Shown piece after piece: positions 1-64,000 of a stretch of DNA of 64,000 bases. How positions within the stretch are numbered: the stretch's first letter is position 1; each line of letters starts with the position of its first letter. The notes beneath the pieces were generated by a model. It was not told the origin of the DNA. It did not search any database and worked only from the letters and a program-made list of their open reading frames with translations. This stretch comes from Spirochaetia bacterium (GTDB lineage Bacteria > Spirochaetota > Spirochaetia > Sphaerochaetales > Sphaerochaetaceae). The position numbers and the translations under genes are program-made. The stretch is taken from assembly GCA_022482625.1 (NCBI GenBank), contig JAKVOU010000001.1, positions 248,001 to 312,000 of the forward strand, read 5' to 3'.

Positions 1-1420
1 TTGTAAGGGTAACTACCTTGGTTTCTGCAACATAGGCAGCTTTTGCAAAGTTACCGGCAAGCAGTACGTTGGCATTTGAATTGACAATGGTAAGGCCATC
101 AGATGTTTGCTTGATTGCATTGCCATTCTGGAATGAGTACGTATATGTTCCTGTCGCATCAGCAGAAATCTTAGCACCATCTTTCAGAGAAAGTTCAAAA
201 CCTTTTTCTGTTACAGAGAAAGATGTGATTGCTGAAGTTTCAAGTGGCTGACCTGCAAAGGATATAAGTGTCTTTTTCCCGCTTAGCAACAGGGTAAGCT
301 TGCCGTAGCTAGCAGACAATTCCTGAGGTGTGTCCTTGATGAGTATGTCTTTTCCGTAAGAGAACTTGTATCCATTATCCTCTGTGCTGAAAGATGTCAA
401 TGGAAGCTTTATTGATACAGATGAGCCATAACCTGTAGTGAAGGTACTCAGCTTTGCATCGGTCTTGATGGTAATCTGATTCGGAAGCTTTGCCGTAATG
501 GTGCCGTCTTTGTCTACAATTATAATAGTTCCATCTTCTAAGGTGTAAGTCTCAGAAGTAGCATCGCTGGTATCTTGCGCAATACTTGAATTGCTCAACA
601 GCAGGCTCTTGAAATACAACTTGGCGTCTTTGACAGTGAAACCGAGATCGGAAGCATTGAAGGTGTTTTCTGCTTTTGCGGTCTCTTTCTGAGTTGCTTC
701 AGTAGTAGTAGCAGAAACAGCTGTTTTTGTTTCTTCTTTTGCAGTTGTGCCAGTAGCGGTTGTTGTCGTAGCTTCTGTTGTTGCTTTCTTAGTGGAAGCA
801 GCCGCACTGGTAGTTGCCGTTTCTTCAGTAGCGTTGGTTTGTGCCGTCGTAGCAGAAGAGGCTGTAGCTGCAGTGGATTCTTCCTTTGTAGCTGTAGGCT
901 GTGCTGTTGCAACCTTGGCTGTAGTTGTTGTTTCTGCAGCTGTCTTGGTTGCTGTCGTCGTTGCTTCCCCAGTCGTTGAAGCTTCTTTCTTAGCTGTCGT
1001 AGACTGTTGTTCTGTTGCATTTGTGCTAGATGCTGCTGTGGTAGTTGATGTTGCTGCAGTAGGAGCAGCTGGTTTTTGTGCAGTTACTTCCTTGGTAGTT
1101 TCGGCCTTTGGTTGTTCTGCAGAGGTTTTTACCGTGCTAGATTCAGTTGCGGTAGTTGCTGCAACAGTAGCCGTCTTTGTAGCGGTAGTTGTTTCCTTGT
1201 TGGAAGATGTCGTAGCTTCTGTAGTAGCAGTTTCTGCCTTAGTAACTGTAGGCTGCGCTGTTGTAGTTTTTGTAGTGGTGCTTGATGCTGTTGCAGCAGT
1301 TGCCGTCGGTGTTGAAACTTGTTGGGTCGACTGCTTCTTACATCCTGTCAAGCCAAGTGAGACTGCCAGGACAAGCGTTGAATAAAAGAAGATTTTCTTT
1401 GTTTGTTTCTGTTTGTTCAT
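1..1420 (-). CDS. Thr/Ala-rich lipoprotein, 3' end outside the window
   Basis: The frame opens with ATG at 1420 and stays open to base 1, so at least 473 residues are present and the C-terminus is missing. Residues 1-27 form a lipoprotein signal peptide: KQTKK n-region, hydrophobic stretch, lipobox LTGC. Residues ~28-255 are a low-complexity Thr/Ala/Glu/Lys-rich linker, probably a flexible spacer holding the rest away from the membrane. The remaining part alternates polar and hydrophobic residues with many short segments such as GTITAKLPNQ, suggesting beta-rich structure. No family was recognised. The only good Shine-Dalgarno (AGGAGG) lies about 60 bases upstream of the ATG with no in-frame start near it, so translation signals are unclear. 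The long plus-strand frames here are antisense shadows of the biased linker codons. Confidence 0.75.
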   Translation of the reverse strand, partial: MNKQKQTKKIFFYSTLVLAVSLGLTGCKKQSTQQVSTPTATAATASSTTTKTTTAQPTVTKAETATTEATTSSNKETTTATKTATVAATTATESSTVKTSAEQPKAETTKEVTAQKPAAPTAATSTTTAASSTNATEQQSTTAKKEASTTGEATTTATKTAAETTTTAKVATAQPTATKEESTAATASSATTAQTNATEETATTSAAASTKKATTEATTTTATGTTAKEETKTAVSATTTEATQKETAKAENTFNASDLGFTVKDAKLYFKSLLLSNSSIAQDTSDATSETYTLEDGTIIIVDKDGTITAKLPNQITIKTDAKLSTFTTGYGSSVSIKLPLTSFSTEDNGYKFSYGKDILIKDTPQELSASYGKLTLLLSGKKTLISFAGQPLETSAITSFSVTEKGFELSLKDGAKISADATGTYTYSFQNGNAIKQTSDGLTIVNSNANVLLAGNFAKAAYVAETKVVTLT

Positions 1421-2144
1421 GTAGATGTTGCAAAAAAGGATTTTGAAATACTCAAAATTCGATTTGCTTTCCTCCTAAAATTGTTATCAGGTTCTACGAA
1501 AACCGATAAAAAGTAGTATCAGTTGATACCATGATTATCTTTTCTTAATCTATAGTTCCATACTTCTGTTATAGTTATTTAGTCGTTTTTTACAGACTTC
1601 CTAAGCAATAACTGATCCTAGCATAGATGTAAGTAAGAGGCTTTGCAAGTGGTAGCACGCAAAACACATCAAAACACACTGAAATGACAAATTCCCCACA
1701 TATTACCAAAGTGATGTTACACAATTTTTTATATATACCAAAATATAGTAATAAACTTACCTGTATGACTAAAATATGATTTCAAAAAAGTATAATTATT
1801 TATTTTACTAATTGATTGCATATCTATTTGCTGCTTTGTTTTCCCCCAAAACGATTCTATTTGTTTTTGGGAAAACAGTTTTTGTTGTAAGTCGCTTTTC
1901 ATAGACCTTTAAGTTATAAGTTCTACTAAATAGATATTTGTATAAATTTCCTTAGAACAATCTAAAATATTTAATTGTAGTTTACTGCTACTTTGATTGT
2001 CGGTATACATTATCATCAATGAACAGAGGTTTTACAAGCAAAATTTATTTGTTTCTTATAAGTTCTTAAAATAAGATCTTGGTAAGATATATTTCGTATT
2101 GTATCATTTTAGGTTCCATCAATTTCTTTGAATAGAACTTATAG
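1421..2144. other. A+T-rich intergenic region with one orphan hairpin
   Basis: No convincing reading frame is present. The leader of the lipoprotein, with a distant AGGAGG near 1475, lies at the left. The only clear structure is an inverted repeat at 1838-1876 (GTTTTCCC with GGGAAAAC plus AAAAC/GTTTT) followed on the plus strand by a T-rich run. It resembles a terminator, but no plus-strand gene precedes it. Confidence 0.5.
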
Positions 2145-2603
2145 CTAGGGAATCAAATCCTTTTCCATACAAATGGATTCTGGCATATTGCGATATTGAC
2201 CATAGTTTTTGATGATATGAAAACCATTTGAAGCATACAGTCCTATTGCTTCTTTCAAAATCATTCCAGTTTCCAAGATCAACCTTCTATAGCCTTTTGC
2301 AAATGCTCTTTTCTCAAGTGCTTCCAATATGGTTTTACTGTACCCCCGATGCCTATACTTTTCTTTTGTAAAGACTCTTTTTATTTCTGCTATGCCAGGT
2401 CCGTACTCTTTGAAGCTTCCACATGCAACCGCTTCTCCGTTTTCGATAACCAGAGCAACATCATGTATATTTTCCAACTTATTGTATTGGACATATTGAG
2501 CCCTTTGTTTCTCTCCACCGACAATGTAGTTCAAATACTCATCCAATTCATGGCACAGTGCGATAAAATGTTTATCATTGCCATCTGTAAATATAAGATC
2601 CAT
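2145..2603 (-). CDS. GNAT family N-acetyltransferase
   Basis: A 152-residue single-domain protein of typical GNAT length. The acetyl-CoA binding motif A is visible around residues 75-95 (RVFTKEKYRHRGYSK), with the beta4-alpha3 signature R-x-x-G/A-x-G in the form YRHRGYS. It is followed by the usual LYxxxGF motif (IGLYASNGF, ~residues 122-130) and a hydrophobic C-terminal strand. It should transfer an acetyl group from acetyl-CoA to an amine; the substrate cannot be read from sequence. It stands alone between two long intergenic stretches, so context gives no hint of its substrate. Confidence 0.8.
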   Translation of the reverse strand: MDLIFTDGNDKHFIALCHELDEYLNYIVGGEKQRAQYVQYNKLENIHDVALVIENGEAVACGSFKEYGPGIAEIKRVFTKEKYRHRGYSKTILEALEKRAFAKGYRRLILETGMILKEAIGLYASNGFHIIKNYGQYRNMPESICMEKDLIP

Positions 2604-2715
2604 TCTGAGTTTTTCCTATCTTTCATAAAGTACTCATCTACACTTGAATATCTGGCTATAAGTCATACACCTGTGTGTCAGGCTATAACCTTTTTCTCTT
2701 AAAGAGTAGGTGTAA

Positions 2716-3045
2716 TCATGTTGTACGTTTTCGCTTTCTTGGCTTTTGTTCTGATAATTCTTCACAGGTTGCAGTTACCAAAGCCACTAAGGTTTCTGAA
2801 TCATCAATATCCTCGATGAGGAAATAGTCCTTTGCTCCTGCATAAGGTGGCATCTTTGCCAATTCAGGACGAAGTCTGTGTCCTGCATCCGTAATTTTTA
2901 TAAAAAGCTGATCATCACAAACAAGTGCAAAGATTTTCCCGTTACAATATAACCCATACTCACCGAACATCTTGCGATAGGTGATACACCCTGCATTTTG
3001 CATCTGGTCCGTGAGATATTGTACAAATTCCTGCTGTGATGCCAT
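2716..3045 (-). CDS. TfoX N-terminal domain protein
   Basis: The product is 109 residues. The start at 3045 is chosen because AGGAGA sits seven bases upstream; a longer in-frame extension to 3183 has no ribosome site and does not fit the family. The sequence matches the TfoX/Sxy N-terminal domain: FVQYLTDQM near the start, then the hallmark RKMFGEYGLYCNGKIFALV, and a C-terminal helix. In gammaproteobacteria this domain belongs to competence regulators. Stand-alone forms are widespread and of unknown function, so a competence role must not be assumed. The C-terminus is strongly basic (PRKRKRT). Confidence 0.8.
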   Translation of the reverse strand: MASQQEFVQYLTDQMQNAGCITYRKMFGEYGLYCNGKIFALVCDDQLFIKITDAGHRLRPELAKMPPYAGAKDYFLIEDIDDSETLVALVTATCEELSEQKPRKRKRTT

Positions 3046-3623
3046 CAAACTTCTCCTGTTACAACAGCGTAGAAACTGATTAAGTTTCTTGCCGGATGTG
3101 CAGTCTGGCAAGCATACTGTTTCTGTTTCGTAATTCCTACAAATGTCCTGCTTATAGTATAAAATCTTCCATCTATTATTCATTGCATTGGAAAATACCT
3201 ATTAGCAATACCTTATAGATATTAATGACTAGGCCGTCACCAATTTCTAAAAAGGCGTTCGGTTCCCTTATCTTTCTGTTCTTGGCTGTAACTATCTTAT
3301 CATAGAAGGAATGACAGCTCTATGGCGTCAACTGAAGTTTCGCAGATGGAATTGACAGATTGTAATCGTATATTTCCATAATACGTTAACTCAACCGAAA
3401 ATGAAAATTGATTTTATTTCCGTATAGTTAGATAGTGTTTTGAATCCTGTATCCTTATCATTGAGAGAAATAGATGCCTTCAGTAGGTGATGTGACTGCG
3501 GAAGGTTCAGGATGTTATTGTGAGGAAAACCTATAAACTGTAAAATCATTATAAAACAAAGTGAAATAAATCATCTGAATTTTTTAATCTTGAAAAGAAT
3601 TACTACATAAGCCAAGCACTGTA
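3046..3623. other. Intergenic region, nothing recognised
   Basis: About 580 bases between the TfoX-N gene and the 3' end of the MFS gene, both on the minus strand. It must hold the promoter of the TfoX-N gene, but no near-consensus promoter, RNA gene or credible short gene was found. Confidence 0.4.
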
Positions 3624-4877
3624 TCAGCTCTTTGTTCCTGCATCTTTGTGAAGAATTTTATCAGTTTGGAATTTCTTGTTTCCTAACATGGCAAAGCAGA
3701 GAACTGCTATGCTGGCGCCGGTTCCTGCGGCAAGCCAAAGTCCATGGTAAGAAAAAGCACTCAGCAGCATACCACCAAAAAGTGGCCCTAATAGTTTTCC
3801 TGCAGTCCAGAACATCTTGACCACTGCACCGAGTCTTCCCCTGAAGTTGATCGGTATGTTATTGAACCGATAGGCGGCTTCGTTGTTGTTTACCAGCAGT
3901 TCTCCAAGAGTAAAAATTACTGTCAACAGATAGAACTGCCAAGGTATATGGATAAAGGCAAACAGGGTAAATGCAATGGTAAACAAGATTGCCGCCATAA
4001 CCAGGCTTCGAATCTCATTTCTCTTTTTGCTCCATGCAAGCACAAGTGGATTTGCAAGAAGGATAAGTCCTGCGTTGACTGTGACAATGGTTCCGTAGAG
4101 CTTGGCGCCATTAACTCCGAACAAGCTTTCAGTTTCCAGTGGTAGAGAAAACGTGGTCTGGCTATAGGCAAAATTACATAGGAGGATTCCAAAAGAAAAC
4201 CAAATCAACTGAGGACGTGCAAGGAAGGCCTTCAATGTCGAACCAGTTTCAGCCCGTTCTGCAGTTTCTGTTTTTTTACTTTCTGAAACAACTTCTTTTG
4301 TTGGCAATGTTTCTGATACCAGAACCAGTACGATGATCATAGCAACAAGTTGTAACAATCCGCTTCCCCAGAAGAGCCAGCTTGGATGCGTTGTATAAAG
4401 AAAAGCTGCCAAAAGAGGCCCTGTTGCATAAGCAACATTGATGGCAAAATAAATGAGGCTGAAAGCAGCCTGGCGGTCTTTGGGACCTGTAATATCAGCT
4501 TCCAAGGCTTCTCTGGCAGGGTCGGTGATACCATCGAAGAATTTGCCTAGGATGATAAGATATGGAGCAAAGGATTTGGTAAGAAAGAATCCACATGTAA
4601 GGTAACACACTGCCATGGCAGTCTGGCTCCAGATCATTTGTCCCTTTCTGCCGAACCGATCACAAAGCTTTCCTCCAAGTAGGGAACCAGGGATATGCGC
4701 AATGAACAAGGCAGAGACCATAATGCCTGCCGTTGCTGTGGTATATCCAAGTTTCTGTGTCAAGTAAAGAGAGAAGAACAATGTTATGAACTCACCGAAG
4801 CAGTTGATGAATGAAGCAAATGCCATGACGTAGATCTCATGATGCAATCCCTTATAGATACCCAAAGGGTTCCTCAT
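3624..4877 (-). CDS. MFS family transporter
   Basis: A 417-residue inner-membrane protein with about twelve hydrophobic segments, the standard major facilitator length. The start at 4877 has AGGAGG eight bases upstream; the ATG seven codons earlier has none. The loop between helices 2 and 3 carries the MFS signature in the form GGKLCDRFGRKGQMIW (~residues 65-80), with its conserved D-R-x-G-R. The central cytoplasmic loop is charged (SESKKTETAERAE). The substrate is unknown; the helix-1/helix-2 region resembles drug/sugar efflux-type MFS members but not enough for a call. It is probably transcribed alone from the promoter at 4924-4953. Confidence 0.87.
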   Translation of the reverse strand: MRNPLGIYKGLHHEIYVMAFASFINCFGEFITLFFSLYLTQKLGYTTATAGIMVSALFIAHIPGSLLGGKLCDRFGRKGQMIWSQTAMAVCYLTCGFFLTKSFAPYLIILGKFFDGITDPAREALEADITGPKDRQAAFSLIYFAINVAYATGPLLAAFLYTTHPSWLFWGSGLLQLVAMIIVLVLVSETLPTKEVVSESKKTETAERAETGSTLKAFLARPQLIWFSFGILLCNFAYSQTTFSLPLETESLFGVNGAKLYGTIVTVNAGLILLANPLVLAWSKKRNEIRSLVMAAILFTIAFTLFAFIHIPWQFYLLTVIFTLGELLVNNNEAAYRFNNIPINFRGRLGAVVKMFWTAGKLLGPLFGGMLLSAFSYHGLWLAAGTGASIAVLCFAMLGNKKFQTDKILHKDAGTKS

Positions 4878-4923
4878 AGCTTTGCCTCCTAACTGCATGT
4901 TTTTCCATACAATATATTCGTTT

Positions 4924-4953
4924 AGTATAAAAATTCTATACAGTGTAGGTCAA
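4924..4953 (-). promoter_or_regulatory. Predicted sigma-70 promoter for the MFS gene
   Basis: On the minus strand, TTGACC and TATACT are separated by 18 bases, 47 bases upstream of the MFS start. Five of six bases match consensus at each box. Confidence 0.55.
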
Positions 4954-5370
4954 TATAATTAAGTGTTAAGGACTCTATCTTTGTAATAGTGTAAGACAAC
5001 TTTTTGTACACGATAATAGGCTTTTAAGAATTATGACAGAACAAAGCCGTAATAGAAAAACAGGCACCCTTGTTGATAGAAGCGGTATACACTTGTGGTA
5101 TAAGTTGCTAAAGATAAGTTCATTGTTTAAATTTTTCTTTTTTGCTCTTTTACCCTTTCTGGCGTGATTTAAGCACTTGAGTAATTTGTATTTTTGAAAA
5201 ACAAAGAAATAATTCAATTTAATATATAACTTTTCTTACAGTTTGAGTTAGTTGTCTATTGTAAATAATGAAAGTTATGACATAATCAAAACTTGAAAAG
5301 AAATCACATGAAGGGGTGTTCCTGTACCTATAAGGAAACACTTCCTTATTGGGTTAAAAGAGGTCCTGCT
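4954..5370. other. Intergenic region between divergent genes
   Basis: A+T-rich DNA that should contain the promoter of the plus-strand lipoprotein. A weak candidate is TTGAGT at about 5242 with TAATGA 17 bases on. A minus-strand frame at 4975-5217 (80 codons, Leu/Lys/Cys-rich, no ribosome site) is considered spurious. Confidence 0.35.
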
Positions 5371-7710
5371 GTGTCCATAAACAAGAAAGTGAAATCTGCT
5401 ATATGTGTATATAAACTTTTGTTCATTGCTTTGCTTTCTGTTCTGCCTTTGTTGGCAGGTTGTCAGGAACCTGATCCCTACGGTGAACTGCAGCTTGGCT
5501 TAGACGAAGGTACTTCCAAGTCGATAACTCCCGGAAGCAGTGCCAAGGTCACCCAGGTGTCCTTCTGGGGGGAAGAGACGAACAGCAGCAAGACGCTTTC
5601 CAAGCAGACCTTGATCCTCGGTGAAAAGAATACGGTCTCCAGCATTCCCGTAGGCACCTGGGACTTCCATGTGGAAGGGATGAACAGCGACGGGACGGTG
5701 ATCACCGAACAGGCCGATGCAACCGGAGTCGCAGTCAACTCAGGGAAGACGAGTTCCATCAGCTTCACCCTGCATTACCTTACAAGTGACACCGGGACCT
5801 ATAGCATAGGGATAAGCTGGCCGGAAGACCTGTCATCGACCTTTACCAAGGTTGAGGCAAGCCTTGGGGACAGTTGGTATGAAGGGACAGCAAGCGGGGG
5901 CAGTGCGACGGTGAGTGGCAGTGCCGATGCCGGTGACTACATGGTAGGGGTGAGGTTCACCAATCCTTCCGGTACACAGATTACTTTCTCAGGGATGGAC
6001 ATGGTGAACGTGTTCACGGGGCTGGAGTCGAGCGGGACGATAAGCTTCGAGGACGCTGACTTTACCAAGGCGGCACAGCCGACGATAAGCACAGGTGATG
6101 TTACCGGCGGCAAGCAGGTGACCATGGCAACCGATACAGCAGAAGCGGCAATCTACTACACGACAGATGGGACTGACCCTGCGACCAGCAGTACGAGAGA
6201 GAGCTATACGGCTCCGTTCACCTTTGCAGAGAGCAAGACGATAGAGGCAGTTGCCGTGAAGGCTGACCTGCTGGACTCAGAGGAAGCCAGCCGAGCTGTT
6301 ACGGTTTCTGCTGCAGTGACACCGACCTTCAGCCTGAGTTCAGGAGATACGCAAGATGTTGCCATCAGCTGCAAGACTAGCGGAGCAACCGTCCATTACC
6401 GGTATGCGGTAGGCAGCGGAAGCTACGGGGACTGGACAGAAGGGATGGCAGTGCGGGTGACGCAGGGCAAGGAGCTCAAGGTGGAGGCCTATGCAGAAAA
6501 GGACGGGATGGTCAGGTCTGCCACAGGGACACAGACCTACAGTGTTGCCTCAAGTTCGGGCTTCAGCAAGACCACAGGAACCTACAGCAATACATTTACG
6601 TTGACACTGACTGGCGATACCATACGCTACAAGGTAGGAAGCGGTACCTACAAAACATATTCCTCGTCAGGCATCAGCATCACAAGCACAGGGACGACGG
6701 TCACGGCATTCAACGAGGCAAGCGGGGAAGTGAACTCTGCACCTGTGAGCAACACCTATACCCTGAAGGTGGCGACACCAGTCATTTCCCAGAGTGCAAC
6801 GACAGGCGGGCAGAAGGTAAGCATCAGCTGTGGAACCAGCGGAGCAACCATCCACTATACGACGGACGGGAGTACTCCGACTGCATCGAGTACAATAGGG
6901 ACGAGCCTTACCCTGACAAGTGGCAAGACGGTGAAGGCCATAGCGGTGAAGGACAACTTTGCCAGTTCTGGAGTGGCAAGTAAGGCAGTTGCAGTTTCAA
7001 CAGTAACGACACCGACTTTCAGTCCTACAGGCTGTACCTTCAGTGATACGCAAAGCGTAACAATGACAAGTACCAGTGGGGCCACCATCTACTACACGAC
7101 AGATGGTACTACACCGACGACAAGTAGCAGCCATATTACATCAGGAGGAAGCATTCCCCTGAGTGCTACGACTACAATAAAAGCCATGGCGGTGAAGAGT
7201 GGCATGGCAAATTCTGCGGTTGCAACAAGCGGAGAATATACGAAGAAAATTACCTATACGATCGGTAGTACTGGACCTGCGGGAGGTAAGGTGTTCTATG
7301 ACAAGGGTTCCTATAGCGATGGCTGGCGGTATCTTGAAGCGGCACCTTATGATGAAGGATATTATATCTGGGGAGGCTATGGTACATCAGTCTCGACGTA
7401 TACTGCAATCGGGACAGGGAAGGCAAACACTGAGGCAATTGTGGGGGCACTTGGAAGCGGCACCTATGCAGCAAGGTTGTGCTATGACAAGACACTGAAC
7501 GGATACAGGGACTGGTTCCTGCCATCAAGGGATGAGTTATATGAAATGTATAGGCAAAGAAATAGTATCGGAGGATTCAGGAGCGATTGGTATTGGAGTT
7601 CTTCTCAGTCCAGCGATTGCAGCGCGTACAGCGTGGACTTCTACGATGGCAGCAAAGTCGACAGCCACAGGGGCAGCAACAACTATGTGCGGGCTGTGCG
7701 GGCTTTCTGA
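5371..7710 (+). CDS. Chitobiase-repeat lipoprotein with C-terminal DUF1566 (possible DGR target)
   Basis: A 779-residue secreted lipoprotein. GTG 5371 is preferred because AGAGG lies seven bases upstream and it gives a normal signal peptide (lipobox LLAGC); in-frame starts at TTG 5293 and ATG 5308 would make it over 50 residues long. After an immunoglobulin-like N-terminal part come at least three chitobiase-type repeats, each with the core IYYTTDGTxPTTSS and ending TIKAxAVK. The last ~150 residues form a DUF1566/C-type-lectin-like domain (GPAGGKVFYD, RDWFLPSRDELYEMY, WYWSSSQ, YVRAVRAF). The final 40 codons alternate fixed residues with NNY codons (AGC, GAC, TAC, CAC, TGC, AAC), as expected for an adenine-mutagenised variable region. 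It probably displays a ligand-binding tip on the cell surface. Base composition is richer in G+C than its flanks. Confidence 0.8.
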   Translation: MSINKKVKSAICVYKLLFIALLSVLPLLAGCQEPDPYGELQLGLDEGTSKSITPGSSAKVTQVSFWGEETNSSKTLSKQTLILGEKNTVSSIPVGTWDFHVEGMNSDGTVITEQADATGVAVNSGKTSSISFTLHYLTSDTGTYSIGISWPEDLSSTFTKVEASLGDSWYEGTASGGSATVSGSADAGDYMVGVRFTNPSGTQITFSGMDMVNVFTGLESSGTISFEDADFTKAAQPTISTGDVTGGKQVTMATDTAEAAIYYTTDGTDPATSSTRESYTAPFTFAESKTIEAVAVKADLLDSEEASRAVTVSAAVTPTFSLSSGDTQDVAISCKTSGATVHYRYAVGSGSYGDWTEGMAVRVTQGKELKVEAYAEKDGMVRSATGTQTYSVASSSGFSKTTGTYSNTFTLTLTGDTIRYKVGSGTYKTYSSSGISITSTGTTVTAFNEASGEVNSAPVSNTYTLKVATPVISQSATTGGQKVSISCGTSGATIHYTTDGSTPTASSTIGTSLTLTSGKTVKAIAVKDNFASSGVASKAVAVSTVTTPTFSPTGCTFSDTQSVTMTSTSGATIYYTTDGTTPTTSSSHITSGGSIPLSATTTIKAMAVKSGMANSAVATSGEYTKKITYTIGSTGPAGGKVFYDKGSYSDGWRYLEAAPYDEGYYIWGGYGTSVSTYTAIGTGKANTEAIVGALGSGTYAARLCYDKTLNGYRDWFLPSRDELYEMYRQRNSIGGFRSDWYWSSSQSSDCSAYSVDFYDGSKVDSHRGSNNYVRAVRAF
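7585..7710 (+). other. Candidate variable region (VR) of a diversity-generating retroelement
   Basis: In this stretch codons for Ser, Asp, Cys, Tyr, His and Asn are almost all AGC, GAY, TGC, TAC, CAC or AAC. All can be reached from AAC/AAT by changing adenines only. They are interspersed with invariant-looking codons (GCG, GTG, TTC, GGC). The region ends in the G+C-rich repeat GTGCGGGCT twice, where an IMH-like element is expected. No template repeat or reverse transcriptase gene lies in this window. Confidence 0.45.
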
Positions 7711-7745
7711 TTACCTATTTGTCAATTTGACTATTTTGAAAGGAG

Positions 7746-7769
7746 GTGCAGGAACCTAGGGGCCTGCAC
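7746..7769 (+). repeat. Hairpin downstream of the candidate variable region
   Basis: GTGCAGG (7746-7752) and CCTGCAC (7763-7769) form a perfect 7-bp stem around a 10-base loop that itself contains CCTAGG. It lies 35 bases after the stop codon. DGR target sites of phage BPP-1 type carry a stem-loop/cruciform just 3' of the variable region. Confidence 0.5.
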
Positions 7770-7907
7770 ATGAAATACAAGGAGCTTTCTGTGGCATTAT
7801 ACTATGACTTGCCGGTATTCCCTGAGGTGTACCGCATGGTTCTTAGTATTCTGAATGAGCTAATTACAGAGAATATGGGTTTGTCCTTAGATGTGCTATG
7901 CCAATAA
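7770..7907 (+). pseudogene. Short avd-like (DGR accessory protein) remnant
   Basis: A 45-codon frame, too short to be listed by length alone. Its first ~28 residues contain YYDLPVFPEVYRMVLSIL, which resembles the first helix of the four-helix-bundle Avd proteins that lie between target gene and reverse transcriptase in many DGRs. It then continues with unrelated residues and stops, so only about a third of an Avd would be present. There is no clear Shine-Dalgarno; an AGGAGG is 24 bases upstream, within reach only if the hairpin folds. The resemblance is from memory of the family, not a search. Confidence 0.4.
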
Positions 7908-8100
7908 GAAAATAGCTTGTTGGCTTAAAAACATTGTTTGGCAAACCAATACATCTAACTTTATGAATTGTACAATTACATACAAAGATGGATATCAAAG
8001 TCCATCTTAACCGAAGAAACTGTTGTAATATAAAGCAATTAAATCGAAGTTACTTTCCCCTGTTAGGTTGATCATCCTGATGATAATCATGAAAGTATCT

Positions 8101-8138
8101 TAAAAAAAAATCCTTCTGTCTGTTTACCAGACAGAAGA
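8101..8138 (-). terminator. Rho-independent terminator of the U32 gene
   Basis: On the minus strand CTTCTGTCTG and CAGACAGAAG make a perfect 10-bp stem with a 5-base loop, followed by a run of nine T. It lies about 45 bases after the stop at 8183. Confidence 0.9.
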
Positions 8139-8182
8139 TAACTTATTCTCATAATTAGAAATGATTAATGACAGATATTTGA

Positions 8183-9457
8183 CTATGTATTGTTCTGTTC
8201 TGGAAGCAATGCCGTTGACCTCAGATCACCTTCATTCAGACGTCTGATGATATACCCGTTTTTTACAGGTTTGTCAGTCTTCAGGTACTGGACTTTGCAA
8301 TGGTCAATCTGGGAAACTTCATTGAACTGGTCATCCAACAGTGTATAGTCATCATCAATCAGATGCAGGACATCCTTTCCGATATATTCCAACCTTTGGC
8401 CTTTCTTGACTTGGAACCGGACATCAAGGCTCCATATCCCTGGTTTGACTTCATCATGAATGATACCGATAAACAAGTAATTTCTCTCATAGCCGTCGAT
8501 AGTAGGTGTGTTGATATCATCATCCAACTTGTTATTGTTGCCATAGAAGAAGCCCGTAGAGTATTCCCTATGGCTGATATTGAACAAATCCTTGCGATAT
8601 TCCTTCCAGTCATCTACATGGTCAAGAGCTTTCCTGTATGCCCTGGTAACAACTGCTACATAGTAGAGGCTTTTCATCCTGCCTTCAATCTTTAAGGAAT
8701 CGACACCAGCATCAATGAGATCCTGCAGATGGTCAATCATGCACAGATCCTTTGAACTGAGGATGGTCGTATAGCCGTTTTCCTCGCTGATAGGATAGTA
8801 TTCCCCTGGTCGTTCAAGCTCTTCAAGAGCAAGGTCAGCAGGCTTCTTTTCAGCTAGCCGATAATGCCACCGGCAGGAATGGGCACAGTCACCCTGGTTG
8901 CCGGACCTCCCTGCAAAGAAAGCAGAAAGGAGACAACGGCCTGAATAGGCCATGCACATGGCACCATGGACAAACGTTTCTATCTGGAGTTCAGGCACGG
9001 CATCCTTGATTCGCTTGATATCGTCGATCGAAGCCTCACGGCCAAGAATGACTCTTTTCGCACCAAGCCTGTAGTATGTCTTTGCAGCTCTGGCATTGAG
9101 GCAACTTGCCTGGGTGGAAATATGGATCTCCTTATCCGGACAATATTCCTTCAGTATATCCATGGCTCCTAAGTCAGACACAATGAAAGCATCGAAAGGC
9201 CAGGAAGCAAGCTCTCCTGCACTTTTTTCAAAGTGCTCAATCTGATCCTGATGAAACAGGATATTGGTTGCCAGATACAGTTTCTTACCGGTCTTAACCC
9301 TCAGTTGCTCAAGAGCTTCCTTGTCATCCAAGGCAATGTTACGGGCATTTGCCCTAAGCGAATAAGCAGGAAGCCCCATATAAGCGGCGTCGGCCCCGAA
9401 AGCCAACGCCGTCTTAAGTTTATCAAAATCTCCGGCCGGGCTGAGGAGCTCAACCAT
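8183..9457 (-). CDS. trhP: U32 family protein, TrhP-type tRNA hydroxylation factor
   Basis: A 424-residue protein. The start at 9457 is fixed by AGGAGG seven bases upstream and by the family N-terminus MVELLSPAGDFDKLKTAL. The U32 core is intact: FVHGAMCMAYSGRCLLS around residue 165, a Cys pair in GDCAHSCRW about 25 residues later, RPGEYY, and SLKIEGRMKSLYY near residue 265. TrhP proteins of E. coli and B. subtilis are needed for prephenate-dependent 5-hydroxylation of uridine 34 in tRNAs; the Cys residues probably bind an Fe-S cluster. The older label is peptidase. It overlaps the end of lon by eight bases and should be co-transcribed with it. Confidence 0.85.
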   Translation of the reverse strand: MVELLSPAGDFDKLKTALAFGADAAYMGLPAYSLRANARNIALDDKEALEQLRVKTGKKLYLATNILFHQDQIEHFEKSAGELASWPFDAFIVSDLGAMDILKEYCPDKEIHISTQASCLNARAAKTYYRLGAKRVILGREASIDDIKRIKDAVPELQIETFVHGAMCMAYSGRCLLSAFFAGRSGNQGDCAHSCRWHYRLAEKKPADLALEELERPGEYYPISEENGYTTILSSKDLCMIDHLQDLIDAGVDSLKIEGRMKSLYYVAVVTRAYRKALDHVDDWKEYRKDLFNISHREYSTGFFYGNNNKLDDDINTPTIDGYERNYLFIGIIHDEVKPGIWSLDVRFQVKKGQRLEYIGKDVLHLIDDDYTLLDDQFNEVSQIDHCKVQYLKTDKPVKNGYIIRRLNEGDLRSTALLPEQNNT

Positions 9458-11924
9458 TGAGAGCCTCCTTGACCGCGGTCGCAATGGTCGCTGCCATTGT
9501 CTTCAGCTTCTTGTCTTCCTCGACAGAAGCAGCTTCCTTTTGTGGCCGGACTGCATCCTTGTCATCAGGAAAAGCAAAATCCAAGACTTCGTTTACCTCG
9601 TGCATCAGATGGAAGCTGACACCCTTGGTTACTAGTTCATCCAGTTCATCCAAATCCTTCTTGTTGTTTGCAGGAATAAGGATATCTGTAATCCTGTTTC
9701 GCTTTGCAGCAAGGACCTTTTCCTTCAGGCCTCCGATAGGCAGTACCTTGCCCATCAGGGAAATCTCACCTGTCATGGCAAGATGCGGCCTGATGACCTG
9801 GCCTGTAGCCAAGGAGAACAAAGCTGTCGTCATCGTGACACCGGCACTTGGTCCGTCCTTCTTGATGGCGCCTTCAGGTACATGGAGATGAATGTCATGG
9901 GTGGTGAACCACTCAGGATCAATCCTCAGCTGTACTGCATGACTCTTCAGCCAGGTGAGAGCAATGTTGACACTTTCCTGCATCACATCACCCAGCTGAC
10001 CTGTCAACTGGAGTTTGCCGTTTCCCTTGAAAGCTTGGGCTTCTATTGCAAGCGTATCACCGCCCATGTTTGTCCAAGCCAATCCAATTGCCATACCCGG
10101 TTTGTCAGCGACGATGATATCATCGTCATTGAAATATGGAAGGCCAAGGAATTCCTTCAGATCCTTGTCATTGACCTTGATAGGTCGGGCAAGATCCGGA
10201 TTTTCCAATATCTTCAAGGCAATCTTACGATTGATCTTGTCCAAATTCTTCTCAAAGTTCCTTACACCGGCTTCCCTGGCATAGCGCTCTGCGATTTTTC
10301 TGAGAATTACTGAGGAAAATTTGACATCATCGCCGGTAAGCCCGCTCTTTCTTCAGGCTCTTTGGTACCAGATATTTCTTTCCGATCCTGACCTTTTCCT
10401 CACTGGTATATCCGCTGACCTCAATCAGCTCCATCCTGTCCAGCAACGGAGTAGGTATGGTAGAAATTGAGTTGGCAGTTGCAATGAAAAGTATATGGCT
10501 CAGGTCAAAGGGGAGATCCAGATAATTATCCCTGAAGTGATTGTTCTGTTCAGGATCAAGCACTTCCAGCAGGGCACTTGCCGGGTCTCCTTGGTAGGAT
10601 TCACCCATCTTGTCTATTTCATCGATGAGAAATATCGGATTGTTGGTCTTGACCGTCTGGAGTCCCTTGATGATCTTGCCAGGTATTGCCCCGATGTAGG
10701 TCCTTCTGTGGCCTTTGATCTCAGCTTCATCCCTCATGCCACCGACAGAGAAACGGAAATATTCCCTTCCCAGTGCACGGGCAATGGAAGTACCGACACT
10801 CGTCTTACCTACGCCGGGAGCTCCGACCAGACAGAGTATGGCACCCTTGTCATCTTTCTTCAGGTCCTTGACGGCAAGGAATTCCAGTATCCTGTTCTTG
10901 ACATCCTTCATGCCGTAGTGATCATGATCAAGTATCTTCCTGGCAGCCTTGATATCAAGGTTCTGCTTTTTCCCCTCTTTCCATGGCAAGGCAAAGACAA
11001 CATCAAGGTAAGTCCTCGTAAGTGAGAACTCAGGACTCATCATATCAAGTCCTGCCAGGCGTCCGACATCATCAGCGACTTTTTCCTTTGCTTCATCGTT
11101 CATGAAAGGACTGAGTTTCTTGAACTTGTCATGATATTTCTTGATCAGGTCATCCTTGGGGTCTTTCTTTATCCCCAGTTCCATCTGGATGGTGTTCATT
11201 TCCTGACGAAGGAAAAATTCCCTCTGGTTCTTTGACACCTTCTGGTTGACCTTCTCAAGGATGTTCTGCTGTATCTTGGAGATTTCCTCTTCATTCTTTA
11301 TGTGGATCAAGAGCTTCTCGATCCTTGCGCGTACGTCGAGCTCCTCAAGCAGTTCCTGCTGTTCCTTGCCATCGATCTGGATATTTGCAGCAATGAAGTC
11401 CTGCAAGTTTGCCAGGATCCTGTATGTTGATCATATTGAGCTTCATCTGCTCGGTGAACATCGGATCATGTGAACCTAAGTTCTTTATCTCTGACATACA
11501 GCTGACGTGTCCATGGGACAAGGGTATCATCTCCCGGTAAAATATCATCCAGATATTCAGCTTCAGCAATCAAGTAGGGGCCGCTTTGCAAGAAATTACG
11601 TACCTTGAATCTCTTTATTGTTGAAATGAAGACATGTACGCCTCCATCCGGTAACTTTATTTGCTTGACTACCTTTGCGACGGTGCCTACTTCATAGAGG
11701 TTTGTCCTATCATAGGATTCACCCTCTTCAGCTGAATCTTTAGTGAGGATAAGGCCGAGGTTACCACCGTGTTTGATGGCCTGATTGACCACGTCGATGT
11801 CCCTGTTGTCAGTGAACATCAGGTGCGTAAGCAAGCCAGGAAATACCGGGGTAGGGCTTACCGGTAATATGAATAGGTTGGACGGGAGCATCTGTTCGGC
11901 TCTCATCAGGTCCTTTTCACTCAT
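9450..11924 (-). CDS. lon: ATP-dependent protease Lon, broken by three +1 frameshifts
   Basis: Lon is a cytoplasmic AAA+ serine protease that degrades misfolded and regulatory proteins. The start at 11924 has GGAGG six bases upstream. Read in the gene direction: substrate-binding N-domain, then coiled coil (FFLRQEMNTIQMELGIKKD), Walker A GAPGVGKT, Walker B FLIDEIDK, and the protease domain with catalytic Ser in KDGPSAGVTM and Lys in GGLKEKVLAAKR. Frame is lost at ~11500, ~11400 and ~10346; each is repaired by removing one base, restoring e.g. GKLADFIAANI and SLKKSGLTGDDV. The three insertions add one codon, giving an intact product of ~823 residues, the normal size. Because all three domains remain conserved in their frames, sequence error is more likely than decay. 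Confidence 0.88.
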
Positions 11925-11943
11925 GTATTCCTCCGAATAGTTG

Positions 11944-11963
11944 TATCTTTCGTACAAAAGATA
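11944..11963. promoter_or_regulatory. Inverted repeat upstream of lon
   Basis: TATCTTT and AAAGATA separated by six bases form a palindrome 20 bases upstream of the lon start, just before its ribosome site. It may be an operator or leader hairpin. It is not a CIRCE element. Confidence 0.35.
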
Positions 11964-12063
11964 ACCAATAATAAGCTAACGGGATAGCCCCAATTTGCGT
12001 AAAAAACTACCAAAATACCATGGATTGGTAAAATCTGCAGCAATAGGGAAGGAACAGGACAAG

Positions 12064-12104
12064 AAAAAGCTGTACCTGATTCTGATTGCAGGTACAGCTT
12101 TTTT
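12064..12104 (-). terminator. Rho-independent terminator of arcC
   Basis: AAGCTGTACCTG and CAGGTACAGCTT pair in a 12-bp stem with a 10-base loop. A- and T-runs flank it on both sides, so it can work in either direction; the gene it serves is arcC, which ends 30 bases away. Confidence 0.85.
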
Positions 12105-12133
12105 GAAACAGCCAAGTTCTCTTATAGTACTTG

Positions 12134-13081
12134 CTACCTTACGATCTTTGTTCCTGCATTGCCGTAGAGAGCATCATATATATGAGCTGGGTCCGTGATA
12201 AGTCCTGTATTGCCTGTATGTCCGACGAAATCTACCATTGCCTGGATCTTCGGCAACATGGAGCCCGGTGCGAAATGGCCTGCTTCCATGAATTTTCCTG
12301 CTTCTTCGAGATTGATGGTATCAAGGGTCTGCTGGTTCGGCTTGCCGAAGTTCAGGCAGACTTTTTCGACAGCCGTGCTTATGACAAACAGGTCTGCATT
12401 GAGCTGTTTTGCCAGCATTGCTGCTGCCAGATCCTTGTCAATGACTGCATCCCTGCCAGAGAGCATCCCATTGCTCTCTCTTACTACAGGAATGCCACCG
12501 CCTCCGGCAGCTATCACCACTACGCCGGCTTCTGTCAGGGCCCGTATCGTTTCGATTTCAATGATATGCGTGGGCTTTGGACTTGGGACGACCCTTCGCC
12601 AGCCTCTTCCTGCATCTTCCTTGCAGACCCAGCCGTTCTTTTCCATCATTTCTTTTGCATCCTCTTCACTCATGAACGAACCGATCGGTTTTGAAGGCGC
12701 ATCGAAAGAAGGATCTTTTGCATCAACTTCTACCTGGGTTACTATTGTCGTTACCTGTGGATGAAGTCCCACTTGGATGAATTCATTGTCCAATGCCATC
12801 TGCAGTTGATAGCCGATGGCACCTTGGGTATCAGCTACGCATGAATCCAACGGGACGTCATGCAGTATCTTCCTGGAATATTCCGCCCTTAAGAGTATGT
12901 AGCCGACCTGGGGGCCGTTGCCATGGGCTATGACGACCCTGTTGCCGGCCTGTACCAAGCGAACGATGTGATGCGCCGTTTTTCTGGCTGCCTCATATTG
13001 GGCATGGACGGTAACATGCTTTGCATCTTCAATAAGCGAATTACCTCCGATGGCTATGACGATCAATTTCCCATTGGCCAT
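12134..13081 (-). CDS. arcC: Carbamate kinase
   Basis: A 315-residue cytoplasmic enzyme of the amino-acid kinase fold and normal family length. It interconverts carbamoyl phosphate plus ADP with ATP, ammonia and carbon dioxide. Visible family features are IVIAIGGNSL at the N-terminus, VIAHGNGPQVG (~residues 49-59), DTQGAIGYQLQ, VVPSPKPTHI and IAAGGGGIPV (~residues 210-220), which bind phosphate and nucleotide. GGAGG lies upstream of the ATG. No arginine deiminase or ornithine transcarbamoylase gene is nearby, so the source of carbamoyl phosphate cannot be inferred. The preceding gene on the same strand is an AEC transporter, 83 bases upstream. Confidence 0.95.
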   Translation of the reverse strand: MANGKLIVIAIGGNSLIEDAKHVTVHAQYEAARKTAHHIVRLVQAGNRVVIAHGNGPQVGYILLRAEYSRKILHDVPLDSCVADTQGAIGYQLQMALDNEFIQVGLHPQVTTIVTQVEVDAKDPSFDAPSKPIGSFMSEEDAKEMMEKNGWVCKEDAGRGWRRVVPSPKPTHIIEIETIRALTEAGVVVIAAGGGGIPVVRESNGMLSGRDAVIDKDLAAAMLAKQLNADLFVISTAVEKVCLNFGKPNQQTLDTINLEEAGKFMEAGHFAPGSMLPKIQAMVDFVGHTGNTGLITDPAHIYDALYGNAGTKIVR

Positions 13082-13164
13082 ATCTATCTACCTCCGACAA
13101 GGATACCCTATCATATCATGTTTGCAACATAATGCAACAGATTTTTTAAACAATAGATACGATG

Positions 13165-14109
13165 TCAGAAAGAAATGAGACCATTTGCGAAAAGTATTGC
13201 CGGGATAGTTCCGATACAGACCAGTGTCGACAACCCCAACAATGCAGAAGCATAGGTATTGTCGCGTCCGAAGCGCAGTGCAAACATCGGACTTGTGGAA
13301 CCTATAGGGCAGGCCGTTGAAACCAGGACCGTCAGCCAGACGATATCATTTGGCCAACCCAGTTTGGCCAGAAGCAATCTGCCGAAGATCAGGAACAGGA
13401 CGGGATAGACGATATTATGCATGATGGTAATGAAGTATCCTCTGGCAGAAAGGAACAGGTCCTTGAATGAATTCATAGCCAATGAAGCTCCGACAACCAG
13501 CATTGCAAGCGGCGTGTTCATTGCAGCTATCTGCTGCATGGGGGCAAGTATGATATCCGGTAGCGTGAAACCTGTCACATAGCAGGGAAGTCCTATGAAT
13601 ATGGCTATCATGTTAGGATTCAGCAAGATATTGAGCAGGTCCTTACCTGTTACCTTGCCTTTCAGCATGACCACGCCGTATGACCAGCAGATGATTTGGA
13701 AGACGGAGATGTAACCAGTGACAAGGAAAACTCCTTCCTTGCCGAACATTACCTGCAGCAACGGCAATCCGATGAATCCACAGTTCGTGTACATCAGGGA
13801 CATCCTGTCGACCAGATAGTCCTTGCTCTGTGCATGCTTGCTGACAGCGATGATGGAAAAGAATATGGCAACACCCATGGAGAGGAAAGACAAAGCAATG
13901 ACCTGCAGGAGCGAATGGAGCTTTGCAGGAGAGAAAGGTGTCTGGTAGCTGGTGAAGATAAGGATGGGCGAAACGATATCCAGCAATAGGTCCGTCAGCT
14001 TCTTGTTACCCTCTTGGGTAAAGATGCCTTTTTTCATCCCTATCATCCCGATTGCCAATATTACGAAGAGTTTTAGGATGGAAGAAGCCGTATTTGTCAC
14101 TATATCCAT
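13165..14109 (-). CDS. AEC (auxin efflux carrier) family transporter
   Basis: A 314-residue inner-membrane protein with about ten hydrophobic segments in two five-helix halves, typical of bacterial AEC permeases. Family features include an N-terminal KLFVILAIGMIGMKKG, the conserved helix-break motif in YTNCGFIGLPL (~residues 107-117), PLAMLVVGASLA and STACPIGSTSP. Bacterial members export or import malate, other dicarboxylates or similar anions; substrate is not determined here. It lies immediately upstream of carbamate kinase in the same orientation. The pair may form one transcript, which would fit uptake or efflux of a nitrogen-linked metabolite (inference). Confidence 0.85.
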   Translation of the reverse strand: MDIVTNTASSILKLFVILAIGMIGMKKGIFTQEGNKKLTDLLLDIVSPILIFTSYQTPFSPAKLHSLLQVIALSFLSMGVAIFFSIIAVSKHAQSKDYLVDRMSLMYTNCGFIGLPLLQVMFGKEGVFLVTGYISVFQIICWSYGVVMLKGKVTGKDLLNILLNPNMIAIFIGLPCYVTGFTLPDIILAPMQQIAAMNTPLAMLVVGASLAMNSFKDLFLSARGYFITIMHNIVYPVLFLIFGRLLLAKLGWPNDIVWLTVLVSTACPIGSTSPMFALRFGRDNTYASALLGLSTLVCIGTIPAILFANGLISF

Positions 14110-14187
14110 AAATTATCTGCAGCTACCCCTTGGCCTGACATATTTTGGTGATACTATATACCTTTGTCACTTATGTGAAAAGTAAGC

Positions 14188-15501
14188 TTAACTGACTTTG
14201 TTGCCGTCCAGACGGATTTTCAGGCGTTTCTGTGGGGCTTGCATAATATAGAAAAGAAGGATGGGGAGTACGATGTTGTAATTGTCCTGGAACAATATAG
14301 TGGAGTGAAGAATCAGTTTTACCAACAAGTAGACAGCAATGAATATTGCTTCAAGGCGACAGACCTTTGCAAAATGCAAGAGGCTCCTTGGATTCCTTTT
14401 CCGTATGATCCTGATGGCAGAAGCAAGCAAAAGACCTGCTGTCACAGGGTTGACGAAAATGAAGTTTTCGTTGAACCAGGCGGGATCGAGATCCGAAAAG
14501 AACATGAGGAAGGCAAGTACCAGTGAAAGGACAAGCAGCAATGCTGCAACGATAGTCATGAGAATTCCGTATGGCAAATGGCTTCTCAGACGCCTGGACA
14601 ACAGAAAAAGTAGATTTAGCCCCAGTACGAACAGAAGGGGGAAGCAAAGATATATGAAGAATGCATCGCTGAAGGGCGATTTTCGTATGCCGGCCGTTTC
14701 TTGGTAATATACCTTTGTATTTGCAAACATATCCGGTGTTTTGTCTTGGATGGTCTTTTCCAGCCGTTCTGGAAGAAACATGGCGTCCCAACTGCTGATC
14801 TTCTTATCACAAGGCTGTCCCATGATGAAATTGAGGAACCAGCCAATGAACATATTCTGACTCATATAAGGGAGGGAAAGTGATCGATAGGTCCCTGCAT
14901 TGTCATGGGCCGTGGCTTGTTTCAACTTGCCGTCAGAGACCTTGTCGAGTATATCCCGTATCCTGGTAGCACAGTTGTCCTTGAAAAAATGATAGAGATA
15001 GACCTTGTTCTTTTCAGTTGCATTGTAACCGAGGAAGTCAATGATTCCTGCCTTTTCCTCCGGGCTTAGGTTGAGCTTTGTCAACTTGATGCTTCTATCT
15101 TCCTCCACGGTATAACCCAATCGGCCGGCAGCATATGATAAGTCAAGCTGATAGTACATTTTTCCTTCGATGAAGTGGAAATAGAAATTCTTTTCACGGT
15201 TGTTGAAGACCCCATAGTCATAGACAACCCCTTCCTTTCCTGGCCGTTCCAGAAGCAGGGCCGTATGCCCGAACCATTCCCAGACTGGATTCCCGGAAGC
15301 AATGGAAACGAGGTAGATATCGTAGGTATCAAGGATTTTCTTCTGGTTGTCCGAAAGTGGCTCTGAAAAACTGCAGGAAGTCAATTCCTTTTCACTTGGA
15401 AAAGGATTTGACAGATGATTGCCGGCAAGACTGGCTCCGAACAACGGGACCAAAGAAAGCCACACGGCGATAAGGGTGAAGTTGAATTTCCTCAGATGCA
15501 T
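14188..15501 (-). CDS. DUF4105 domain membrane protein
   Basis: With the start at 15501 the product is 437 residues and begins with a clean signal-type segment (HLRKFNFTLIAVWLSLVPLFG). An in-frame ATG at 15543 is possible; neither has a strong ribosome site. Residues ~60-270 form a DUF4105 (Lnb N-terminal) domain: PVWEWFGHTALLLE, VVYDYGVFNN, YHFFKDNCATRIRDILD. The His, Asp and Cys-containing motifs resemble an NlpC/P60-like cysteine fold and probably sit outside the inner membrane. The C-terminal third holds four or five transmembrane segments. Function is unknown. It is divergent from recO, with which it shares the ~110-base intergenic region. Confidence 0.78.
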   Translation of the reverse strand: MHLRKFNFTLIAVWLSLVPLFGASLAGNHLSNPFPSEKELTSCSFSEPLSDNQKKILDTYDIYLVSIASGNPVWEWFGHTALLLERPGKEGVVYDYGVFNNREKNFYFHFIEGKMYYQLDLSYAAGRLGYTVEEDRSIKLTKLNLSPEEKAGIIDFLGYNATEKNKVYLYHFFKDNCATRIRDILDKVSDGKLKQATAHDNAGTYRSLSLPYMSQNMFIGWFLNFIMGQPCDKKISSWDAMFLPERLEKTIQDKTPDMFANTKVYYQETAGIRKSPFSDAFFIYLCFPLLFVLGLNLLFLLSRRLRSHLPYGILMTIVAALLLVLSLVLAFLMFFSDLDPAWFNENFIFVNPVTAGLLLASAIRIIRKRNPRSLLHFAKVCRLEAIFIAVYLLVKLILHSTILFQDNYNIVLPILLFYIMQAPQKRLKIRLDGNKVS

Positions 15502-15609
15502 GGGATTATCATAGCACAGGAGGGGTAGAGAGAAAAGCATCATTGCTTCGCTTCATGGCTTTTGTTGACTCTCATGGCCTTTTTGGACTACCTTTCGAAA
15601 CTGGGGGTA

Positions 15610-16362
15610 ATGGTGGAACGCAATGTAACGGCGCAGGCAATAGTCCTGCAGAACAGAAAATCCGGCGAAAGCAACCGAAACTTGACATTGTTGAGCAAGG
15701 AGCTTGGGATTTTTGAAGTTACGTGCTATGGGATGCGTAAGCCAAAAGCTGGCATACATGTGCGCCAGTTTATGGAAGGTGTGTTTTATTTATACTATTA
15801 TCAGACCCATAAGCGTTTTGTGTTGAAAGATTTCAATCCGCTGAAAACCAATGATGGCATTCTCTTGGATTATGCACATGTAGTCAGTGCCGATCTGCTG
15901 TGTGAGTTTGTACTGAAGACTGGCTGCGATGATATGACGTATGCATACCGGTTGCTTTCCAGAAGTTTGGAATTGCTTTGTCTTGGAAATATTCCGGAAG
16001 ATTTGATTGTCATTCAATTCCTTCTGCGTCTGATTAGGGAAAACGGTTTTTTTTCTTCATTTGAGCGTTGTCCGGTCTGTGACAGGGAAATAGATGCACA
16101 GGAAGTCATGTCCTTTACTTCTCATCTGAGTGCTCCTTGCTGTGAACAGTGCGGAGACCTGGGGGCAACCATGATACTACCTCCAGGGGCGCGGCGGTAT
16201 CTCAGCCTGACGATGGACATGGAACTGGACCAGGCACTTGAGGTCCGGCTGACCGTACAGACCGGTGCCAGGATCCGAGCTTACATGCAACGCTGGGCCA
16301 TGCATGTGATAGGCCGCCCTTTCCGTAGTTTGGATGCCCAGGTTGCTGCTGTAAAGAACTGA
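15610..16362 (+). CDS. recO: DNA repair protein RecO
   Basis: RecO loads RecA on SSB-coated single strands together with RecF/RecR. The start at ATG 15610 gives the family N-terminus MVERNVTAQAIVLQNRKSG (OB-fold strand one) and 250 residues; the frame extends upstream to TTG 15562 without family similarity. After the OB fold (residues ~1-80) comes a helical domain. A zinc-binding pair then follows, CPVC (~residue 152) and CEQC (~residue 178), as in most RecO proteins. The gene ends 18 bases before recJ, so the two repair genes are likely one operon. Confidence 0.88.
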   Translation: MVERNVTAQAIVLQNRKSGESNRNLTLLSKELGIFEVTCYGMRKPKAGIHVRQFMEGVFYLYYYQTHKRFVLKDFNPLKTNDGILLDYAHVVSADLLCEFVLKTGCDDMTYAYRLLSRSLELLCLGNIPEDLIVIQFLLRLIRENGFFSSFERCPVCDREIDAQEVMSFTSHLSAPCCEQCGDLGATMILPPGARRYLSLTMDMELDQALEVRLTVQTGARIRAYMQRWAMHVIGRPFRSLDAQVAAVKN

Positions 16363-16380
16363 AAAGAGAGATAGATTGCT

Positions 16381-18531
16381 GTGAAATGGAATAAAAAGAA
16401 GATTGATGTTACGGAACTGAAAAGATTGCATGATCTTTTTGGTGTTGATGTGATAAGTGCCTCGGTATTGGCCAGAAGAAATATTACCAGTAAGAATGAC
16501 ATAAAGTTTTTTCTTGAAAATGAACTCATTTATCTCCATAGTCCCTTTCTTTTTGAGGATATGGGAGAGGTCGTTGACAGGATCAACGAGGCCTGCGAGG
16601 AAAAAGAAAAGATCAGGATATTCGGAGACAGGGATGTGGATGGTATTACTTCCACTTCACTGCTCAAGGAAGAATTGGATGGCATGGGCCTGGATGTGAC
16701 ATGGTCGGTACCAGACGGCGATGATCCCTATGGCATGACGCTGGATAAAGTCCATAAGGCAAAGGAAGATGGCATCAGCCTCATCATTACCGTTGACTGC
16801 GGGATAAGTGAAGTTGAGGAAATTGCGCTTTCCAGACAACTTGGCATTGATACGATTGTCCTTGACCATCACCTTGCAGGGGAAACCTTGCCGCCTGCCA
16901 TAGCCATTATTGACCCGAAGATTGAAGATTGTGGGTATCCGTTCGAACATCTTGCCGGTTGTGGAGTAGTCAGCAAGGTCATATGGGCCCTGCGTTTTTC
17001 CCAGACTGACCTCTACAATGAATCTGTCATCCTGCTCCATGCCCAACCTGGGAATGAGACTGTACGGATCCAAGCCCTGAAATTCCGTAATTTCATTGAG
17101 ACCGACAGGGTAGTGGATGAAATAAGTCCCGGACTCATCAAGGCATCACAGTCCAAGATCATACCTTTCCTTGACTGTGGCCTTCCGATCCTGGTACTTG
17201 ATGCTGCTACGGAAAAAATCCAACTCACTGCTGCCTTTGGCAGCAATGTGGATATCTACCTGCAGGACCTGCGTGCAGATGTCGACAAGTCCATTCCCCA
17301 AGTGCGTGGAAAAAGTCTCTTCAATTTGTCGCTTGTATCTCATTCAGGAAGGTATAGCCTTATCGAACATGATGAGCTGGATGTCTTGCTTGGCCTGTTC
17401 CAATCCCTCTGTCTTAGACGTTATCCACGTATCGGAAAAGAATTTGACAGTGTATTGGATCTGGTTGCCATAGGGACGATTGCCGACATGATGCCGATGG
17501 TCGATGAGAACCGCATACTGGTCAGACGCGGCCTGCAGGTCCTTTCGACGGTGCCTCGCATGTCATTGGTACCGCTATTGACAGCAAAGGGATTGCTGGG
17601 AAAGAAGATCGGGACTACGGAAATCGGTTGGAATATTTCTCCGCTTATCAATGCTGCCGGTCGTATGGGCAAGCCTGACGTTGCCGTAAAGATGCTTCTT
17701 GCGGACAAACAGGAGGAAATTGAGGAACTGAGCCGTCAGCTCATTGCCTTGAACAAGCAGCGGCAGAAGCTCGGTGATACGGCGTGGACCGAGATGCAGA
17801 AGGAAGCAAAACGTAGTTACGAATATTTCGGAACCAAGATGGTGCTGGTGGAACATACAAGCGTCAACCGCGGGATTACCGGGTTGATGGCTTCAAGGTT
17901 GCTTACCCTTTTCGGTGCGCCGGCCATGGTCATTGCAAGGACAGGTGAGGGAAGTATCACCGGCAGCATGCGTAGTCCCGAAGGATTCAACATACGGGAT
18001 TTCCTTGCTAATTTTGATTCCTTGCTTGATGATTATGGCGGACATGCCTGTGCAGGTGGCTTTTCCCTTTCAGAAGCCAATCTTCCTACGTTCAAGAAGC
18101 AGGTGGAAGATGTATTGGATACCATGGATTGTCTCGAGGAACAGGAAGATGTCATTGATATCGACTGTACGGTGCCTCCCCAGTATATGACTCCCAAGCT
18201 CCTGAAGGTTTCGGAAACTTTTGAACCCTATGGTGAACAGAACCCTGCAGTGGTCTATCAGATCAGCGGAGCCAGGGTCCTTGATGCCGTATTCATCGGA
18301 AATGCGGGATCTGGAGTCCGCCATCTCAGGCTTACCCTTTCCTATGGTGCGTACAAATGGCCGGGCGTCTATTGGCGAGCAAGTCAGAAACTTGATAAGG
18401 ATTTTGCTGTGGGGGACAGTGTCGACTGCGTATTCAGGTTGGGACGAAACAATTTCAGGGGACAGGAGACGCTTCAGCTTACCATCATGGACATGCATAG
18501 GATAATGAAAAAAGAGGATCAAACGGTGTAG
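16381..18531 (+). CDS. recJ: Single-strand-specific 5'-3' exonuclease RecJ
   Basis: A 716-residue DHH-family nuclease that resects single-stranded DNA in recombination and mismatch repair. It starts with GTG. Motif I reads GDRDVDGITSTSLL (~residues 81-94), with Arg where most RecJ have Tyr or Phe. Motif II is ITVDCGIS, motif III VLDHH (~residues 159-163). The DHHA1 domain has INAAGRMGKPDVAV and DYGGHACAGGFSL, and a C-terminal OB domain follows (FEPYGEQNP). Between motif III and the next conserved block (DLVAIGTIADMMP) there is an insertion of roughly 130 residues, making the protein longer than the usual ~570. All metal-binding Asp and His residues appear present. Confidence 0.92.
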   Translation: MKWNKKKIDVTELKRLHDLFGVDVISASVLARRNITSKNDIKFFLENELIYLHSPFLFEDMGEVVDRINEACEEKEKIRIFGDRDVDGITSTSLLKEELDGMGLDVTWSVPDGDDPYGMTLDKVHKAKEDGISLIITVDCGISEVEEIALSRQLGIDTIVLDHHLAGETLPPAIAIIDPKIEDCGYPFEHLAGCGVVSKVIWALRFSQTDLYNESVILLHAQPGNETVRIQALKFRNFIETDRVVDEISPGLIKASQSKIIPFLDCGLPILVLDAATEKIQLTAAFGSNVDIYLQDLRADVDKSIPQVRGKSLFNLSLVSHSGRYSLIEHDELDVLLGLFQSLCLRRYPRIGKEFDSVLDLVAIGTIADMMPMVDENRILVRRGLQVLSTVPRMSLVPLLTAKGLLGKKIGTTEIGWNISPLINAAGRMGKPDVAVKMLLADKQEEIEELSRQLIALNKQRQKLGDTAWTEMQKEAKRSYEYFGTKMVLVEHTSVNRGITGLMASRLLTLFGAPAMVIARTGEGSITGSMRSPEGFNIRDFLANFDSLLDDYGGHACAGGFSLSEANLPTFKKQVEDVLDTMDCLEEQEDVIDIDCTVPPQYMTPKLLKVSETFEPYGEQNPAVVYQISGARVLDAVFIGNAGSGVRHLRLTLSYGAYKWPGVYWRASQKLDKDFAVGDSVDCVFRLGRNNFRGQETLQLTIMDMHRIMKKEDQTV

Positions 18532-18588
18532 TCTGTTGCCTTTGTTTCTAAAAAGATTTTCCAACAGACAAAAAAATATCGATGAGTG

Positions 18589-18617
18589 TTGAAATTTTTT
18601 TCTCAATTTACTATAGT
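18589..18617 (+). promoter_or_regulatory. Predicted sigma-70 promoter for rpsU
   Basis: TTGAAA and TATAGT are separated by exactly 17 bases. Transcription would start near 18624 and leave a leader of about 80 bases before the rpsU start. Confidence 0.7.
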
Positions 18618-18645
18618 CACTTACGGTACAGCCCAAGGCCGTGCT

Positions 18646-18701
18646 CCGGTCATTTTGCCGACCGGTAAGTTTCCCCGATTGACATGTGGAAAGGAGGTGA
18701 T
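18646..18701 (+). promoter_or_regulatory. rpsU leader: hairpin and full-length Shine-Dalgarno
   Basis: CCGGTC (18646-18651) and GACCGG (18660-18665) form a 6-bp stem. Bases 18689-18701 (GAAAGGAGGTGAT) match the complement of the usual bacterial 16S rRNA 3' tail over 13 bases, far longer than the sites of neighbouring genes, and end four bases before the ATG. Confidence 0.6.
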
Positions 18702-18705
18702 AAGA

Positions 18706-18912
18706 ATGGCATATGTAAAAGTTGAAGACAATGAACCCTTGGAAAAATCAATCAAGCGTTTCAAGCGCATGGTTGAAAAAGAAGGCATCATCCGCGAATG
18801 GAAGAAGAGAGAATACTTCGAGAAGCCATCCACCATCCTTAACAGGAAAAAGAAGGCACTTGCACGCAAGCAGCTGAAGAAGACATCAAAGATGCATTCC
18901 AAGAATTACTAG
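18706..18912 (+). CDS. rpsU: 30S ribosomal protein bS21
   Basis: A 68-residue basic protein, the normal bS21 length, located on the small subunit near the 16S 3' end where it assists start-site selection. The start is fixed by the exceptional Shine-Dalgarno. Family features are [20 protein letters not shown] at the N-terminus, then [13 protein letters not shown] and a Lys/Arg-rich tail ([13 protein letters not shown]). It has its own promoter and terminator, so it is a single-gene unit between recJ and serA. Confidence 0.95.
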
Positions 18913-18920
18913 GAAATTGT

Positions 18921-18946
18921 CCGCCGGGGTATCCCGGCGGTTTTTT
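18921..18946 (+). terminator. Rho-independent terminator of rpsU
   Basis: CCGCCGGG and CCCGGCGG form an 8-bp G+C-only stem with a 4-base loop followed by six T. Confidence 0.93.
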
Positions 18947-19054
18947 ACTCTGTCGCAGATTTGTTTCCCTTTGTTTCTATTTTCTGACATGACTAATTTA
19001 ATTGTAAATATATTAGTTATTTATTGAGCATATAAGAAAATTCCCATATTCAAT

Positions 19055-19083
19055 TTGACATAATCATAAATACTGTATATACT
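19055..19083 (+). promoter_or_regulatory. Predicted sigma-70 promoter of serA-serC-lrp
   Basis: A perfect TTGACA and TATACT with 17 bases between them, about 48 bases upstream of the serA start. This is the best consensus promoter seen in the window. Confidence 0.8.
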
Positions 19084-19130
19084 AAGATAAAATTTATGTT
19101 GAAGACTCAACAAAAGATAAGGGGTAAAGA

Positions 19131-20018
19131 ATGCTCATTCTAATTTCAGATGCTTTTGATGCGGCCTTACCGGAGAAATTGTCACGGTTCGGAGAAGTAA
19201 CTGATGACAAATCCAGGCTCCCTGAAGCTGAAGTCGTACTCGTACGCAGCAAGACGAAATGTACGAAAGAATACATTGACCAGGCAAAGAAACTTAAGCT
19301 GATCATCCGCGGTGGTGTAGGAATTGACAACATCGACAAGGATTATGCACAGTCAAAGGGAATCGTCGTGAGGAACACCCCGAAGGCTTCATCTGTTGCG
19401 GTAGCTGAATTGGCTATGGCACATATGATTGCTGCTTCGTCCCATCTGATCGAGTATCATGTCGGCATGAAGGAAGGAAAGTGGCTCAAGAAATCCATCA
19501 AAAGGACGGAACTTTTCGGAAAGAAGCTTTGTCTTGTCGGATTAGGCCATATCGCCCAGCAGGTTGCAATCAGAGCAAAGGCATTCGGCATGGATGTAGT
19601 AGCCTATGACAAGTATGTCCCTGCTTCGGATCTTGCTACGCTTATGCCTACACTGGAAGAGGCTGTTGCTGATGCAGACTATATTTCCATCCATATTCCT
19701 CTTACCGATGAGACCAAGGGCATGTTCAATGACAAATTGTTCCAATCATTCAAGAAGAGTCCGATCATTGTCAACACCTGCAGAGGTCTTGTCGTTGATG
19801 CGGATGCTATGGCAAAGGCTTTGGAAGATGGCAAGGTGTCATTGTATTGTACCGATGTCTATCCTTCCGATCCTCCTGCTGAAACATATCCCTTGCTTTC
19901 CAGTGACAAGGTCATCCTCACTCCGCATGTGGGGGCAAACTCAAAGGAAAATCTGCTTCGGATAGGTGCTGAAGCAATTTCTATCATAGAAGAATCAGTG
20001 AAGGAAGGAGTTATCTGA
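19131..20018 (+). CDS. serA: D-3-phosphoglycerate dehydrogenase-type 2-hydroxyacid dehydrogenase
   Basis: First step of serine synthesis: NAD-dependent oxidation of 3-phosphoglycerate to 3-phosphohydroxypyruvate. The product is 295 residues. Visible are the catalytic Arg in IIRGGVGIDNID (~residues 62-73), the NAD-binding GLGHIAQQVAIRAKAFGMDV (~residues 138-157), NTCRGLVVD with substrate-binding Arg, and the catalytic His in TPHVGANSKEN. It ends after the nucleotide-binding and catalytic domains, so the C-terminal ACT domain that gives serine feedback in many SerA is absent. It is separated from serC by one base, which strongly supports the SerA call over other hydroxyacid dehydrogenases. Confidence 0.88.
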   Translation: MLILISDAFDAALPEKLSRFGEVTDDKSRLPEAEVVLVRSKTKCTKEYIDQAKKLKLIIRGGVGIDNIDKDYAQSKGIVVRNTPKASSVAVAELAMAHMIAASSHLIEYHVGMKEGKWLKKSIKRTELFGKKLCLVGLGHIAQQVAIRAKAFGMDVVAYDKYVPASDLATLMPTLEEAVADADYISIHIPLTDETKGMFNDKLFQSFKKSPIIVNTCRGLVVDADAMAKALEDGKVSLYCTDVYPSDPPAETYPLLSSDKVILTPHVGANSKENLLRIGAEAISIIEESVKEGVI

Positions 20019-20019
20019 A

Positions 20020-21102
20020 ATGGCGCGCAAGATGAACTTTTTTGCAGGACCTTCTGTCCTGCCCATGGAAGTACTTGAGACTCTCCAGAAGGAATTGGTT
20101 GACTACCAGGGCAACGGACAGTCGATGATTGAAACCAGCCACAGGGGTGCAATGTTCGAGAAGATGTATCAGGAATGTCTCAGTGACCTTCGTGAAGTCA
20201 TGGGAATACCGGAGGATTACTATGTGTATTTCCTTGGTGGCGGTGCAACATTGCAGTTTACGATGATTCCGATGAATTTTCTCAGGCCAGGGACTGTTGC
20301 CGATTACCTGAAGAGCGGCTCATGGTCAAACAAGGCTGGTGCTGATGCTGAGAAACTTGGTAACGTCCATTACTATTTTGATGGTACGGCAAGCAAGTTC
20401 ACGACATTGCCGGATCCAAAGACAGTCAAGCCGAGTGAGGATTCTTCTTATCTGTATCTTTGTTCGAATGAAACCATCGGGGGCATCGAATGGCAGGATT
20501 TTCCTGATACCGGTGATGTTCCCCTTATTGCTGATATGTCTTCGGACTTGCTTTCAAGGCCGGTACCGGTTGAAAGATTCTCAATGATCTACGGCGGCGT
20601 GCAGAAGAATCTGGGTCCTGCAGGCGCAACTCTCATCATCATGAAGAAAAGCTTGCTGGAAAAACAGAATTTAAACATGACTGCTTATATGGATTATGCC
20701 CTGCATGGCAAGAAAGAAGGGTTGTATAATACACCACCGGTGTTTTCAATCTGGGCTGTCAAACTTGTCCTTGAATGGATAAAGAAGAATGGCGGTGCAG
20801 AAGGTATGCTCAAGAGAGCAAAGGAAAAGAGTTCTCTCATCTACAATGTGATTGATTCCAGCGATTTCTGGAAGTCTCCTGTAGACAAGCACTTCAGAAG
20901 CCGGATGAATGTCGTATTCAGGCTTTCCAGCGAGGAGCTTGAAAAGAAGTTTGTCCAGGAATCTGCGGCAGCGGGAATGCTGGGACTGAAAGGACATCGG
21001 AGTGTCGGTGGACTGAGGGCCAGTCTCTATAATGCCTGCCCGAAGGAAGATGTTGAGGCTCTTGCACAATTCATGAAAGAATTTGAAAGGAAGAACGGCT
21101 GA
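20020..21102 (+). CDS. serC: Phosphoserine aminotransferase
   Basis: A 360-residue class V PLP enzyme converting 3-phosphohydroxypyruvate and glutamate to phosphoserine and 2-oxoglutarate. Typical N-terminus MNFFAGPSVLPMEVLE; PLP-phosphate motif GGGATLQF (~residues 73-80); ADMSSDLLSRPV; the Schiff-base lysine is K196 in YGGVQKNLGPAG. The C-terminal RSVGGLRASLYNACP contains the substrate-phosphate Arg. Second gene of the serA-serC-lrp operon, two bases before the regulator. It may also act on the erythronate-4-phosphate branch of pyridoxal synthesis, as SerC does in E. coli. Confidence 0.95.
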   Translation: MARKMNFFAGPSVLPMEVLETLQKELVDYQGNGQSMIETSHRGAMFEKMYQECLSDLREVMGIPEDYYVYFLGGGATLQFTMIPMNFLRPGTVADYLKSGSWSNKAGADAEKLGNVHYYFDGTASKFTTLPDPKTVKPSEDSSYLYLCSNETIGGIEWQDFPDTGDVPLIADMSSDLLSRPVPVERFSMIYGGVQKNLGPAGATLIIMKKSLLEKQNLNMTAYMDYALHGKKEGLYNTPPVFSIWAVKLVLEWIKKNGGAEGMLKRAKEKSSLIYNVIDSSDFWKSPVDKHFRSRMNVVFRLSSEELEKKFVQESAAAGMLGLKGHRSVGGLRASLYNACPKEDVEALAQFMKEFERKNG

Positions 21103-21104
21103 CT

Positions 21105-21560
21105 ATGACAACCAAACTTGACGATACCAACAAGCAGATAATCAGGGAACTGATTGATGGCAGAAAGCCCTTCAGTGCCATTGCAGAGCACCAAGGGATA
21201 ACTGAAAATACGGTTCGCTCGCGTGTAAACAAACTTATTGACGAGGGTATCCTTTCGATTACCGGTCTGGTAGATCCTGAGAAATTTTCTGGAATGCAGG
21301 TAGTAATCATGGGGGTGAAGCTCAAGACGCTTGATCTGGAGCAGAAGGCAATAGAATTTACTCAGCTGAGAGGAGTTGTTTCTGCTGCGGTGGTAACCGG
21401 CAGGTATGATTTGGTATGTGAGCTTGTACTGAATGAGGATGATGGGCTTTCATTGCTTGATTTCTTCAAATATGAGCTTGGTAAGGTGAGTGAAGTAGCC
21501 GATGTAGAAACATTCATCGTGTATCAGAGCCATAATCTGAAAGTACCTTACATCCTCTAG
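21105..21560 (+). CDS. Lrp/AsnC family regulator
   Basis: A 151-residue cytoplasmic DNA-binding protein. Residues ~1-55 hold the AsnC-type helix-turn-helix (LDDTNKQIIRELIDGRK, ITENTVRSRVNKLIDEGIL). Residues ~65-145 form the RAM/SAM effector domain (VMGVKLKTLDLEQKA, GVVSAAVVTGRYDLVCELV), whose GRYD matches the usual TGxYD turn. Such proteins form octamers and sense an amino acid. Its place directly after serA-serC suggests it controls serine synthesis, taking over the feedback role missing from the ACT-less SerA; this is inference. Confidence 0.88.
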   Translation: MTTKLDDTNKQIIRELIDGRKPFSAIAEHQGITENTVRSRVNKLIDEGILSITGLVDPEKFSGMQVVIMGVKLKTLDLEQKAIEFTQLRGVVSAAVVTGRYDLVCELVLNEDDGLSLLDFFKYELGKVSEVADVETFIVYQSHNLKVPYIL

Positions 21561-21589
21561 TCCTGTATTGTTTCAATTTGTATTCTTGT

Positions 21590-21623
21590 GGAAGTCACCT
21601 GTGAGGCGGCTTCCATATTTTTG
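21590..21623 (+). terminator. Probable terminator of serA-serC-lrp
   Basis: TGGAAG and CTTCCA pair around a 15-base loop with partial inner pairing, followed by TATTTTT. It starts about 30 bases after the lrp stop. Confidence 0.65.
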
Positions 21624-22039
21624 ACCATTTGACCTTTGCTTATCATTACAAAAATCATTTCTGGATAGTTTAAATTTATGTTTAATAAATGATACACAGT
21701 CATTCTATCTTCTGGTAATATTTTCTACTTGGCTTCAATCTGGATATACAAGTAAAGTAAAAGATTGGAGCATTTGGAATTTTCTCTTGACCTTGAAAAA
21801 ACAATCAATGGCTTTTTATTTTATAATTTTATTCTAATTAAATAATTATACTTAATTTATTTTATAAAATAATGCATTTGTCTTTATCTTGTAACATACT
21901 GATTGTACACAGGAATATACAGAATATGCTAAGTGGATGTTAGGATTGATACTGTTGGTATTTATTTTTATCACTGGTTCGTGTTGCAATAAAATTCAAC
22001 AGAAACCATTGCCAACTGAAAAAAATGGTAAAATTTTGA

Positions 22040-22067
22040 TTGATTTTTAGGTTAACTGATATATACT
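22040..22067 (+). promoter_or_regulatory. Predicted promoter of the first UgpB-like operon
   Basis: TTGATT and TATACT with a 16-base spacer. The start of transcription would fall just before the perfect hairpin at 22084. Confidence 0.55.
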
Positions 22068-22083
22068 AGAAATCGGAGTTGCT

Positions 22084-22116
22084 TTTCGGAAAAAATGACA
22101 GGCATTTTTTCCGAAA
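22084..22116 (+). promoter_or_regulatory. Perfect 14-bp hairpin in the ABC-operon leader
   Basis: TTTCGGAAAAAATG and CATTTTTTCCGAAA are exact inverted repeats around ACAGG. In RNA it would be a stable stem 28 bases ahead of the start codon; in DNA it could be a repressor palindrome. There is no T-run after it, so it is not an ordinary terminator. Confidence 0.6.
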
Positions 22117-22144
22117 TGCAAGAAAACAAAAGGAGATGAATGTA

Positions 22145-23498
22145 ATGAAACGATTTCAAATTGCTGTACTTGCTATTTTCTGCAGCATGGGATTTTTGTT
22201 TGCAAATGGACAGAAGGAATCGGCGACGCCTGCTGCTACCGTCAATGCTGATGCACCGGTTACCATTGAATTCTGGCATGCAATGAGCGGTGACAGGATT
22301 GATTTGATTCAAGGTATTGTCGATAAATTCATGGCTGTGAATCCCAATATTACGGTAAAAGTCCAGTATACGGGTTCATACGATGACACGTTGAACAAAG
22401 TCAAGGCAGCCTACAAGGCTGGAAATGCTCCGGCAGTTTTCCATAGCTATGAGGTCGGTACCCTTGGTATGATCAATTCAGGCATGATCAAGCCTGTCGA
22501 TGACCTTGCAACCGAATATAACCTGCCGGTCGATTGGGATAACTTCTTTACTCCTGTACAGTCGTACTACAAATACCAAGGCAAGCATTATTCCATGCCA
22601 TTCAATTCTTCAACACCGCTCCTGTATTATAACAAGACGTTGTTCAAGAAAGCGGGCCTTGACCCGGACAATCCTCCGGAGACTTTCCAGCAGATCAGGG
22701 ACGCAGCAATTGCCCTAGCAGAAGATCGGCATTGCAAAGCCAATTACGTGGAACTTGCATGATTGGTATTTTGAAGAATTCCTCTGCCTGCAGGACGCTC
22801 CGTTCGTCAACAGTGACAATGGACGTGGTGCAGAGCTTCCTACCAAGGCATTGTTCAACAGTGAATATGGCAAGAGGGCCCTTGACTGGTGGATCGGGCT
22901 ATACAATGACGGACTGTTCAATGACGTAGGTCCCGGTTGGTCCAACCATAGGGCAGCCTTCGGAAGCGGAGATGCTGCAATCATCCTTTCTTCCTCTTCG
23001 GATGTTAACCTCCTGAGCAAGGCCTTGGCACAGAAAGGTTGGGAAATGGGCACCGGATTTATTCCGCATCCGGAAGGTTCCAAAGGTGGAGTCGCCATCG
23101 GTGGAGGTTCGTTATGGATTACCAACAAACTTACTCCTGAACAGGAATTGGCAACATTGAAGCTTGTTGAGTTCATTGCCAATGATGAATCACAGACGGC
23201 ATGGCATAAAGGCACCGGTTATTTCCCTGTAACGAAGTCTGCAATGAACAAGCTTGATTCAGAAGGTTGGTTCAAGGAAAATCCAAATTACAAGACGGCA
23301 TTTGACCAGCTGTTGGCAAGCCCTGGTACACTTAATTCTTCAGGAGCCTTGCTTGGTGTATATCCAGAGACAAGAGCCATAATCGAATCCAAGATCCAGG
23401 AATGCTATAAAGGTAAGGATACCCAGGTAGCACTTGATGAGGCTGCAGCAAAGGTCAATGACCTTATGGCTGAATGGAATGAACTGATCAAACTGTGA
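22145..23498 (+). CDS. UgpB-like solute-binding protein, one +1 frameshift
   Basis: Extracytoplasmic binding protein of an ABC importer. It starts at ATG 22145 (GGAGA upstream) with signal peptide QIAVLAIFCSMGFLFANGQKE. The mature part resembles glycerol-3-phosphate-binding UgpB: EFWHAMSGDRIDLI, AAYKAGNAPAVFHSYEVG, MPFNSSTPLLYYNK, KKAGLDPDNPP, then GGGSLWITNK and AWHKGTGYFPVTKSA after the break. Near 22727 an extra base shifts the frame; removing it joins ALAED to GIAKPITWNLHDWYFEEF without a gap, giving about 450 residues. Substrate may be glycerol 3-phosphate, a related phosphodiester or an oligosaccharide; the family alone does not settle this. Confidence 0.82.
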
Positions 23499-23519
23499 CC
23501 AGTTGATGCATACAGGTAT

Positions 23520-23550
23520 CGATAGGGGGCAATATGCTCCCTATCGTTTT
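23520..23550 (+). terminator. Intercistronic hairpin after the binding-protein gene
   Basis: CGATAGGG and CCCTATCG form an 8-bp stem with TTTT after it, 22 bases past the binding-protein stop. It probably attenuates transcription so that more binding protein than permease is made, and protects the upstream mRNA. Confidence 0.6.
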
Positions 23551-23566
23551 AAACCGGGGAATTTCA

Positions 23567-24436
23567 ATGAATCAATCTTCTTTCAACAACAAGTACCTTC
23601 CTTATGTCCTGCTTCTGCCGACGTTTGTTGTACTTGTAATTTTTCTGTTTTATCCTGCCATAGTGACATTCTTGTTGGCTTTCTACAAGGTAAATCCTTA
23701 TACGAGTGCCAGTAAGTTTGCCGGATTGTATAACTTCCGAAAACTTTTTTCCAGCAGCGGGTATCTGCATAGTTTCCTGTTGTCCCTATGGTTCAGCATC
23801 CTTGTAGTGGTCTTGGGACTCGTGGTTTCTCTTGCACTTGCGGTTTTGTTGGACCAAAACCTGAAAGGTTCGAAGATCTACAGGACACTGCTGATATGGC
23901 CGTATGCTCTGTCACCGGCTATTGCAGGAGCCTTGTTCAATTTTTTGTTCAATCCTGCAAATGGAATTGTCTGTTATTTCAGCAAACGCTACACCTGGAT
24001 GACTGAGGGATCATGGGCTTTCTTTGTAGTCGTCCTTGCTGCTACTTGGAAAAACCTTGGATATAACATTGTCTTTTACCTTACAGCTTTGAGGAATGTT
24101 CCTTCTGATTCACTTGAAGCTGCAAGTATCGATGGTGCCGGAGCATGGAAGAGGTTCTTCAAGATTACCCTTGCGTATATTTCACCGACGACATTTTTCC
24201 TGCTTGTCATGAATACGACCTATGCATACTTCTCTTCCTTCGGGCTGATTGATGTGCTTACCGAAGGCGGTCCTGCAGATTCTACCAATATCCTTATTTA
24301 TGAACTTTATAGAGATTTCTTTGTTAATTCAAGAATTGGATTTGCAGCGGCAGAGAGCTTAGTCATGTTTGTCTTGGTCGTCATCATTACTGTCTTCCAG
24401 TTCAGGACAACCGGGCGCAGTGTACATTATCAATAG
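23567..24436 (+). CDS. ABC transporter permease, UgpA/MalF type
   Basis: A 289-residue inner-membrane subunit with six predicted helices. ATG 23567 is chosen because GGGGA precedes it and the hydrophobic first helix (YVLLLPTFVVLVIFLFYPAI) then sits near the N-terminus; ATG 23534 lies inside the hairpin. The EAA loop that contacts the ATPase is EAASIDGAGAWKRFFKITL (~residues 187-205). Conserved WKNLGYNIVFYLTALRNVP and FGLIDVLTEGGP are typical of the carbohydrate-uptake-1 family. It pairs with the downstream permease to form the channel. Confidence 0.9.
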   Translation: MNQSSFNNKYLPYVLLLPTFVVLVIFLFYPAIVTFLLAFYKVNPYTSASKFAGLYNFRKLFSSSGYLHSFLLSLWFSILVVVLGLVVSLALAVLLDQNLKGSKIYRTLLIWPYALSPAIAGALFNFLFNPANGIVCYFSKRYTWMTEGSWAFFVVVLAATWKNLGYNIVFYLTALRNVPSDSLEAASIDGAGAWKRFFKITLAYISPTTFFLLVMNTTYAYFSSFGLIDVLTEGGPADSTNILIYELYRDFFVNSRIGFAAAESLVMFVLVVIITVFQFRTTGRSVHYQ

Positions 24437-24448
24437 GAGGTAAATGAA

Positions 24449-25273
24449 ATGATCAGAAAAAAAAGGACTGTCGTCCTGTTGCATATCCTGTCTATACTGG
24501 CCGTCATATTGGTATGTCTTCCTGTGTTCCTGGCCTTAGTCATCAGTTCCCAGACAGATGTGGAGGTTTTCTCGAATCCACCCAAGCTTACGTTTTCCAT
24601 GAACTGGATACCAAACTATACCACGGCATGGAATCGTGTAAACCTTGGCCGCATGCTGTTCAACTCTACTTTCATTGCTGTAGTAGTGACATTCGGAAAG
24701 CTGGTCATGAGTCTGCTTGCGGCATTTGCCTTCACGCATTTTGAATTCAAAGGTAAGCAGTTTCTGTTTTTCGTAATCATCATAACTCTGTTGCTGCCGG
24801 TTCCGGTCAGAATCGTGGCATTGTTTGATGTCGTCAAAGATTTCGGTTGGATTGACAGGTATGCCGGTCTCATTGTCCCGTTCTGGGCCAGTGCAACCGG
24901 TACATTCCTGTTCATCCAACGGTTCAGGACTGTTCCCTCGGAACTTGTCGATGCTGCAAAGATAGATGGATGCAGACCGATGCAGTATTTTTTCAAGATA
25001 CTGCTTCCTCTTTGCCACAATACCATCGGGGCTCTGGTTGTCATTGAGTTCATTTATATATGGAACCAATATTTGTGGCCTTTGATGGCAACAAATTCAG
25101 ATTCCATGCGTGTCGTTCAGATCGGTGTCAAGATGCTGATGAATGCAGAGAGTGCCAATAACTGGGGGGTCATCATGGCTGGTGTCATCATGACTATCCT
25201 TCCTCCTCTGCTGATTTTCTTCTTCCTGCAGGATGCTTTCATGAATGGATTTGCATTGCAGAGTGACAAATAA
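24449..25273 (+). CDS. ABC transporter permease, UgpE/MalG type
   Basis: A 274-residue partner permease with six helices. It begins KKRTVVLLHILSILAVIL, carries the EAA-type loop DAAKIDGCRPMQYFFKILLP (~residues 168-187), and ends AFMNGFALQSDK, the usual tail. GGAGG lies just upstream. It starts 12 bases after the first permease and closes the operon before a strong terminator. No ATP-binding subunit follows, as is common in this family, where one MsmK/UgpC-like ATPase serves many importers. Confidence 0.9.
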   Translation: MIRKKRTVVLLHILSILAVILVCLPVFLALVISSQTDVEVFSNPPKLTFSMNWIPNYTTAWNRVNLGRMLFNSTFIAVVVTFGKLVMSLLAAFAFTHFEFKGKQFLFFVIIITLLLPVPVRIVALFDVVKDFGWIDRYAGLIVPFWASATGTFLFIQRFRTVPSELVDAAKIDGCRPMQYFFKILLPLCHNTIGALVVIEFIYIWNQYLWPLMATNSDSMRVVQIGVKMLMNAESANNWGVIMAGVIMTILPPLLIFFFLQDAFMNGFALQSDK

Positions 25274-25303
25274 TTTCGAAAAACATGTAATTTGAGTTGT
25301 TGG

Positions 25304-25339
25304 AACCGGCCCTGCCTTTTCAAAAGGAGGACCGGTTTT
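25304..25339 (+). terminator. Terminator of the first ABC operon
   Basis: AACCGG and CCGGTT with further pairing of CCTTTT with AAAAGG make a long imperfect stem, followed by a short T-run. Confidence 0.8.
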
Positions 25340-25477
25340 CTACACATTACTGGGTGCCAGATTGATTGAACTCCAACTATATTGCAACAATCTCTTTTGA
25401 TTTACGCTCTTTTATGGTATTCTAAGTCAGATGAAGGTTTTGAAATTCCGTCAACAATAGATAAGGAGTTGGTACAC

Positions 25478-26473
25478 ATGGCTAACCTAAAGACATCGTA
25501 TATGGGGCTGTCCCTGGACAATCCGATTGTGGCTGCTAGCAGTCCTCTTACATCAAATATCGATTCCCTCAAGCGTCTTGAAGACGCAGGGGTCGGGGCA
25601 GTGGTCCTCAAATCCATCTTTGAGGAACAGATCAGTGAAGATGCTCGCAGTACTATTGAGGCAATGGACAGTTACCTTACTGGAGCTGAGGCATACAATT
25701 TTATTTATAATTCAAGTCAGGATCATTATATAGATCAGTATCTTGAACTGGTTGAAAAGGCAAAGAAAAGTCTTTCCATTCCTGTCATCGCATCACTCAA
25801 TGGAGCTGGCGACGGAAGTTGGCTCGGTGAGTATGCTTCGCGTTACATACACTGTGGAGCTGATGCCTTTGAACTCAACCACTACCTCATTGCGGCAGAT
25901 GCCAAGATTGAAGGAGCCGAAATCGAACGCCAGTACATTGCTTTTGTCGAAGCTGCAAAGAAAGAGATTTCCTTGCCGATTTCTCTGAAAATCGGACCAT
26001 TCTTTTCTTCACTTTCCAACATGATCCATATGTTTGACCAGATGGAACTGGATGGTATCGTACTGTTCAACAACTTCTTCAATCCTGACATTGACATTGA
26101 AGCAATCAAGATGACAGGTGGCGGTATACTTTCTGATGCCAATGATTATCTGGCAACACTTCGCTGGACTGCCTTGATGAGCGCTGAACTCGATCATCTC
26201 CAGATTTGCAGCAGCGGTGGCATACATGATGGAAAGACTCTGATCAAGATGCTTCTTGCCGGTGCTCAGGTCGTCCAGGTCTGCTCTGTCCTTCTGACTG
26301 ACGGTCTGCCTTCCGTTGCAAAGATGAAAGAAGAACTTTCTTCATGGATGGACCGCCATGGCTTCTCTGAGCTGAGTGACTTCAGGGGCAAACTGGCTCA
26401 GGAACGGATGGATGACCCTTGCCAATGGGAAAGGACCCAGTACGTCAAGTCCCTGCTTGGCAAGGAGGCCTGA
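25478..26473 (+). CDS. Dihydroorotate dehydrogenase-like protein
   Basis: A 331-residue flavoprotein-type TIM barrel. ATG 25478 has AAGGAG upstream; earlier in-frame codons lack family similarity. N-terminus MANLKTSYMGLSLDNPIVAA and the DAGVGAVVLKSIFEEQI segment match the PyrD-like family found next to pyruvate-flavodoxin oxidoreductases in anaerobes. PISLKIGPF and SSGGIHDGKT with AGAQVVQVCSVL are the expected FMN-phosphate motifs. The sequence diverges from true PyrD around the catalytic loop, so orotate formation is doubtful. It is followed after one base by an acyltransferase, a pairing with no obvious biochemical logic. Confidence 0.82.
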   Translation: MANLKTSYMGLSLDNPIVAASSPLTSNIDSLKRLEDAGVGAVVLKSIFEEQISEDARSTIEAMDSYLTGAEAYNFIYNSSQDHYIDQYLELVEKAKKSLSIPVIASLNGAGDGSWLGEYASRYIHCGADAFELNHYLIAADAKIEGAEIERQYIAFVEAAKKEISLPISLKIGPFFSSLSNMIHMFDQMELDGIVLFNNFFNPDIDIEAIKMTGGGILSDANDYLATLRWTALMSAELDHLQICSSGGIHDGKTLIKMLLAGAQVVQVCSVLLTDGLPSVAKMKEELSSWMDRHGFSELSDFRGKLAQERMDDPCQWERTQYVKSLLGKEA

Positions 26474-26474
26474 A

Positions 26475-27611
26475 ATGGATCGGGAAAATTATGATGACAT
26501 AGCTCCGTATACAGGTGAAAGGGCTGAGCAAGCCGTCCGGACACTTCGTGAGCATCCTCAGATACTAAGGAACTTTGCCACCATCCTTCTCGATCCCACG
26601 TTGCTGACCTATGAACAAGACGTCAATGGCTATACGCAGCAGATCATTGAAAAGTTAAAGGATACCCATTCCTATGATGATTTCCAGCGCTATATAACTT
26701 CGGGGTACTTCATTCCGTCTGTGTTGAAACGGAGTGTTACTGAATTTTCCCATAGTGGTGGTAAGGATTTGGATAAGAGTGAAAGTTATCTTTATTTTTC
26801 CAATCATAGGGATATCGTGCTCGATTGTGCCTTGTTGGACTATGCCCTCCTTGAAGATGGTCGCCAGTTATGTGAAATGGCTATAGGTGACAATCTTATC
26901 AAGAACAAGAACATAGAATTGCTTTTCAAGCTCAATGGTGCAATTACAGTAAAGAGATCATTGCCTTTGCGCGAAAAATACTTGGATTCGATCCATCTGA
27001 GCCAGTACTTTGTCAAGAAGATTACTGAAGACAGGAAATCAATCTGGGTAGCGCAGAAAAGCGGACGTTCAAAGGATGGGATTGACAAGACTGCACCGGG
27101 CATAATCAAGATGCTGTACCTGTCACAGAGACGGGCCGGTGTTTCTTTTTCTTCTCTTATACGTAATTGCAGGATCGTACCTGTTGCCGTAAGCTATGAG
27201 TATGATCCCTGTGATATCAACAAAGGAAGGGAAGAAGTCTGGAGAAATCTGAACAAAGGGGAATACAGCAAGAAAAAGTATGAGGATCTCATAAATCTGA
27301 TCCGTGGTCTGCGAAAATTCAAGGGTAGGGTACATATCAGTATCGGAAAGCCCTTGGTAGAAAAAGATTACAAGGACCAATATGAGGTAACGGCAGATAT
27401 TGACAGACAGATTCATCTCAATTACAAACTTTGGCCGACAAATTGTTTTGCTTATGATTTCCTTGAGAAGACCGATCGATTCAAGGATGTCTATGCTGAT
27501 TTTGACAAGGATGCATTCCTTGCCAGATATGAACATTTGAAGCCGGCAGTGAGAAATTCTGTACTCAATGCCTATGCAAACCCTGTTCGCTCATATCTCA
27601 GTGCGCTGTAA
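26475..27611 (+). CDS. 1-acylglycerol-3-phosphate acyltransferase-like (PlsC/PlsB superfamily)
   Basis: A 378-residue protein with the acyltransferase motif I NHRDIVLD (~residues 110-117, catalytic His and Asp), motif II-like NGAITVKRSLPLREKY, and motif III WVAQKSGRSKDG with the substrate-binding segment. It probably transfers acyl groups to a glycerophosphate or related lipid at the inner membrane. ATG 26475 is preceded by AGGAGG. It is longer than simple PlsC, with extra N- and C-terminal parts, and has no clear transmembrane helix. It overlaps the following lipoprotein gene. Confidence 0.8.
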   Translation: MDRENYDDIAPYTGERAEQAVRTLREHPQILRNFATILLDPTLLTYEQDVNGYTQQIIEKLKDTHSYDDFQRYITSGYFIPSVLKRSVTEFSHSGGKDLDKSESYLYFSNHRDIVLDCALLDYALLEDGRQLCEMAIGDNLIKNKNIELLFKLNGAITVKRSLPLREKYLDSIHLSQYFVKKITEDRKSIWVAQKSGRSKDGIDKTAPGIIKMLYLSQRRAGVSFSSLIRNCRIVPVAVSYEYDPCDINKGREEVWRNLNKGEYSKKKYEDLINLIRGLRKFKGRVHISIGKPLVEKDYKDQYEVTADIDRQIHLNYKLWPTNCFAYDFLEKTDRFKDVYADFDKDAFLARYEHLKPAVRNSVLNAYANPVRSYLSAL

Positions 27612-28455
27612 GTTGCTGGGAAAGGCAGTGGCCATTCTGGCCCTGCCTCTGTTCCTTTGTGCCTGTGCAGAACATCCTCTGTCTGTGGGACAGGTGACTT
27701 TTCAACAGGCGGTTGTCAGGGAATATCCTCTTACACTCGAAAGTAATAAAAAATTAACAAAAACTACCGTAGATTCTACTAATATTACTACAGAAATATC
27801 ATCAAAACAAACTGATACAATATCAGATAATAAAAAAATTACTGATGAATCTGTAAAAAATAATGATGATACTCAAAAAAACGATATCGATAATATAATA
27901 AATGATATTGTATTATACACAAACCAATATCGTTGTTTAAACCTGTATATTACTGTTGCAGACGAGAAGACAGAAATCAAACAGATGATACTTACAGGAG
28001 ACAATGGATTGTCGTGGACGTTTGTGCCTTTATCATTCAAAAGCAATGGAAGTGTACTGTTCGGACGGGATTTCCTTACCGCAGGGACTGAAAGTGATTT
28101 GGCAGGGACCTATTCCCTTGAAGTACTTGGTGGTGATGGTACGACTGACAAAAAGACATTTGAAATACCTACAGAGACTGCAGACAGCGAAAATACCGTC
28201 TCTATTGCTGATGGAAAACTTGTCTTTGTGCAGAAAGTTCTCAAGGATGCCCGATATAGCTATCAGATTGACTTGTGGACAAATGGACAGGCACATGATA
28301 CGCAGACAGTCCTTCCTTTCAGGGATATGAAACCTTCTGCTGCTGGCACAAGCCAATATGCAGCAATTGATATTCCTGCGGGAACCTACGACATGCTGAG
28401 TGTCACTACGGTAGATCCTGCATCATCCCTGCTGTACTGCTATCGTTTTACTTAG
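27568..28455 (+). CDS. Lipoprotein with an A+T-rich Lys/Asn/Thr linker
   Basis: A 295-residue predicted lipoprotein: hydrophobic AVAILALPLFLCAC with the cysteine at the lipobox. ATG 27568 overlaps the acyltransferase by 44 bases; GTG 27601 is a possible shorter start and would give a more usual signal peptide. Residues ~58-115 are a Lys/Asn/Asp/Thr/Ser-rich linker (e.g. SKQTDTISDNKKITDES) encoded by strikingly A+T-rich DNA. The C-terminal ~180 residues look like one or two beta-sandwich units with no recognised family. It ends by overlapping the convergent mutL stop by four bases. Confidence 0.7.
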   Translation: MPMQTLFAHISVRCKLLGKAVAILALPLFLCACAEHPLSVGQVTFQQAVVREYPLTLESNKKLTKTTVDSTNITTEISSKQTDTISDNKKITDESVKNNDDTQKNDIDNIINDIVLYTNQYRCLNLYITVADEKTEIKQMILTGDNGLSWTFVPLSFKSNGSVLFGRDFLTAGTESDLAGTYSLEVLGGDGTTDKKTFEIPTETADSENTVSIADGKLVFVQKVLKDARYSYQIDLWTNGQAHDTQTVLPFRDMKPSAAGTSQYAAIDIPAGTYDMLSVTTVDPASSLLYCYRFT

Positions 28456-30305
28456 GTCCTTCCGACCATCTTTGCAAGTTCATCTTTCTGCAACCGTATC
28501 AGGAATGTCCTTCCATGAGGACAGCAGGGTTCTTCAAGTCTGAATACTTGTTCAACCAATTCCTTTGCACTTGTCTCTGTGATCGTTTCACCTTGCTTGA
28601 TTGCACTCTTGCAGGCAATGATGGCAAACAGGCCTTTTTCGATTGCTTCCATGCTACCTGTGTTGTTCTTGATGAATTCGACTACCTGCGATTCTACCGG
28701 CCTGTACATGGTAGGAACAGCTTTCAGTTCCCATTGCTGAGGTTCCTTCCTAGCCAGTTCAATACCTAACGAAGCATAGAGATCACTATTGGTTTCCAAA
28801 TAGGTATCGACATCAGGTTCGACATCAAACCCATAGGGGACAAGCAACCGCTGGGATCCCCTGTGATTGCGAATTTGGTCAAACAGGATCCTTTCATGTG
28901 CAGCATGCTGATCGATCAGATAGAGTTCATTACCTTTTTCGACTATAAGGAACAAGTTGAAAGCCTGTCCGATATATCGTAAGGATGCTGTATCATTTTC
29001 CTGCCATTTTTCTTCCGGATTTGGACTTGATTGAGTTGTCTGGCCTGTTGCCATGCCTTGGTTCTTCAGGTCCGGATGCGTTCCAGCCTGTTCGGGAACC
29101 GCTGGCTTTGCAAGAATCTGTTTTGCTTTGTCAAACCAGTCAGGATTTTTTGGCTTTTCTTCAGAAACAGCTGAAGTATGGTATCCTGGAGCATGTTCTT
29201 TTGCCGTACCATGCATGGCTGTCCATTCATGCCATGTCTTCCTTGCAGTTTCCTTGGTATCGCCTTCAAATCCAAAATCTCCCTGTAAATTCTGTTTTCC
29301 TTCTTCTATGGCAGGAATCGGGCGAATCATCTGCGTTTTTATCATCTGTGTGATGCTGTGATGTACCTCTGCCTGTATGCGTATCTTTACCTCCCGTTTT
29401 GTGGGATGTATGTTGAAATCTACAAGTTCCGGGTCGATGGTAATGAAAAGATAGCAATAGGGGAAACTACCGCCGGGCAACAGTTCGCCGTAACCGTAAG
29501 TCACTGCCTGTATCAGCGGATAGCTGTTGATCGGCCGGTTGTTCACGAATATCTTGATTTGGCTTCTGTCCGTACGTCTGACCAATGGAGAAGCAGCAAT
29601 TGCCTTGAGGCTGTAACGGGGAAATGCAGCTTCCATCTCAAGGACTTCTTCTTTCTTGAAACGGTAGTCACCCGCCAAGGCATCGCAGACTCTCTGCTTT
29701 TGGTCAGCTGCTTCAAGCGTAAGCAGAAGCCGATCTTCGTTGTAGTATCTGAATGTAATCCCAGGAAAAGCCATGGCTTTCTCAACCATGACGCTCCTGC
29801 ATAGGGAAGCTTCACTGCTTGGCCGTTTGAGGAATTGGCGTCTGGCAGGAATCTGACCGAACAGATCCTCGACGGTTATTCTGGTCCCATGGTCAGGGCC
29901 TCCCTTTGTTACCGGCATGACGGCCCCGTTGTCGACAATGAACGTATTGGCACCTTCTCCCTGGTAGTTGCTGCTGATCGTTATCTTGCTGACGGCAGCA
30001 ATTGAATATAGTGCTTCACCCCTGAATCCCATGCTGTGTATGTGATATAAGTCATCCAAGTCAGTTATCTTGCTTGTACTATGGCTCTTGCAACATAAAG
30101 GCAGGTCTTCTCCTGCTATCCCACATCCGTCATCTATGACCGTTATTTCCTGAAGGCCACCTTCCTTGATGACCAGACTGATATTTCCTGCACCTGCATC
30201 AATCGCATTGTCGAGCAATTCCCGAGTCACTGATGCAGGTCTTTCAATGACTTCTCCTGCTGCAATTCTCTGTGCAACCAGTGGATTCAGTTGATGGATT
30301 TTCAT
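28452..30305 (-). CDS. mutL: DNA mismatch repair protein MutL
   Basis: A 617-residue protein. Start 30305 matches the family N-terminus (MKIHQLNPLVAQRIAAGEVI), with AGGGAG upstream. The GHL ATPase domain shows the E-x-x-x-N motif in RELLDNAIDAGA, DDGCGI, and the loop TSKITDLDDLYHIHSMGFRGEAL. A Gln/Pro-rich linker (~residues 330-430) precedes the dimerisation domain, which holds the endonuclease signature DQHAAHERILFD, ACKSAIKQGE and the C-terminal CPHGR motif. This MutL therefore probably nicks DNA itself, as in bacteria lacking MutH. It is convergent with the lipoprotein gene and divergent from metH. Confidence 0.95.
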   Translation of the reverse strand: MKIHQLNPLVAQRIAAGEVIERPASVTRELLDNAIDAGAGNISLVIKEGGLQEITVIDDGCGIAGEDLPLCCKSHSTSKITDLDDLYHIHSMGFRGEALYSIAAVSKITISSNYQGEGANTFIVDNGAVMPVTKGGPDHGTRITVEDLFGQIPARRQFLKRPSSEASLCRSVMVEKAMAFPGITFRYYNEDRLLLTLEAADQKQRVCDALAGDYRFKKEEVLEMEAAFPRYSLKAIAASPLVRRTDRSQIKIFVNNRPINSYPLIQAVTYGYGELLPGGSFPYCYLFITIDPELVDFNIHPTKREVKIRIQAEVHHSITQMIKTQMIRPIPAIEEGKQNLQGDFGFEGDTKETARKTWHEWTAMHGTAKEHAPGYHTSAVSEEKPKNPDWFDKAKQILAKPAVPEQAGTHPDLKNQGMATGQTTQSSPNPEEKWQENDTASLRYIGQAFNLFLIVEKGNELYLIDQHAAHERILFDQIRNHRGSQRLLVPYGFDVEPDVDTYLETNSDLYASLGIELARKEPQQWELKAVPTMYRPVESQVVEFIKNNTGSMEAIEKGLFAIIACKSAIKQGETITETSAKELVEQVFRLEEPCCPHGRTFLIRLQKDELAKMVGRT

Positions 30306-30388
30306 ACTCCCTACTATACCATGATTGCATAAAGATATGCAAAGGCCTGTTCCCTTTGCTGGGGTTTTTCTATATCCTGTAAAATGTG

Positions 30389-33300
30389 ATGACAAGGACA
30401 GAATATCTCTATAAGCTGGCTTCTAAACGTGTATTGCTTCTTGACGGTGCATTTGGAACGCAATTGCAGAAACAGCATCTGGATGATGAGGCTTATGCCA
30501 CTGATTGTATCGATGGTAAGGATCGTGTTGTCTATGGCCTGGGAGAGGTCCTCAATCTGACTCGGCCCGATATCATCTACGGCATACATGAATCATATCT
30601 TGACTGCGGCTGTGATATCATCACGACGAACACTTTCAATTGCAATGCACTTGTCTTGGCTGAATATGATTTGGAGGCTTATGTAGGGACCATTGCCCAG
30701 GCCGCCTGTGAAATTGCCCGCTCGGCAGCCCGGGAAGCTGAACATGAAAACGGACGGTATGTCTTCATTGCAGGAAGCATGGGACCGACTGGGAAAATGC
30801 TTTCTTTTTCTACTGACGCGGAAGATGTGACCAAGCGGGTCCCTTCCTATGATGACTTTGTCAAAGCCTATGAAGAAGAAGCTGTTGCCTTGCTTATAGG
30901 CGGATGTGATATCCTCTTGCTTGAAACAGCTTTTGATACCTTGGTCTGCAAGGCCGCTTTGGAAGGGATTCATCATGCATTTCTGACTACGGACATTGAA
31001 CGGCCCATTATGGTCAGCCTGACCCTCAGTGATGAAAGCGGAAGAAGCCTCAGCGGACAGGGGCTGGCAGCATTCCATATCTCGTTGCAGGAAGAAAAAC
31101 TGTTTTCCTTGGGACTCAATTGTTCCCTTGGCGCTGCAGAACTGGCTCCTTTCATCCAACAGCTTGACCAATTCAATGTTTTCTATACTTCCTTGCATCC
31201 AAATGCAGGACTCCCCGATGAAAACGGCAATTATGCCGAAAGTCCTCAGCACATGGTTGAACAACTCCTTCCCCTGCTCAAAGAGGGCAAGGTCAATGTA
31301 ATCGGAGGTTGCTGTGGTACCGGGCCAGCTCATATACAGGCTTTGCATGCCGTACTTGGGCAGGCTGTTCCACGGAAACGACGTCAAAGACCTGCAAGGC
31401 TGACGTTGTGCGGATTGGACAGTTTTACGCTTCCCGATAGAATTGCCGTGGTGGGGGAACGGAACAATGTCGCAGGCTCCAAGAAATTCCGTGATATTGT
31501 CTTGGAGAGAAGATGGGAAGATGGGTTGTCCATTGCCAGGGCTCAGGTAGACAAAGGTGCAGATATACTTGATATCTGTATGGATGGACCGATGATCGAC
31601 GGTGTAGCCTCGATGCGGATATTCCTTCGGTACCTTGTTTCTGACCCGAAAGTAAGCAGGGTTCCCTTTATGATTGATTCTTCCGATTTTGAAATTGTCT
31701 TGACAGCATTCAAGGAACTGCAGGGCAAATGTATTGTCAATTCAATAAGTCTGAAGGAAGGTGAGACAACTTTCCTGGAAAAAGCTGAAAAGATACATAG
31801 GGCCCAGGCTGCAATGGTGGTCATGCTCTTTGATGAAAAAGGACAGGCCGATACTTATGAACGGAAGTGCGAAGTTGCCCGCAGATCCTATGACTTGCTT
31901 GTTGCTGCCGGCATTCCTTCCGCTGATATCATCTTCGATCCGAACGTGCTTGCTGTTGCAACTGGAATTGAAGAACATGACCGTTGCGCCAAGGATTTTG
32001 TAGATGCCTTGCGTTTCATCAAGGAAAACTGCCCAGGTACAAGTTGCATCGGCGGTGTGAGCAACCTGTCATTTTCCTTCCGAGGCAACAATGCTATAAG
32101 GAAGGCCATGCATACCGTTTTTCTGGACCGTGCGTTCAAAGATGGTCTTGACCTTGCTATAATTGACCCGGGACTTGACCTCGATGTTGAGAAAGTGCCG
32201 ACGCAGATTCGGTCCATAATCACTGAAGCCTTATTTGATCCTTCTCCCGAACATCGTGAAAAACTCATAACACTGGCCCTTGAACTGGGAAACAACAAGC
32301 AACGGCGTTCCGTAAGGACTGCAGAACCGGAATGGAGAAACAAGGATGTAGCTTCACGTCTGAAACATGCCTTGTTGGAAGGTTTGGACACTTTCTTGGA
32401 GACGGATGTGAAGGAACTGCTTGCACAGGTAGAAAAAGAAGGTAAATCACCTGTTTCCATCATCGAAGGTCCCCTGATGGAAGGTATGGGAGCAGTCGGA
32501 GATCTTTTTTCCCAAGGAAAACTGTTTTTGCCTCAGATCGTAAAGAGTGCCAGGACGATGAAGAAGGTCGTTGCCTACCTGCAGCCATCCATTGAATCAT
32601 CCTTGGAACAGACCGGAGTGTCTGCTTCTACAGGCACTATTGTGTTTGCGACTGTAAAAGGTGATGTACACGATATCGGCAAAAACATCTGTACCCTTGT
32701 GCTTGGGTGCAATGGCTTCAGGATCATTGACCTTGGAGTAATGGTGGAAGCAGAAAAAATCGTAGAGACTGCAATAAGCCAGAAGGCCGATATCATCTGT
32801 CTGTCAGGGCTGATCACTCCTTCATTGAAAGAAATGGAGCATACGTTGGATATCTGTCGTGAACATGGATTGGAAGTCCCTGTAATTGTCGGCGGAGCAA
32901 CGACCAGCGAGGCTCATACGGCTCTTCGCCTTCGTCGCCATTATCCATATGTCCTGCAGGAGAGTGATGCTTCCAGTCTGGCCCGTCTGGCATCGCAGCT
33001 GATGAGCGACCGCAAGGGAACGTTCACTACCTACGATGAGCGTTATCGCCTTTTGGTTGAAATGGCCTCAAAGAAGGACGAAAGTAATTCATCTGCTTCG
33101 GTCGGATATGCTTCATGTTTTGACAGACGTTTCATAAAGAAACAGCCTTCTGCTATACCGGCTTCACTTGGGGTGGTTACCTTGGAGGACATCACGTATG
33201 CACGGCTTGAACCTTACATCCGGTGGAATACCTTGGTCCATGACCTGCGTGTCAAACCAGGTACACCGCAGGCGGCCCAGCTCAAGGAAGACATAAAAGC

Positions 33301-33934
33301 ACTGCGTGATGATGCTGCAATAGCAGATTTGCTTGACCACTGTACAAAAGCCTGCATGGGAATGTTCCGAGCTTCCGGTGACGGTATCTGTATAAAAGTA
33401 GGGAGTGAACAATTTTGTTTTCCACGGCAGGAAAATGCAGAGGGACAGACGCTTTGCCTGGCTGATTATTGCTGTGAAAAAGATTACATTGGCCTGTTTG
33501 CCTTGACTGCCGGACTTGGTGTTGCAGAGACCAAAAGCAAGCTTGATGAGGAAGATCCCTATAAAGGCCTGCTTCTCCAATTCCTGACGATCAGAATGGC
33601 AGAAGCCTGTTCCATGCTGCTGGAAGATGAATTTGCAAAGGTCTGGGGCAGACCGTTGATCAAACCGGCGCCAGGGTATCCCATCTGTGCTGACCATAGC
33701 GCGAAAGAGGGAATCTTCCGTTTGCTCCAAGCCGAGGAAAGGATCGGGATCCGATTGACGGAAAACTATATGATGGAACCCTTGCAAAGTATCTGTGCTT
33801 TTGTTTTCCAAGGTCCTGATGCTGCATATTTCAAAATGGGAAAGATCAGCCATGAACAGGCAGAAGTGCTATGTACCCGCAAACATTGCTCACTTGATGA
33901 CCTGCAGGCCTGCGGTCTGCAGGTCATGCAATAA
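30389..33934 (+). CDS. metH: Cobalamin-dependent methionine synthase
   Basis: A full-length 1181-residue four-module enzyme that moves the methyl group of 5-methyltetrahydrofolate to homocysteine through B12. The homocysteine domain (residues ~1-325) keeps its zinc ligands (LGLNCSLGA and IGGCCGTGPAHI). The pterin domain starts around FTLPDRIAVVGERNNVAGSK. The B12 domain has the cobalt-binding DVHDIGKNI (~residues 755-763) and VGGATTSEAHT. The S-adenosylmethionine reactivation domain ends with RMAEA and IKPAPGYPICADH. ATG 30389 is taken over the overlapping GTG 30386; neither has a strong ribosome site. No cobalamin riboswitch is visible in the short upstream region. metF follows after 21 bases. 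Confidence 0.96.
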   Translation: MTRTEYLYKLASKRVLLLDGAFGTQLQKQHLDDEAYATDCIDGKDRVVYGLGEVLNLTRPDIIYGIHESYLDCGCDIITTNTFNCNALVLAEYDLEAYVGTIAQAACEIARSAAREAEHENGRYVFIAGSMGPTGKMLSFSTDAEDVTKRVPSYDDFVKAYEEEAVALLIGGCDILLLETAFDTLVCKAALEGIHHAFLTTDIERPIMVSLTLSDESGRSLSGQGLAAFHISLQEEKLFSLGLNCSLGAAELAPFIQQLDQFNVFYTSLHPNAGLPDENGNYAESPQHMVEQLLPLLKEGKVNVIGGCCGTGPAHIQALHAVLGQAVPRKRRQRPARLTLCGLDSFTLPDRIAVVGERNNVAGSKKFRDIVLERRWEDGLSIARAQVDKGADILDICMDGPMIDGVASMRIFLRYLVSDPKVSRVPFMIDSSDFEIVLTAFKELQGKCIVNSISLKEGETTFLEKAEKIHRAQAAMVVMLFDEKGQADTYERKCEVARRSYDLLVAAGIPSADIIFDPNVLAVATGIEEHDRCAKDFVDALRFIKENCPGTSCIGGVSNLSFSFRGNNAIRKAMHTVFLDRAFKDGLDLAIIDPGLDLDVEKVPTQIRSIITEALFDPSPEHREKLITLALELGNNKQRRSVRTAEPEWRNKDVASRLKHALLEGLDTFLETDVKELLAQVEKEGKSPVSIIEGPLMEGMGAVGDLFSQGKLFLPQIVKSARTMKKVVAYLQPSIESSLEQTGVSASTGTIVFATVKGDVHDIGKNICTLVLGCNGFRIIDLGVMVEAEKIVETAISQKADIICLSGLITPSLKEMEHTLDICREHGLEVPVIVGGATTSEAHTALRLRRHYPYVLQESDASSLARLASQLMSDRKGTFTTYDERYRLLVEMASKKDESNSSASVGYASCFDRRFIKKQPSAIPASLGVVTLEDITYARLEPYIRWNTLVHDLRVKPGTPQAAQLKEDIKALRDDAAIADLLDHCTKACMGMFRASGDGICIKVGSEQFCFPRQENAEGQTLCLADYCCEKDYIGLFALTAGLGVAETKSKLDEEDPYKGLLLQFLTIRMAEACSMLLEDEFAKVWGRPLIKPAPGYPICADHSAKEGIFRLLQAEERIGIRLTENYMMEPLQSICAFVFQGPDAAYFKMGKISHEQAEVLCTRKHCSLDDLQACGLQVMQ

Positions 33935-33955
33935 AGGAAGAGAGGAGAAATTGTA

Positions 33956-34909
33956 ATGAAAGTCAGCCAGATCCTGAGCGAAGCGAAGCATACCTTGTTT
34001 ACGTTTGAGATCCTACCTCCGTTGAAAGGGCATACGTTGGATGGCATTACTTCGACCGTTGACAAACTCAGGCAGTTCAATCCTGCATATTTCAATATTA
34101 CCAACCATCAGATTGAAACGGTCTATGAGGAAAAGGAAGACGGCACCATCATCAGGAAGACTGTCAGGAAACGGCCGGGAACGATTGCCTTGTCTGCGGC
34201 TCTCCAATACCGATACTCCATTCCTGTTGTTCCCCATATCATCTGTGGTGGCATGAGTGCCGATGAAATTGAAAACGTACTTATTGAACTGAATTTTTTG
34301 GGCATCGAAAATGTCTTTGCACTCAGAGGTGATCCCCCGAAAGGAGAACGTCGCTTTGTACCTTGCCATGGAGGCTGGGAACATACTGACCAGCTTGTCA
34401 GACAGATACAGGCCATGAATGAAGGCAGATATCTTGATGATGAACTGAAGGATCCTGTAAAGAGCAATTTCTGTATCGGAGTTGCCGGCTATCCTGAAAA
34501 GCATTTTGAAGCAGCAAACAAGGCTATTGATATCAGGAACCTGAAGCGGAAACAGGATGCCGGGGCAGATTATATCGTGACTCAGCTTTTTTATGACAAT
34601 GAAGCTTATTTTTCATTTGTCAGGGAATGCCGCGAAGAGGGGATTACGGTTCCGATAATTCCAGGGATCAAACCATTCAGCAAAAAAAGGGACCTGACGA
34701 TGTTACCCCAGACCTTTTCGATAGATATTCCCTCTGAATTGTATGATGCCGTGGACAAGGCAGGAAAACCTGAAGAAATCAGACAAATCGGTATTGATTG
34801 GTCCATTAGTCAAGTACGGCAACTGATTGCTGCAAAAGTACCTGCTGTCCATTTCTATACCATGGGGTCTGTGGACAGTGTTGCAAAAGTGGTAAGAGAA
34901 AGCTTTTAG
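33956..34909 (+). CDS. metF: 5,10-methylenetetrahydrofolate reductase
   Basis: A 317-residue FAD-containing TIM-barrel enzyme that makes 5-methyltetrahydrofolate, the methyl donor of MetH. The catalytic Glu lies in LFTFEILPPLKG (~residue 19). HIICGGMSADEIE, NVFALRGDPPKGE and GVAGYPEKH are family blocks, and the FAD/folate segment DAGADYIVTQLFYDNEAYF is clear. GAGGAG precedes the start. Directly downstream of metH, so the operon completes the methyl branch to methionine. It is single-domain, as in other bacteria. Confidence 0.95.
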   Translation: MKVSQILSEAKHTLFTFEILPPLKGHTLDGITSTVDKLRQFNPAYFNITNHQIETVYEEKEDGTIIRKTVRKRPGTIALSAALQYRYSIPVVPHIICGGMSADEIENVLIELNFLGIENVFALRGDPPKGERRFVPCHGGWEHTDQLVRQIQAMNEGRYLDDELKDPVKSNFCIGVAGYPEKHFEAANKAIDIRNLKRKQDAGADYIVTQLFYDNEAYFSFVRECREEGITVPIIPGIKPFSKKRDLTMLPQTFSIDIPSELYDAVDKAGKPEEIRQIGIDWSISQVRQLIAAKVPAVHFYTMGSVDSVAKVVRESF

Positions 34910-34933
34910 TCATTCTCTGAGATGTACACTGAG

Positions 34934-34976
34934 AAAAAAAGGGCTCCTGGAGGTACCGTACCTCTAGGAGTCCTTG
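34934..34976 (-). terminator. Terminator between metF and the large outer-membrane operon
   Basis: A 15-bp stem (34941-34955 with 34959-34973, two G-T pairs) with a 3-base loop. On the minus strand it is followed by seven T, so it mainly ends the operon that finishes at 34994; it may also stop metF transcripts. Confidence 0.85.
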
Positions 34977-34993
34977 ATACTTCAGATAGCAAA

Positions 34994-36298
34994 TCAGATA
35001 CTGAAGTCAAAACGGTAGTTGCCGATCAGGCTGAACTTGTAATTTTCAGATGAACTGTCTTTATAAGCTTCTGCTTTTCCTTCAAGTCCTAGGTTACCGA
35101 CAGTACCTTTGATGTACAAGCTTGTTTCAGTTTCTGTATTTATGAAATAGTCCTTGATTCCATCGTAGGATGGGGTGAATCCAGCAATTTTATCTACAAC
35201 CCCTTCCTGTACAAAGCTACCACCGAAGACGATGTCCTTATATTTGAAACCAAGATCAACAGAAAGCAAGTCTGCTTTATTGGAAACAGACCAACTATCT
35301 GTAGTAAGCGGTACATAGTAACAGGTCTTGAATATGACATTTCTTGTATCGCTGGAGAACTTGACTTCCGGTATCAAAGTGCCTGAATCAGGCGCAGTAA
35401 ACATATCGGATGCATCAACTTCCTTATGGAACATGTTGGTATAGATGGCATTTTGTACATCATAGACGTCATAGCTTGCTCCAAGGCTCAACTGGGTATT
35501 TTCGTAAAATGTCATGCTGAGTCTACCACCGACTACATAGTTCCTGAAGGGATTATTTTCTTCTGCATCAAAGAAATCACTATATACTACCTCAGGATAG
35601 ACCGGCAGATACCCTGTTGCATCGCCTTCGAGGGCAATCTTCAAGGCTCTGTTGTCTATGAAGGTCATATCCAGTCCGACCATAGGATAAAGTTCAGTCT
35701 TTGTCGTAGCTTCAGGACCAGTGACTCTTACGGATGTACCGAAGTCAAGTCGTAGAAGATCAAGGCCTGAATATCTATAGGAACCATAGATGCCACCTAC
35801 CTGAGACTTAGAAGTTGCCGATCGGTAACCAGCCAATGAAAGGTCATCAGCCATTGCAACCAATGATATGGTCGGCGTCGAATATCTTGCTATGGCGTGC
35901 AGCATCGTGTCATCGTTTCCCTGCTGGTCATAAAAGATTGATGAGTCGATTGCAGGGGCATAATGACCACGGGAGATGTCGACATCGAAAATATCGCCAC
36001 GTGTCTGGTAAGTCAAATGGTCAACCAAGGAAGTTGTATAGGCTACATAATCAGAAACGGTTGAAAGTGTATCAGGCTGTACATTGAATGCTGCGGTCGG
36101 GTTTCCTAGGTCATCATAAGAAACTTGAAGCCTGAACCCGAGGGAAAATCCTTTGTAGCTGATATAAGGTTTCAACGTTGCCGTAGCAGGGAATTTCGAA
36201 TTTGACATCTGGCTATCTGTTCCTGTAGCTTTTGCCGTTGCATGGATGTCAAACCCAAGATGAATACTATCATCCTCTTTCTCATTGGTGACGATCAT
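34994..36298 (-). CDS. Outer-membrane beta-barrel domain, probable C-terminus of the upstream protein
   Basis: 434 residues of alternating hydrophobic/polar strands rich in Tyr, Phe and Gly, for example ALKIALEGDATGYLPVYPE and LSMTFYENTQLSLGASYDV. It ends GNYRFDFSI, close to the aromatic end that outer-membrane barrels present to the BAM machinery. It has no signal peptide of its own and begins MIVTNEKEDDSIHLG, overlapping the upstream frame by 17 bases. Removing one base near 36297 fuses it in frame behind EAPATG of the large protein. The simplest reading is one very long secreted protein with a C-terminal barrel, split here by an inserted base. A separate, translationally coupled gene is the alternative. 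Confidence 0.72.
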   Translation of the reverse strand: MIVTNEKEDDSIHLGFDIHATAKATGTDSQMSNSKFPATATLKPYISYKGFSLGFRLQVSYDDLGNPTAAFNVQPDTLSTVSDYVAYTTSLVDHLTYQTRGDIFDVDISRGHYAPAIDSSIFYDQQGNDDTMLHAIARYSTPTISLVAMADDLSLAGYRSATSKSQVGGIYGSYRYSGLDLLRLDFGTSVRVTGPEATTKTELYPMVGLDMTFIDNRALKIALEGDATGYLPVYPEVVYSDFFDAEENNPFRNYVVGGRLSMTFYENTQLSLGASYDVYDVQNAIYTNMFHKEVDASDMFTAPDSGTLIPEVKFSSDTRNVIFKTCYYVPLTTDSWSVSNKADLLSVDLGFKYKDIVFGGSFVQEGVVDKIAGFTPSYDGIKDYFINTETETSLYIKGTVGNLGLEGKAEAYKDSSSENYKFSLIGNYRFDFSI

Positions 36299-39200
36299 TA
36301 CCGGTGGCAGGTGCTTCAGATTCGTTTTCGTTTTTCTCCGATGGTGTTACAGCATTTTCTGTTTCAACAGCTGCCTGTTTTGTGACCGTCGCCATAGCAG
36401 GTTTACCAGAAACTGATGTTGCCTGTTCAGGCTGTTCAACGACAATTATCTGTCCTGGCACTGCAGGTACTTTTGCGCTGATGACCGGGTTTTTCAATGT
36501 CGGTACTTCAGGCGTACTCTTCACCGTCCCGATGCCAAGCCCTGCAAGATAGGACTTCACCTGGGCATCCTCCGACACCTGGGCTAACCCATATGTTTTG
36601 GCCAGCTTGCTGGAGGCCATGTCGTCCACGTCGGCCTTGCCGATGAGCGTCGGCGTGGTGGCGGCAAGCCTGCCGTCCTTCACTGTGATGTCCACCAGCG
36701 CCACGTCCTGCAGGCCTTCCCCGGTCGCCACATAGGAAGTCGTGCCTATCTGCCTGCTCGAGGCTTCCTCGGATGCTCCGTCTATGAACAGGTCGATGCC
36801 CTTCAGCTTGCTGCAGATGCCGCTGCCGTCAAGCTGCGGCGTGTCCACGTTAGACAGCACGATCACGTAGTCCGCCAGCTTCCTTGCCTCGTCCAGGTAT
36901 GCCTGTGCCTTGCCGACCACCTGCTGGGAGTCGAGCTTCACCCCAAGCGCGTCGGTGACTGCGTTCGGTCCCGTCAGCCCGGTGACCAGCACCCTGTAGC
37001 CGTTGTAGTCGTAGACCTGGTAGGGCTGGAACATGAAGGAGCCGCTCTCGTCCAGCGCGTTGGCGCTGAGCACCGCAGGCCCTCCGGCCTTGCCGCTTGC
37101 AGCCGCAGTGTCCTCCAGTGCCTGGGTTCCGTAGGCGAAGTCCGCAGGTCCCGGCACCATGGCGTCGTAGCCAAGCAGCACGGCAAGCTCCTTCGCCGCC
37201 TTGCCGCTGTCCTTGTTGACCAGGTTGCTCCCGCTGAGGAAGTTGCCTGCGTCCAGCAGCAGGTTGTTGTCCGTGTAGGCCCTGCCTTCCTTCAGCAGTG
37301 AGGCAAGCTTCGCGATGTCCATGCCGCCCGCAGCCCCGCGCGTGTTGCCCGTGGCTGCCACATAGATATCGAAGTCCTTTGCAAAGGTATTGCTTTTCAC
37401 TATCGGTTTGATACCGTAGGGAAGTATCTGAGCTTCAAATTTTTCCCGTTCGTCCAGAAGGTTGGAAACGGTCTGTTTTGCTTCAAATTTTTTGATTGCC
37501 ATCGGTTCTCCGGCGAAAGTCGGAGCTGCCGGAACTTTTGGTACTGTTACTGTGGCTTTTCCCATCGTCGGTGCCTCAGGAGTACTTTTCACCGTCCCGA
37601 TGCCAAGCCCTGCAAGATAGGACTTCACCTGGGCATCTTCCGACACCTGGGCTAACCCATATGTTTTGGCCAGCTTGCTGGAGGCCATGTCGTCCACGTC
37701 GGCCTTGCCGATGAGCGTCGGCGTGGTGGCGGCAAGCCTGCCGTCCTTCACTGCGATGTCCACCAGCGCCACGTCCTGCAGGCCTTCCCCGGTCGCCACA
37801 TAGGAGGTCGACCCTATCTGCCTGCTCGAGGCTTCCTCGGATGCTCCGTCTATGAACAGGTCGATGCCCTTCAGCTTGCTGCAGATGTCGCTGCCGTCAA
37901 GCTGCGGCGTGTCCACGTTGGACAGCACGATCACATAGTCTGCCAGCTTCCTTGCCTCGTCCAGGTATGCCTGTGCCTTGTCGACCACCTGCTGGGAGTC
38001 CAGCTTCACCCCAAGCGCGTCGGTGACTGCGTTCGGTCCCGTCAGCCCGGTGACCAGCACCCTGTAGCCGTTGTAGTCGTAGACCTGGTAGGGCTGGAAC
38101 ATGAAGGAGCCGCTCTCGTCCAGCGCATTTGCGCTGAGTACCAAAGGTCCCCCTGCCTTGCCGCTTGCAGCCGCAGTGTCCTCCAGTGCCTGGGTCCCGT
38201 AGGCGAAGTCGGCAGATCCCGGCACCATGGCGTCGTAGCCAAGCAGCACGGCAAGCTCCTTCGCCGCCTTGCCGCTGTCCTTGTTGACCAGGCTGCTCCC
38301 GCTGAGGAAGTTGCCCGCGTCCAGCAGCAGGTTGTTGTCCGTGTAGGCCCTGCCTTCCTTCAGCAGTGAGGCAAGCTTCGCGATGTCCATGCCGCCCGCC
38401 GCCCCGCGCGTGTTGCCCGTGGCCGCCACATAGATATCGAAATCCTTTGCCGTGGTATCACTCTTTGCTATAGGCTTGATACCATAGGGGAGTGCCTCCT
38501 GTTTTGTTGCCGATTGAGTCTGAACGGCGGCACTTGGCGTATGTGTCGGTTCAGAGATTGTAGGTTCTGCAGGTACTGCTTTTTCTTTTGCAGTTGCTGT
38601 AGTTGTTTTCAGTGTCGGTGCCTCAGGCATGCTCTTCACCGTCCCGATGCCAAGCCCTGCAAGATAGGACTTCACCTGGGCATCTTCCGACACCTGGGCT
38701 AACCCATATGTTTTGGCCAGCTTGCTGGAGGCCATGTCGTCCACGTCGGCCTTGCCGATGAGCGTCGGCGTGGTGGCGGCAAGCCTGCCGTCCTTCACTG
38801 TGATGTCCACCAGCGCCACGTCCTGCAGGCCTTCCCCGGTCGCCACATAGGAGGTCGACCCTATCTGCCTGCTCGAGGCTTCCTCGGATGCTCCGTCTAT
38901 GAACAGGTCGATGCCCTTCAGCTTGTTGCAGATGTCGCTGCCGTCAAGCTGCGGCGTGTCCACGTTGGACAGCACGATCACATAGTCCGCCAGCTTCCTT
39001 GCCTCGTCCAGGTATGCCTGTGCCTTGTCGACCACCTGCTGGGAGTCCAGCTTCACCCCAAGCGCGTCGGTGACTGCGTTCGGTCCCGTCAGCCCGGTGA
39101 CCAGCACCCTGTAGCCGTTGTAGTCGTAGACCTGGTAGGGCTGGAACATGAAGGAACCGCTCTCGTCCAGCGCATTTGCGCTGAGTACCAAAGGTCCCCC

Positions 39201-40639
39201 TGACTTGCCGCTTGCAGCCGCAGTGTCCTCCAGTGCCTGGGTCCCGTAGGCGAAGTCCGCAGGTCCCGGCACCATGGCGTCGTAGCCAAGCAGCACGGCA
39301 AGCTCCTTCGCCGCCTTGCCGCTGTCCTTGTTGACCAGGCTGCTCCCGCTGAGGAAGTTGCCCGCGTCCAGCAGCAGGTTGTTGTCCGTGTAGGCCTTGC
39401 CTTCCTTCAGCAGTGAGGCAAGCTTCGCGATGTCCATGCCGCCCGTAGCCCCGCGCGTGTTGCCCGTGGCTGCCACATAGATATTGAAGTCCTTTGCCGT
39501 GGTATCACTCTTTACTATAGGCTTGATACCGTAGGGAAGTACTTCCTGTTTTGTAGCTGTGGCCGCTGTACTTTTTTGTTTTGCCGTAGTTTCTACGGGT
39601 TCAGTCTCTTGACTTGCGTTTGCTTGGGGTTTGGTTTCCGTAGAAATTGTTTCCGTTGATGATGCAGCAGTTTCAGGTGTTGGAAGCACAGTTTTTTCAG
39701 TCACCTGAGGTTGGGCTTCTTCGCTGGCAGCAGCAGGTTGTGTTGTTGCAGCTGCAACCTCTGTTTTCTCCGTTGTCTGAGGTTGGGATTCGCTGGCAAC
39801 TGTTTCCATGGATGCTGTTGTTGCCTTTGAGGCAACCTGTAGGGATTCGGTCCCTGTCGTGGCAGATTGCTGTGTGCTGGCAGCAATAACACCTGTCGTT
39901 GCTGCACCTGCAACAAATGCCAAAGCTGCTCCACTGGCAGATTTTTCTTCCGAGACCGTTGCAACGGTTTCAGGCTTTGTCTGCGTAGCCTTCATAGCCG
40001 AAATATATTGCGTTGTCGGAAGGCTTGTGATGTCTTCCTCTGAAGATGCAAGGAATGCATGTTCCTTGAACTGTGTCTGTGTAATAGCTTGGGTTTGGCT
40101 TGTGTTTGCAGACATATCGACAAGTTGGAGCTTTTCTACCTGAGCCTTTCGTTTTGTAATGTCATTGTAGGAATTGATAGATCCTTGGAAGACCTGTGCA
40201 CTTTCATCATCTTCTGTCGAACTTACCAGGAAAGCGCCGCTTCCTTTCATTTCATAGGATGAGACAGGTGTCTTGACAGTCACGGTACCGCTGTAGCTTT
40301 TGCTTGTCTGGATGGTAAGTACACCATCGACAAGGTAAAGTACAGGGACGATCCTGCTGGACTGACTTGACGACGAGGAGAGAATCACCTGTGAGGGTAA
40401 CAGTTCCGAACGGAGTGACAAAGCTCCATCCTGCAGCACCCGATCTTACGATGGTGTCAGGTTTTAAATTTGCAATCGTAAGTGACTGAATATCCAGACG
40501 CTTTGCCCTGACTGTCATATACAGTCAACCCCTTGGCAGTATTTTCCTGTAAAGGTGCAGAACCTTCTGCCGCAAAAAGTGCCGGAGCTGTCAGAGCAGC
40601 CAATAGTAATGCGCAAGTTTTCTTGGTAGTAGTTGACAT
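36282..40639 (-). CDS. Giant FecR-like protein with three degenerate 5'-nucleotidase-like repeats
   Basis: The secreted product starts at 40639 (signal peptide KKTCALLLAALTAPALFAAE). A FecR-like beta domain follows (TIVRSGAAGWSFVTPFGTVT, VPVLYLVDGVLTIQTS), but two extra bases near 40506 and 40381 shift the frame; repairing both gives a continuous domain. Next is a ~250-residue Thr/Ala/Gln/Glu-rich linker. Three repeats of ~300 residues come next, each starting LPYGIKPI and ending YLAGLGIGTVKS. They follow the order of UshA-type phosphoesterases (GGMDIAKLASLLKEG, NLLLDAGNFLSGS, LGYDAMVPGPADFAYG), yet the metal-binding D-x-H, GD and GNHE residues are replaced. They therefore probably bind rather than hydrolyse. 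A short acidic tail leads to the barrel at 34994. Confidence 0.75.
36523..37424 (-). repeat. Tandem repeat copy 3 (C-terminal) of the phosphoesterase-like unit
   Basis: 902 bases almost identical to copies 1 and 2 and clearly richer in G+C than the linkers around them. It differs at few sites, for example GPAVLSANALDE and QVVGKAQAYLDE here. Confidence 0.9.
37591..38492 (-). repeat. Tandem repeat copy 2 of the phosphoesterase-like unit
   Basis: 902 bases aligned without gaps to copies 1 and 3. The start-to-start distance to copy 3 is 1068 bases and to copy 1 is 1047; the length difference lies in the unrelated linkers. Confidence 0.9.
38638..39539 (-). repeat. Tandem repeat copy 1 (N-terminal) of the phosphoesterase-like unit
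   Basis: 902 bases, the copy nearest the Thr-rich linker. It shares most silent positions with the other two, which indicates recent duplication or ongoing gene conversion. Confidence 0.9.
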
Positions 40640-40716
40640 CGTTGCTATTCCATCCCTTACTTGGTCATAAGATTGAAAGCCTGTAACCAAGTTGATATTG
40701 TGTGGTCGTATAATTG

Positions 40717-42045
40717 TCATCGTCCGTCGTTACTTTGATACCTACTGGTAAATACCTGCATATGGTAGACGATGCCGCAGCTCGCTTTTATCTCTGTATT
40801 ACGTAAAGTTGTCAGGCCGGTGACAAAGTCCTCGTCCATGTCAGGATAATCCTTTTTGTATGAGACGGTAAAGTCCTTGAATATGGCAACCTGCTTGTTG
40901 ATTTTTGCACTGCCCGTGATACCATAGGAAGTGAACTCCAGATCTTCGATGGTAGAGGTTGCCTTGAACTGGAAGTAAGTCAAGCCATTGTTGCTGGTGT
41001 AGCCGAAATTACCTGAGAGAATCATATCATCAGTAAATACCGGCAAAGCAGTATTGGTAACCATATCCAGCAGATTTCCGCCGAATGAATCATCAGCAGT
41101 TACTTCCTTTACCAAAGTCCTGAGGTGAGCATTGTAGCTGATCGTATTGAACAACCAGCCACCAAGGCCTACTTGCCAAGACAAGTCACGTATGCTGTCG
41201 TCATAGACAAGGGATTCGTCCTCATACTGGACAACGGTACTGAGCATATCATAGTAGAGATTGAGTGTTGTACCATTTTTATTGAACAGCCCCTGGGTCA
41301 GGTCGATGCAGTAATCCTGCATTAGGGTACCGGTAGAATACAACACATCAGGGTCGCTATCTACGCTGTCCCCCTCTTTGTAATGTTTTGCATTCAGCAG
41401 TGAAAAACCTACTTCAAGGTCACTGAGAAGCGGTACTGCAGTCATCTTCAGTGGTTTCACATAAATGCGACCGCCGAACAGAAGAGGGGTGAATAAATCA
41501 TCAGTAAGGATTTCTCCGCCAAGATAATCAAAATTAAATGCCCTGCCGTCTAAGCTAAGTGTAAGGCCAGGCTTGCTTTCAAAGGTACCTACGCTGTAGT
41601 CAGTGTAGGAATCCACCAAAGCTCCGTCATGCAGTGAGGCATCAATGAGTTTTCCAAAATGGAAATGGAACGGGTCTGTATGGCTCCCATAGACGATGTA
41701 GTTGATGAACTGCAGATAATGGCCTGCATTGAGCAGGATATAATCCTGTTCACTCATGTCGTCCGTCTTTTCAATAGGTTGGTACGTACTTTCATCAACT
41801 TGCAGTTCATTGTCAACAAAACCGATGTTGACAGGCAATCTCAATTCAATGGTGGCTTTCCCGATTGAAAAAGAAGGCAACGCAACTATGGAAACAGGAT
41901 ATGAATTGGTTTCGCTGTTTCCCTCCAGATCTGTATCTGAATTGTTGAATGTTACTCCCATATCCAGATTGAATGCAAAGACCGAAGCTGTTGAGGCAGC
42001 AAATACTATTGCAGAGGAAATGATGCTTTTGAAAAGTTTTTTCAT
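40717..42045 (-). CDS. Outer-membrane barrel-like protein
   Basis: A 442-residue exported protein with signal peptide KKLFKSIISSAIVFAASTASVFA. The mature part consists of amphipathic, aromatic-rich strands (e.g. KPGLTLSLDGRAFNFDYLGG, LSGNFGYTSNNGLTYFQFKA) separated by acidic loops, which suggests a porin-like beta barrel. No named family was recognised. The C-terminus (CGIVYHMQVF) has aromatic residues near but not at the end. It lies 77 bases upstream of the giant FecR-like gene on the same strand, so the two surface proteins are probably co-transcribed. GGAAGA precedes the ATG. Confidence 0.72.
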   Translation of the reverse strand: MKKLFKSIISSAIVFAASTASVFAFNLDMGVTFNNSDTDLEGNSETNSYPVSIVALPSFSIGKATIELRLPVNIGFVDNELQVDESTYQPIEKTDDMSEQDYILLNAGHYLQFINYIVYGSHTDPFHFHFGKLIDASLHDGALVDSYTDYSVGTFESKPGLTLSLDGRAFNFDYLGGEILTDDLFTPLLFGGRIYVKPLKMTAVPLLSDLEVGFSLLNAKHYKEGDSVDSDPDVLYSTGTLMQDYCIDLTQGLFNKNGTTLNLYYDMLSTVVQYEDESLVYDDSIRDLSWQVGLGGWLFNTISYNAHLRTLVKEVTADDSFGGNLLDMVTNTALPVFTDDMILSGNFGYTSNNGLTYFQFKATSTIEDLEFTSYGITGSAKINKQVAIFKDFTVSYKKDYPDMDEDFVTGLTTLRNTEIKASCGIVYHMQVFTSRYQSNDGR

Positions 42046-42230
42046 TTTTCTTCCTTTTTTGCACCGCTTCTAGCGGAAAACGGCAGGTTCCGGTGTTTTG
42101 TAGAATGAAAAATCATACAGATCCAGAAGTATAACTAATCATTTTCATTATATAGTATAATTCACCCTGAGAAAAGACATTTTTCTGCTTTTTTCCGGTA
42201 CTGTATCCATTTCCGGATAGGGGCGCATGT

Positions 42231-42995
42231 CTATTTTTCACGAGGAATTCTGTATGTGAACGTATGGGATTGGAATATATGTTCCCGTGTCAGTTTGTCA
42301 ATCTGCGCAAGGGACCTGACAATTGGCTTCAATCTTGCACGTATGTTCGTCTGGTCGAATGGGCAGACGGGCTTGACGACAGGAAGATCATAGGCTTGTG
42401 CAAGCCTGGAAAGGACTTGTTCATGTACTTCAATCATGGGTCGTATTATATGCAGTGATGATGAAAAGAATTCCTGAATCGGCTGCATGGTTGAAAAATT
42501 GCCTCTGAAGCAGGTGTTGATCAGGGTAGTTTCTACCAAATCATCCAAGTGATGGCCTGTGGCTATGAGGGAAAGACCCTTTTCTGCTGCATATTGGAAA
42601 AGTATCCTTCTTCTGTTCCTGGAACAAAGGTAACAGTTGAATTCTCCTTTGAATGAGGTCGGATACTGTGGCTCATCTACGATGGCAAAGTCAATTGACA
42701 AGGCATTGAAATAGGCCCGTAGCCGATCCTTTGCCTCCTCATCGACAGGATGTTCGATCCAATTGATCATCAGGGCCTGGATGCCGTAGTCAATCGGAAG
42801 CCATTTGCGTCTCAGGGAAAGTGCCAAGGCCAAGGCCAAGGAATCCTTGCCACCTGAGACTGATAGGAGTACCGTCTCACCGTCCCGTACCATATCAAAG
42901 GTATTGATTGTCCTTCCTACCTGCTTGATATACCTTCGTACCCAATTGGGCATTTCGCCTTCGATAAGGGACTGATAGGATAATTTGTCACACAT
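42231..42995 (-). CDS. TtcA-like PP-loop ATPase (tRNA thiolation type)
   Basis: A 254-residue cytoplasmic protein. The PP-loop SGGKDS is at residues 47-52, CYLC at 121-124, and ATGHHLDDLVETTLINTCF follows. This matches the TtcA/TilS-related group in which an Fe-S cluster held by such cysteines and ATP activate tRNA for sulphur insertion (2-thiocytidine 32 in E. coli). The start at 42995 is used because the upstream extension overlaps the preceding gene and adds no family sequence. The gene begins eight bases inside the end of the HD-domain gene, implying coupling. Whether the target is tRNA C32 here is inference from family. Confidence 0.82.
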   Translation of the reverse strand: MCDKLSYQSLIEGEMPNWVRRYIKQVGRTINTFDMVRDGETVLLSVSGGKDSLALALALSLRRKWLPIDYGIQALMINWIEHPVDEEAKDRLRAYFNALSIDFAIVDEPQYPTSFKGEFNCYLCSRNRRRILFQYAAEKGLSLIATGHHLDDLVETTLINTCFRGNFSTMQPIQEFFSSSLHIIRPMIEVHEQVLSRLAQAYDLPVVKPVCPFDQTNIRARLKPIVRSLAQIDKLTREHIFQSHTFTYRIPREK

Positions 42996-44256
42996 TTGCC
43001 AGGGCCTCTTCCATTTCTGATTTCTGGATATAGGAAGGTGCAAAGATCCTTGTCTTTCTCAAAGCCGAGATGAATCTGGCTTTCACATCTGCACTGAAAA
43101 GTGCATCATGGGAACTGAAGGACACGGTACTGCCGTCTGAAAGGACCAAGGGTATGTCCGCTTCAAATGAAATCGGTTCGGCTGTATCGATGATGATTTG
43201 ATCCCTGCGTAGTTCAGGATGCTGTTTCCTCAACTTGTCACAGAGTGCATTTTCCAAATCATCACGTCTGTAAATATCTTTGCAGTGGCTTTCAAGTACT
43301 CCGTTTTTCTGATAAGGATGTTCCATGATGCAGGGTAGCAACTTGCCGAAAGTAACATCAAGGACATTGGATAGCTGTTGTTTTTTCCCCTGTGCAAGAC
43401 TATAGAATGAGTAGTCGTCCAAAGCATACAGCTGTTCAGGTTCCAAAGTGCCGTCTTTCAGGCACGTGAACAGGGATTTTTTGATCATGGACGTTGCAGA
43501 ACGGACTCTTTCGTGCCAATAGACGGCTTTGTACATCTGATACTTTGAGAAAAGGATTTGTTCCAAGGACCCTTCGGCTTGGAAGAGAAGTGCGTTTTTT
43601 CCATCCTTGGTAACCGTAAGATGCGATATGATGTAGGAATAATCCTGCTTGCCGTAGGGTACGCCGGTGAAATAGGCATCCCTTGTCAGATAATCCAATT
43701 TGTCAGGGTCAAGGGCACCGGAAAGCAATGATCGGAAATAGAGGGTCTGGGGATCACTGGTGTTCCTGTCTTTGTCGATTATGGCGCAGATTCTCTCCTT
43801 ATTGAATCCCCCTTGGTCAAGGGCTCGGGTCAGCTCATTGCCTTGGAGAATCAGGTCTGTTGCAAGTTTCTCATGCTCCCTCAGGGGAAGTTCCTTGAGT
43901 GAATGGGCATATGGAAAATGTCCGATATCATGCAACAGCGATGCACAGAGAAAATCCCTGATTCCCTCTTCTGTAAGGAATGTTCCCAGTCCTCTTGTGA
44001 GGAGTGAAGTGACGATGCACCATGAGAGATAGTATACTCCTAGGCTATGACAGAGCCTGGTATGCATGGCTCCAGGATAGACAAGGTAGGCAGGCCCTAG
44101 CTGCTTGATGAGGTTCAATTGCTGTACCTGAGGGGTCTGCAATACGGCCATAAGGCTTTTGCTGAGTCTGATTGCAGGCCACAGAGGGTCTCTGATATCA
44201 AGTGAGTAATCATTCTGCAAGGCTGCAAGTGCAGCATTGGCTTGCGTTCTGTTCAT
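42988..44256 (-). CDS. HD-domain phosphohydrolase (dNTPase/SAMHD-like)
   Basis: A 422-residue cytoplasmic protein. The HD motif set is complete: His in MHTRLCHSLGVYYL (~residues 64-70), HD in SLLHDIGHFPYAHS (~residues 109-110), and a distal Asp in SGALDPDKLDYLTRDAYFTG (~residues 184-203), a block typical of SAMHD1/YdhJ-type proteins. Members hydrolyse (deoxy)nucleoside triphosphates or act as nucleotide-controlled nucleases; the exact substrate is unknown. It overlaps the TtcA-like gene, and the two may form a nucleotide/tRNA maintenance operon. Confidence 0.85.
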   Translation of the reverse strand: MNRTQANAALAALQNDYSLDIRDPLWPAIRLSKSLMAVLQTPQVQQLNLIKQLGPAYLVYPGAMHTRLCHSLGVYYLSWCIVTSLLTRGLGTFLTEEGIRDFLCASLLHDIGHFPYAHSLKELPLREHEKLATDLILQGNELTRALDQGGFNKERICAIIDKDRNTSDPQTLYFRSLLSGALDPDKLDYLTRDAYFTGVPYGKQDYSYIISHLTVTKDGKNALLFQAEGSLEQILFSKYQMYKAVYWHERVRSATSMIKKSLFTCLKDGTLEPEQLYALDDYSFYSLAQGKKQQLSNVLDVTFGKLLPCIMEHPYQKNGVLESHCKDIYRRDDLENALCDKLRKQHPELRRDQIIIDTAEPISFEADIPLVLSDGSTVSFSSHDALFSADVKARFISALRKTRIFAPSYIQKSEMEEALANV

Positions 44257-44350
44257 ACGGACAGTCTAGTGATTATCAGCAGGCTTGTGAACTACTGTAA
44301 TTGAACTTTTCCTGCTTGCCTCATGAAGCTTCCTGCGCTAGGATAAATGC

Positions 44351-44803
44351 ATGAAAAAGTCTGCAGTCCTGTTATTCCTTGTTTTCCAACAATTGGCTTG
44401 CTTTTCCCTTTATGCTGAAGCAGAACCTTTCTTGCAGCTTTCCGGTTTGTCTGCAACAGCAGTATTTGCTTCTGATGCTGATATCGGAAAACTTTCTGTC
44501 CCTGCGTCAGGCACCTTGGAGAAACTGTCTGTTGATTGCCTTTCTTCTGCCTATGATACCAGTTGGATGGAAAAGTGGGTGGAAAAAGATCTCCAGTATG
44601 GATTTGCAAGAAGTTTTTCCACGGCATTGCTTTCGATACTGCCACTTCATAAACCCATGAAGGTATCGCTTCCCGTTTCTGATGGAGACCAAGTTATTGT
44701 GAGCGTCAAGGACGGACAAGGCTTGGTGGCCGTACTGACCTGGGATAGCCCGGATCCGACAAAAGCCAAGCTGGTTGCCCTTCAAGTCAAAAAAACTAAA
44801 TAA
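44351..44803 (+). CDS. Small secreted protein of unknown function
   Basis: A 150-residue protein with signal peptide KKSAVLLFLVFQQLACFSLYAEA. No family was recognised. The mature part has a Ser/Leu-rich beta-like N-terminal section and two Asp/Gly turns (SDGDQVIVSVKDGQG) near the end, followed by a basic tail. It is a lone plus-strand gene whose 3' end meets the convergent ABC operon copy 18 bases away. Confidence 0.65.
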   Translation: MKKSAVLLFLVFQQLACFSLYAEAEPFLQLSGLSATAVFASDADIGKLSVPASGTLEKLSVDCLSSAYDTSWMEKWVEKDLQYGFARSFSTALLSILPLHKPMKVSLPVSDGDQVIVSVKDGQGLVAVLTWDSPDPTKAKLVALQVKKTK

Positions 44804-44821
44804 TCTGTTCTTTTTTTCCAT

Positions 44822-45733
44822 CTACTTGTTTGAGGAGAGTGCGTAGCCGTTCATGAAGGCGTTGTAGAGCAGTGCGAAGACCAGCAGCGGGGGGACCATG
44901 GCCAGCACGGCGCCGGCCATCACATGGTTCCACATGATGGAGTCGCCTGCGCTGATGATGGAGTTGAGGCCGACCTGTATGACCTGGTTGGCGTTCTGCC
45001 GTATGACGACCCTGGGCCAGATGTACTGGTCCCAGACGTAGACGAACTGTATGACGGTGAGCGCGCCGATGGTGTTGAGGCTCATGGGCACCAGTATCCT
45101 GGCGAGGAACTGGAGGGAGTTTGCCCCGTCCATCCTTGCCGAGTCGACCAGGGACCTGGGGATGGTGAGGAACTGCTGCCTGAAGAGGAAGACGCCGGTG
45201 GCGGAGGCGAGGAAGGGGAAGATGACGCCCAGCTTGGTGTCGCCCCAGCCGAAGCCGTACTTCGTCGGTGCGAGGAAGAACTCCTTTGGGTTGAACATCC
45301 ACTGCAGCAGTGCCGCCAGGGTGGGGGCGCCCTTGTTGCTCACCAGCTGGAAGAGGCCCAGGATGAGGATCTCGGTGGGGAACATGAGGGTGACGATGAT
45401 GAGGCCGAAGACGACCTTCTTGCCCCTGAAGTCGTAGAAGACGATGGCGGTGGCGGCCAGCAGGGAGAGGACGATCTTGCCCGCCGTGACCCACAGGGAT
45501 ATGAAGAAGCTGTTGCGCATGTACATGCCCAGGTCGTACTGGGTCCACACGGTGCGTATGTTGTCGATGAGGTGGCCGCCCAGCGCCAGCGAGGGGGTGA
45601 TGACGCCCTCCCTGGTCTGCGTGGCCTTGATGATGGCGAAGAGCATGGGGAAGCAGACGAAGAAGCATGCGGCGACCAGCACCACGTGCACCCACGGCCT
45701 GTCCTCCTGCCCCAGGCGTTTCCTATGCGTCAT
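44822..45733 (-). CDS. ABC transporter permease, UgpE/MalG type (copy A)
   Basis: A 303-residue six-helix inner-membrane permease. It starts MTHRKRLGQEDRPW with AGGAGG upstream and overlaps the first permease by 11 bases. The ATPase-contacting loop is DSARMDGANSLQFLARILVP (~residues 195-214), and it ends NAFMNGYALSSNK, matching the permease at 24449. This is the intact version: a run of six G near 44890 keeps the C-terminus in frame, unlike copy B. Confidence 0.9.
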   Translation of the reverse strand: MTHRKRLGQEDRPWVHVVLVAACFFVCFPMLFAIIKATQTREGVITPSLALGGHLIDNIRTVWTQYDLGMYMRNSFFISLWVTAGKIVLSLLAATAIVFYDFRGKKVVFGLIIVTLMFPTEILILGLFQLVSNKGAPTLAALLQWMFNPKEFFLAPTKYGFGWGDTKLGVIFPFLASATGVFLFRQQFLTIPRSLVDSARMDGANSLQFLARILVPMSLNTIGALTVIQFVYVWDQYIWPRVVIRQNANQVIQVGLNSIISAGDSIMWNHVMAGAVLAMVPPLLVFALLYNAFMNGYALSSNK

Positions 45734-46655
45734 AGCTGACCCTCCTTGAGAAGACGCCGAACTGGAAGTAGGACATCAGCAGCACCAGGGCCATGAGGAT
45801 GACGCCCTCGGCTGCGGCGAAGCCCATGTCGCTGCTGCCCCCGAATCCGTCGACGTAGACCTTGTACATCAGCGTGGTGGTCACGCCCACGTTGCCGAAG
45901 GCGCCGGTGCCCACCGGCGCACCCTTGGTCATCACGTCGATGATGCCGAAGGAGTCGAAGAAGGCGTAGGTGAGGTTGGTGAAGGCCAGGAAGAAGGTGG
46001 TGGGGCTGAGCATGGGCATGAGCACGTGCCAGAACCTCTTCCATCCGGTGGCCCCGTCGATCTGTGCGGCCTCGATGGGTTCCCTGGAGACGTTCTGCAG
46101 GGCGGCCAGGTAGAAGACGATGTTGTAGCCCAGGTTCTTCCACACGGCGGCGCCTATGGTCACGGCGAAGGTGAGCTTGGGGTCGCTGAGCCACAGGGGC
46201 TTTATGCCGAACAGGCGGGAGAGCACGTCGTTGACGATGCCCACCTCCGGGTTGAACATGAAGCTGTAGACGGTGCCTGCCACCGCAGGAGAAAGGGCGA
46301 AGGGCCAGATGAGCAGGATGCGGTAGATCCTCGCCCCGCGGATGTCCTTGTTGGCCTGGATGGCCAGGAACTGGGACAGGACGATGCCGATTGCCAGCAC
46401 CAGGATGCTGTAGATGATGGTCTGCACGAAGCTCTGCAGGAAGCCGGGTGCCAGCACGCCGGTGAACAGGTTCCTGAAGTTCCGGGTACCGATGAACTTC
46501 CTGGTGCCCAGGAAGAAGTTGCTCCTGTAGAAGGCGAGCACGACCGTCTTCATGGCCGGGTAGTAGATGAACACCAGCAGGATGAGCAGGGTGGGCAGCA
46601 GGTAGAGCCACGCCACCGAGCCCTTCTTGAAGACCTCATGGTCAGACTGCGACAT
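45723..46655 (-). CDS. ABC transporter permease, UgpA/MalF type (copy A)
   Basis: A 310-residue permease with six helices after a cytoplasmic N-terminus (SQSDHEVFKKGSVAWLY). The EAA loop is EAAQIDGATGWKRFWHVLMP; WKNLGYNIVFYLAALQNVS and FDSFGIIDVMTKGAP are conserved. It differs from copy B at a handful of residues, e.g. GTRNFRNLF here against GWQNFRNLF, and ANKDIRG against ANKNIRG. GGGAGG precedes the start. Confidence 0.92.
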   Translation of the reverse strand: MSQSDHEVFKKGSVAWLYLLPTLLILLVFIYYPAMKTVVLAFYRSNFFLGTRKFIGTRNFRNLFTGVLAPGFLQSFVQTIIYSILVLAIGIVLSQFLAIQANKDIRGARIYRILLIWPFALSPAVAGTVYSFMFNPEVGIVNDVLSRLFGIKPLWLSDPKLTFAVTIGAAVWKNLGYNIVFYLAALQNVSREPIEAAQIDGATGWKRFWHVLMPMLSPTTFFLAFTNLTYAFFDSFGIIDVMTKGAPVGTGAFGNVGVTTTLMYKVYVDGFGGSSDMGFAAAEGVILMALVLLMSYFQFGVFSRRVSYDA

Positions 46656-46682
46656 GTGGACCTCCCTTGGGCCGGGCTGTCA

Positions 46683-46710
46683 GAAAACCCGGCCGGCCCG
46701 CAGGCCGGTC
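46683..46710 (-). terminator. Intercistronic G+C-rich hairpin (copy A)
   Basis: CCGGCC and GGCCGG pair around a 4-base loop (8 bp with flanking pairs), followed on the minus strand by CCGGGTTTTC. It lies between the binding-protein and permease genes, as in the first operon. Confidence 0.6.
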
Positions 46711-46732
46711 GGAGCGGACAGCCGGACGGCGC

Positions 46733-48074
46733 CTACTGTATGTTGGCATTGTACTCTGCCAGCTTGGCGTCACTGAGCTTCTTGGCCTCGGCCATGGCCT
46801 GCTGGGGGTCGGTGCCGTTGAGGATCTTCTGCAGCGCCTGCTCGACGATGGTCCTGTTGTCATACACGGAGCCGGCAAGCCCGCCGGCGCTTGCCGCGTT
46901 GACCTTGGTCTGCAGCAGCTGGTTGAAGGCGACAAGCTGCTTCGCGTTGCTGTCGAACCAGCCTTCGGCCTTCAGCTTGTCGATGGAGGACTTGCGCACC
47001 GGGTAGTAGCCGGTGAGCTTGTGCCAGGCCACCATGTTGTCGGTGCCGGTCAGGTACAGGGCGAAGTCCCTGGCTCCCTGCAGTACCCTCGCGTCATCGT
47101 TCTTGGTGACCCACAGCGAGCCGCCGCCGATGACCGTGCCGTTCCTGCCGGTGCCGTCTGGGATGGGGATCATGCCCACGTTCAGCCTGAACTTGGTGCC
47201 GATGGCGTTGGTGATGTTGACGATGTCGGCGGTGGAGGTGATGTGGAACATGGCCTTGCCGCCGGTGAATATGGCGTCGCTGCCGTCCCAGTCCTCGAAC
47301 TTGCCGGTATAGGTGTAGAAGCCCCTGTCACGAAGGTCGGCGTAGAACCGTGCGATCTTCAGGGCCTCGGGGGAGTCGAGCATCGTCTGTGTCGCGCGGG
47401 CGTCGCGGCCGTTGCCGTTGTCGAAGATGCAGGCGTCCTGCTCGCTCATCCACTGCTCGAAGAACCAGCCGTTGAGGCTGACGGAGAAGTTGGCGTCCCT
47501 GACGCCCTTCTTCCTTGCCGCAGGAGAGTGCGGCGAGCACGTCGCCGAAGGTCTTGGGCACGTAGTCGGCAGGGTAGCCTGCGGCCACGAGCATGTCGGT
47601 GTTGATGTAGAGCACGGGGGAGGAGCTGTTGAACGGTATGGAGTTCACCTTCCCGCCGATGGTGTAGTAGTTGAGCACCGGCTGGATGTAGTCGCTGGTG
47701 TCGAAGGTGCCGATGTCGCCCACGGGGGTGAACATGCCGGTGTCATAGGCGAGCTGTGAGCCGGCCTCGGCGATGTGCACCAGGCTGGGGGCGGTGCCCT
47801 GCTTGTAGGCCAGCAGCGCCGCCTGGAGGGTGTCGCGGTAGGAGCCCTTTGTCTCCTCGCTGACGACGTACTTGTCCTGGCTGGCGTTGAACTGCTTCAC
47901 CACGTCCTGTATCCAGCCGCGCCTCTTGGCGTCGCCGAAGGTGTGCCAGAAGGTTATCCTGACGGGGCCTTCCCCCTGGCCTGCGGCGGCAGGGGCTGTC
48001 TCCTGCGTACCATTGGCAAAGAGTGATGAAAAGGCCAGTAGTGAACAAATGAGCACTATACTGATTTTCTTCAT
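46733..48074 (-). CDS. UgpB-like solute-binding protein (copy A), frameshifted
   Basis: Starts at 48074 (GGAGG upstream) with signal peptide KKISIVLICSLLAFSSLFANG, different from that of copy B. The mature part is otherwise the same protein: ITFWHTFGDAKRRGWIQDVV, SIPFNSSSPVLYINTD, IGGGSLWVTKND, MVAWHKLTGYYPVRKS. Near 47521 the sequence GCAGGAGAG replaces GCTGAGAG of copy B, adding one base. The frame then diverges after VLAALS and a downstream frame carries the rest. If real, copy A makes no functional binding protein; if an error, the protein is 446 residues. Confidence 0.82.
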
Positions 48075-48133
48075 TGTTTCCTCCATTGAATTTTCTTTTT
48101 GTTCGATTTCAGAATGGATGAAACAAGTTAAGA

Positions 48134-48162
48134 AAGTATCAGCAAAGTATTAAAGAAGTATC
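48134..48162. promoter_or_regulatory. Three direct repeats with 11-bp period upstream of copy A
   Basis: AAGTATC, AAGTATT and AAGTATC start at 48134, 48145 and 48156. Eleven-base spacing on one DNA face is the hallmark of OmpR/PhoB-type response-regulator sites. They lie 60-88 bases upstream of the binding-protein start and touch the ppk stop codon. Confidence 0.5.
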
Positions 48163-50308
48163 AATGAAAACTTTGCTTTCGCTTGAACAGGCGGGATAGG
48201 AAATTGCCTTTTTTCCTTTTTGGGGAAATCTGTGTTGCAGCGTTCAAGGCTTCGGTCATGAAAGTATTCTGACTGTCAACCATAGGGTTGTCATCCTTTA
48301 TCTTGTGCAGTTGCCCGTCATTTCCAAGTTTTCTTGCCTTGACATTGTCCGCAAAGCAGGTATCAAGGATATGGTGGAGTTGGGCTTTTACCTGTTCATC
48401 ATAGATCGGACAGGCAACTTCCACCCTTCGTTCCGTATTGCGTGTCATGAAGTCCGCAGAAGAAATGAAAAGTTTTTCCTCGCTGCCGCTCCCGAAACAA
48501 TAGATCCTGGAATGTTCCAGATATCGTCCGACGATGGAATGGATTTCTATATTTTCGGTCTTATCCTTGACACCGGGTACGAGACAACAGATGCCTCGTA
48601 CGATCATACGGATTTTGACTTGCTGGCAGGAAGCCAGTTTCAGGCGTTCGATGATATCTATGTCGGTAATGCTGTTGATCTTGATCATTATCCTGCCGTT
48701 TTCCCGCTTTGCAATTTCTTCGTCGATGAGATTGAGCAAAGTTGACTTAAGCCCGACAGGGGCTACGATCAGATGCTTGTAGCTGCCCATAAGATTGCCG
48801 ATTGACATATTCTTGAAGAATTCAGTGGCATCCAAGCCAATTTCCTGATTTGTGGTGATGAGGCAGAGATCAGTATATGACTTTGCCGTTTTTTCGTTGT
48901 AGTTTCCTGTACCGACCTGTGTAATATACTTCACATCGCCCTTTTCCCGTATGGTAATCAAGGTAATCTTTGAATGTACCTTATAGCCTTCAAGGCCATA
49001 GATGACCTGACAACCGGCTTCTTCCAGCCTCTGGGACCAGTCGATGTTGTTCTGTTCATCGAATCGTGCCCGCAATTCAATCATTGCGGTTACGTCCTTT
49101 CCGTTTTCGGCTGCGGCACAGAGATATTCCACCAGCTTTGCCTGCCGTGCAAGGCGGTAGATGGTAATCTTGATGGAAATGACATGCGGATCATATGCGG
49201 CTTCTTTGATCAGCCTTAGGTAAGGGCTCATCTTTTCAAATGGATACGAAAGCAGCAAATCTTTCTTTTGGTATTGTGAGATAAGGCTCTCATCCATCCT
49301 GACCCGAGGGCATGGCTGCGGTTCGAAAGGCCTGTAGGAAAGAGTCCGCTTTGCCGCCATGGCAACTTTTGATTCAAGGGAAAAAGCGTAGGGAAGGGAA
49401 AGCGGTGCGCTGGTGATGAATACTTGGTTTTTCTGAAGATCAAGCTTTGAAGCAAGGAAAGGAATAAGGCTACCACCTACGGCTCTGCCCAATTCCAGTC
49501 GTACGGCTTCAAGTCTTTTTCGTTGCTGAAGCAATTTCTTCATTTTTTTTCTGAAGTCATTCTCAATGTCAAAGGCTTCGTCGTCGGCGTTGATATCTCC
49601 GTTTCTGGTAACCCTGAAAACGGTTTTTTCTCCTATCTTGTACATGCTGAAGACAGTTTCATAGTATTCCAGTACAATGTCTTCCATACCTACATAACGT
49701 ACTTCGTTTCCTGGAAGGAAGATAAGATCCGGCAATGCAGTTGGAATCGGGATAACTGAAAACAATGTCTTGTCTTCTATCTTTATCATGGCACCTACGT
49801 GCATGACTTCATTGGCAAGATGAGGGAACGGATGGTGTGAATCCACTATCTGCGGAGAAAGAATAGGTAAGACTGCATTTTCAAAATATTGTTTTACGTA
49901 TTTTTTTTCAGAAGGTGTCAGTTCTTTGATTTTCAGTCTGAAGATGCCATGGAGCCTCAGCTGGCCCTCTACTTCCTCATAGGCCTTTTCCTTTTCCTTG
50001 TAGAGGGGGCGGACTTCCTTATAGATAGCTTCAAGTTGTTGCTCGGCTGTCATGCCGGAACGGTTGTCAACAGCCGGTTCCTTCATGCCGAGCATGTCAT
50101 GGAGCGAGCCGACTCTTATCATGAAGAATTCATCAAGGTTGCTTGTGAAGATTGAGATGAATTTGAGACGTTCCAGCAAAGGGACTGTCTCATCCATACC
50201 TTCTTCCAGTACTCTCTTATTGAACTTCAACCACGACAGTTCCCTGTTCTGCGTGTAACCCTGCTTGTGAAGTCCTGCTGCCTTTGCAGCTGCAGCATCC
50301 TGTTCCAT
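48161..50308 (-). CDS. ppk1: Polyphosphate kinase 1
   Basis: A 715-residue peripheral-membrane enzyme that polymerises the gamma-phosphate of ATP into polyphosphate. ATG 50308 has AGGAG eight bases upstream; the ATG at 50317 is too close to it. N-domain: RELSWLKFNKRVLEEG and FISIFTSNLDEFFMIRVGSLH. Catalytic C1 domain: the autophosphorylated His is in GYKVHSKITLI, near ELRARFDEQNNIDWSQRLEEAG. C2 domain: RGICCLVPGV and YLEHSRIYCFG. It lies between the two near-identical UgpB-like operons on the same strand, which suggests a phosphate-related neighbourhood. Confidence 0.96.
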   Translation of the reverse strand: MEQDAAAAKAAGLHKQGYTQNRELSWLKFNKRVLEEGMDETVPLLERLKFISIFTSNLDEFFMIRVGSLHDMLGMKEPAVDNRSGMTAEQQLEAIYKEVRPLYKEKEKAYEEVEGQLRLHGIFRLKIKELTPSEKKYVKQYFENAVLPILSPQIVDSHHPFPHLANEVMHVGAMIKIEDKTLFSVIPIPTALPDLIFLPGNEVRYVGMEDIVLEYYETVFSMYKIGEKTVFRVTRNGDINADDEAFDIENDFRKKMKKLLQQRKRLEAVRLELGRAVGGSLIPFLASKLDLQKNQVFITSAPLSLPYAFSLESKVAMAAKRTLSYRPFEPQPCPRVRMDESLISQYQKKDLLLSYPFEKMSPYLRLIKEAAYDPHVISIKITIYRLARQAKLVEYLCAAAENGKDVTAMIELRARFDEQNNIDWSQRLEEAGCQVIYGLEGYKVHSKITLITIREKGDVKYITQVGTGNYNEKTAKSYTDLCLITTNQEIGLDATEFFKNMSIGNLMGSYKHLIVAPVGLKSTLLNLIDEEIAKRENGRIMIKINSITDIDIIERLKLASCQQVKIRMIVRGICCLVPGVKDKTENIEIHSIVGRYLEHSRIYCFGSGSEEKLFISSADFMTRNTERRVEVACPIYDEQVKAQLHHILDTCFADNVKARKLGNDGQLHKIKDDNPMVDSQNTFMTEALNAATQISPKRKKGNFLSRLFKRKQSFH

Positions 50309-50631
50309 TTCCGTCATCTCCTGTCTGCATGCAACATTCCGCCGTTTTCCGTATTACATCATTTATATAGTACAGGAAAAGGAGCCTATGCTATCGTTCA
50401 TGACAGTGGCAATACTGGGAAAATGGAATCTGTTGCCGGAATAATCTTCGGTTGTCTGTCTTTTCCTACTGTAACCGATAAGCAACCATCATGCAAGGAG
50501 AGGAAGCAAAATGTCACCTCTGTGATGTTCGTTACAATAAGAAAGACTATGTCCGTTCCGGATGCAACTTGCATAGCTGTCAGGATGGACATAGCCTTGC
50601 GCAATGTATGATACGGTTATGTTTTTCTTTT
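50309..50631. other. Intergenic region between ppk and operon copy B
   Basis: About 320 bases holding the ppk promoter, probably including TATATAAA near 50370 on the minus strand. Plus- and minus-strand frames here are short, Cys- or Ser-rich and lack ribosome sites. Nothing else was recognised. Confidence 0.4.
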
Positions 50632-50632
50632 T

Positions 50633-51545
50633 CTACTTGTTTGAGGAGAGTGCGTAGCCGTTCATGAAGGCGTTGTAGAGCAGTGCGAAGACCAGCAGCG
50701 GGGGGGACCATGGCCAGCACGGCGCCGGCCATCACATGGTTCCACATGATGGAGTCGCCTGCGCTGATGATGGAGTTGAGGCCGACCTGTATGACCTGGT
50801 TGGCGTTCTGCCGTATGACGACCCTGGGCCAGATGTACTGGTCCCAGACGTAGACGAACTGTATGACGGTGAGCGCGCCGATGGTGTTGAGGCTCATGGG
50901 CACCAGTATCCTGGCGAGGAACTGGAGGGAGTTTGCCCCGTCCATCCTTGCCGAGTCGACCAGGGACCTGGGGATGGTGAGGAACTGCTGCCTGAAGAGG
51001 AAGACGCCGGTGGCGGAGGCGAGGAAGGGGAAGATGACGCCCAGCTTGGTGTCGCCCCAGCCGAAGCCGTACTTCGTCGGTGCGAGGAAGAACTCCTTTG
51101 GGTTGAACATCCACTGCAGCAGTGCCGCCAGGGTGGGGGCGCCCTTGTTGCTCACCAGCTGGAAGAGGCCCAGGATGAGGATCTCGGTGGGGAACATGAG
51201 GGTGACGATGATGAGGCCGAAGACGACCTTCTTGCCCCTGAAGTCGTAGAAGACGATGGCGGTGGCCGCCAGCAGGGAGAGGACGATCTTGCCCGCCGTG
51301 ACCCACAGGGATATGAAGAAGCTGTTGCGCATGTACATGCCCAGGTCGTACTGGGTCCACACGGTGCGTATGTTGTCGATGAGGTGGCCGCCCAGCGCCA
51401 GCGAGGGGGTGATGACGCCCTCCCTGGTCTGCGTGGCCTTGATGATGGCGAAGAGCATGGGGAAGCAGACGAAGAAGCATGCGGCGACCAGCACCACGTG
51501 CACCCACGGCCTGTCCTCCTGCCCCAGGCGTTTCCTATGCGTCAT
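50633..51545 (-). CDS. ABC transporter permease, UgpE/MalG type (copy B), C-terminal frameshift
   Basis: Identical to copy A through AVLAMVPP, then a run of seven G at 50700-50706, instead of six, shifts the frame. As written the frame continues to 50580 and ends with an unrelated tail (KEKHNRIIHCARLCPS) in place of the last helix and NAFMNGYALSSNK. The coordinates given assume the original stop at 50633. Loss of the final transmembrane helix would probably abolish transport. A mononucleotide run is a typical place both for sequencing error and for real slipped-strand switching. Confidence 0.85.
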
Positions 51546-52467
51546 AGCTGACCCTCCTTGAGAAGACGCCGAACTGGAAGTAGGACATCAGCAGCACCAG
51601 GGCCATGAGGATGACGCCCTCGGCTGCGGCGAAGCCCATGTCGCTGCTGCCCCCGAATCCGTCGATGTAGACCTTGTACATCAGCGTGGTGGTCACGCCC
51701 ACGTTGCCGAAGGCGCCGGTGCCCACCGGCGCACCCTTGGTCATCACGTCGATGATGCCGAAGGAGTCGAAGAAGGCGTAGGTGAGGTTGGTGAAGGCCA
51801 GGAAGAAGGTGGTGGGGCTGAGCATGGGCATGAGCACGTGCCAGAACCTCTTCCATCCGGTGGCCCCGTCGATCTGTGCGGCCTCGATGGGTTCCCTGGA
51901 TATGTTCTGCAGGGCTGCCAGGTAGAAGACGATGTTGTAGCCCAGGTTCTTCCACACGGCGGCGCCTATGGTCACGGCGAAGGTGAGCTTGGGGTCGCTG
52001 AGCCACAGCGGCTTTATGCCGAACAGGCGGGAGAGCACGTCGTTGACGATGCCCACCTCCGGGTTGAACATGAAGCTGTAGACGGTGCCTGCCACCGCAG
52101 GAGAAAGGGCGAAGGGCCAGATGAGCAGGATGCGGTAGATCCTCGCCCCGCGGATGTTCTTGTTGGCCTGGATGGCCAGGAACTGGGACAGGACGATGCC
52201 GATGGCCAGCACCAGGATGCTGTAGATGATGGTCTGCGCGAAGCTCTGCAGGAAGCCGGGGGCCAGCACGCCGGTGAACAGGTTCCTGAAGTTCTGCCAG
52301 CCGATGAACTTCCTGGTGCCCAGGAAGAAGTTGCTCCTGTAGAAGGCGAGCACGACCGTCTTCATGGCCGGGTAGTAGATGAACACCAGCAGGATGAGCA
52401 GGGTGGGCAGCAGGTAGAGCCACGCCACCGAGCCCTTCTTGAAGACCGCATGGTCAGACTGCGACAT
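51535..52467 (-). CDS. ABC transporter permease, UgpA/MalF type (copy B)
   Basis: 310 residues, intact and nearly identical to copy A, with the same EAA loop and six helices. Differences are conservative (SDHAVFKK, GWQNFRNLF, QNISREPIEA, VYIDGFGG). Overlaps the next permease by 11 bases, as in copy A. Confidence 0.92.
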   Translation of the reverse strand: MSQSDHAVFKKGSVAWLYLLPTLLILLVFIYYPAMKTVVLAFYRSNFFLGTRKFIGWQNFRNLFTGVLAPGFLQSFAQTIIYSILVLAIGIVLSQFLAIQANKNIRGARIYRILLIWPFALSPAVAGTVYSFMFNPEVGIVNDVLSRLFGIKPLWLSDPKLTFAVTIGAAVWKNLGYNIVFYLAALQNISREPIEAAQIDGATGWKRFWHVLMPMLSPTTFFLAFTNLTYAFFDSFGIIDVMTKGAPVGTGAFGNVGVTTTLMYKVYIDGFGGSSDMGFAAAEGVILMALVLLMSYFQFGVFSRRVSYDA

Positions 52468-52494
52468 GTGGACCTCCCTTGGGCCGGGCTGTCA

Positions 52495-52522
52495 GAAAAC
52501 CCGGCCGGCCCGCAGGCCGGTC
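52495..52522 (-). terminator. Intercistronic G+C-rich hairpin (copy B)
   Basis: Same CCGGCC/GGCCGG stem and trailing GGGTTTTC as in copy A, located between binding-protein and permease genes. Confidence 0.6.
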
Positions 52523-52544
52523 GGAGCGGACAGCCGGACGGCGC

Positions 52545-53885
52545 CTACTGTATGTTGGCATTGTACTCTGCCAGCTTGGCGTCGCTGAGCTTCTTGGCCT
52601 CGGCCATGGCCTGCTGGGGGTCGGTGCCGTTGAGGATCTTCTGCAGCGCCTGCTCGACGATGGTCCTGTTGTCATACACGGAGCCGGCAAGCCCGCCGGC
52701 GCTTGCCGCGTTGACCTTGGTCTGCAGCAGCTGGTTGAAGGCGACAAGCTGCTTCGCGTTGCTGTCGAACCAGCCTTCGGCCTTCAGCTTGTCGATGGAG
52801 GACTTGCGCACCGGGTAGTAGCCGGTGAGCTTGTGCCAGGCCACCATGTTGTCGGTGCCGGTCAGGTACAGGGCGAAGTCCCTGGCTCCCTGCAGTACCC
52901 TCGCGTCATCGTTCTTGGTGACCCACAGCGAGCCGCCGCCGATGACCGTGCCGTTCCTGCCGGTGCCGTCGGGGATGGGGATCATGCCCACGTTCAGCCT
53001 GAACTTGGTGCCGATGGCGTTGGTGATGTTGACGATGTCGGCGGTGGAGGTGATGTGGAACATGGCCTTGCCGCCGGTGAATATGGCGTCGCTGCCGTCC
53101 CAGTCCTCGAACTTGCCGGTATAGGTGTAGAAGCCCCTGTCACGAAGGTCGGCGTAGAACCGTGCGATCTTCAGGGCCTCGGGGGAGTCGAGCATCGTCT
53201 GTGTGGCGCGGGCGTCGCGGCCGTTGCCGTTGTTGAAGATGCAGGCGTCCTGCTCGCTCATCCACTGCTCGAAGAACCAGCCGTTGAGGCTGACGGAGAA
53301 GTTGGCGTCCCTGACGCCCTTCTTCCTTGCCGCTGAGAGTGCGGCGAGCACGTCGCCGAAGGTCTTGGGCACGTAGTCGGCAGGGTAGCCTGCGGCCACG
53401 AGCATGTCGGTGTTGATGTAGAGCACGGGGGAGGAGCTGTTGAACGGTATGGAGTTCACCTTCCCGCCGATGGTGTAGTAGTTGAGCACGGGCTGGATGT
53501 AGTCGCTGGTGTCGAAGGTGCCGATGTCGCCCACGGGGGTGAACATGCCGGTGTCATAGGCGAGCTGGGAGCCGGCCTCGGCGATGTGCACCAGGCTGGG
53601 GGCGGTGCCCTGCTTGTAGGCCAGCAGCGCCGCCTGGAGGGTGTCGCGGTAGGAGCCCTTGGTCTCCTCGCTGACGACGTACTTGTCCTGGCTGGCGTTG
53701 AACTGCTTCACCACGTCCTGTATCCAGCCGCGCCTCTTGGCGTCGCCGAAGGTGTGCCAGAAGGTTATCCTGACGGGGCCTTCCCCCTGGCCTGCGGTGG
53801 CAGGGGCTGTCTCCTGCGACCCGTTGGCAAATACAGATGCCGCACCTAAAACCGCACAGAGAACCACCAGAGTGATTTTCTTCAT
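52545..53885 (-). CDS. UgpB-like solute-binding protein (copy B), intact
   Basis: A complete 446-residue binding protein with signal peptide KKITLVVLCAVLGAASVFANG and AGGAGG upstream. The mature part starts SQETAPATAGQGEG and carries the family blocks FWHTFGDAKRRGWIQ, AYKQGTAPSLVHIAEAG, IPFNSSSPVLYINTD, GGGSLWVTKND and AWHKLTGYYP. The DAKRRGWIQDVV segment is typical of this subfamily. Substrate is undetermined: UgpB-like proteins take glycerol 3-phosphate, and relatives take oligosaccharides. An IS110-type element ends about 80 bases upstream, so the native promoter may have been displaced. Confidence 0.92.
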   Translation of the reverse strand: MKKITLVVLCAVLGAASVFANGSQETAPATAGQGEGPVRITFWHTFGDAKRRGWIQDVVKQFNASQDKYVVSEETKGSYRDTLQAALLAYKQGTAPSLVHIAEAGSQLAYDTGMFTPVGDIGTFDTSDYIQPVLNYYTIGGKVNSIPFNSSSPVLYINTDMLVAAGYPADYVPKTFGDVLAALSAARKKGVRDANFSVSLNGWFFEQWMSEQDACIFNNGNGRDARATQTMLDSPEALKIARFYADLRDRGFYTYTGKFEDWDGSDAIFTGGKAMFHITSTADIVNITNAIGTKFRLNVGMIPIPDGTGRNGTVIGGGSLWVTKNDDARVLQGARDFALYLTGTDNMVAWHKLTGYYPVRKSSIDKLKAEGWFDSNAKQLVAFNQLLQTKVNAASAGGLAGSVYDNRTIVEQALQKILNGTDPQQAMAEAKKLSDAKLAEYNANIQ

Positions 53886-53907
53886 ATTTACCTCCTATAA
53901 AAAGTCA

Positions 53908-53927
53908 ATAGTTTCTACGGAAACTAT
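53908..53927. promoter_or_regulatory. Palindrome upstream of operon copy B
   Basis: ATAGTTTC and GAAACTAT are exact inverted repeats around TACG, 23 bases before the binding-protein start. It looks like an operator of a dimeric repressor. Copy A has direct repeats instead, so the two operons appear to be controlled differently. Confidence 0.45.
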
Positions 53928-53966
53928 CAAGCTCCGTTTGTTTTCTCCTCATAGGAGACCTTACCT

Positions 53967-55112
53967 TTAGGCCCCTATGACCTCCTCCGCACTCAGTGAT
54001 CCCCCGACTTCCCTTACCATCAGGGATTCGTCGAACGGCCTCCTGCTGTTCAGGATCGCAAAGATGACCCTCGCCAGCTTACGCGTCGTGGCTATGATGG
54101 ACTTCCCCGACCCCTTCGTCTCCTTCATCCTTCGGTAAGCCACCATCAGCCGCCAGCTGCCCGTCTTCTTGGACAGCCGCAGCATCCCCATCGTCGCCTG
54201 CACCAGCGCCGTGCGCAGCATCTGCGGCCCGTGCTTCGTTATCCTCCCCAGCAGGACCGTGTCGTTCGAGTTGTGTACCGACGGCACCAGCCCCGCATAC
54301 GAGGCAAACTTCCTGAAGTCTCCCCCGAACCGTCCCTGCAGGTCCCCTGCATAGGCCGCGATCGTCATCGCCGTGACCGCGCCGATCCCCGGCACCGTCC
54401 TGAGCAGCGCCACGTCCTCGTTCTCCCCGGCCGTCTCGGCCAGCTGCTTCTCCACTGCCTTGATTTGCTCCGCCAGGTCGTCTATAATGCCGAACAGAAG
54501 CTTGAGCGAAGCGGCGGCGGTCTGCGTGAATCCATGGTCTTCGAGATCTTTCAGCAGTCCCTGCCGCTTCCTCTTGCTCTGCAGCTGGCTGTGCCTCGTG
54601 TCGACCCCGTAGCCGAGCATCATCCCGTGGACCTGGTTCTTCACCTTCACCTGCGTGCTCACCAGGATGCTCCTGGCCTTCAGCAGCCGCCTGGCCTCCT
54701 CGCTCTGCTGGTCGCACAGGTGGCTCTGCGGGAGCATGTCCTTGTACAGGTAGTAGGCCAGCGTCCTCGCGTCGTTCCTGTCGTTCTTGCTCGTGCTCTC
54801 GCTGATGACCTTGAACCTGTTCGTGTTCACCACCGTCACGGCAAAGCCTTCCTTCTCGAACCTGTTCTTGAAGTACCGGGCGTTGCCCGTCGTCTCCACG
54901 GCAAGCCGTACCGGGCAGCCGTATGCCTCCTGCAGGCCATGCAGCCTCGCTGCCAGCTGTCCCAGCCCGTCATGTCCCCTGGTGACGTATGCCTTCTCCT
55001 CCACGGGCCTTTCCTCGTCTCCGTCCGCAAGGACGCATACCGTCACCTGCGTCTTGTGCAGGTCCACGCCTACGTCCAGCCTCTCCGTCCCTTCTTCCAT
55101 GCCGTTTGCCAT
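53967..55112 (-). CDS. IS110-family transposase (DEDD recombinase)
   Basis: A 381-residue protein. ATG 55112 has GAGGAGG upstream; the frame extends further but without family sequence. The N-terminal DEDD RuvC-like domain shows DVGVDLHKTQ (first Asp), VRLAVETTGNARYFK (Glu) and STSKNDRNDARTLAYYL (Asp pair). A coiled-coil-like region follows. The C-terminal transposase_20 domain has LLRTVPGIGAVTAMTIAAYA and FASYAGLVPS with the catalytic Ser. The enzyme cuts and joins DNA guided by an element-encoded bridge RNA in studied members. The frame is intact, so the element could be active. Confidence 0.92.
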   Translation of the reverse strand: MANGMEEGTERLDVGVDLHKTQVTVCVLADGDEERPVEEKAYVTRGHDGLGQLAARLHGLQEAYGCPVRLAVETTGNARYFKNRFEKEGFAVTVVNTNRFKVISESTSKNDRNDARTLAYYLYKDMLPQSHLCDQQSEEARRLLKARSILVSTQVKVKNQVHGMMLGYGVDTRHSQLQSKRKRQGLLKDLEDHGFTQTAAASLKLLFGIIDDLAEQIKAVEKQLAETAGENEDVALLRTVPGIGAVTAMTIAAYAGDLQGRFGGDFRKFASYAGLVPSVHNSNDTVLLGRITKHGPQMLRTALVQATMGMLRLSKKTGSWRLMVAYRRMKETKGSGKSIIATTRKLARVIFAILNSRRPFDESLMVREVGGSLSAEEVIGA

Positions 55113-55335
55113 ATCAGGCCTCCTCGCTTCAGTTTCCGGGCAGGACGGCTTCCGTTCGGTGATTCCTTCCAATCTCCTATCCGGCCTCAGCCGCATCGCT
55201 GCGGCGGACCACTGAGTGATTCGATGTAAACCCTTCCATTCTCCTTTGCGACATCAAGTGCCATTAGATATGCCGGACTTGCATCTCAGCCTTCCTGCCT
55301 GTACCTTCCAGTATAGACCCTCCAGCTCCTAGGTA
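55113..55335 (-). ncRNA. Candidate IS110 bridge-RNA region
   Basis: Non-coding left end of the element, upstream of the transposase on its strand. It contains local inverted repeats, such as GCCGC/GCGGC near 55190-55205, compatible with a folded RNA. Position is from family knowledge; loops complementary to donor and target could not be verified. Confidence 0.35.
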
Positions 55336-55835
55336 ATCACCAACTATTTACTTTTTATCACTCCTCCTTGATGTTTTCCTTCAGTTTCCTGAATTGATAA
55401 TTCCTTTTGTGTATATATAATGATGAATCATAAAATAGCCACTGTCAAGTTTTTTTCTGCTTAATGATTTAACAATAAATTAACCTTCAGTATACAAAAA
55501 CTAAATTTTCTTGCATAAATAACTGATATAGAATTTTAAAGGCAATAGATACGGAAATAAAATACAGTTGTATTGTTAAAAAAATGTAATAAACATTCAA
55601 ATGGGATTGACTTGATTTCAATAAAATTGCAACTATGAACCAATGTGAATTGTGCATAATGTAAATGAAAGTGGCCCGAATCTAGAAGGGCAAAGAAAAA
55701 ATTTTAAACAGGGAGATGGCTTATCATTCTATATCGTTTGGAGTCGGTGTTATGCAGAGCAAGGGCTCTCGCATGACAAATAGGCGGTGAGATAACCCTT
55801 GCTCAAATCTGAAATTAAAATTTTGGAGGAGCATA
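55336..55835. other. A+T-rich intergenic region with a long-range hairpin
   Basis: Very A+T-rich from 55336 to about 55680 with no credible gene. Near the right end GAGCAAGGG (55757-55765) and CCCTTGCTC (55796-55804) form a perfect 9-bp stem closing a 30-base loop with inner pairing, just before the CD3324-type gene. Confidence 0.45.
55757..55804 (+). promoter_or_regulatory. Structured leader upstream of the CD3324-type gene
   Basis: A 9-bp perfect outer stem and an inner TCTC/GAGA helix enclose GCATGACAAATAGGCGG. There is no T-run after it and the ribosome site lies 20 bases beyond. It may be a cis-acting RNA element or a protein-binding structure; no known riboswitch class was recognised. 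Confidence 0.4.
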
Positions 55836-56111
55836 ATGGGCTATAAGAACGCAGTCAGTGTATTTCCGACAATACTGCTAGTAGAAATACAAAAATATAT
55901 TGATGGAGAGTATGTATATATTCCCCGAAAAGCAGAGAATAAAAAAGAATGGGGTGAAGTAAAAAACAGCAAGAAATATATCCAGGAACGTAACAAGATG
56001 ATTTTTTCCCAGTATCAGAACGGTATTTCGGTTGAGGATATAGCAAGTTGTAATTACTTGTCACCCAAAACGATTTACAGCATATTGGCTAAGATGAAGA
56101 AACAATGCTGA
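55836..56111 (+). CDS. CD3324 family helix-turn-helix protein
   Basis: A 91-residue protein with GGAGG upstream. It matches the CD3324/Mor-like family: MGYKNAVSVFPTILLVEIQK, then GEYVYIPRK and a Trp-Gly turn (KKEWGEVKNSKKYIQERNK). A C-terminal helix-turn-helix follows (QNGISVEDIASCNYLSPKTIYSILAKMK), equivalent to the DNA-binding half of phage Mu Mor/C. It is probably a small transcription regulator; its target is unknown. It has its own terminator, so it may regulate the nearby methyltransferase or act elsewhere. Confidence 0.8.
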   Translation: MGYKNAVSVFPTILLVEIQKYIDGEYVYIPRKAENKKEWGEVKNSKKYIQERNKMIFSQYQNGISVEDIASCNYLSPKTIYSILAKMKKQC

Positions 56112-56118
56112 ATGAGAT

Positions 56119-56150
56119 GCGACATGGTGATGCGGCCATGTCGCTTTTTT
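56119..56150 (+). terminator. Rho-independent terminator of the CD3324-type gene
   Basis: GCGACATGG and CCATGTCGC form a perfect 9-bp stem with an 8-base loop, followed by six T. Confidence 0.93.
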
Positions 56151-56245
56151 GATTCTGAATTATCTTTTAGGGTGCATTGTCAGTTCAGGGTTGCTATACT
56201 CAACTCATGTTCACAAAGACAAGAAATATTCGGAGGCAGACTGAC

Positions 56246-56971
56246 ATGTGTACATTTACAAATCAATTCATTTCAAATCAGCAGAACATGGAATTTTTAA
56301 AGAAAACCATGATGGGACCCAATGCCATGCGACTGTCTGAGGAACTGGCATCATACCTGACTATCAATGAGCATATGCGTATACTTGATCTGGGTTGTGG
56401 CAGTGGCCTTTCAACGCTCTTGCTGACACAAAAATATGGTGCAAAAGTCTTTGCTGCTGACTTATGGATTCCCCCGACTGAAAACTATGAACGTTTCAAG
56501 GTTATTGGGATTGATGACAAAGCTGTTCCTATTTCTGCGGATGCAACCAAGGGGCTTCCTTTTGCAAATGAGTATTTTGACCTGCTTTTTACTGTGGATG
56601 CCTATCATTATTTCGGGGATAAACCTGACATGCTCCCTTCTCTCATTCCTTTTGTAAAAAAAGGAGGGTATATCGCCGTGGTTATTCCGGGGCTGACATA
56701 CGAATTTGGGAAAAACGTCCCTGTTGATCTGCAACCATTTTGGAACAGTGAAATGGAAAGGACCTTGCACTCCCTTGGTTGGTGGCAGGAACTGTGGGAA
56801 AAGACCGCAGGTATTGAAATGGTCGACAGTCGCGAAATGACTTGTCTGCGGCAAGCTTGGAATGAATGGCTGACCGCTTATCATCCTGTCGTTGCTGAGG
56901 ATAGAAAAATGATGAAAGCTGAGGGTGGAAAGTATTTCAATCTCATTCAGTTGATTGCCAAAGTAATCTGA
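56246..56971 (+). CDS. Class I SAM-dependent methyltransferase
   Basis: A 241-residue cytoplasmic protein. ATG 56246 has GGAGG ten bases upstream; the frame extends to 56177 without support. Motif I is RILDLGCGSGLSTLL (~residues 46-60), the acidic end of strand two is in KVFAADLWIPPTENYERF, and motif IV is LLFTVDAYHYFG. The DLWIPPTENYERF segment is typical of a small-molecule methyltransferase group found in Firmicutes and spirochaetes. The substrate is unknown. It is convergent with the minus-strand cluster that ends at 57022. Confidence 0.85.
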   Translation: MCTFTNQFISNQQNMEFLKKTMMGPNAMRLSEELASYLTINEHMRILDLGCGSGLSTLLLTQKYGAKVFAADLWIPPTENYERFKVIGIDDKAVPISADATKGLPFANEYFDLLFTVDAYHYFGDKPDMLPSLIPFVKKGGYIAVVIPGLTYEFGKNVPVDLQPFWNSEMERTLHSLGWWQELWEKTAGIEMVDSREMTCLRQAWNEWLTAYHPVVAEDRKMMKAEGGKYFNLIQLIAKVI

Positions 56972-57021
56972 ATGATACAGAGGCTTTGCCTGGGGATTAC
57001 CCCAAGAGCAACAAGTTCTGG

Positions 57022-57852
57022 CTATTGTTCCTCGTGTCCTTTCAGGTTCTGCAATTGTCTGGTGGCCCGGGAATGTATCAAAGTCGTGCTTTCGCTATCC
57101 ATGATCTGTTCGAAGCAGCTCATCTGTTTTTCAGGACAACCTTCCTGTTCATGGACCAATGCCAAGAGGAATATCGTATATTCCTTTTCCATTCGATGCA
57201 GGTTCTTTGTTTCCAGGTCGAGCAGAAATTGACTTGAGGCAGGTGGCAGCGGCTGGGAGGAAATCAATGCAAGATGTATCTTTGCCCGATAAAGGCAGTC
57301 AGCAAAAGTGATTGAGGTAATTGCCTTGGCATTGGAATGAAGATGCATCATATGTTGCATGCGGTCAATGAGAAATGTAGATCCTTCCTTGTCTCCGGCA
57401 AGCATGCGGTATTTCAGCAGATGTGTCGTCAGTTCCAACTGTGCATGTGCGTTTCCTTTTTCCGGAAGCTTGATTTTCTCAAGTCTTTCAATGGCTATGT
57501 CTGTTTCTCCTGCCGATGCATATGCATCGCAGGTGGCCAGTTCCAAGATGAACGTCTGTTCCTCGCTGAGCCTTGTCTGATCGAGGACCGGTCCTACCTG
57601 ATCAAGAAAGACATCAGGTCTCAGCCTGTCATACAGAGAGGAAAGGAGGGTAAAATAACCATGCCGTTTTACCAATGCCAGGACAAAGCGAAAAGAAAGC
57701 AATAGGCAGATGATACAGATACCAGCTCCTAGGATTGCATGCCTGGGTGTACGTAGAATCCATAGGGCCAATGCAATGAGAGCTGTAAGCAACAGGCTCA
57801 GTACAATGACTATTTTTCTTGCTTTGTGCAGGGAATCCTTTATCGGTTGCAT
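57022..57852 (-). CDS. Membrane-anchored TPR-like protein of unknown function
   Basis: 276 residues. Two transmembrane helices lie near the N-terminus (IVIVLSLLLTALIALALWIL, and AILGAGICIICLLLSFRFVL). The rest is a soluble, helix-rich part with TPR-like spacing (DAYASAGETDIAIERLEKI, LLKYRMLAGDKEGSTFLIDR). No named family was recognised. The basic n-region implies that the soluble part faces the cytoplasm. It follows apeB by 19 bases and so belongs to the lnt-apeB transcript. Confidence 0.7.
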   Translation of the reverse strand: MQPIKDSLHKARKIVIVLSLLLTALIALALWILRTPRHAILGAGICIICLLLSFRFVLALVKRHGYFTLLSSLYDRLRPDVFLDQVGPVLDQTRLSEEQTFILELATCDAYASAGETDIAIERLEKIKLPEKGNAHAQLELTTHLLKYRMLAGDKEGSTFLIDRMQHMMHLHSNAKAITSITFADCLYRAKIHLALISSQPLPPASSQFLLDLETKNLHRMEKEYTIFLLALVHEQEGCPEKQMSCFEQIMDSESTTLIHSRATRQLQNLKGHEEQ

Positions 57853-57871
57853 CAGATGGCTCCGTTCCTGC

Positions 57872-59176
57872 CTAGGCGAGCGTCAGGAAAGCCTTGTAGC
57901 AGTCTCTTGCGCTATGCAAATCCTCTGTTGCAATCGTTTCCCAAGGTGCATGCATGGAAAGTACTGCAATTCCGCAGTCAAGCACCTGCATGTTGTACCT
58001 TGCGGCATAGGCGGCTATCGTTCCTCCGCCACCTTGGTCGACCTTGCCAAGCTCGCAGAACTGGAACTTGATGCCGTTGTCATCCATCAATCTCCTGATT
58101 TTTGCAATAAATTCAGGATTTGCATCATTTGAACTGAATTTGCCACGGACACCGGTATATTTGTTGAACGTGACGCCGCCGCCCAGTGCTGCAGTATTCT
58201 TCTTGTCGAACAACGAGGGATTGAGCGGATCGTAAGCAACGGAAACATCAGACGAAAGCATCTGTGAGTTTCTCAGGCACCTGGCAAGCCGAAGCCCATC
58301 AAAGCCATCGGTTCTGGCAAGTACCTCGCTGATGACATTGACAAGGAAATCCGACGTCATGCCCGTTGCACCTACCGAACCTATCTCTTCCTTGTCCATA
58401 AGCAGGCACAGCCCGGTCCTTTCCTGTATGTCTGATTCCAGGATTGCTTCCATGGAGGCGAAAGCACAGCAACGGTCATCCTGCCCATAGGCGAGGATCA
58501 TGGAACCATCCAGCCCTTGTATCCTTGCTTTTCCTGCCGGTACTACCTCAAGCTCACTTGACAGGAAATCATCTTCGTCAATGCCATATTTTTCCTTGAA
58601 CAAGGCCAAAAGTTCATCCTTGCCTTTTTCCTTTTCCTTGGCCAGTCCTGCAAGAAGGTCCAGGTCCTCTCCCTTGATAGCTTCAGCGACAGAAAGCTTA
58701 TCCTGTTCCTTGCTCAGATGTGGCAGTATGTCACTGATGGAAAGAGCAGGTTCGTCAGGATCTTCACCGATGGTAAGGTGCAGTACCGTTCCGTCCTTTT
58801 TTACCAATACACCATGGATGGCGAGCGGCAGCGTTACCCATTGGTATTTCTTGATTCCGCCGTAATAGTGGGTGTCAAGGTAGACCAATCCATCTTTTTC
58901 ATAAATAGGCCGTTGCTTGATATCCAGACGAGGGCTGTCAATATGTGCCCCGAGTATATTCATGCCAGCTTCAAGAGACGAAGAACCTATATGCAGCAGT
59001 GCGATCGACTTGTTCATCAGAGAATAGTAGACTTTGTCACCTGCCCTGAGTCGGTCAGTTTCAAATATATCTTTATAACCTTTTGCTTCGGCAAGGGAAA
59101 TGATAGAATTGACGCATTCTCTTTCTGTCTTGCCATTGTCAATGAAATCTCTGTACCTGCATGCAAGTCCGTCCAC
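57872..59176 (-). CDS. apeB: M18 family aminopeptidase
   Basis: A 434-residue di-zinc aminopeptidase that removes N-terminal residues, often Asp/Glu, from peptides in the cytoplasm. The start is taken at GTG 59176 because AGGAGG sits eight bases upstream and the protein then begins with the family segment DGLACRYRDFIDNGKTERE. The frame reaches GTG 59224 without a ribosome site. Metal-binding blocks are ILGAHIDSPRLD (His), DKEEIGSVGATG (Glu pair), and near the C-terminus GIAVLSMHAPWE (His). HYYGGIKKYQWVTLPLAIHG is diagnostic for M18. Confidence 0.9.
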   Translation of the reverse strand: MDGLACRYRDFIDNGKTERECVNSIISLAEAKGYKDIFETDRLRAGDKVYYSLMNKSIALLHIGSSSLEAGMNILGAHIDSPRLDIKQRPIYEKDGLVYLDTHYYGGIKKYQWVTLPLAIHGVLVKKDGTVLHLTIGEDPDEPALSISDILPHLSKEQDKLSVAEAIKGEDLDLLAGLAKEKEKGKDELLALFKEKYGIDEDDFLSSELEVVPAGKARIQGLDGSMILAYGQDDRCCAFASMEAILESDIQERTGLCLLMDKEEIGSVGATGMTSDFLVNVISEVLARTDGFDGLRLARCLRNSQMLSSDVSVAYDPLNPSLFDKKNTAALGGGVTFNKYTGVRGKFSSNDANPEFIAKIRRLMDDNGIKFQFCELGKVDQGGGGTIAAYAARYNMQVLDCGIAVLSMHAPWETIATEDLHSARDCYKAFLTLA

Positions 59177-59256
59177 TGCAGCAACCTCCTGGATTTTTTT
59201 TCTCCAATAGTGAAAGGCTACCACTATCCTGGGAAAAAAGAAAGCTGTCTGTTACC

Positions 59257-60960
59257 TTATGAAAGGGATTCCATATCTTTTCCACTTTCTTGTGAGGTAA
59301 TTGTCTTTGCATGCTGCTTTTTCTTGTATGTGGCGGAGGCTGCCTTGGTGAATTGGAATACAAGGCTTATGCAGGTAATGATGAAGATGATCCTGGCAAA
59401 CCAATCATCATGTTTGCTGTAGGTGGTGAGTCCAAAACTTTTCTGGCTGTAGATAGGAACTTCATATACATGGTAGTTGCAGGTAAATGGCTTGATAGGG
59501 TCAATGACCTGGCCCCACGGCGTAATCATGCAGGTAATGCCGCTATTGGTACTCCGTACGACAGCTCTTCTGTTTTCAATGGCCCTGAATGTGCCCAGTC
59601 TCATGTGTTGCATTTCTGCGCTTACGGCATTCGACCAGCTGTCATTTGACAAGTTGAGCAACAAGTCTGATCCCTGACGTACGAATTTTGCACTGATGCT
59701 GCCGAAAATATCCTCAAAACAGATCGAAGTGGAGAAATCAAGCCCATCATAGGAGAATATCTTGGATTTTTTCCCAGGCAACCACCAATGGAAATCATGG
59801 TTCTTCAGCCATTGGTAGAAACGTGGCATCTGCTTTTGATAGGGAAAATACTCAGTGAACGGCACCAGATGCTGTTTCCTGTAGGTGTCATAGATCTTGC
59901 CGTCTGCAAAGAGTATGACTGAGTTGTAGTCAATCCTGTTCCAGTTGCCGTTCTTGTCCCAAGTCCCCATCGTCGGATCCTTGATTACCCCTTCAGGATT
60001 ACCGGTAACCAGCGGACAAGGAAGTGACTTGCCGAAGTTTATGAAATCCTGTACCAGCTTGCTTGTCTTAGGATCGGTAGGATGCGCAGTATGCCAGGCT
60101 ACCGAAGGAACAAAGGCTGTTTCAGACCACATTACCATATCAGGATTTTCTGCAAGGGATTCTTCTGTAAGCTGTTTCATGGTAAGGAAGTTCTTCAGAT
60201 ATTGGTCGTAACCGCCTTTCCATGTGTCACTGTTGTGCTGGACCGTTGCTATCTTGATGACTTTATTCGGCTTTTGCATCTGCCAATATGAAATAGTATG
60301 GAATCCGAAGACAAGCGTGGAAATAAACAGTGCAAGGTAGACGTAGATACCACCTTCGGTTTCTTCAAGATGTGAGGAAAGTGATATGCCGTATGTATGT
60401 CTTCTGGCGAGGAAATCAGCTGCATAGGACTGGGGGATGAACATGAGTAGGGAAATGGCCCAGCTGCCGAATACTGAGGAAATCTGAATCAGCGGCAACC
60501 ATGTGGCAAAAGCAGAACTGAGATTGCCGTAGGGATACCCCAGGAAACCCAATTGACCGACATAGATGTAGGCTATATATGAACATGACTGGAGCAGTGC
60601 CCTGCCTTTCTTCGGAAGGTTTTCGGCAGCTTTCATCAAAGGAAAATAGAGCATCAGCTCGAATCCTTTGAGTATAGGGGCTATGAATATTGCCATCGGA
60701 TGGAAAGTCGACAGCCAGTAATTGAATATGGCCAGATATGAAAACCCGAACAGGAAACCGAGCAAGGGAGCATATCCCCATCTGGTCCTGTCTACGGCAT
60801 AGAGCATGGGTATCAGGGCAAAGGTTGCAAGGAAAGGGAAACCGTTGTCATTGAGAAATGATGGAAAGGCGAGTGCATACAGAAAAGCTGACAGGAGGGT
60901 AAGCAGTATCTCAAGGGGAAGATCTCCAAACCTTCTCCGCCTTTTTGGTGGTAAATCCAT
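59257..60960 (-). CDS. lnt: Apolipoprotein N-acyltransferase
   Basis: A 567-residue inner-membrane enzyme that adds the third acyl chain to the N-terminal cysteine of lipoproteins. Residues ~15-225 contain about seven transmembrane helices. The nitrilase-like periplasmic domain holds the catalytic triad E280 (MWSETAF), K362 (YRKQHLVPFTEYFP) and C414 (STSICFEDIFG). A last helix lies near residue 530. The family is usually ~510 residues; this one has a longer loop and tail. AAGGAG precedes the start. It fits the several lipoproteins seen in this window, and heads the lnt-apeB cluster. Confidence 0.93.
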   Translation of the reverse strand: MDLPPKRRRRFGDLPLEILLTLLSAFLYALAFPSFLNDNGFPFLATFALIPMLYAVDRTRWGYAPLLGFLFGFSYLAIFNYWLSTFHPMAIFIAPILKGFELMLYFPLMKAAENLPKKGRALLQSCSYIAYIYVGQLGFLGYPYGNLSSAFATWLPLIQISSVFGSWAISLLMFIPQSYAADFLARRHTYGISLSSHLEETEGGIYVYLALFISTLVFGFHTISYWQMQKPNKVIKIATVQHNSDTWKGGYDQYLKNFLTMKQLTEESLAENPDMVMWSETAFVPSVAWHTAHPTDPKTSKLVQDFINFGKSLPCPLVTGNPEGVIKDPTMGTWDKNGNWNRIDYNSVILFADGKIYDTYRKQHLVPFTEYFPYQKQMPRFYQWLKNHDFHWWLPGKKSKIFSYDGLDFSTSICFEDIFGSISAKFVRQGSDLLLNLSNDSWSNAVSAEMQHMRLGTFRAIENRRAVVRSTNSGITCMITPWGQVIDPIKPFTCNYHVYEVPIYSQKSFGLTTYSKHDDWFARIIFIITCISLVFQFTKAASATYKKKQHAKTITSQESGKDMESLS

Positions 60961-61070
60961 GAAACGCTCCTTTCGGCATTATAAAAAGCAGAAGTGGTCT
61001 TTGCAACCATACCATATGTTGTCTTGATTATACAGACAGTGTGTGGCACTATCAGCAGTGGAGGACCTGC

Positions 61071-62341
61071 ATGTCTGTCGTAAACCACTATGGGGATGTC
61101 ATCAAGCATTATGCTGACCAAAAAGCCGAATGTTGCCAGGGGAATGGTGGATGTCGGTCTATCCCTTGAGCATTACCGGTCTGCAAAGCATGCGGACAAG
61201 AGGATACCTGCCAGTTACCGCTATCTGAACACCATGGCACTAGGAATGGTACAGAAGGGGATGAGAGAACCTGAGATGACTTGCTGGAACAATCTCTTCG
61301 CTCCTGTCGAACTTATGGAAAGCTTTGATATCAACTGCCTGTCCATGGAAGCCCTTTCATCTTTTTACAGTGGCTTTACCATTGAAGACAGGCTTATTGA
61401 TGAATCAGATGCAATCGGCATAGCAAAGACACTATGTACCTACCATAGGAACTTTATCGGTGCCAACAGTCTTGGTCTGCTTCGTAAACCGACGGCCTGT
61501 GTGACGACCAGCAGTATCTGTGACGGCAATACGAACACATTCAGGTTTGTCTGTTCGGAACGCCGGATACCATTTTTCCTTGTTGATGTGCCGCATCAGC
61601 TTTTGTGATGAAAGCATTGCCTATGTAGAGCAGCAATTGAAGGAACTTGTGGTTTTTCTTGAAGACAATTATCACCTTAAGTACGATGAAAGGGAACTTG
61701 CCAGGATCCTTGCCCGTGAGAATGAAAGTCATAGGCTCTATGAAAAGTATCTTTCCCTTATCGGTACCCGCAAGCTTGCCTCTACGTTGACACTGCAGAT
61801 GTTCATCTTGTTTGCAAGCCATCTTTCGATCGGCAGTGAAGAGTCCTTGAAGTTCTATCAGATGCTGGTTGATGATGTAACAGCTGCTCCGCCCTTCGAC
61901 GGCAAGAAGATATTGTGGGTCCATGTACTGCCATTCTTTGAAGAAAGTCTCAAGCAGGTATTCAATCTCAGTGACGACAACCAGATCCAATGTGTGGAAA
62001 TGAACAGTGATGGCAACGGATATCTCAATCCCCAGCATCCCTTGCATAGCCTTGCTTCCAAACTGGTTTCCAATGTGTACAACAGGGGGTATGAGGCTAA
62101 GGCCCAACTGTGTAGCGAACTTGCAAAAAAATGCAATTGTGACGGTGTCATCCATTTTGCCCATTGGGGCTGCAAGCAGACCAGCGGGGGAGTCAACATA
62201 CTGAAGAAAAGGTTGCAGGAAGATGGGATTCCTCTTCTGTTGCTGGACGGCGATGCTGTGGACAGGCGTAACGACGGAGCTGGTCAGATACGGACAAGGG
62301 TAGAGGCTTTCATGGAGATGTTGTCAGGAGAAAAGAAATGA
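61071..62341 (+). CDS. 2-hydroxyacyl-CoA dehydratase (HgdB/DCCP-like) subunit, two +1 frameshifts
   Basis: The likely start is ATG 61071 with GGAGG six bases upstream (MSVVNHYGDVIKHYADQK). An extra A in the run at 61120-61124 and an extra T in the run at 61601-61604 break the frame. Removing both gives one ~422-residue protein: RGMVDVGLSLEHYRSAKH, MTCWNNLFAPVELMESFDIN, VTTSSICDGNT, then HWGCKQTSGGVNILKKRL near the end. The family carries Fe-S clusters held by the Cys residues in TCWNN, SSICDGN and HWGCKQ. It performs low-potential reductions such as dehydration of 2-hydroxyacyl-CoA; YjiM-type double-cubane proteins are an equally likely match. It overlaps the next gene (ATGA). Confidence 0.78.
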
Positions 62342-64000
62342 TTGCCTATGTGTGCAAGTATACTCCGATTGAAGTCTTCCAGGCTATGGGAGAGGAAACG
62401 ATACTGCTTGAAGGTGCTGCAGGACAGTGTACTGAGGCTGAAAGCTGCATGCATCCGAATCTCTGCAGCTACGCAAAGGCGGCTTATGAGACTTTGGTCA
62501 GGCATCCTGAGTATGAGGGAATAATCCTCACCTCCTGCTGTGACAGCATCAACAGGCTTTACGACAACCTATGCCGACGTTTTCCTAAGCGTTTTATCTA
62601 TTTGCTTGATTTGCCACGGAAAGTCAATGACAGTTCCGTCATGTTGTACCGTAGGCAGATAGCGTTGATGGCTGAAGCATGGGAAGCCTACAAGGGAGAA
62701 ATATTTGATCCTGTGGCGCTACAGGAGTATATTGGCAACGGCATCAGTCCGATAGCAGAAGATGCCGTTGCTTCTGAATCAAAGGATAGACTTCGTATCG
62801 GCATCATGGGTGCCAGATGTTCCAAGAACCTGTATAGGCTCCTGAAGGCTGATAGGATTGTCTTTGACTTGACCTGTGCAGGTATCGGGCGGTCAATCAG
62901 AAAATTGGCTTGTGACGATATCCTTACAGATTATGCACGTTCGCTCCTGGAGCAGCTACCTTGCATGAGAATGTGTGATGTTACCCGGCGGCTGGATCTG
63001 GTTCGGAGTCTGGAAGGCAAGGTGGATGGCATTATCTACCATGTGATCAAATTCTGTGATCTCTATCCCTATGAGTATTCCTTCATAAAGAAAGAGATCA
63101 GCGTACCTGTCAACTATATCGAGACTGACGGTACGGAAAGCAGTTCCGGCCAATTGCAGACAAGGATTGAAGCTTTTGAAGAAGAACTGCAGGCAAGACG
63201 CAATGAGGGGGAGGTTCCTGTGAGATTGATTGCAAGGTACAAGCATCACCACGATGCTGATAGGGATGAAAAGATACGGAGCAAGGGATATTTCCTTGGT
63301 ATCGACAGTGGTTCGACTTCGACCAATGCCGTTGTCATAGACAATGGATGCAGGTTGCTGGCAAGCTGCGTTATTCCGACAGGAGCACAGGTTGCAGACA
63401 GTGCCGCACAGGCCAAGGCAATGGTCCTGGGAAAAGCCGGCATCGGGACCAAGGACGTGTGCAGGATAGTCTCGACCGGATATGGCCGCAATGGCATAGT
63501 CGGCAGTGACCAGGACATTACTGAAATCTCATGCCATGCAAAAGGTGTGCATTTCCTTTTTCCTGACGTCCGGACTATCCTGGACATTGGGGGCCAGGAC
63601 AGCAAGGCGATAAGGATCAATGAAGCCGGCAGTGTCGTTGACTTTGTCATGAACGATAAGTGTGCCGCCGGCACAGGCCGCTTCCTTGAGATGATCAGCA
63701 GCACGCTGGATATCGGGCTTGAAGAGATGGGCCCATTGTCCCTTACGTCAAAAAAGGATGTTGAAATCAGCAGTATGTGTTCAGTGTTTGCTGAAAGTGA
63801 AGTCATTTCCCTTGTTGCGGAGAACAAGGAATTGGCCGATATCATCCATGGTGTGCACAAGACGATTGCAAAAAAGGGCTTGGCACTGATGAAGCGTGTA
63901 GGACTTGAATCTGAGTACTGTATGAGCGGCGGAGTTGCCCGTAATGTAGGAGTAGTGGAAGTGCTTTCCCAACTTCTGGACGCACCTGTGAAAGTCTATG
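62338..64000 (+). CDS. HgdB-like domain fused to activator ATPase, runs off the window
   Basis: An uninterrupted frame of at least 554 codons beginning at ATG 62338 and open at the window end. Residues ~1-290 are a second HgdB/DCCP-like unit with cysteines in GQCTEAESCMHPNLCSYAK, LTSCCDSIN and GARCSKN. From ~residue 320 comes a BadF/HgdC-type activase: GIDSGSTSTNAVVID, STGYGRN, LDIGGQDSKAI, CAAGTGRFLE and SSMCSVFAESEVISLV, MSGGVARN. The two cysteines in the CAAGTG and SSMCSVF blocks correspond to those that hold the dimer-bridging [4Fe-4S] cluster in HgdC. The ATPase uses ATP to drive electron transfer into the dehydratase-like partner. Fusion of component and activator is unusual for classical systems. 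Confidence 0.82.
   Translation, partial: MIAYVCKYTPIEVFQAMGEETILLEGAAGQCTEAESCMHPNLCSYAKAAYETLVRHPEYEGIILTSCCDSINRLYDNLCRRFPKRFIYLLDLPRKVNDSSVMLYRRQIALMAEAWEAYKGEIFDPVALQEYIGNGISPIAEDAVASESKDRLRIGIMGARCSKNLYRLLKADRIVFDLTCAGIGRSIRKLACDDILTDYARSLLEQLPCMRMCDVTRRLDLVRSLEGKVDGIIYHVIKFCDLYPYEYSFIKKEISVPVNYIETDGTESSSGQLQTRIEAFEEELQARRNEGEVPVRLIARYKHHHDADRDEKIRSKGYFLGIDSGSTSTNAVVIDNGCRLLASCVIPTGAQVADSAAQAKAMVLGKAGIGTKDVCRIVSTGYGRNGIVGSDQDITEISCHAKGVHFLFPDVRTILDIGGQDSKAIRINEAGSVVDFVMNDKCAAGTGRFLEMISSTLDIGLEEMGPLSLTSKKDVEISSMCSVFAESEVISLVAENKELADIIHGVHKTIAKKGLALMKRVGLESEYCMSGGVARNVGVVEVLSQLLDAPVKVY

Follow-up and report, generated by a model that had tools for sequence, protein, structure and literature searches.

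Three inactive-looking nucleotidase-fold repeats within a spirochaete gene share a raised GC content with most other repeated DNA sampled from the same genome

UshA-type 5′-nucleotidases and the thiosulfohydrolase SoxB have a metallophosphoesterase fold in common. YfkN-type multidomain nucleotidases (NCBIfam PRK09419 models), named as multifunctional enzymes, carry more than one metallophosphoesterase unit per chain. Secreted nucleotidases of the Sphaerochaetaceae (loci L040, L041, L044 and L050, plus L036, a paralog from the genome studied here) include units of this type that look inactive, sometimes two identical ones, and end in an intact unit followed by a 5_nucleotid_C domain (L036 and L040). 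The gene analysed here lies on the minus strand of a 64-kb stretch of a Sphaerochaetaceae genome (the whole stretch is called the window) and contains three direct repeats with the predicted UshA/SoxB fold. It differs from UshA and SoxB in that each of the five metal-binding motifs has been replaced in its units and no 5_nucleotid_C domain is reported for it. Whereas YfkN-type proteins are named as enzymes, every one of its units lacks the metal motifs; and although it shares the same kind of degenerate unit with the Sphaerochaetaceae nucleotidases, it ends in what we read as a barrel-like domain. The features of the gene and of its upstream neighbour are as follows.

40717–42045, minus strand: upstream neighbour, 442 aa; L063 and L064 carry it at the corresponding position, L052 a fragment of it
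40100–40639, minus strand: gene start, with the ATG at 40639, a signal-peptide-like stretch and a conserved N-terminal domain (three-frame reading; the downstream part is homologous to the N-terminal domains of relatives)
39540–40099, minus strand: low-complexity linker rich in Thr, Ala, Glu and Gln; GC3 0.24–0.44 in most bins
38631–39539, minus strand: unit 1, putative degenerate UshA/SoxB-fold domain (homologous DNA block 38606–39557)
38493–38630, minus strand: non-repeated linker between units 1 and 2, GC3 0.28
37584–38492, minus strand: unit 2, putative degenerate UshA/SoxB-fold domain, the unit modelled (homologous DNA block 37554–38510)
37425–37583, minus strand: non-repeated linker between units 2 and 3, GC3 0.38
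36516–37424, minus strand: unit 3, putative degenerate UshA/SoxB-fold domain (homologous DNA block 36487–37426)
36282–36515, minus strand: linker 3′ of unit 3; stop codon at 36282–36284
34994–36298, minus strand: predicted barrel-like C-terminal domain, a separate 434-aa ORF in the list of reading frames (homologous to the C-terminal part of the one-frame L052, L063 and L064 proteins)

The three near-identical repeats had been recognized in the initial annotation, and their presence was confirmed. The unit of 902 bases given there was right as to the repeat but not as to its length, which is 909 nt (303 residues) in all three copies by protein register and at least 936 nt by DNA homology. Over the 909 nt the units are 95.6–98.0% identical, the three pairs differing at 18, 36 and 40 bases and showing 10/8, 20/12 and 26/10 synonymous/non-synonymous codon differences; the earlier remark that the DNA is almost uniform even at silent sites agrees with these counts. 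What had been drawn too narrowly was the scope, since the repeats are part of a longer protein. The gene reaches 40639 upstream and 34994 downstream, beyond the span first described, by way of three frame breaks. Its N-terminal part is spread over three reading frames, with changes near 40465 and near 40345 (three-frame reading), while the C-terminal part is again in the first register; the third break lies in or near 36282–36346, before the barrel-like domain. The gene does not truly begin at 40439, where the list of reading frames places a GTG start. In L052, L063 and L064, from genomes labelled as the same genus, a single frame encodes the N-terminal domain, one degenerate unit, the linker that follows and the C-terminal domain. 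We take the N-terminal domain to resemble FecR; the FecR profile had no Pfam match in the window frame, where this part is split over frames, or in four relatives of the same layout, and no Pfam family matched the domain. Nor did any Pfam match back the barrel reading of the C-terminal domain. The model of the C-terminal domain, built from four sequences, showed many long strands (pLDDT 46.4, pTM 0.43) and was too poor for a fold search. The gene is a local version of a Sphaerochaetaceae protein composed of an N-terminal domain, one or more degenerate units and a putative barrel-like domain, the degenerate unit being present here three times.

The three frame breaks relative to related genes would also be expected of a decaying pseudogene in which the repeats are merely a recent tandem duplication. 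This we consider unlikely: all three units are open, with synonymous codon differences exceeding non-synonymous ones, a recent duplication does not lift GC (see below), and the frame breaks may be assembly errors.

An UshA-like phosphoesterase fold with lost metal ligands had been proposed for the repeats, and structure prediction bore this out as an UshA/SoxB-like fold. The model of unit 2 (13 sequences; pLDDT 84.3, pTM 0.89) had SoxB (2wdd, Z 27.6 over 254 residues) and UshA (1ho5, Z 26.6) as its top solved relatives. The window frame matched the NCBIfam SoxB (E 2.6e-53) and UshA-like (E 1e-47) models across three stretches, both below the curated cut-offs. In the aligned motif columns, none of the five metal-binding motifs (DxH, GD, GNH[DE], H and GHxH) was present in any of the three units, and the replacements were common to all of them: TND-x-HG by TGNTRG, GD by GN, GNH[DE]F by G[PS]ADF, LSH by LSN, and GHSH by GASE. 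Many relatives, and L036 in its last unit, retain the two-metal ligand motifs intact. No match to 5_nucleotid_C was found for the 1385-aa window frame among the Pfam families listed up to E 1; L036 and L040 matched it at 1e-34 or better. The units are, as judged from sequence and model, UshA/SoxB-fold domains that look non-catalytic.

A match of some kind was present in 45 of 61 genomes (its own included), many of these matches probably being ordinary nucleotidases. Across species genomes 78 loci were found, with titles naming Spirochaetales, Sphaerochaeta and other spirochaetes of that sort. Among 104 distinct frames, two layouts carry degenerate units. In the first, they are followed by an intact unit, plus 5_nucleotid_C in those tested (L036 and L040); L036 itself has one intact unit and two degenerate ones whose protein sequences are identical. 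The second, that of the window gene, is shared by 10 other genes, all of them single-unit. The triplication is therefore known only in the window gene, copy numbers elsewhere being lower bounds because short-read assemblies can collapse tandem repeats. A tree was built from 56 domains, 35 degenerate and 21 intact, the latter selected by us from a larger set. The window units grouped with the single units of the same genus (support 90/87), so they look native, and this group joined the L036 pair (99/98). The degenerate units formed three further-apart groups, two of which include both layouts, plus one in L072; long branches meet among these groups, leaving their finer placement unsure.

The G+C of the units had been described as well above that of the linkers, and indeed it was 61–62% against 47–49%, with GC3 values of 0.81–0.82 and 0.28–0.39, respectively. 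At fourfold-degenerate sites GC was 0.78 in the units, 0.30 in the linkers and 0.34 in the barrel-like domain. In bins of 25 codons, GC3 was 0.24–0.60 outside the homologous blocks and mostly 0.80–1.00 inside them; it was lower (0.48–0.68) in the outermost bins of the blocks, and the step tracks the repeat edges. Silent-site GC is thus sharply raised in the repeated blocks, and not elsewhere in the gene. The amino-acid make-up of the units was rejected as the cause, since fourfold sites differed in every adequately populated amino-acid class. The paralog L036 showed a GC3 of 0.64 per unit across its repeated block, linker counted in, and of 0.41 in its intact unit. Among the single-unit orthologs, the GC of the domain was not raised in nine of ten, the exception being L051 (+0.19).

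The contrast is real, but it marks most of the repeated DNA sampled in this genome rather than the nucleotidase domain specifically. A first sample of 488 kb (20 stretches plus the window, L036 and L037) contained 12 GC-rich patches, defined as above 57% GC in 500 bp, and nine of them were copied within the sample at 75% identity or higher. For the remaining three, copies were predicted beforehand and found: L163 recurs at six places (99–100%) and L167 at two (96–97%), while L168 is copied in part, as pieces at 94–99% in one region. For the control stretch L165, whose GC is normal, the longer matches were at 65–76% and no copy was near-identical. With 20 more stretches (888 kb in total) there were 17 patches, 16 of which have another copy, some in part only. 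A copy of at least 90% identity over about half the patch or more was present in the sample for 11 patches; two formed a single pair of paralogs at 78%; and for three the copies were located by search, those of L168 and L237:1-1100 being partial. The exception, L237:5701-7100 (an ISL3 transposase), is matched elsewhere at 95% for just 186 bp, and at 68% along its length. Without the two sequences that had not been chosen blindly, the window and L036, 10 of 11 patches had another copy, again some of them partial. Taking copy status as a stand-in for recombination, GC in the 888 kb was 0.438 in unique DNA, 0.618 in DNA with a copy of at least 90% identity and 0.482 in DNA with a 70–80% copy. Compared with their own flanks, 11 of 11 repeats were higher in GC (mean +0.186). 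Arrays of short units at about 70% identity were not clearly raised (L162, 0.45–0.50; L222, 0.38–0.41). The raised repeats comprised two sets of degenerate domains, a pair of ABC transporter clusters, the rRNA operons and transposases of five Pfam types; the repeated element L163 had no Pfam match. Most other repeated DNA sampled is therefore raised in GC like the degenerate-domain blocks.

Three further raised features lie in the window itself.

44806–48084, minus strand: ABC transporter cluster, copy A, GC 0.621; 98.2% identical to copy B
50620–53895, minus strand: ABC transporter cluster, copy B, GC 0.623
53970–55253, minus strand: IS110-family transposase frame, GC 0.621

The end of the IS110-like element (53876–54000, the sole part queried) recurs at six other places at 82–100% identity. 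IS elements from various families account for several of the repeats and could be GC-rich by origin, and ABC copy B adjoins one such element; both facts would fit a foreign origin, in which segments were brought in from GC-rich donors, chiefly by mobile elements, and multiplied after arrival, making biased conversion unnecessary. Such an origin, however, would also be expected to leave unique GC islands, and all but one of the 17 patches had a near-full near-identical copy, partial copies exceeding 186 bp or a paralog at 78%. In addition, the rRNA operons and the degenerate units are native by homology, the nearest relatives of the ABC permease outside this genome are in two genomes labelled as the same genus (61% identity), and the GC step occurs three times within the window gene itself. 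We thus regard foreign origin as rather improbable.

The GC3 of the ABC permease reaches 0.94 in the window copies, against 0.47 in a single-copy paralog also in the window and, by our reading corrected for the strand of the stored loci, about 0.18–0.19 in the two same-genus relatives. Values up to 0.94 might suggest codon selection, the repeated genes being highly expressed and using GC-ending codons. Yet the frames of the ribosomal operons, with a GC3 of just 0.43–0.54, are not raised, the linkers and barrel-like domain of the window gene are low, and transposases and non-coding spacers are raised. Codon selection is hardly credible; the ribosomal-operon frames and the non-coding spacers rule it out.

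The spacers belong to the rRNA operons. The five 16S copies of this genome have a GC of 0.640–0.641, compared with 0.537 in genome G001, 0.607–0.613 in G005, G024 and G025, and 0.507 in G042. The 16S-23S spacer without tRNA has 0.622 in L226 and 0.592 in L247, and non-coding spacers of the rRNA operons reach 0.622 and 0.714, against 0.38–0.39 just outside the L226 operon. High-temperature growth is an unlikely cause of the GC-rich rRNA: eight tRNA genes outside the rRNA operons have a GC of 0.46–0.61, and the spacers are raised as well. In the relatives the 16S-23S spacer is not raised (G005, 0.489; G024, 0.521; G025, 0.538), the GC of their sampled DNA being 0.521 (G005, 400 kb), 0.507 (G024, one 11-kb locus) and 0.476 (G025, one 10.5-kb locus). 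Nor is a 1.8-kb threefold repeat in G005, at 98% identity, raised (GC 0.52 in a 0.521 genome). A family-wide effect is not supported by these data; since the G005 repeat and the spacers of the three relatives are not raised, the effect, if real, would be strong in, or confined to, the lineage of the window.

Recent amplification or gene conversion had been suggested to account for the likeness of the units. Recent duplication alone is insufficient because it explains the likeness but not a GC shift that is common to the copies and ends at the repeat edges. The conversion part of that suggestion fits both the uniformity and the silent-site step: exchange that favours G and C explains likeness and GC shift alike, and extends to non-coding repeats. 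Gene conversion would pass tracts from copy to copy, repair of mismatches in the joint DNA would favour G or C, and many rounds would make the copies both alike and GC-rich, while the unique linkers would remain at the genome level. Two features expected of GC-biased conversion were found, higher silent-site GC in repeated DNA (fourfold sites, 0.78 against 0.30–0.34) and an effect on non-coding DNA (the rRNA spacers). In this one genome, no biased conversion events were seen directly among the differences of the three units: changes from majority to odd base were 22 S-to-W and 20 W-to-S, with no W-to-S excess, and a mosaic of tracts was not significant (runs test, 47 sites, 23 runs, P 0.14). 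Counter-points to conversion are the L237:5701-7100 exception, the partial copies of L168 and L237:1-1100 and the raised single-unit ortholog L051. The non-significant mosaic leaves room for some other repeat-directed process, that is, a mutation, modification or repair bias acting on multicopy DNA with no exchange, which would fit the tie to repeats equally well. It would, however, need a separate reason for copies 96–100% alike at silent sites, and we know of no such GC-raising process in bacteria; we judge it quite unlikely. Overall, GC-biased gene conversion between within-genome copies, in a gene of the layout described, is the best explanation and, we think, a reasonably probable one. 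The stronger proposition is evenly balanced: that such conversion is so strong here that many kinds of repeats (protein domains, transporter operons, rRNA operons with their spacers, and IS elements) become GC islands of about 56–64% in a 44% genome, GC alone marking multicopy DNA.

GC-biased gene conversion has been proposed for bacteria (PMC4450053) and disputed (PMC8153448, PMC8223754). The proposal resembles the present case in that recombining sequence has a GC above the rest of the genome, but it concerns genes with recombination evidence across species’ genomes, whereas here copies within one genome show sharp edges. The words ‘paralog’, ‘multicopy’, ‘duplicat’ and ‘rRNA’ do not occur in the PMC4450053 text, and among the titles and opening lines of abstracts searched no report of GC islands from within-genome conversion in bacteria was found. 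Sharp intragenic GC steps at repeat edges would allow a direct test of GC-biased conversion with built-in controls, namely the unique linkers of the same gene, the single-copy orthologs and the non-coding rRNA spacers. If conversion is indeed the cause, caution is called for before GC-rich repeats are taken for foreign DNA.

The new point is the GC contrast of repeated DNA; the degenerate nucleotidase domain poses a smaller, separate question. Tentatively, such domains may act at the cell envelope, either in binding or as spacers. Such a domain has been kept alongside intact ones in several lineages.

The window itself contains two paralogous ABC permease genes with 48% identity, one present as a single copy (positions 23534-24436) and the other duplicated (45723-46655). 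The GC3 of the single-copy gene was 0.47, while that of the duplicated gene reached 0.94. The two genes thus provide a ready-made paired control within one and the same window. A further pair of paralogs, 78% identical, was found at positions 5293-7710 of the window and at 5142-7826 of L154, another locus of this genome; both contain CHB_HEX_C, Fn3_assoc and Lcl_C domains. The GC content of this pair was about 0.51-0.52 (core >0.57), so that an intermediate identity goes with an intermediate GC content.

Comparison with relatives revealed three frame breaks in the gene containing the three near-identical UshA/SoxB-fold units (positions 40330-40520 and 36230-36420). All three had the same direction, and none lay within long homopolymers. 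These breaks may represent an assembly error, decay or something programmed. A further frame break within GC-rich repeated DNA was observed in copy A of the ABC transporter cluster, where the solute-binding protein is split into two overlapping frames of 238 and 252 aa (46733-48086); in copy B it is encoded by a single frame of 446 aa.

Elsewhere in the genome, a gene neighbouring the dead-domain paralog in locus L036 (positions 1058-2299) codes for a long Arg/Asp/Gly/Tyr-rich repeat protein with RDDDRGGYGSR-like units, its DNA repeats being 80-84% identical. An element of at least ∼610 bp (L163:1-610) was present at seven places with 99-100% identity; its 192-aa frame had no match in Pfam. 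The five 16S rRNA copies (L247, L252, L256, L258 and L261) had a GC content of 64% and were closer to the 16S rRNA of relative G005 (91%) than to that of G001 (87%), although the latter carries the same-genus label.

Follow-up and report, generated by a model that had tools for sequence, protein, structure and literature searches.

A two-gene module coupling an HgdB-like subunit to an activase-fused, predicted double-cubane subunit in a Spirochaetia bacterium

Layout of the locus

We analyzed a window of 64,000 nucleotides from a Spirochaetia bacterium (positions 248001-312000 on a contig of 3.41 Mb), whose right end holds a pair of forward-strand genes. An initial annotation had described them as two adjacent HgdB-like units, and PF06050 indeed matches both halves of gene 1 as well as gene 2; these are the genome's only PF06050 genes. 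Gene 1 spans 61090-62341 and gene 2 spans 62338-64083, with the ATG of gene 2 overlapping the gene 1 stop by 4 nt. Gene 2 runs past the window, and reading it to its end, as the annotation had advised, yielded a protein of 581 aa with no internal stops. Features beyond position 64000 are given at window-equivalent positions.

59257-60960, reverse strand: lnt, apolipoprotein N-acyltransferase, the divergent left neighbor and left insertion edge relative to same-genus genomes
61090-61608, forward strand: component 1, first part (HgdB-like, catalytic type; PF06050, 2.4e-10)
61435-61437 and 61519-61521, forward strand: component 1 cysteine codons in the first part (invariant, 74/74)
61600-62341, forward strand: component 1, second part, in the next reading frame (PF06050, 4.1e-45)
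62171-62173, forward strand: third cluster cysteine codon of component 1, in the second part
62338-63186, forward strand: component 2, HgdB/double-cubane domain, residues 1-283 (PF06050, 3.2e-39)
62353, 62464, 62539, 62875, 62962 and 63055, forward strand: starts of the six invariant cysteine codons of component 2, aligned to BzdN/DCCP cysteines
63187-63288, forward strand: flexible linker of component 2, 34 residues (relatives have 16-66; modeled with low confidence)
63289-64000, continuing to 64083, forward strand: component 2 activase domain, residues 318-570 (PF01869, TIGR00241, 1hux fold match)
63661 and 63778, forward strand: codon starts of the activase bridging cysteines C442 and C481
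64203-64276 (L004:7203-7276): tRNA-Met, 120 bp past the fusion gene

The genome contains a second lnt-like gene (G000:C1:2311292-2312878) with 50% identity to the lnt adjoining the pair, and two lnt-like genes are likewise present in genomes G001, G002, G003 and G007.

Gene 1 was correctly called HgdB-like, but its frame change near 61595-61608 had been overlooked: the first 172 codons lie in one frame and the remainder in the next. All 73 aligned relatives of component 1 are intact, with a single frame running across this point. The codon-usage trace computed for the window also switches frame mid-gene at ~61604, and most of the trace's other switches appear to bound gene-length segments. We considered a programmed frameshift and rejected it, as there is no conserved frame change in the relatives. 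The frame change could be either an isolated mutation or an isolated sequencing error; unless it is the latter, this genome's copy of component 1 may be inactive.

Two unlike HgdB-type subunits and a tethered activase

Component 1 contains three invariant cysteines, C116, C144 and C361 (74/74), which align with Cys95, Cys128 and Cys380 of BzdO, the middle one with an ambiguity of one residue; the three BzdO residues are that subunit's cluster ligands (PMC11971306). Its Glu87 is also invariant (74/74) and aligns with BzdO Glu65, and Tyr118 (73 of 74) aligns with BzdO Tyr97; in BzdO, the glutamate touches the cluster water and the tyrosine binds the thioester oxygen (PMC11971306). The top matches of the component 1 profile are catalytic subunits (BzdO, 4.7e-28; HadB, 2.8e-24). 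When an intact relative was modeled (pLDDT 94.3), the structure superimposed best on HadB (Z 39.9, rmsd 2.6 over 373 residues) and then on BzdO (Z 36.3, rmsd 3.0 over 375 residues), with partner-type chains scoring below both (Z 30-32). Judged by alignment and model, component 1 is a full-length, three-cysteine, catalytic-type subunit resembling BzdO and HadB.

The HgdB domain of component 2 has a different set of cysteines. C6, C43, C68, C180, C209 and C240 are invariant in 25 diverse members, the most distant included, and the alignment of cluster ligands suggested in the initial annotation places them at all six [8Fe-9S] ligand positions of BzdN (Cys36/73/100/263/293/327; PMC11971306). Six cysteines of DCCP fall at these positions too, whereas the C180 position is occupied by a non-cysteine residue in MbdN and HadC (alanine in HadC). 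The six-cysteine pattern of double-cubane subunits of the BzdN/DCCP type is thus present in component 2, and supports its prediction as an [8Fe-9S] double-cubane subunit, though conserved cysteines alone are no proof of the cluster. Throughout the family, the domain is missing ~50 residues of the intermediate helical domain found in BzdN and DCCP. Fold comparison gave Z scores of 24.0 for HadC, 23.8 for BzdN and 23.0 for DCCP, which do not separate these three. Among solved chains, DCCP scores best against the domain (9e-32), and in the comparison with the double-cubane family, also proposed earlier, the six cysteines are common to both, while the DCCP equivalog NF040772 scores 80-89 bits on component 2, compared to a cut-off of 350.

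According to their aligned cysteines, the pair's two HgdB-type units are therefore not equivalent, one having three and the other six. The description of both units as DCCP-like holds for the second, with cysteine at six of six ligand positions, and fails for the first. Because component 1 is of the three-cysteine catalytic type, the pair resembles BzdNO rather than a DCCP homodimer.

The activase domain of component 2 was identified by PF01869 (residues 320-569, 9.6e-56) and TIGR00241 (1.7e-69); these matches, like those of PF06050, are above cut-off. Both of the bridging-cluster cysteines noted earlier, C442 (NDKCAAGTGRF) and C481 (SSMCSVFAES), are invariant in 84 of 84 sequences and align to the solved activator 4EHT. 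The domain's fold matches HgdC (1hux) over 258 residues (Z 35.7, rmsd 1.4). HgdB-type subunits combined with an ASKHA activase having two bridging cysteines characterize the BCR I/HAD superfamily with an archerase activator, and both are found here. The domains, the ligand residues, the catalytic glutamate and tyrosine, the fusion and the adjacency of the two genes are all features of the sequence itself. We found no description of an HgdB-activase fusion in the open-licence literature.

A 1003-aa protein with two activase domains is encoded ~16.5 kb downstream of the pair (G000:C1:328564-330261); it belongs to a common large type that occurs in most relatives in the family and is distinct from the fusion.

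Distribution, neighborhood and origin

The fusion is not confined to this genome, and its family is common in Bacillota. Among the matches listed, a genome scan returned at least 80 loci with the fusion, almost all in Bacillota and mostly in Lachnospiraceae; 572 scan candidates encode a relative of the query, many of which may match one domain only. The pair occurs in 27 of 200 genomes from the family of Roseburia faecis (about one in seven). Of 84 loci, 81 have component 1 adjoining the fusion gene, and two of the other three begin at a contig end; the two genes overlap by a few nucleotides in most loci. The most divergent fusion (G045; L009:745-3843) has the reversed order, fusion then component 1, and keeps all six cysteines.

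The pair had been proposed to be a self-contained module, and it does form a two-gene unit: no third partner gene is conserved in 84 loci, any other gene cluster lies near the pair in at most 16 of 88 loci, and any immediate neighbor recurs in four at most. Across the loci compared, no electron-donor or substrate gene is consistently nearby, and no aromatic-degradation genes are conserved next to the pair. The absence of CoA-transferase and acyl-CoA genes remarked on earlier extends beyond the window. A downstream fermentation cluster, which the initial annotation had named as evidence against its proposal, was sought, and neither CoA-transferase nor fermentation genes were recognized in the 12 kb that follow the pair. 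Across 84 loci, the pair has no conserved CoA-transferase or acyl-CoA gene at its side, and family III CoA-transferases (PF02515) are absent from this genome. No riboswitch was found upstream of the pair in six loci. Two candidate links, to mlp methyltransferase clusters (PMC10418091) and to selenium genes (PMC5322559), were rejected, as no conserved neighbor matching either was seen.

In four loci of the clade nearest to the window's protein, a DUF362 protein with ferredoxin-type 4Fe-4S motifs adjoins the pair in divergent orientation. The coordinates of this protein beside the pair in Bacillota relatives are as follows.

L035:5517-6638
L037:7446-8561
L039:7276-8415
L046:7254-8429

In C. carboxidivorans, a DUF362 protein lies ~2 kb from the pair. 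As a weak lead, the DUF362 protein is a candidate electron donor.

Full-length fusions are rare in the window's own phylum, Spirochaetota (2 of 296 sampled genomes); a separate search found further ones in G007 and G026, plus the divergent one in G045. The window's protein falls inside a Bacillota clade (support 96/95), apart from the G019 and G007 copies, on a long branch that leaves its exact place in the tree unsure. A tRNA gene borders the point of insertion: the pair lies between lnt and tRNA-Met, and in two genomes of the same genus (G001 and G002) tRNA-Met directly follows lnt and the module is absent. This rarity, the nesting among Bacillota and the two empty sites make lateral gain of the pair between lnt and tRNA-Met likely, as the simplest reading; its loss in the same-genus genomes is the alternative. 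There are no convincing attachment-site repeats around the insertion.

A proposed mechanism and its rivals

We propose, with a probability of roughly 0.6, that the pair is an ATP-driven, BzdNO-like radical reductase with two clusters, belonging to the BCR I/HAD superfamily and having its single activase tethered to a shortened form of the double-cubane subunit. The proposal draws on the aligned residues and on analogy to BzdNO(PQ), the class Ib benzoyl-CoA reductase (PDB 8S02), which likewise combines a six-cysteine double-cubane subunit, a three-cysteine catalytic subunit whose Glu65 and Tyr97 are conserved in component 1, and a BadF/HgdC-type activase. The two systems differ in that the pair has one type of activase, fused to the double-cubane subunit, rather than a P/Q pair, and in that this subunit is shorter than BzdN. 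The pair also falls short of the cut-offs for bzd-type benzoyl-CoA reductases (TIGR03190, TIGR03191 and TIGR03192: 31/454, 49/449 and 231/380 bits, the first two being the BzdN and BzdO scores, respectively) and reaches none of the NCBIfam equivalog cut-offs tested (DCCP, Bzd, HadB and HadC). Speaking against the proposal are the ~50 residues missing from the component 2 domain, the fold scores that do not set HadC, BzdN and DCCP apart, and the absence of a consistently adjacent electron-donor or substrate gene.

If the pair works like BzdNO, as it probably does, a ferredoxin-like donor would pass an electron to the activase [4Fe-4S] cluster, around which the activase domains of two component 2 chains would dimerize at C442 and C481. 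ATP hydrolysis would then allow the activase to inject the electron into the predicted [8Fe-9S] cluster of the tethered domain, held by its six cysteines. The double cubane would store electrons and deliver them to a putative [4Fe-4S]-OH2 cluster on the three cysteines of component 1. At that cluster, the tyrosine of the C-x-Y motif would hold the substrate, which is probably a carbonyl or thioester compound, and reduction would proceed by transfer of one electron or a hydrogen atom, Glu87 acting as the proton relay. BzdNO is the source for the assumed cluster types, electron path and oligomer, and for expecting reduction instead of dehydration.

The closest competitor, though an unlikely one, is a 2-hydroxyacyl-CoA dehydratase with a fused activator, in which the injected electron is recycled and water is eliminated in a net redox-neutral reaction, as in (R)-2-hydroxyisocaproyl-CoA dehydratase, HadBC plus activator (PDB 3O3M, 4EHT). 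HadB is the closest fold to component 1, slightly nearer than BzdO, which counts against the two-cluster reductase; the glutamate and three cysteines are kept; and the activase is HgdC-like, with 42% identity to the HadBC activator in a structural alignment. However, a HadBC-type beta subunit has three cluster cysteines only, whereas component 2 has six that are invariant, including the C180 cysteine that HadC lacks, and the HadB and HadC equivalog scores are far from their cut-offs (67/750 and 40/700). The HadBC activator is encoded by a separate gene, unlike the pair's fusion. Known HadBC systems are encoded together with a CoA-transferase, and the pair has no such neighbor or fermentation genes.

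Somewhat less probable is a small-molecule reductase of the DCCP kind, with the double cubane itself serving as active site and component 1 as an accessory subunit. DCCP and its reductase DCCP-R (PDB 6ENO, 7YYL; NF040772) share with the pair the six cysteines and an ATPase partner from the same superfamily, and the best solved-chain match of component 2, along with its 89 bits to NF040772, fits this reading. Yet that score is far below the cut-off, and DCCPs form homodimers whose reductase is a separate protein (PMC11971306), while the pair has the fusion and a heteromeric three-cysteine partner with a conserved catalytic glutamate, nearly always encoded alongside. We consider it quite improbable that the pair reductively re-activates some other enzyme or a cofactor (a corrinoid or a different metalloenzyme, for instance) instead of serving catabolism. 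A widespread yet solitary two-gene unit without pathway genes would suit such a role, but component 1 keeps a full substrate-type subunit, with its intermediate helical domain and active-site Glu and Tyr, and no client gene is adjacent.

Returning to the two-cluster radical reductase, the fusion gives each double-cubane subunit one activase, and archerases act as dimers, so two fused chains would be needed, suggesting one activase dimer for two catalytic heterodimers. More tentatively, we suggest that the pair represents an uncharacterized class of single-activase double-cubane reductases, widespread in gut Bacillota apart from any conserved adjacent aromatic-degradation genes, that acts on a substrate either non-aromatic or new in some other way, with its tethered activase dimer serving two heterodimers.

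Before BzdN, DCCP was the only protein reported to have a double-cubane [8Fe-9S] cluster (PMC11971306). If the six-cysteine reading is true, the pair would add a third double-cubane lineage, present in roughly one-seventh of the genomes sampled from a major gut family. The pair is a compact two-gene system, and is attractive for biochemistry because the activator and the electron store are on one chain. Identifying its substrate would uncover a low-potential reductive step of gut metabolism.
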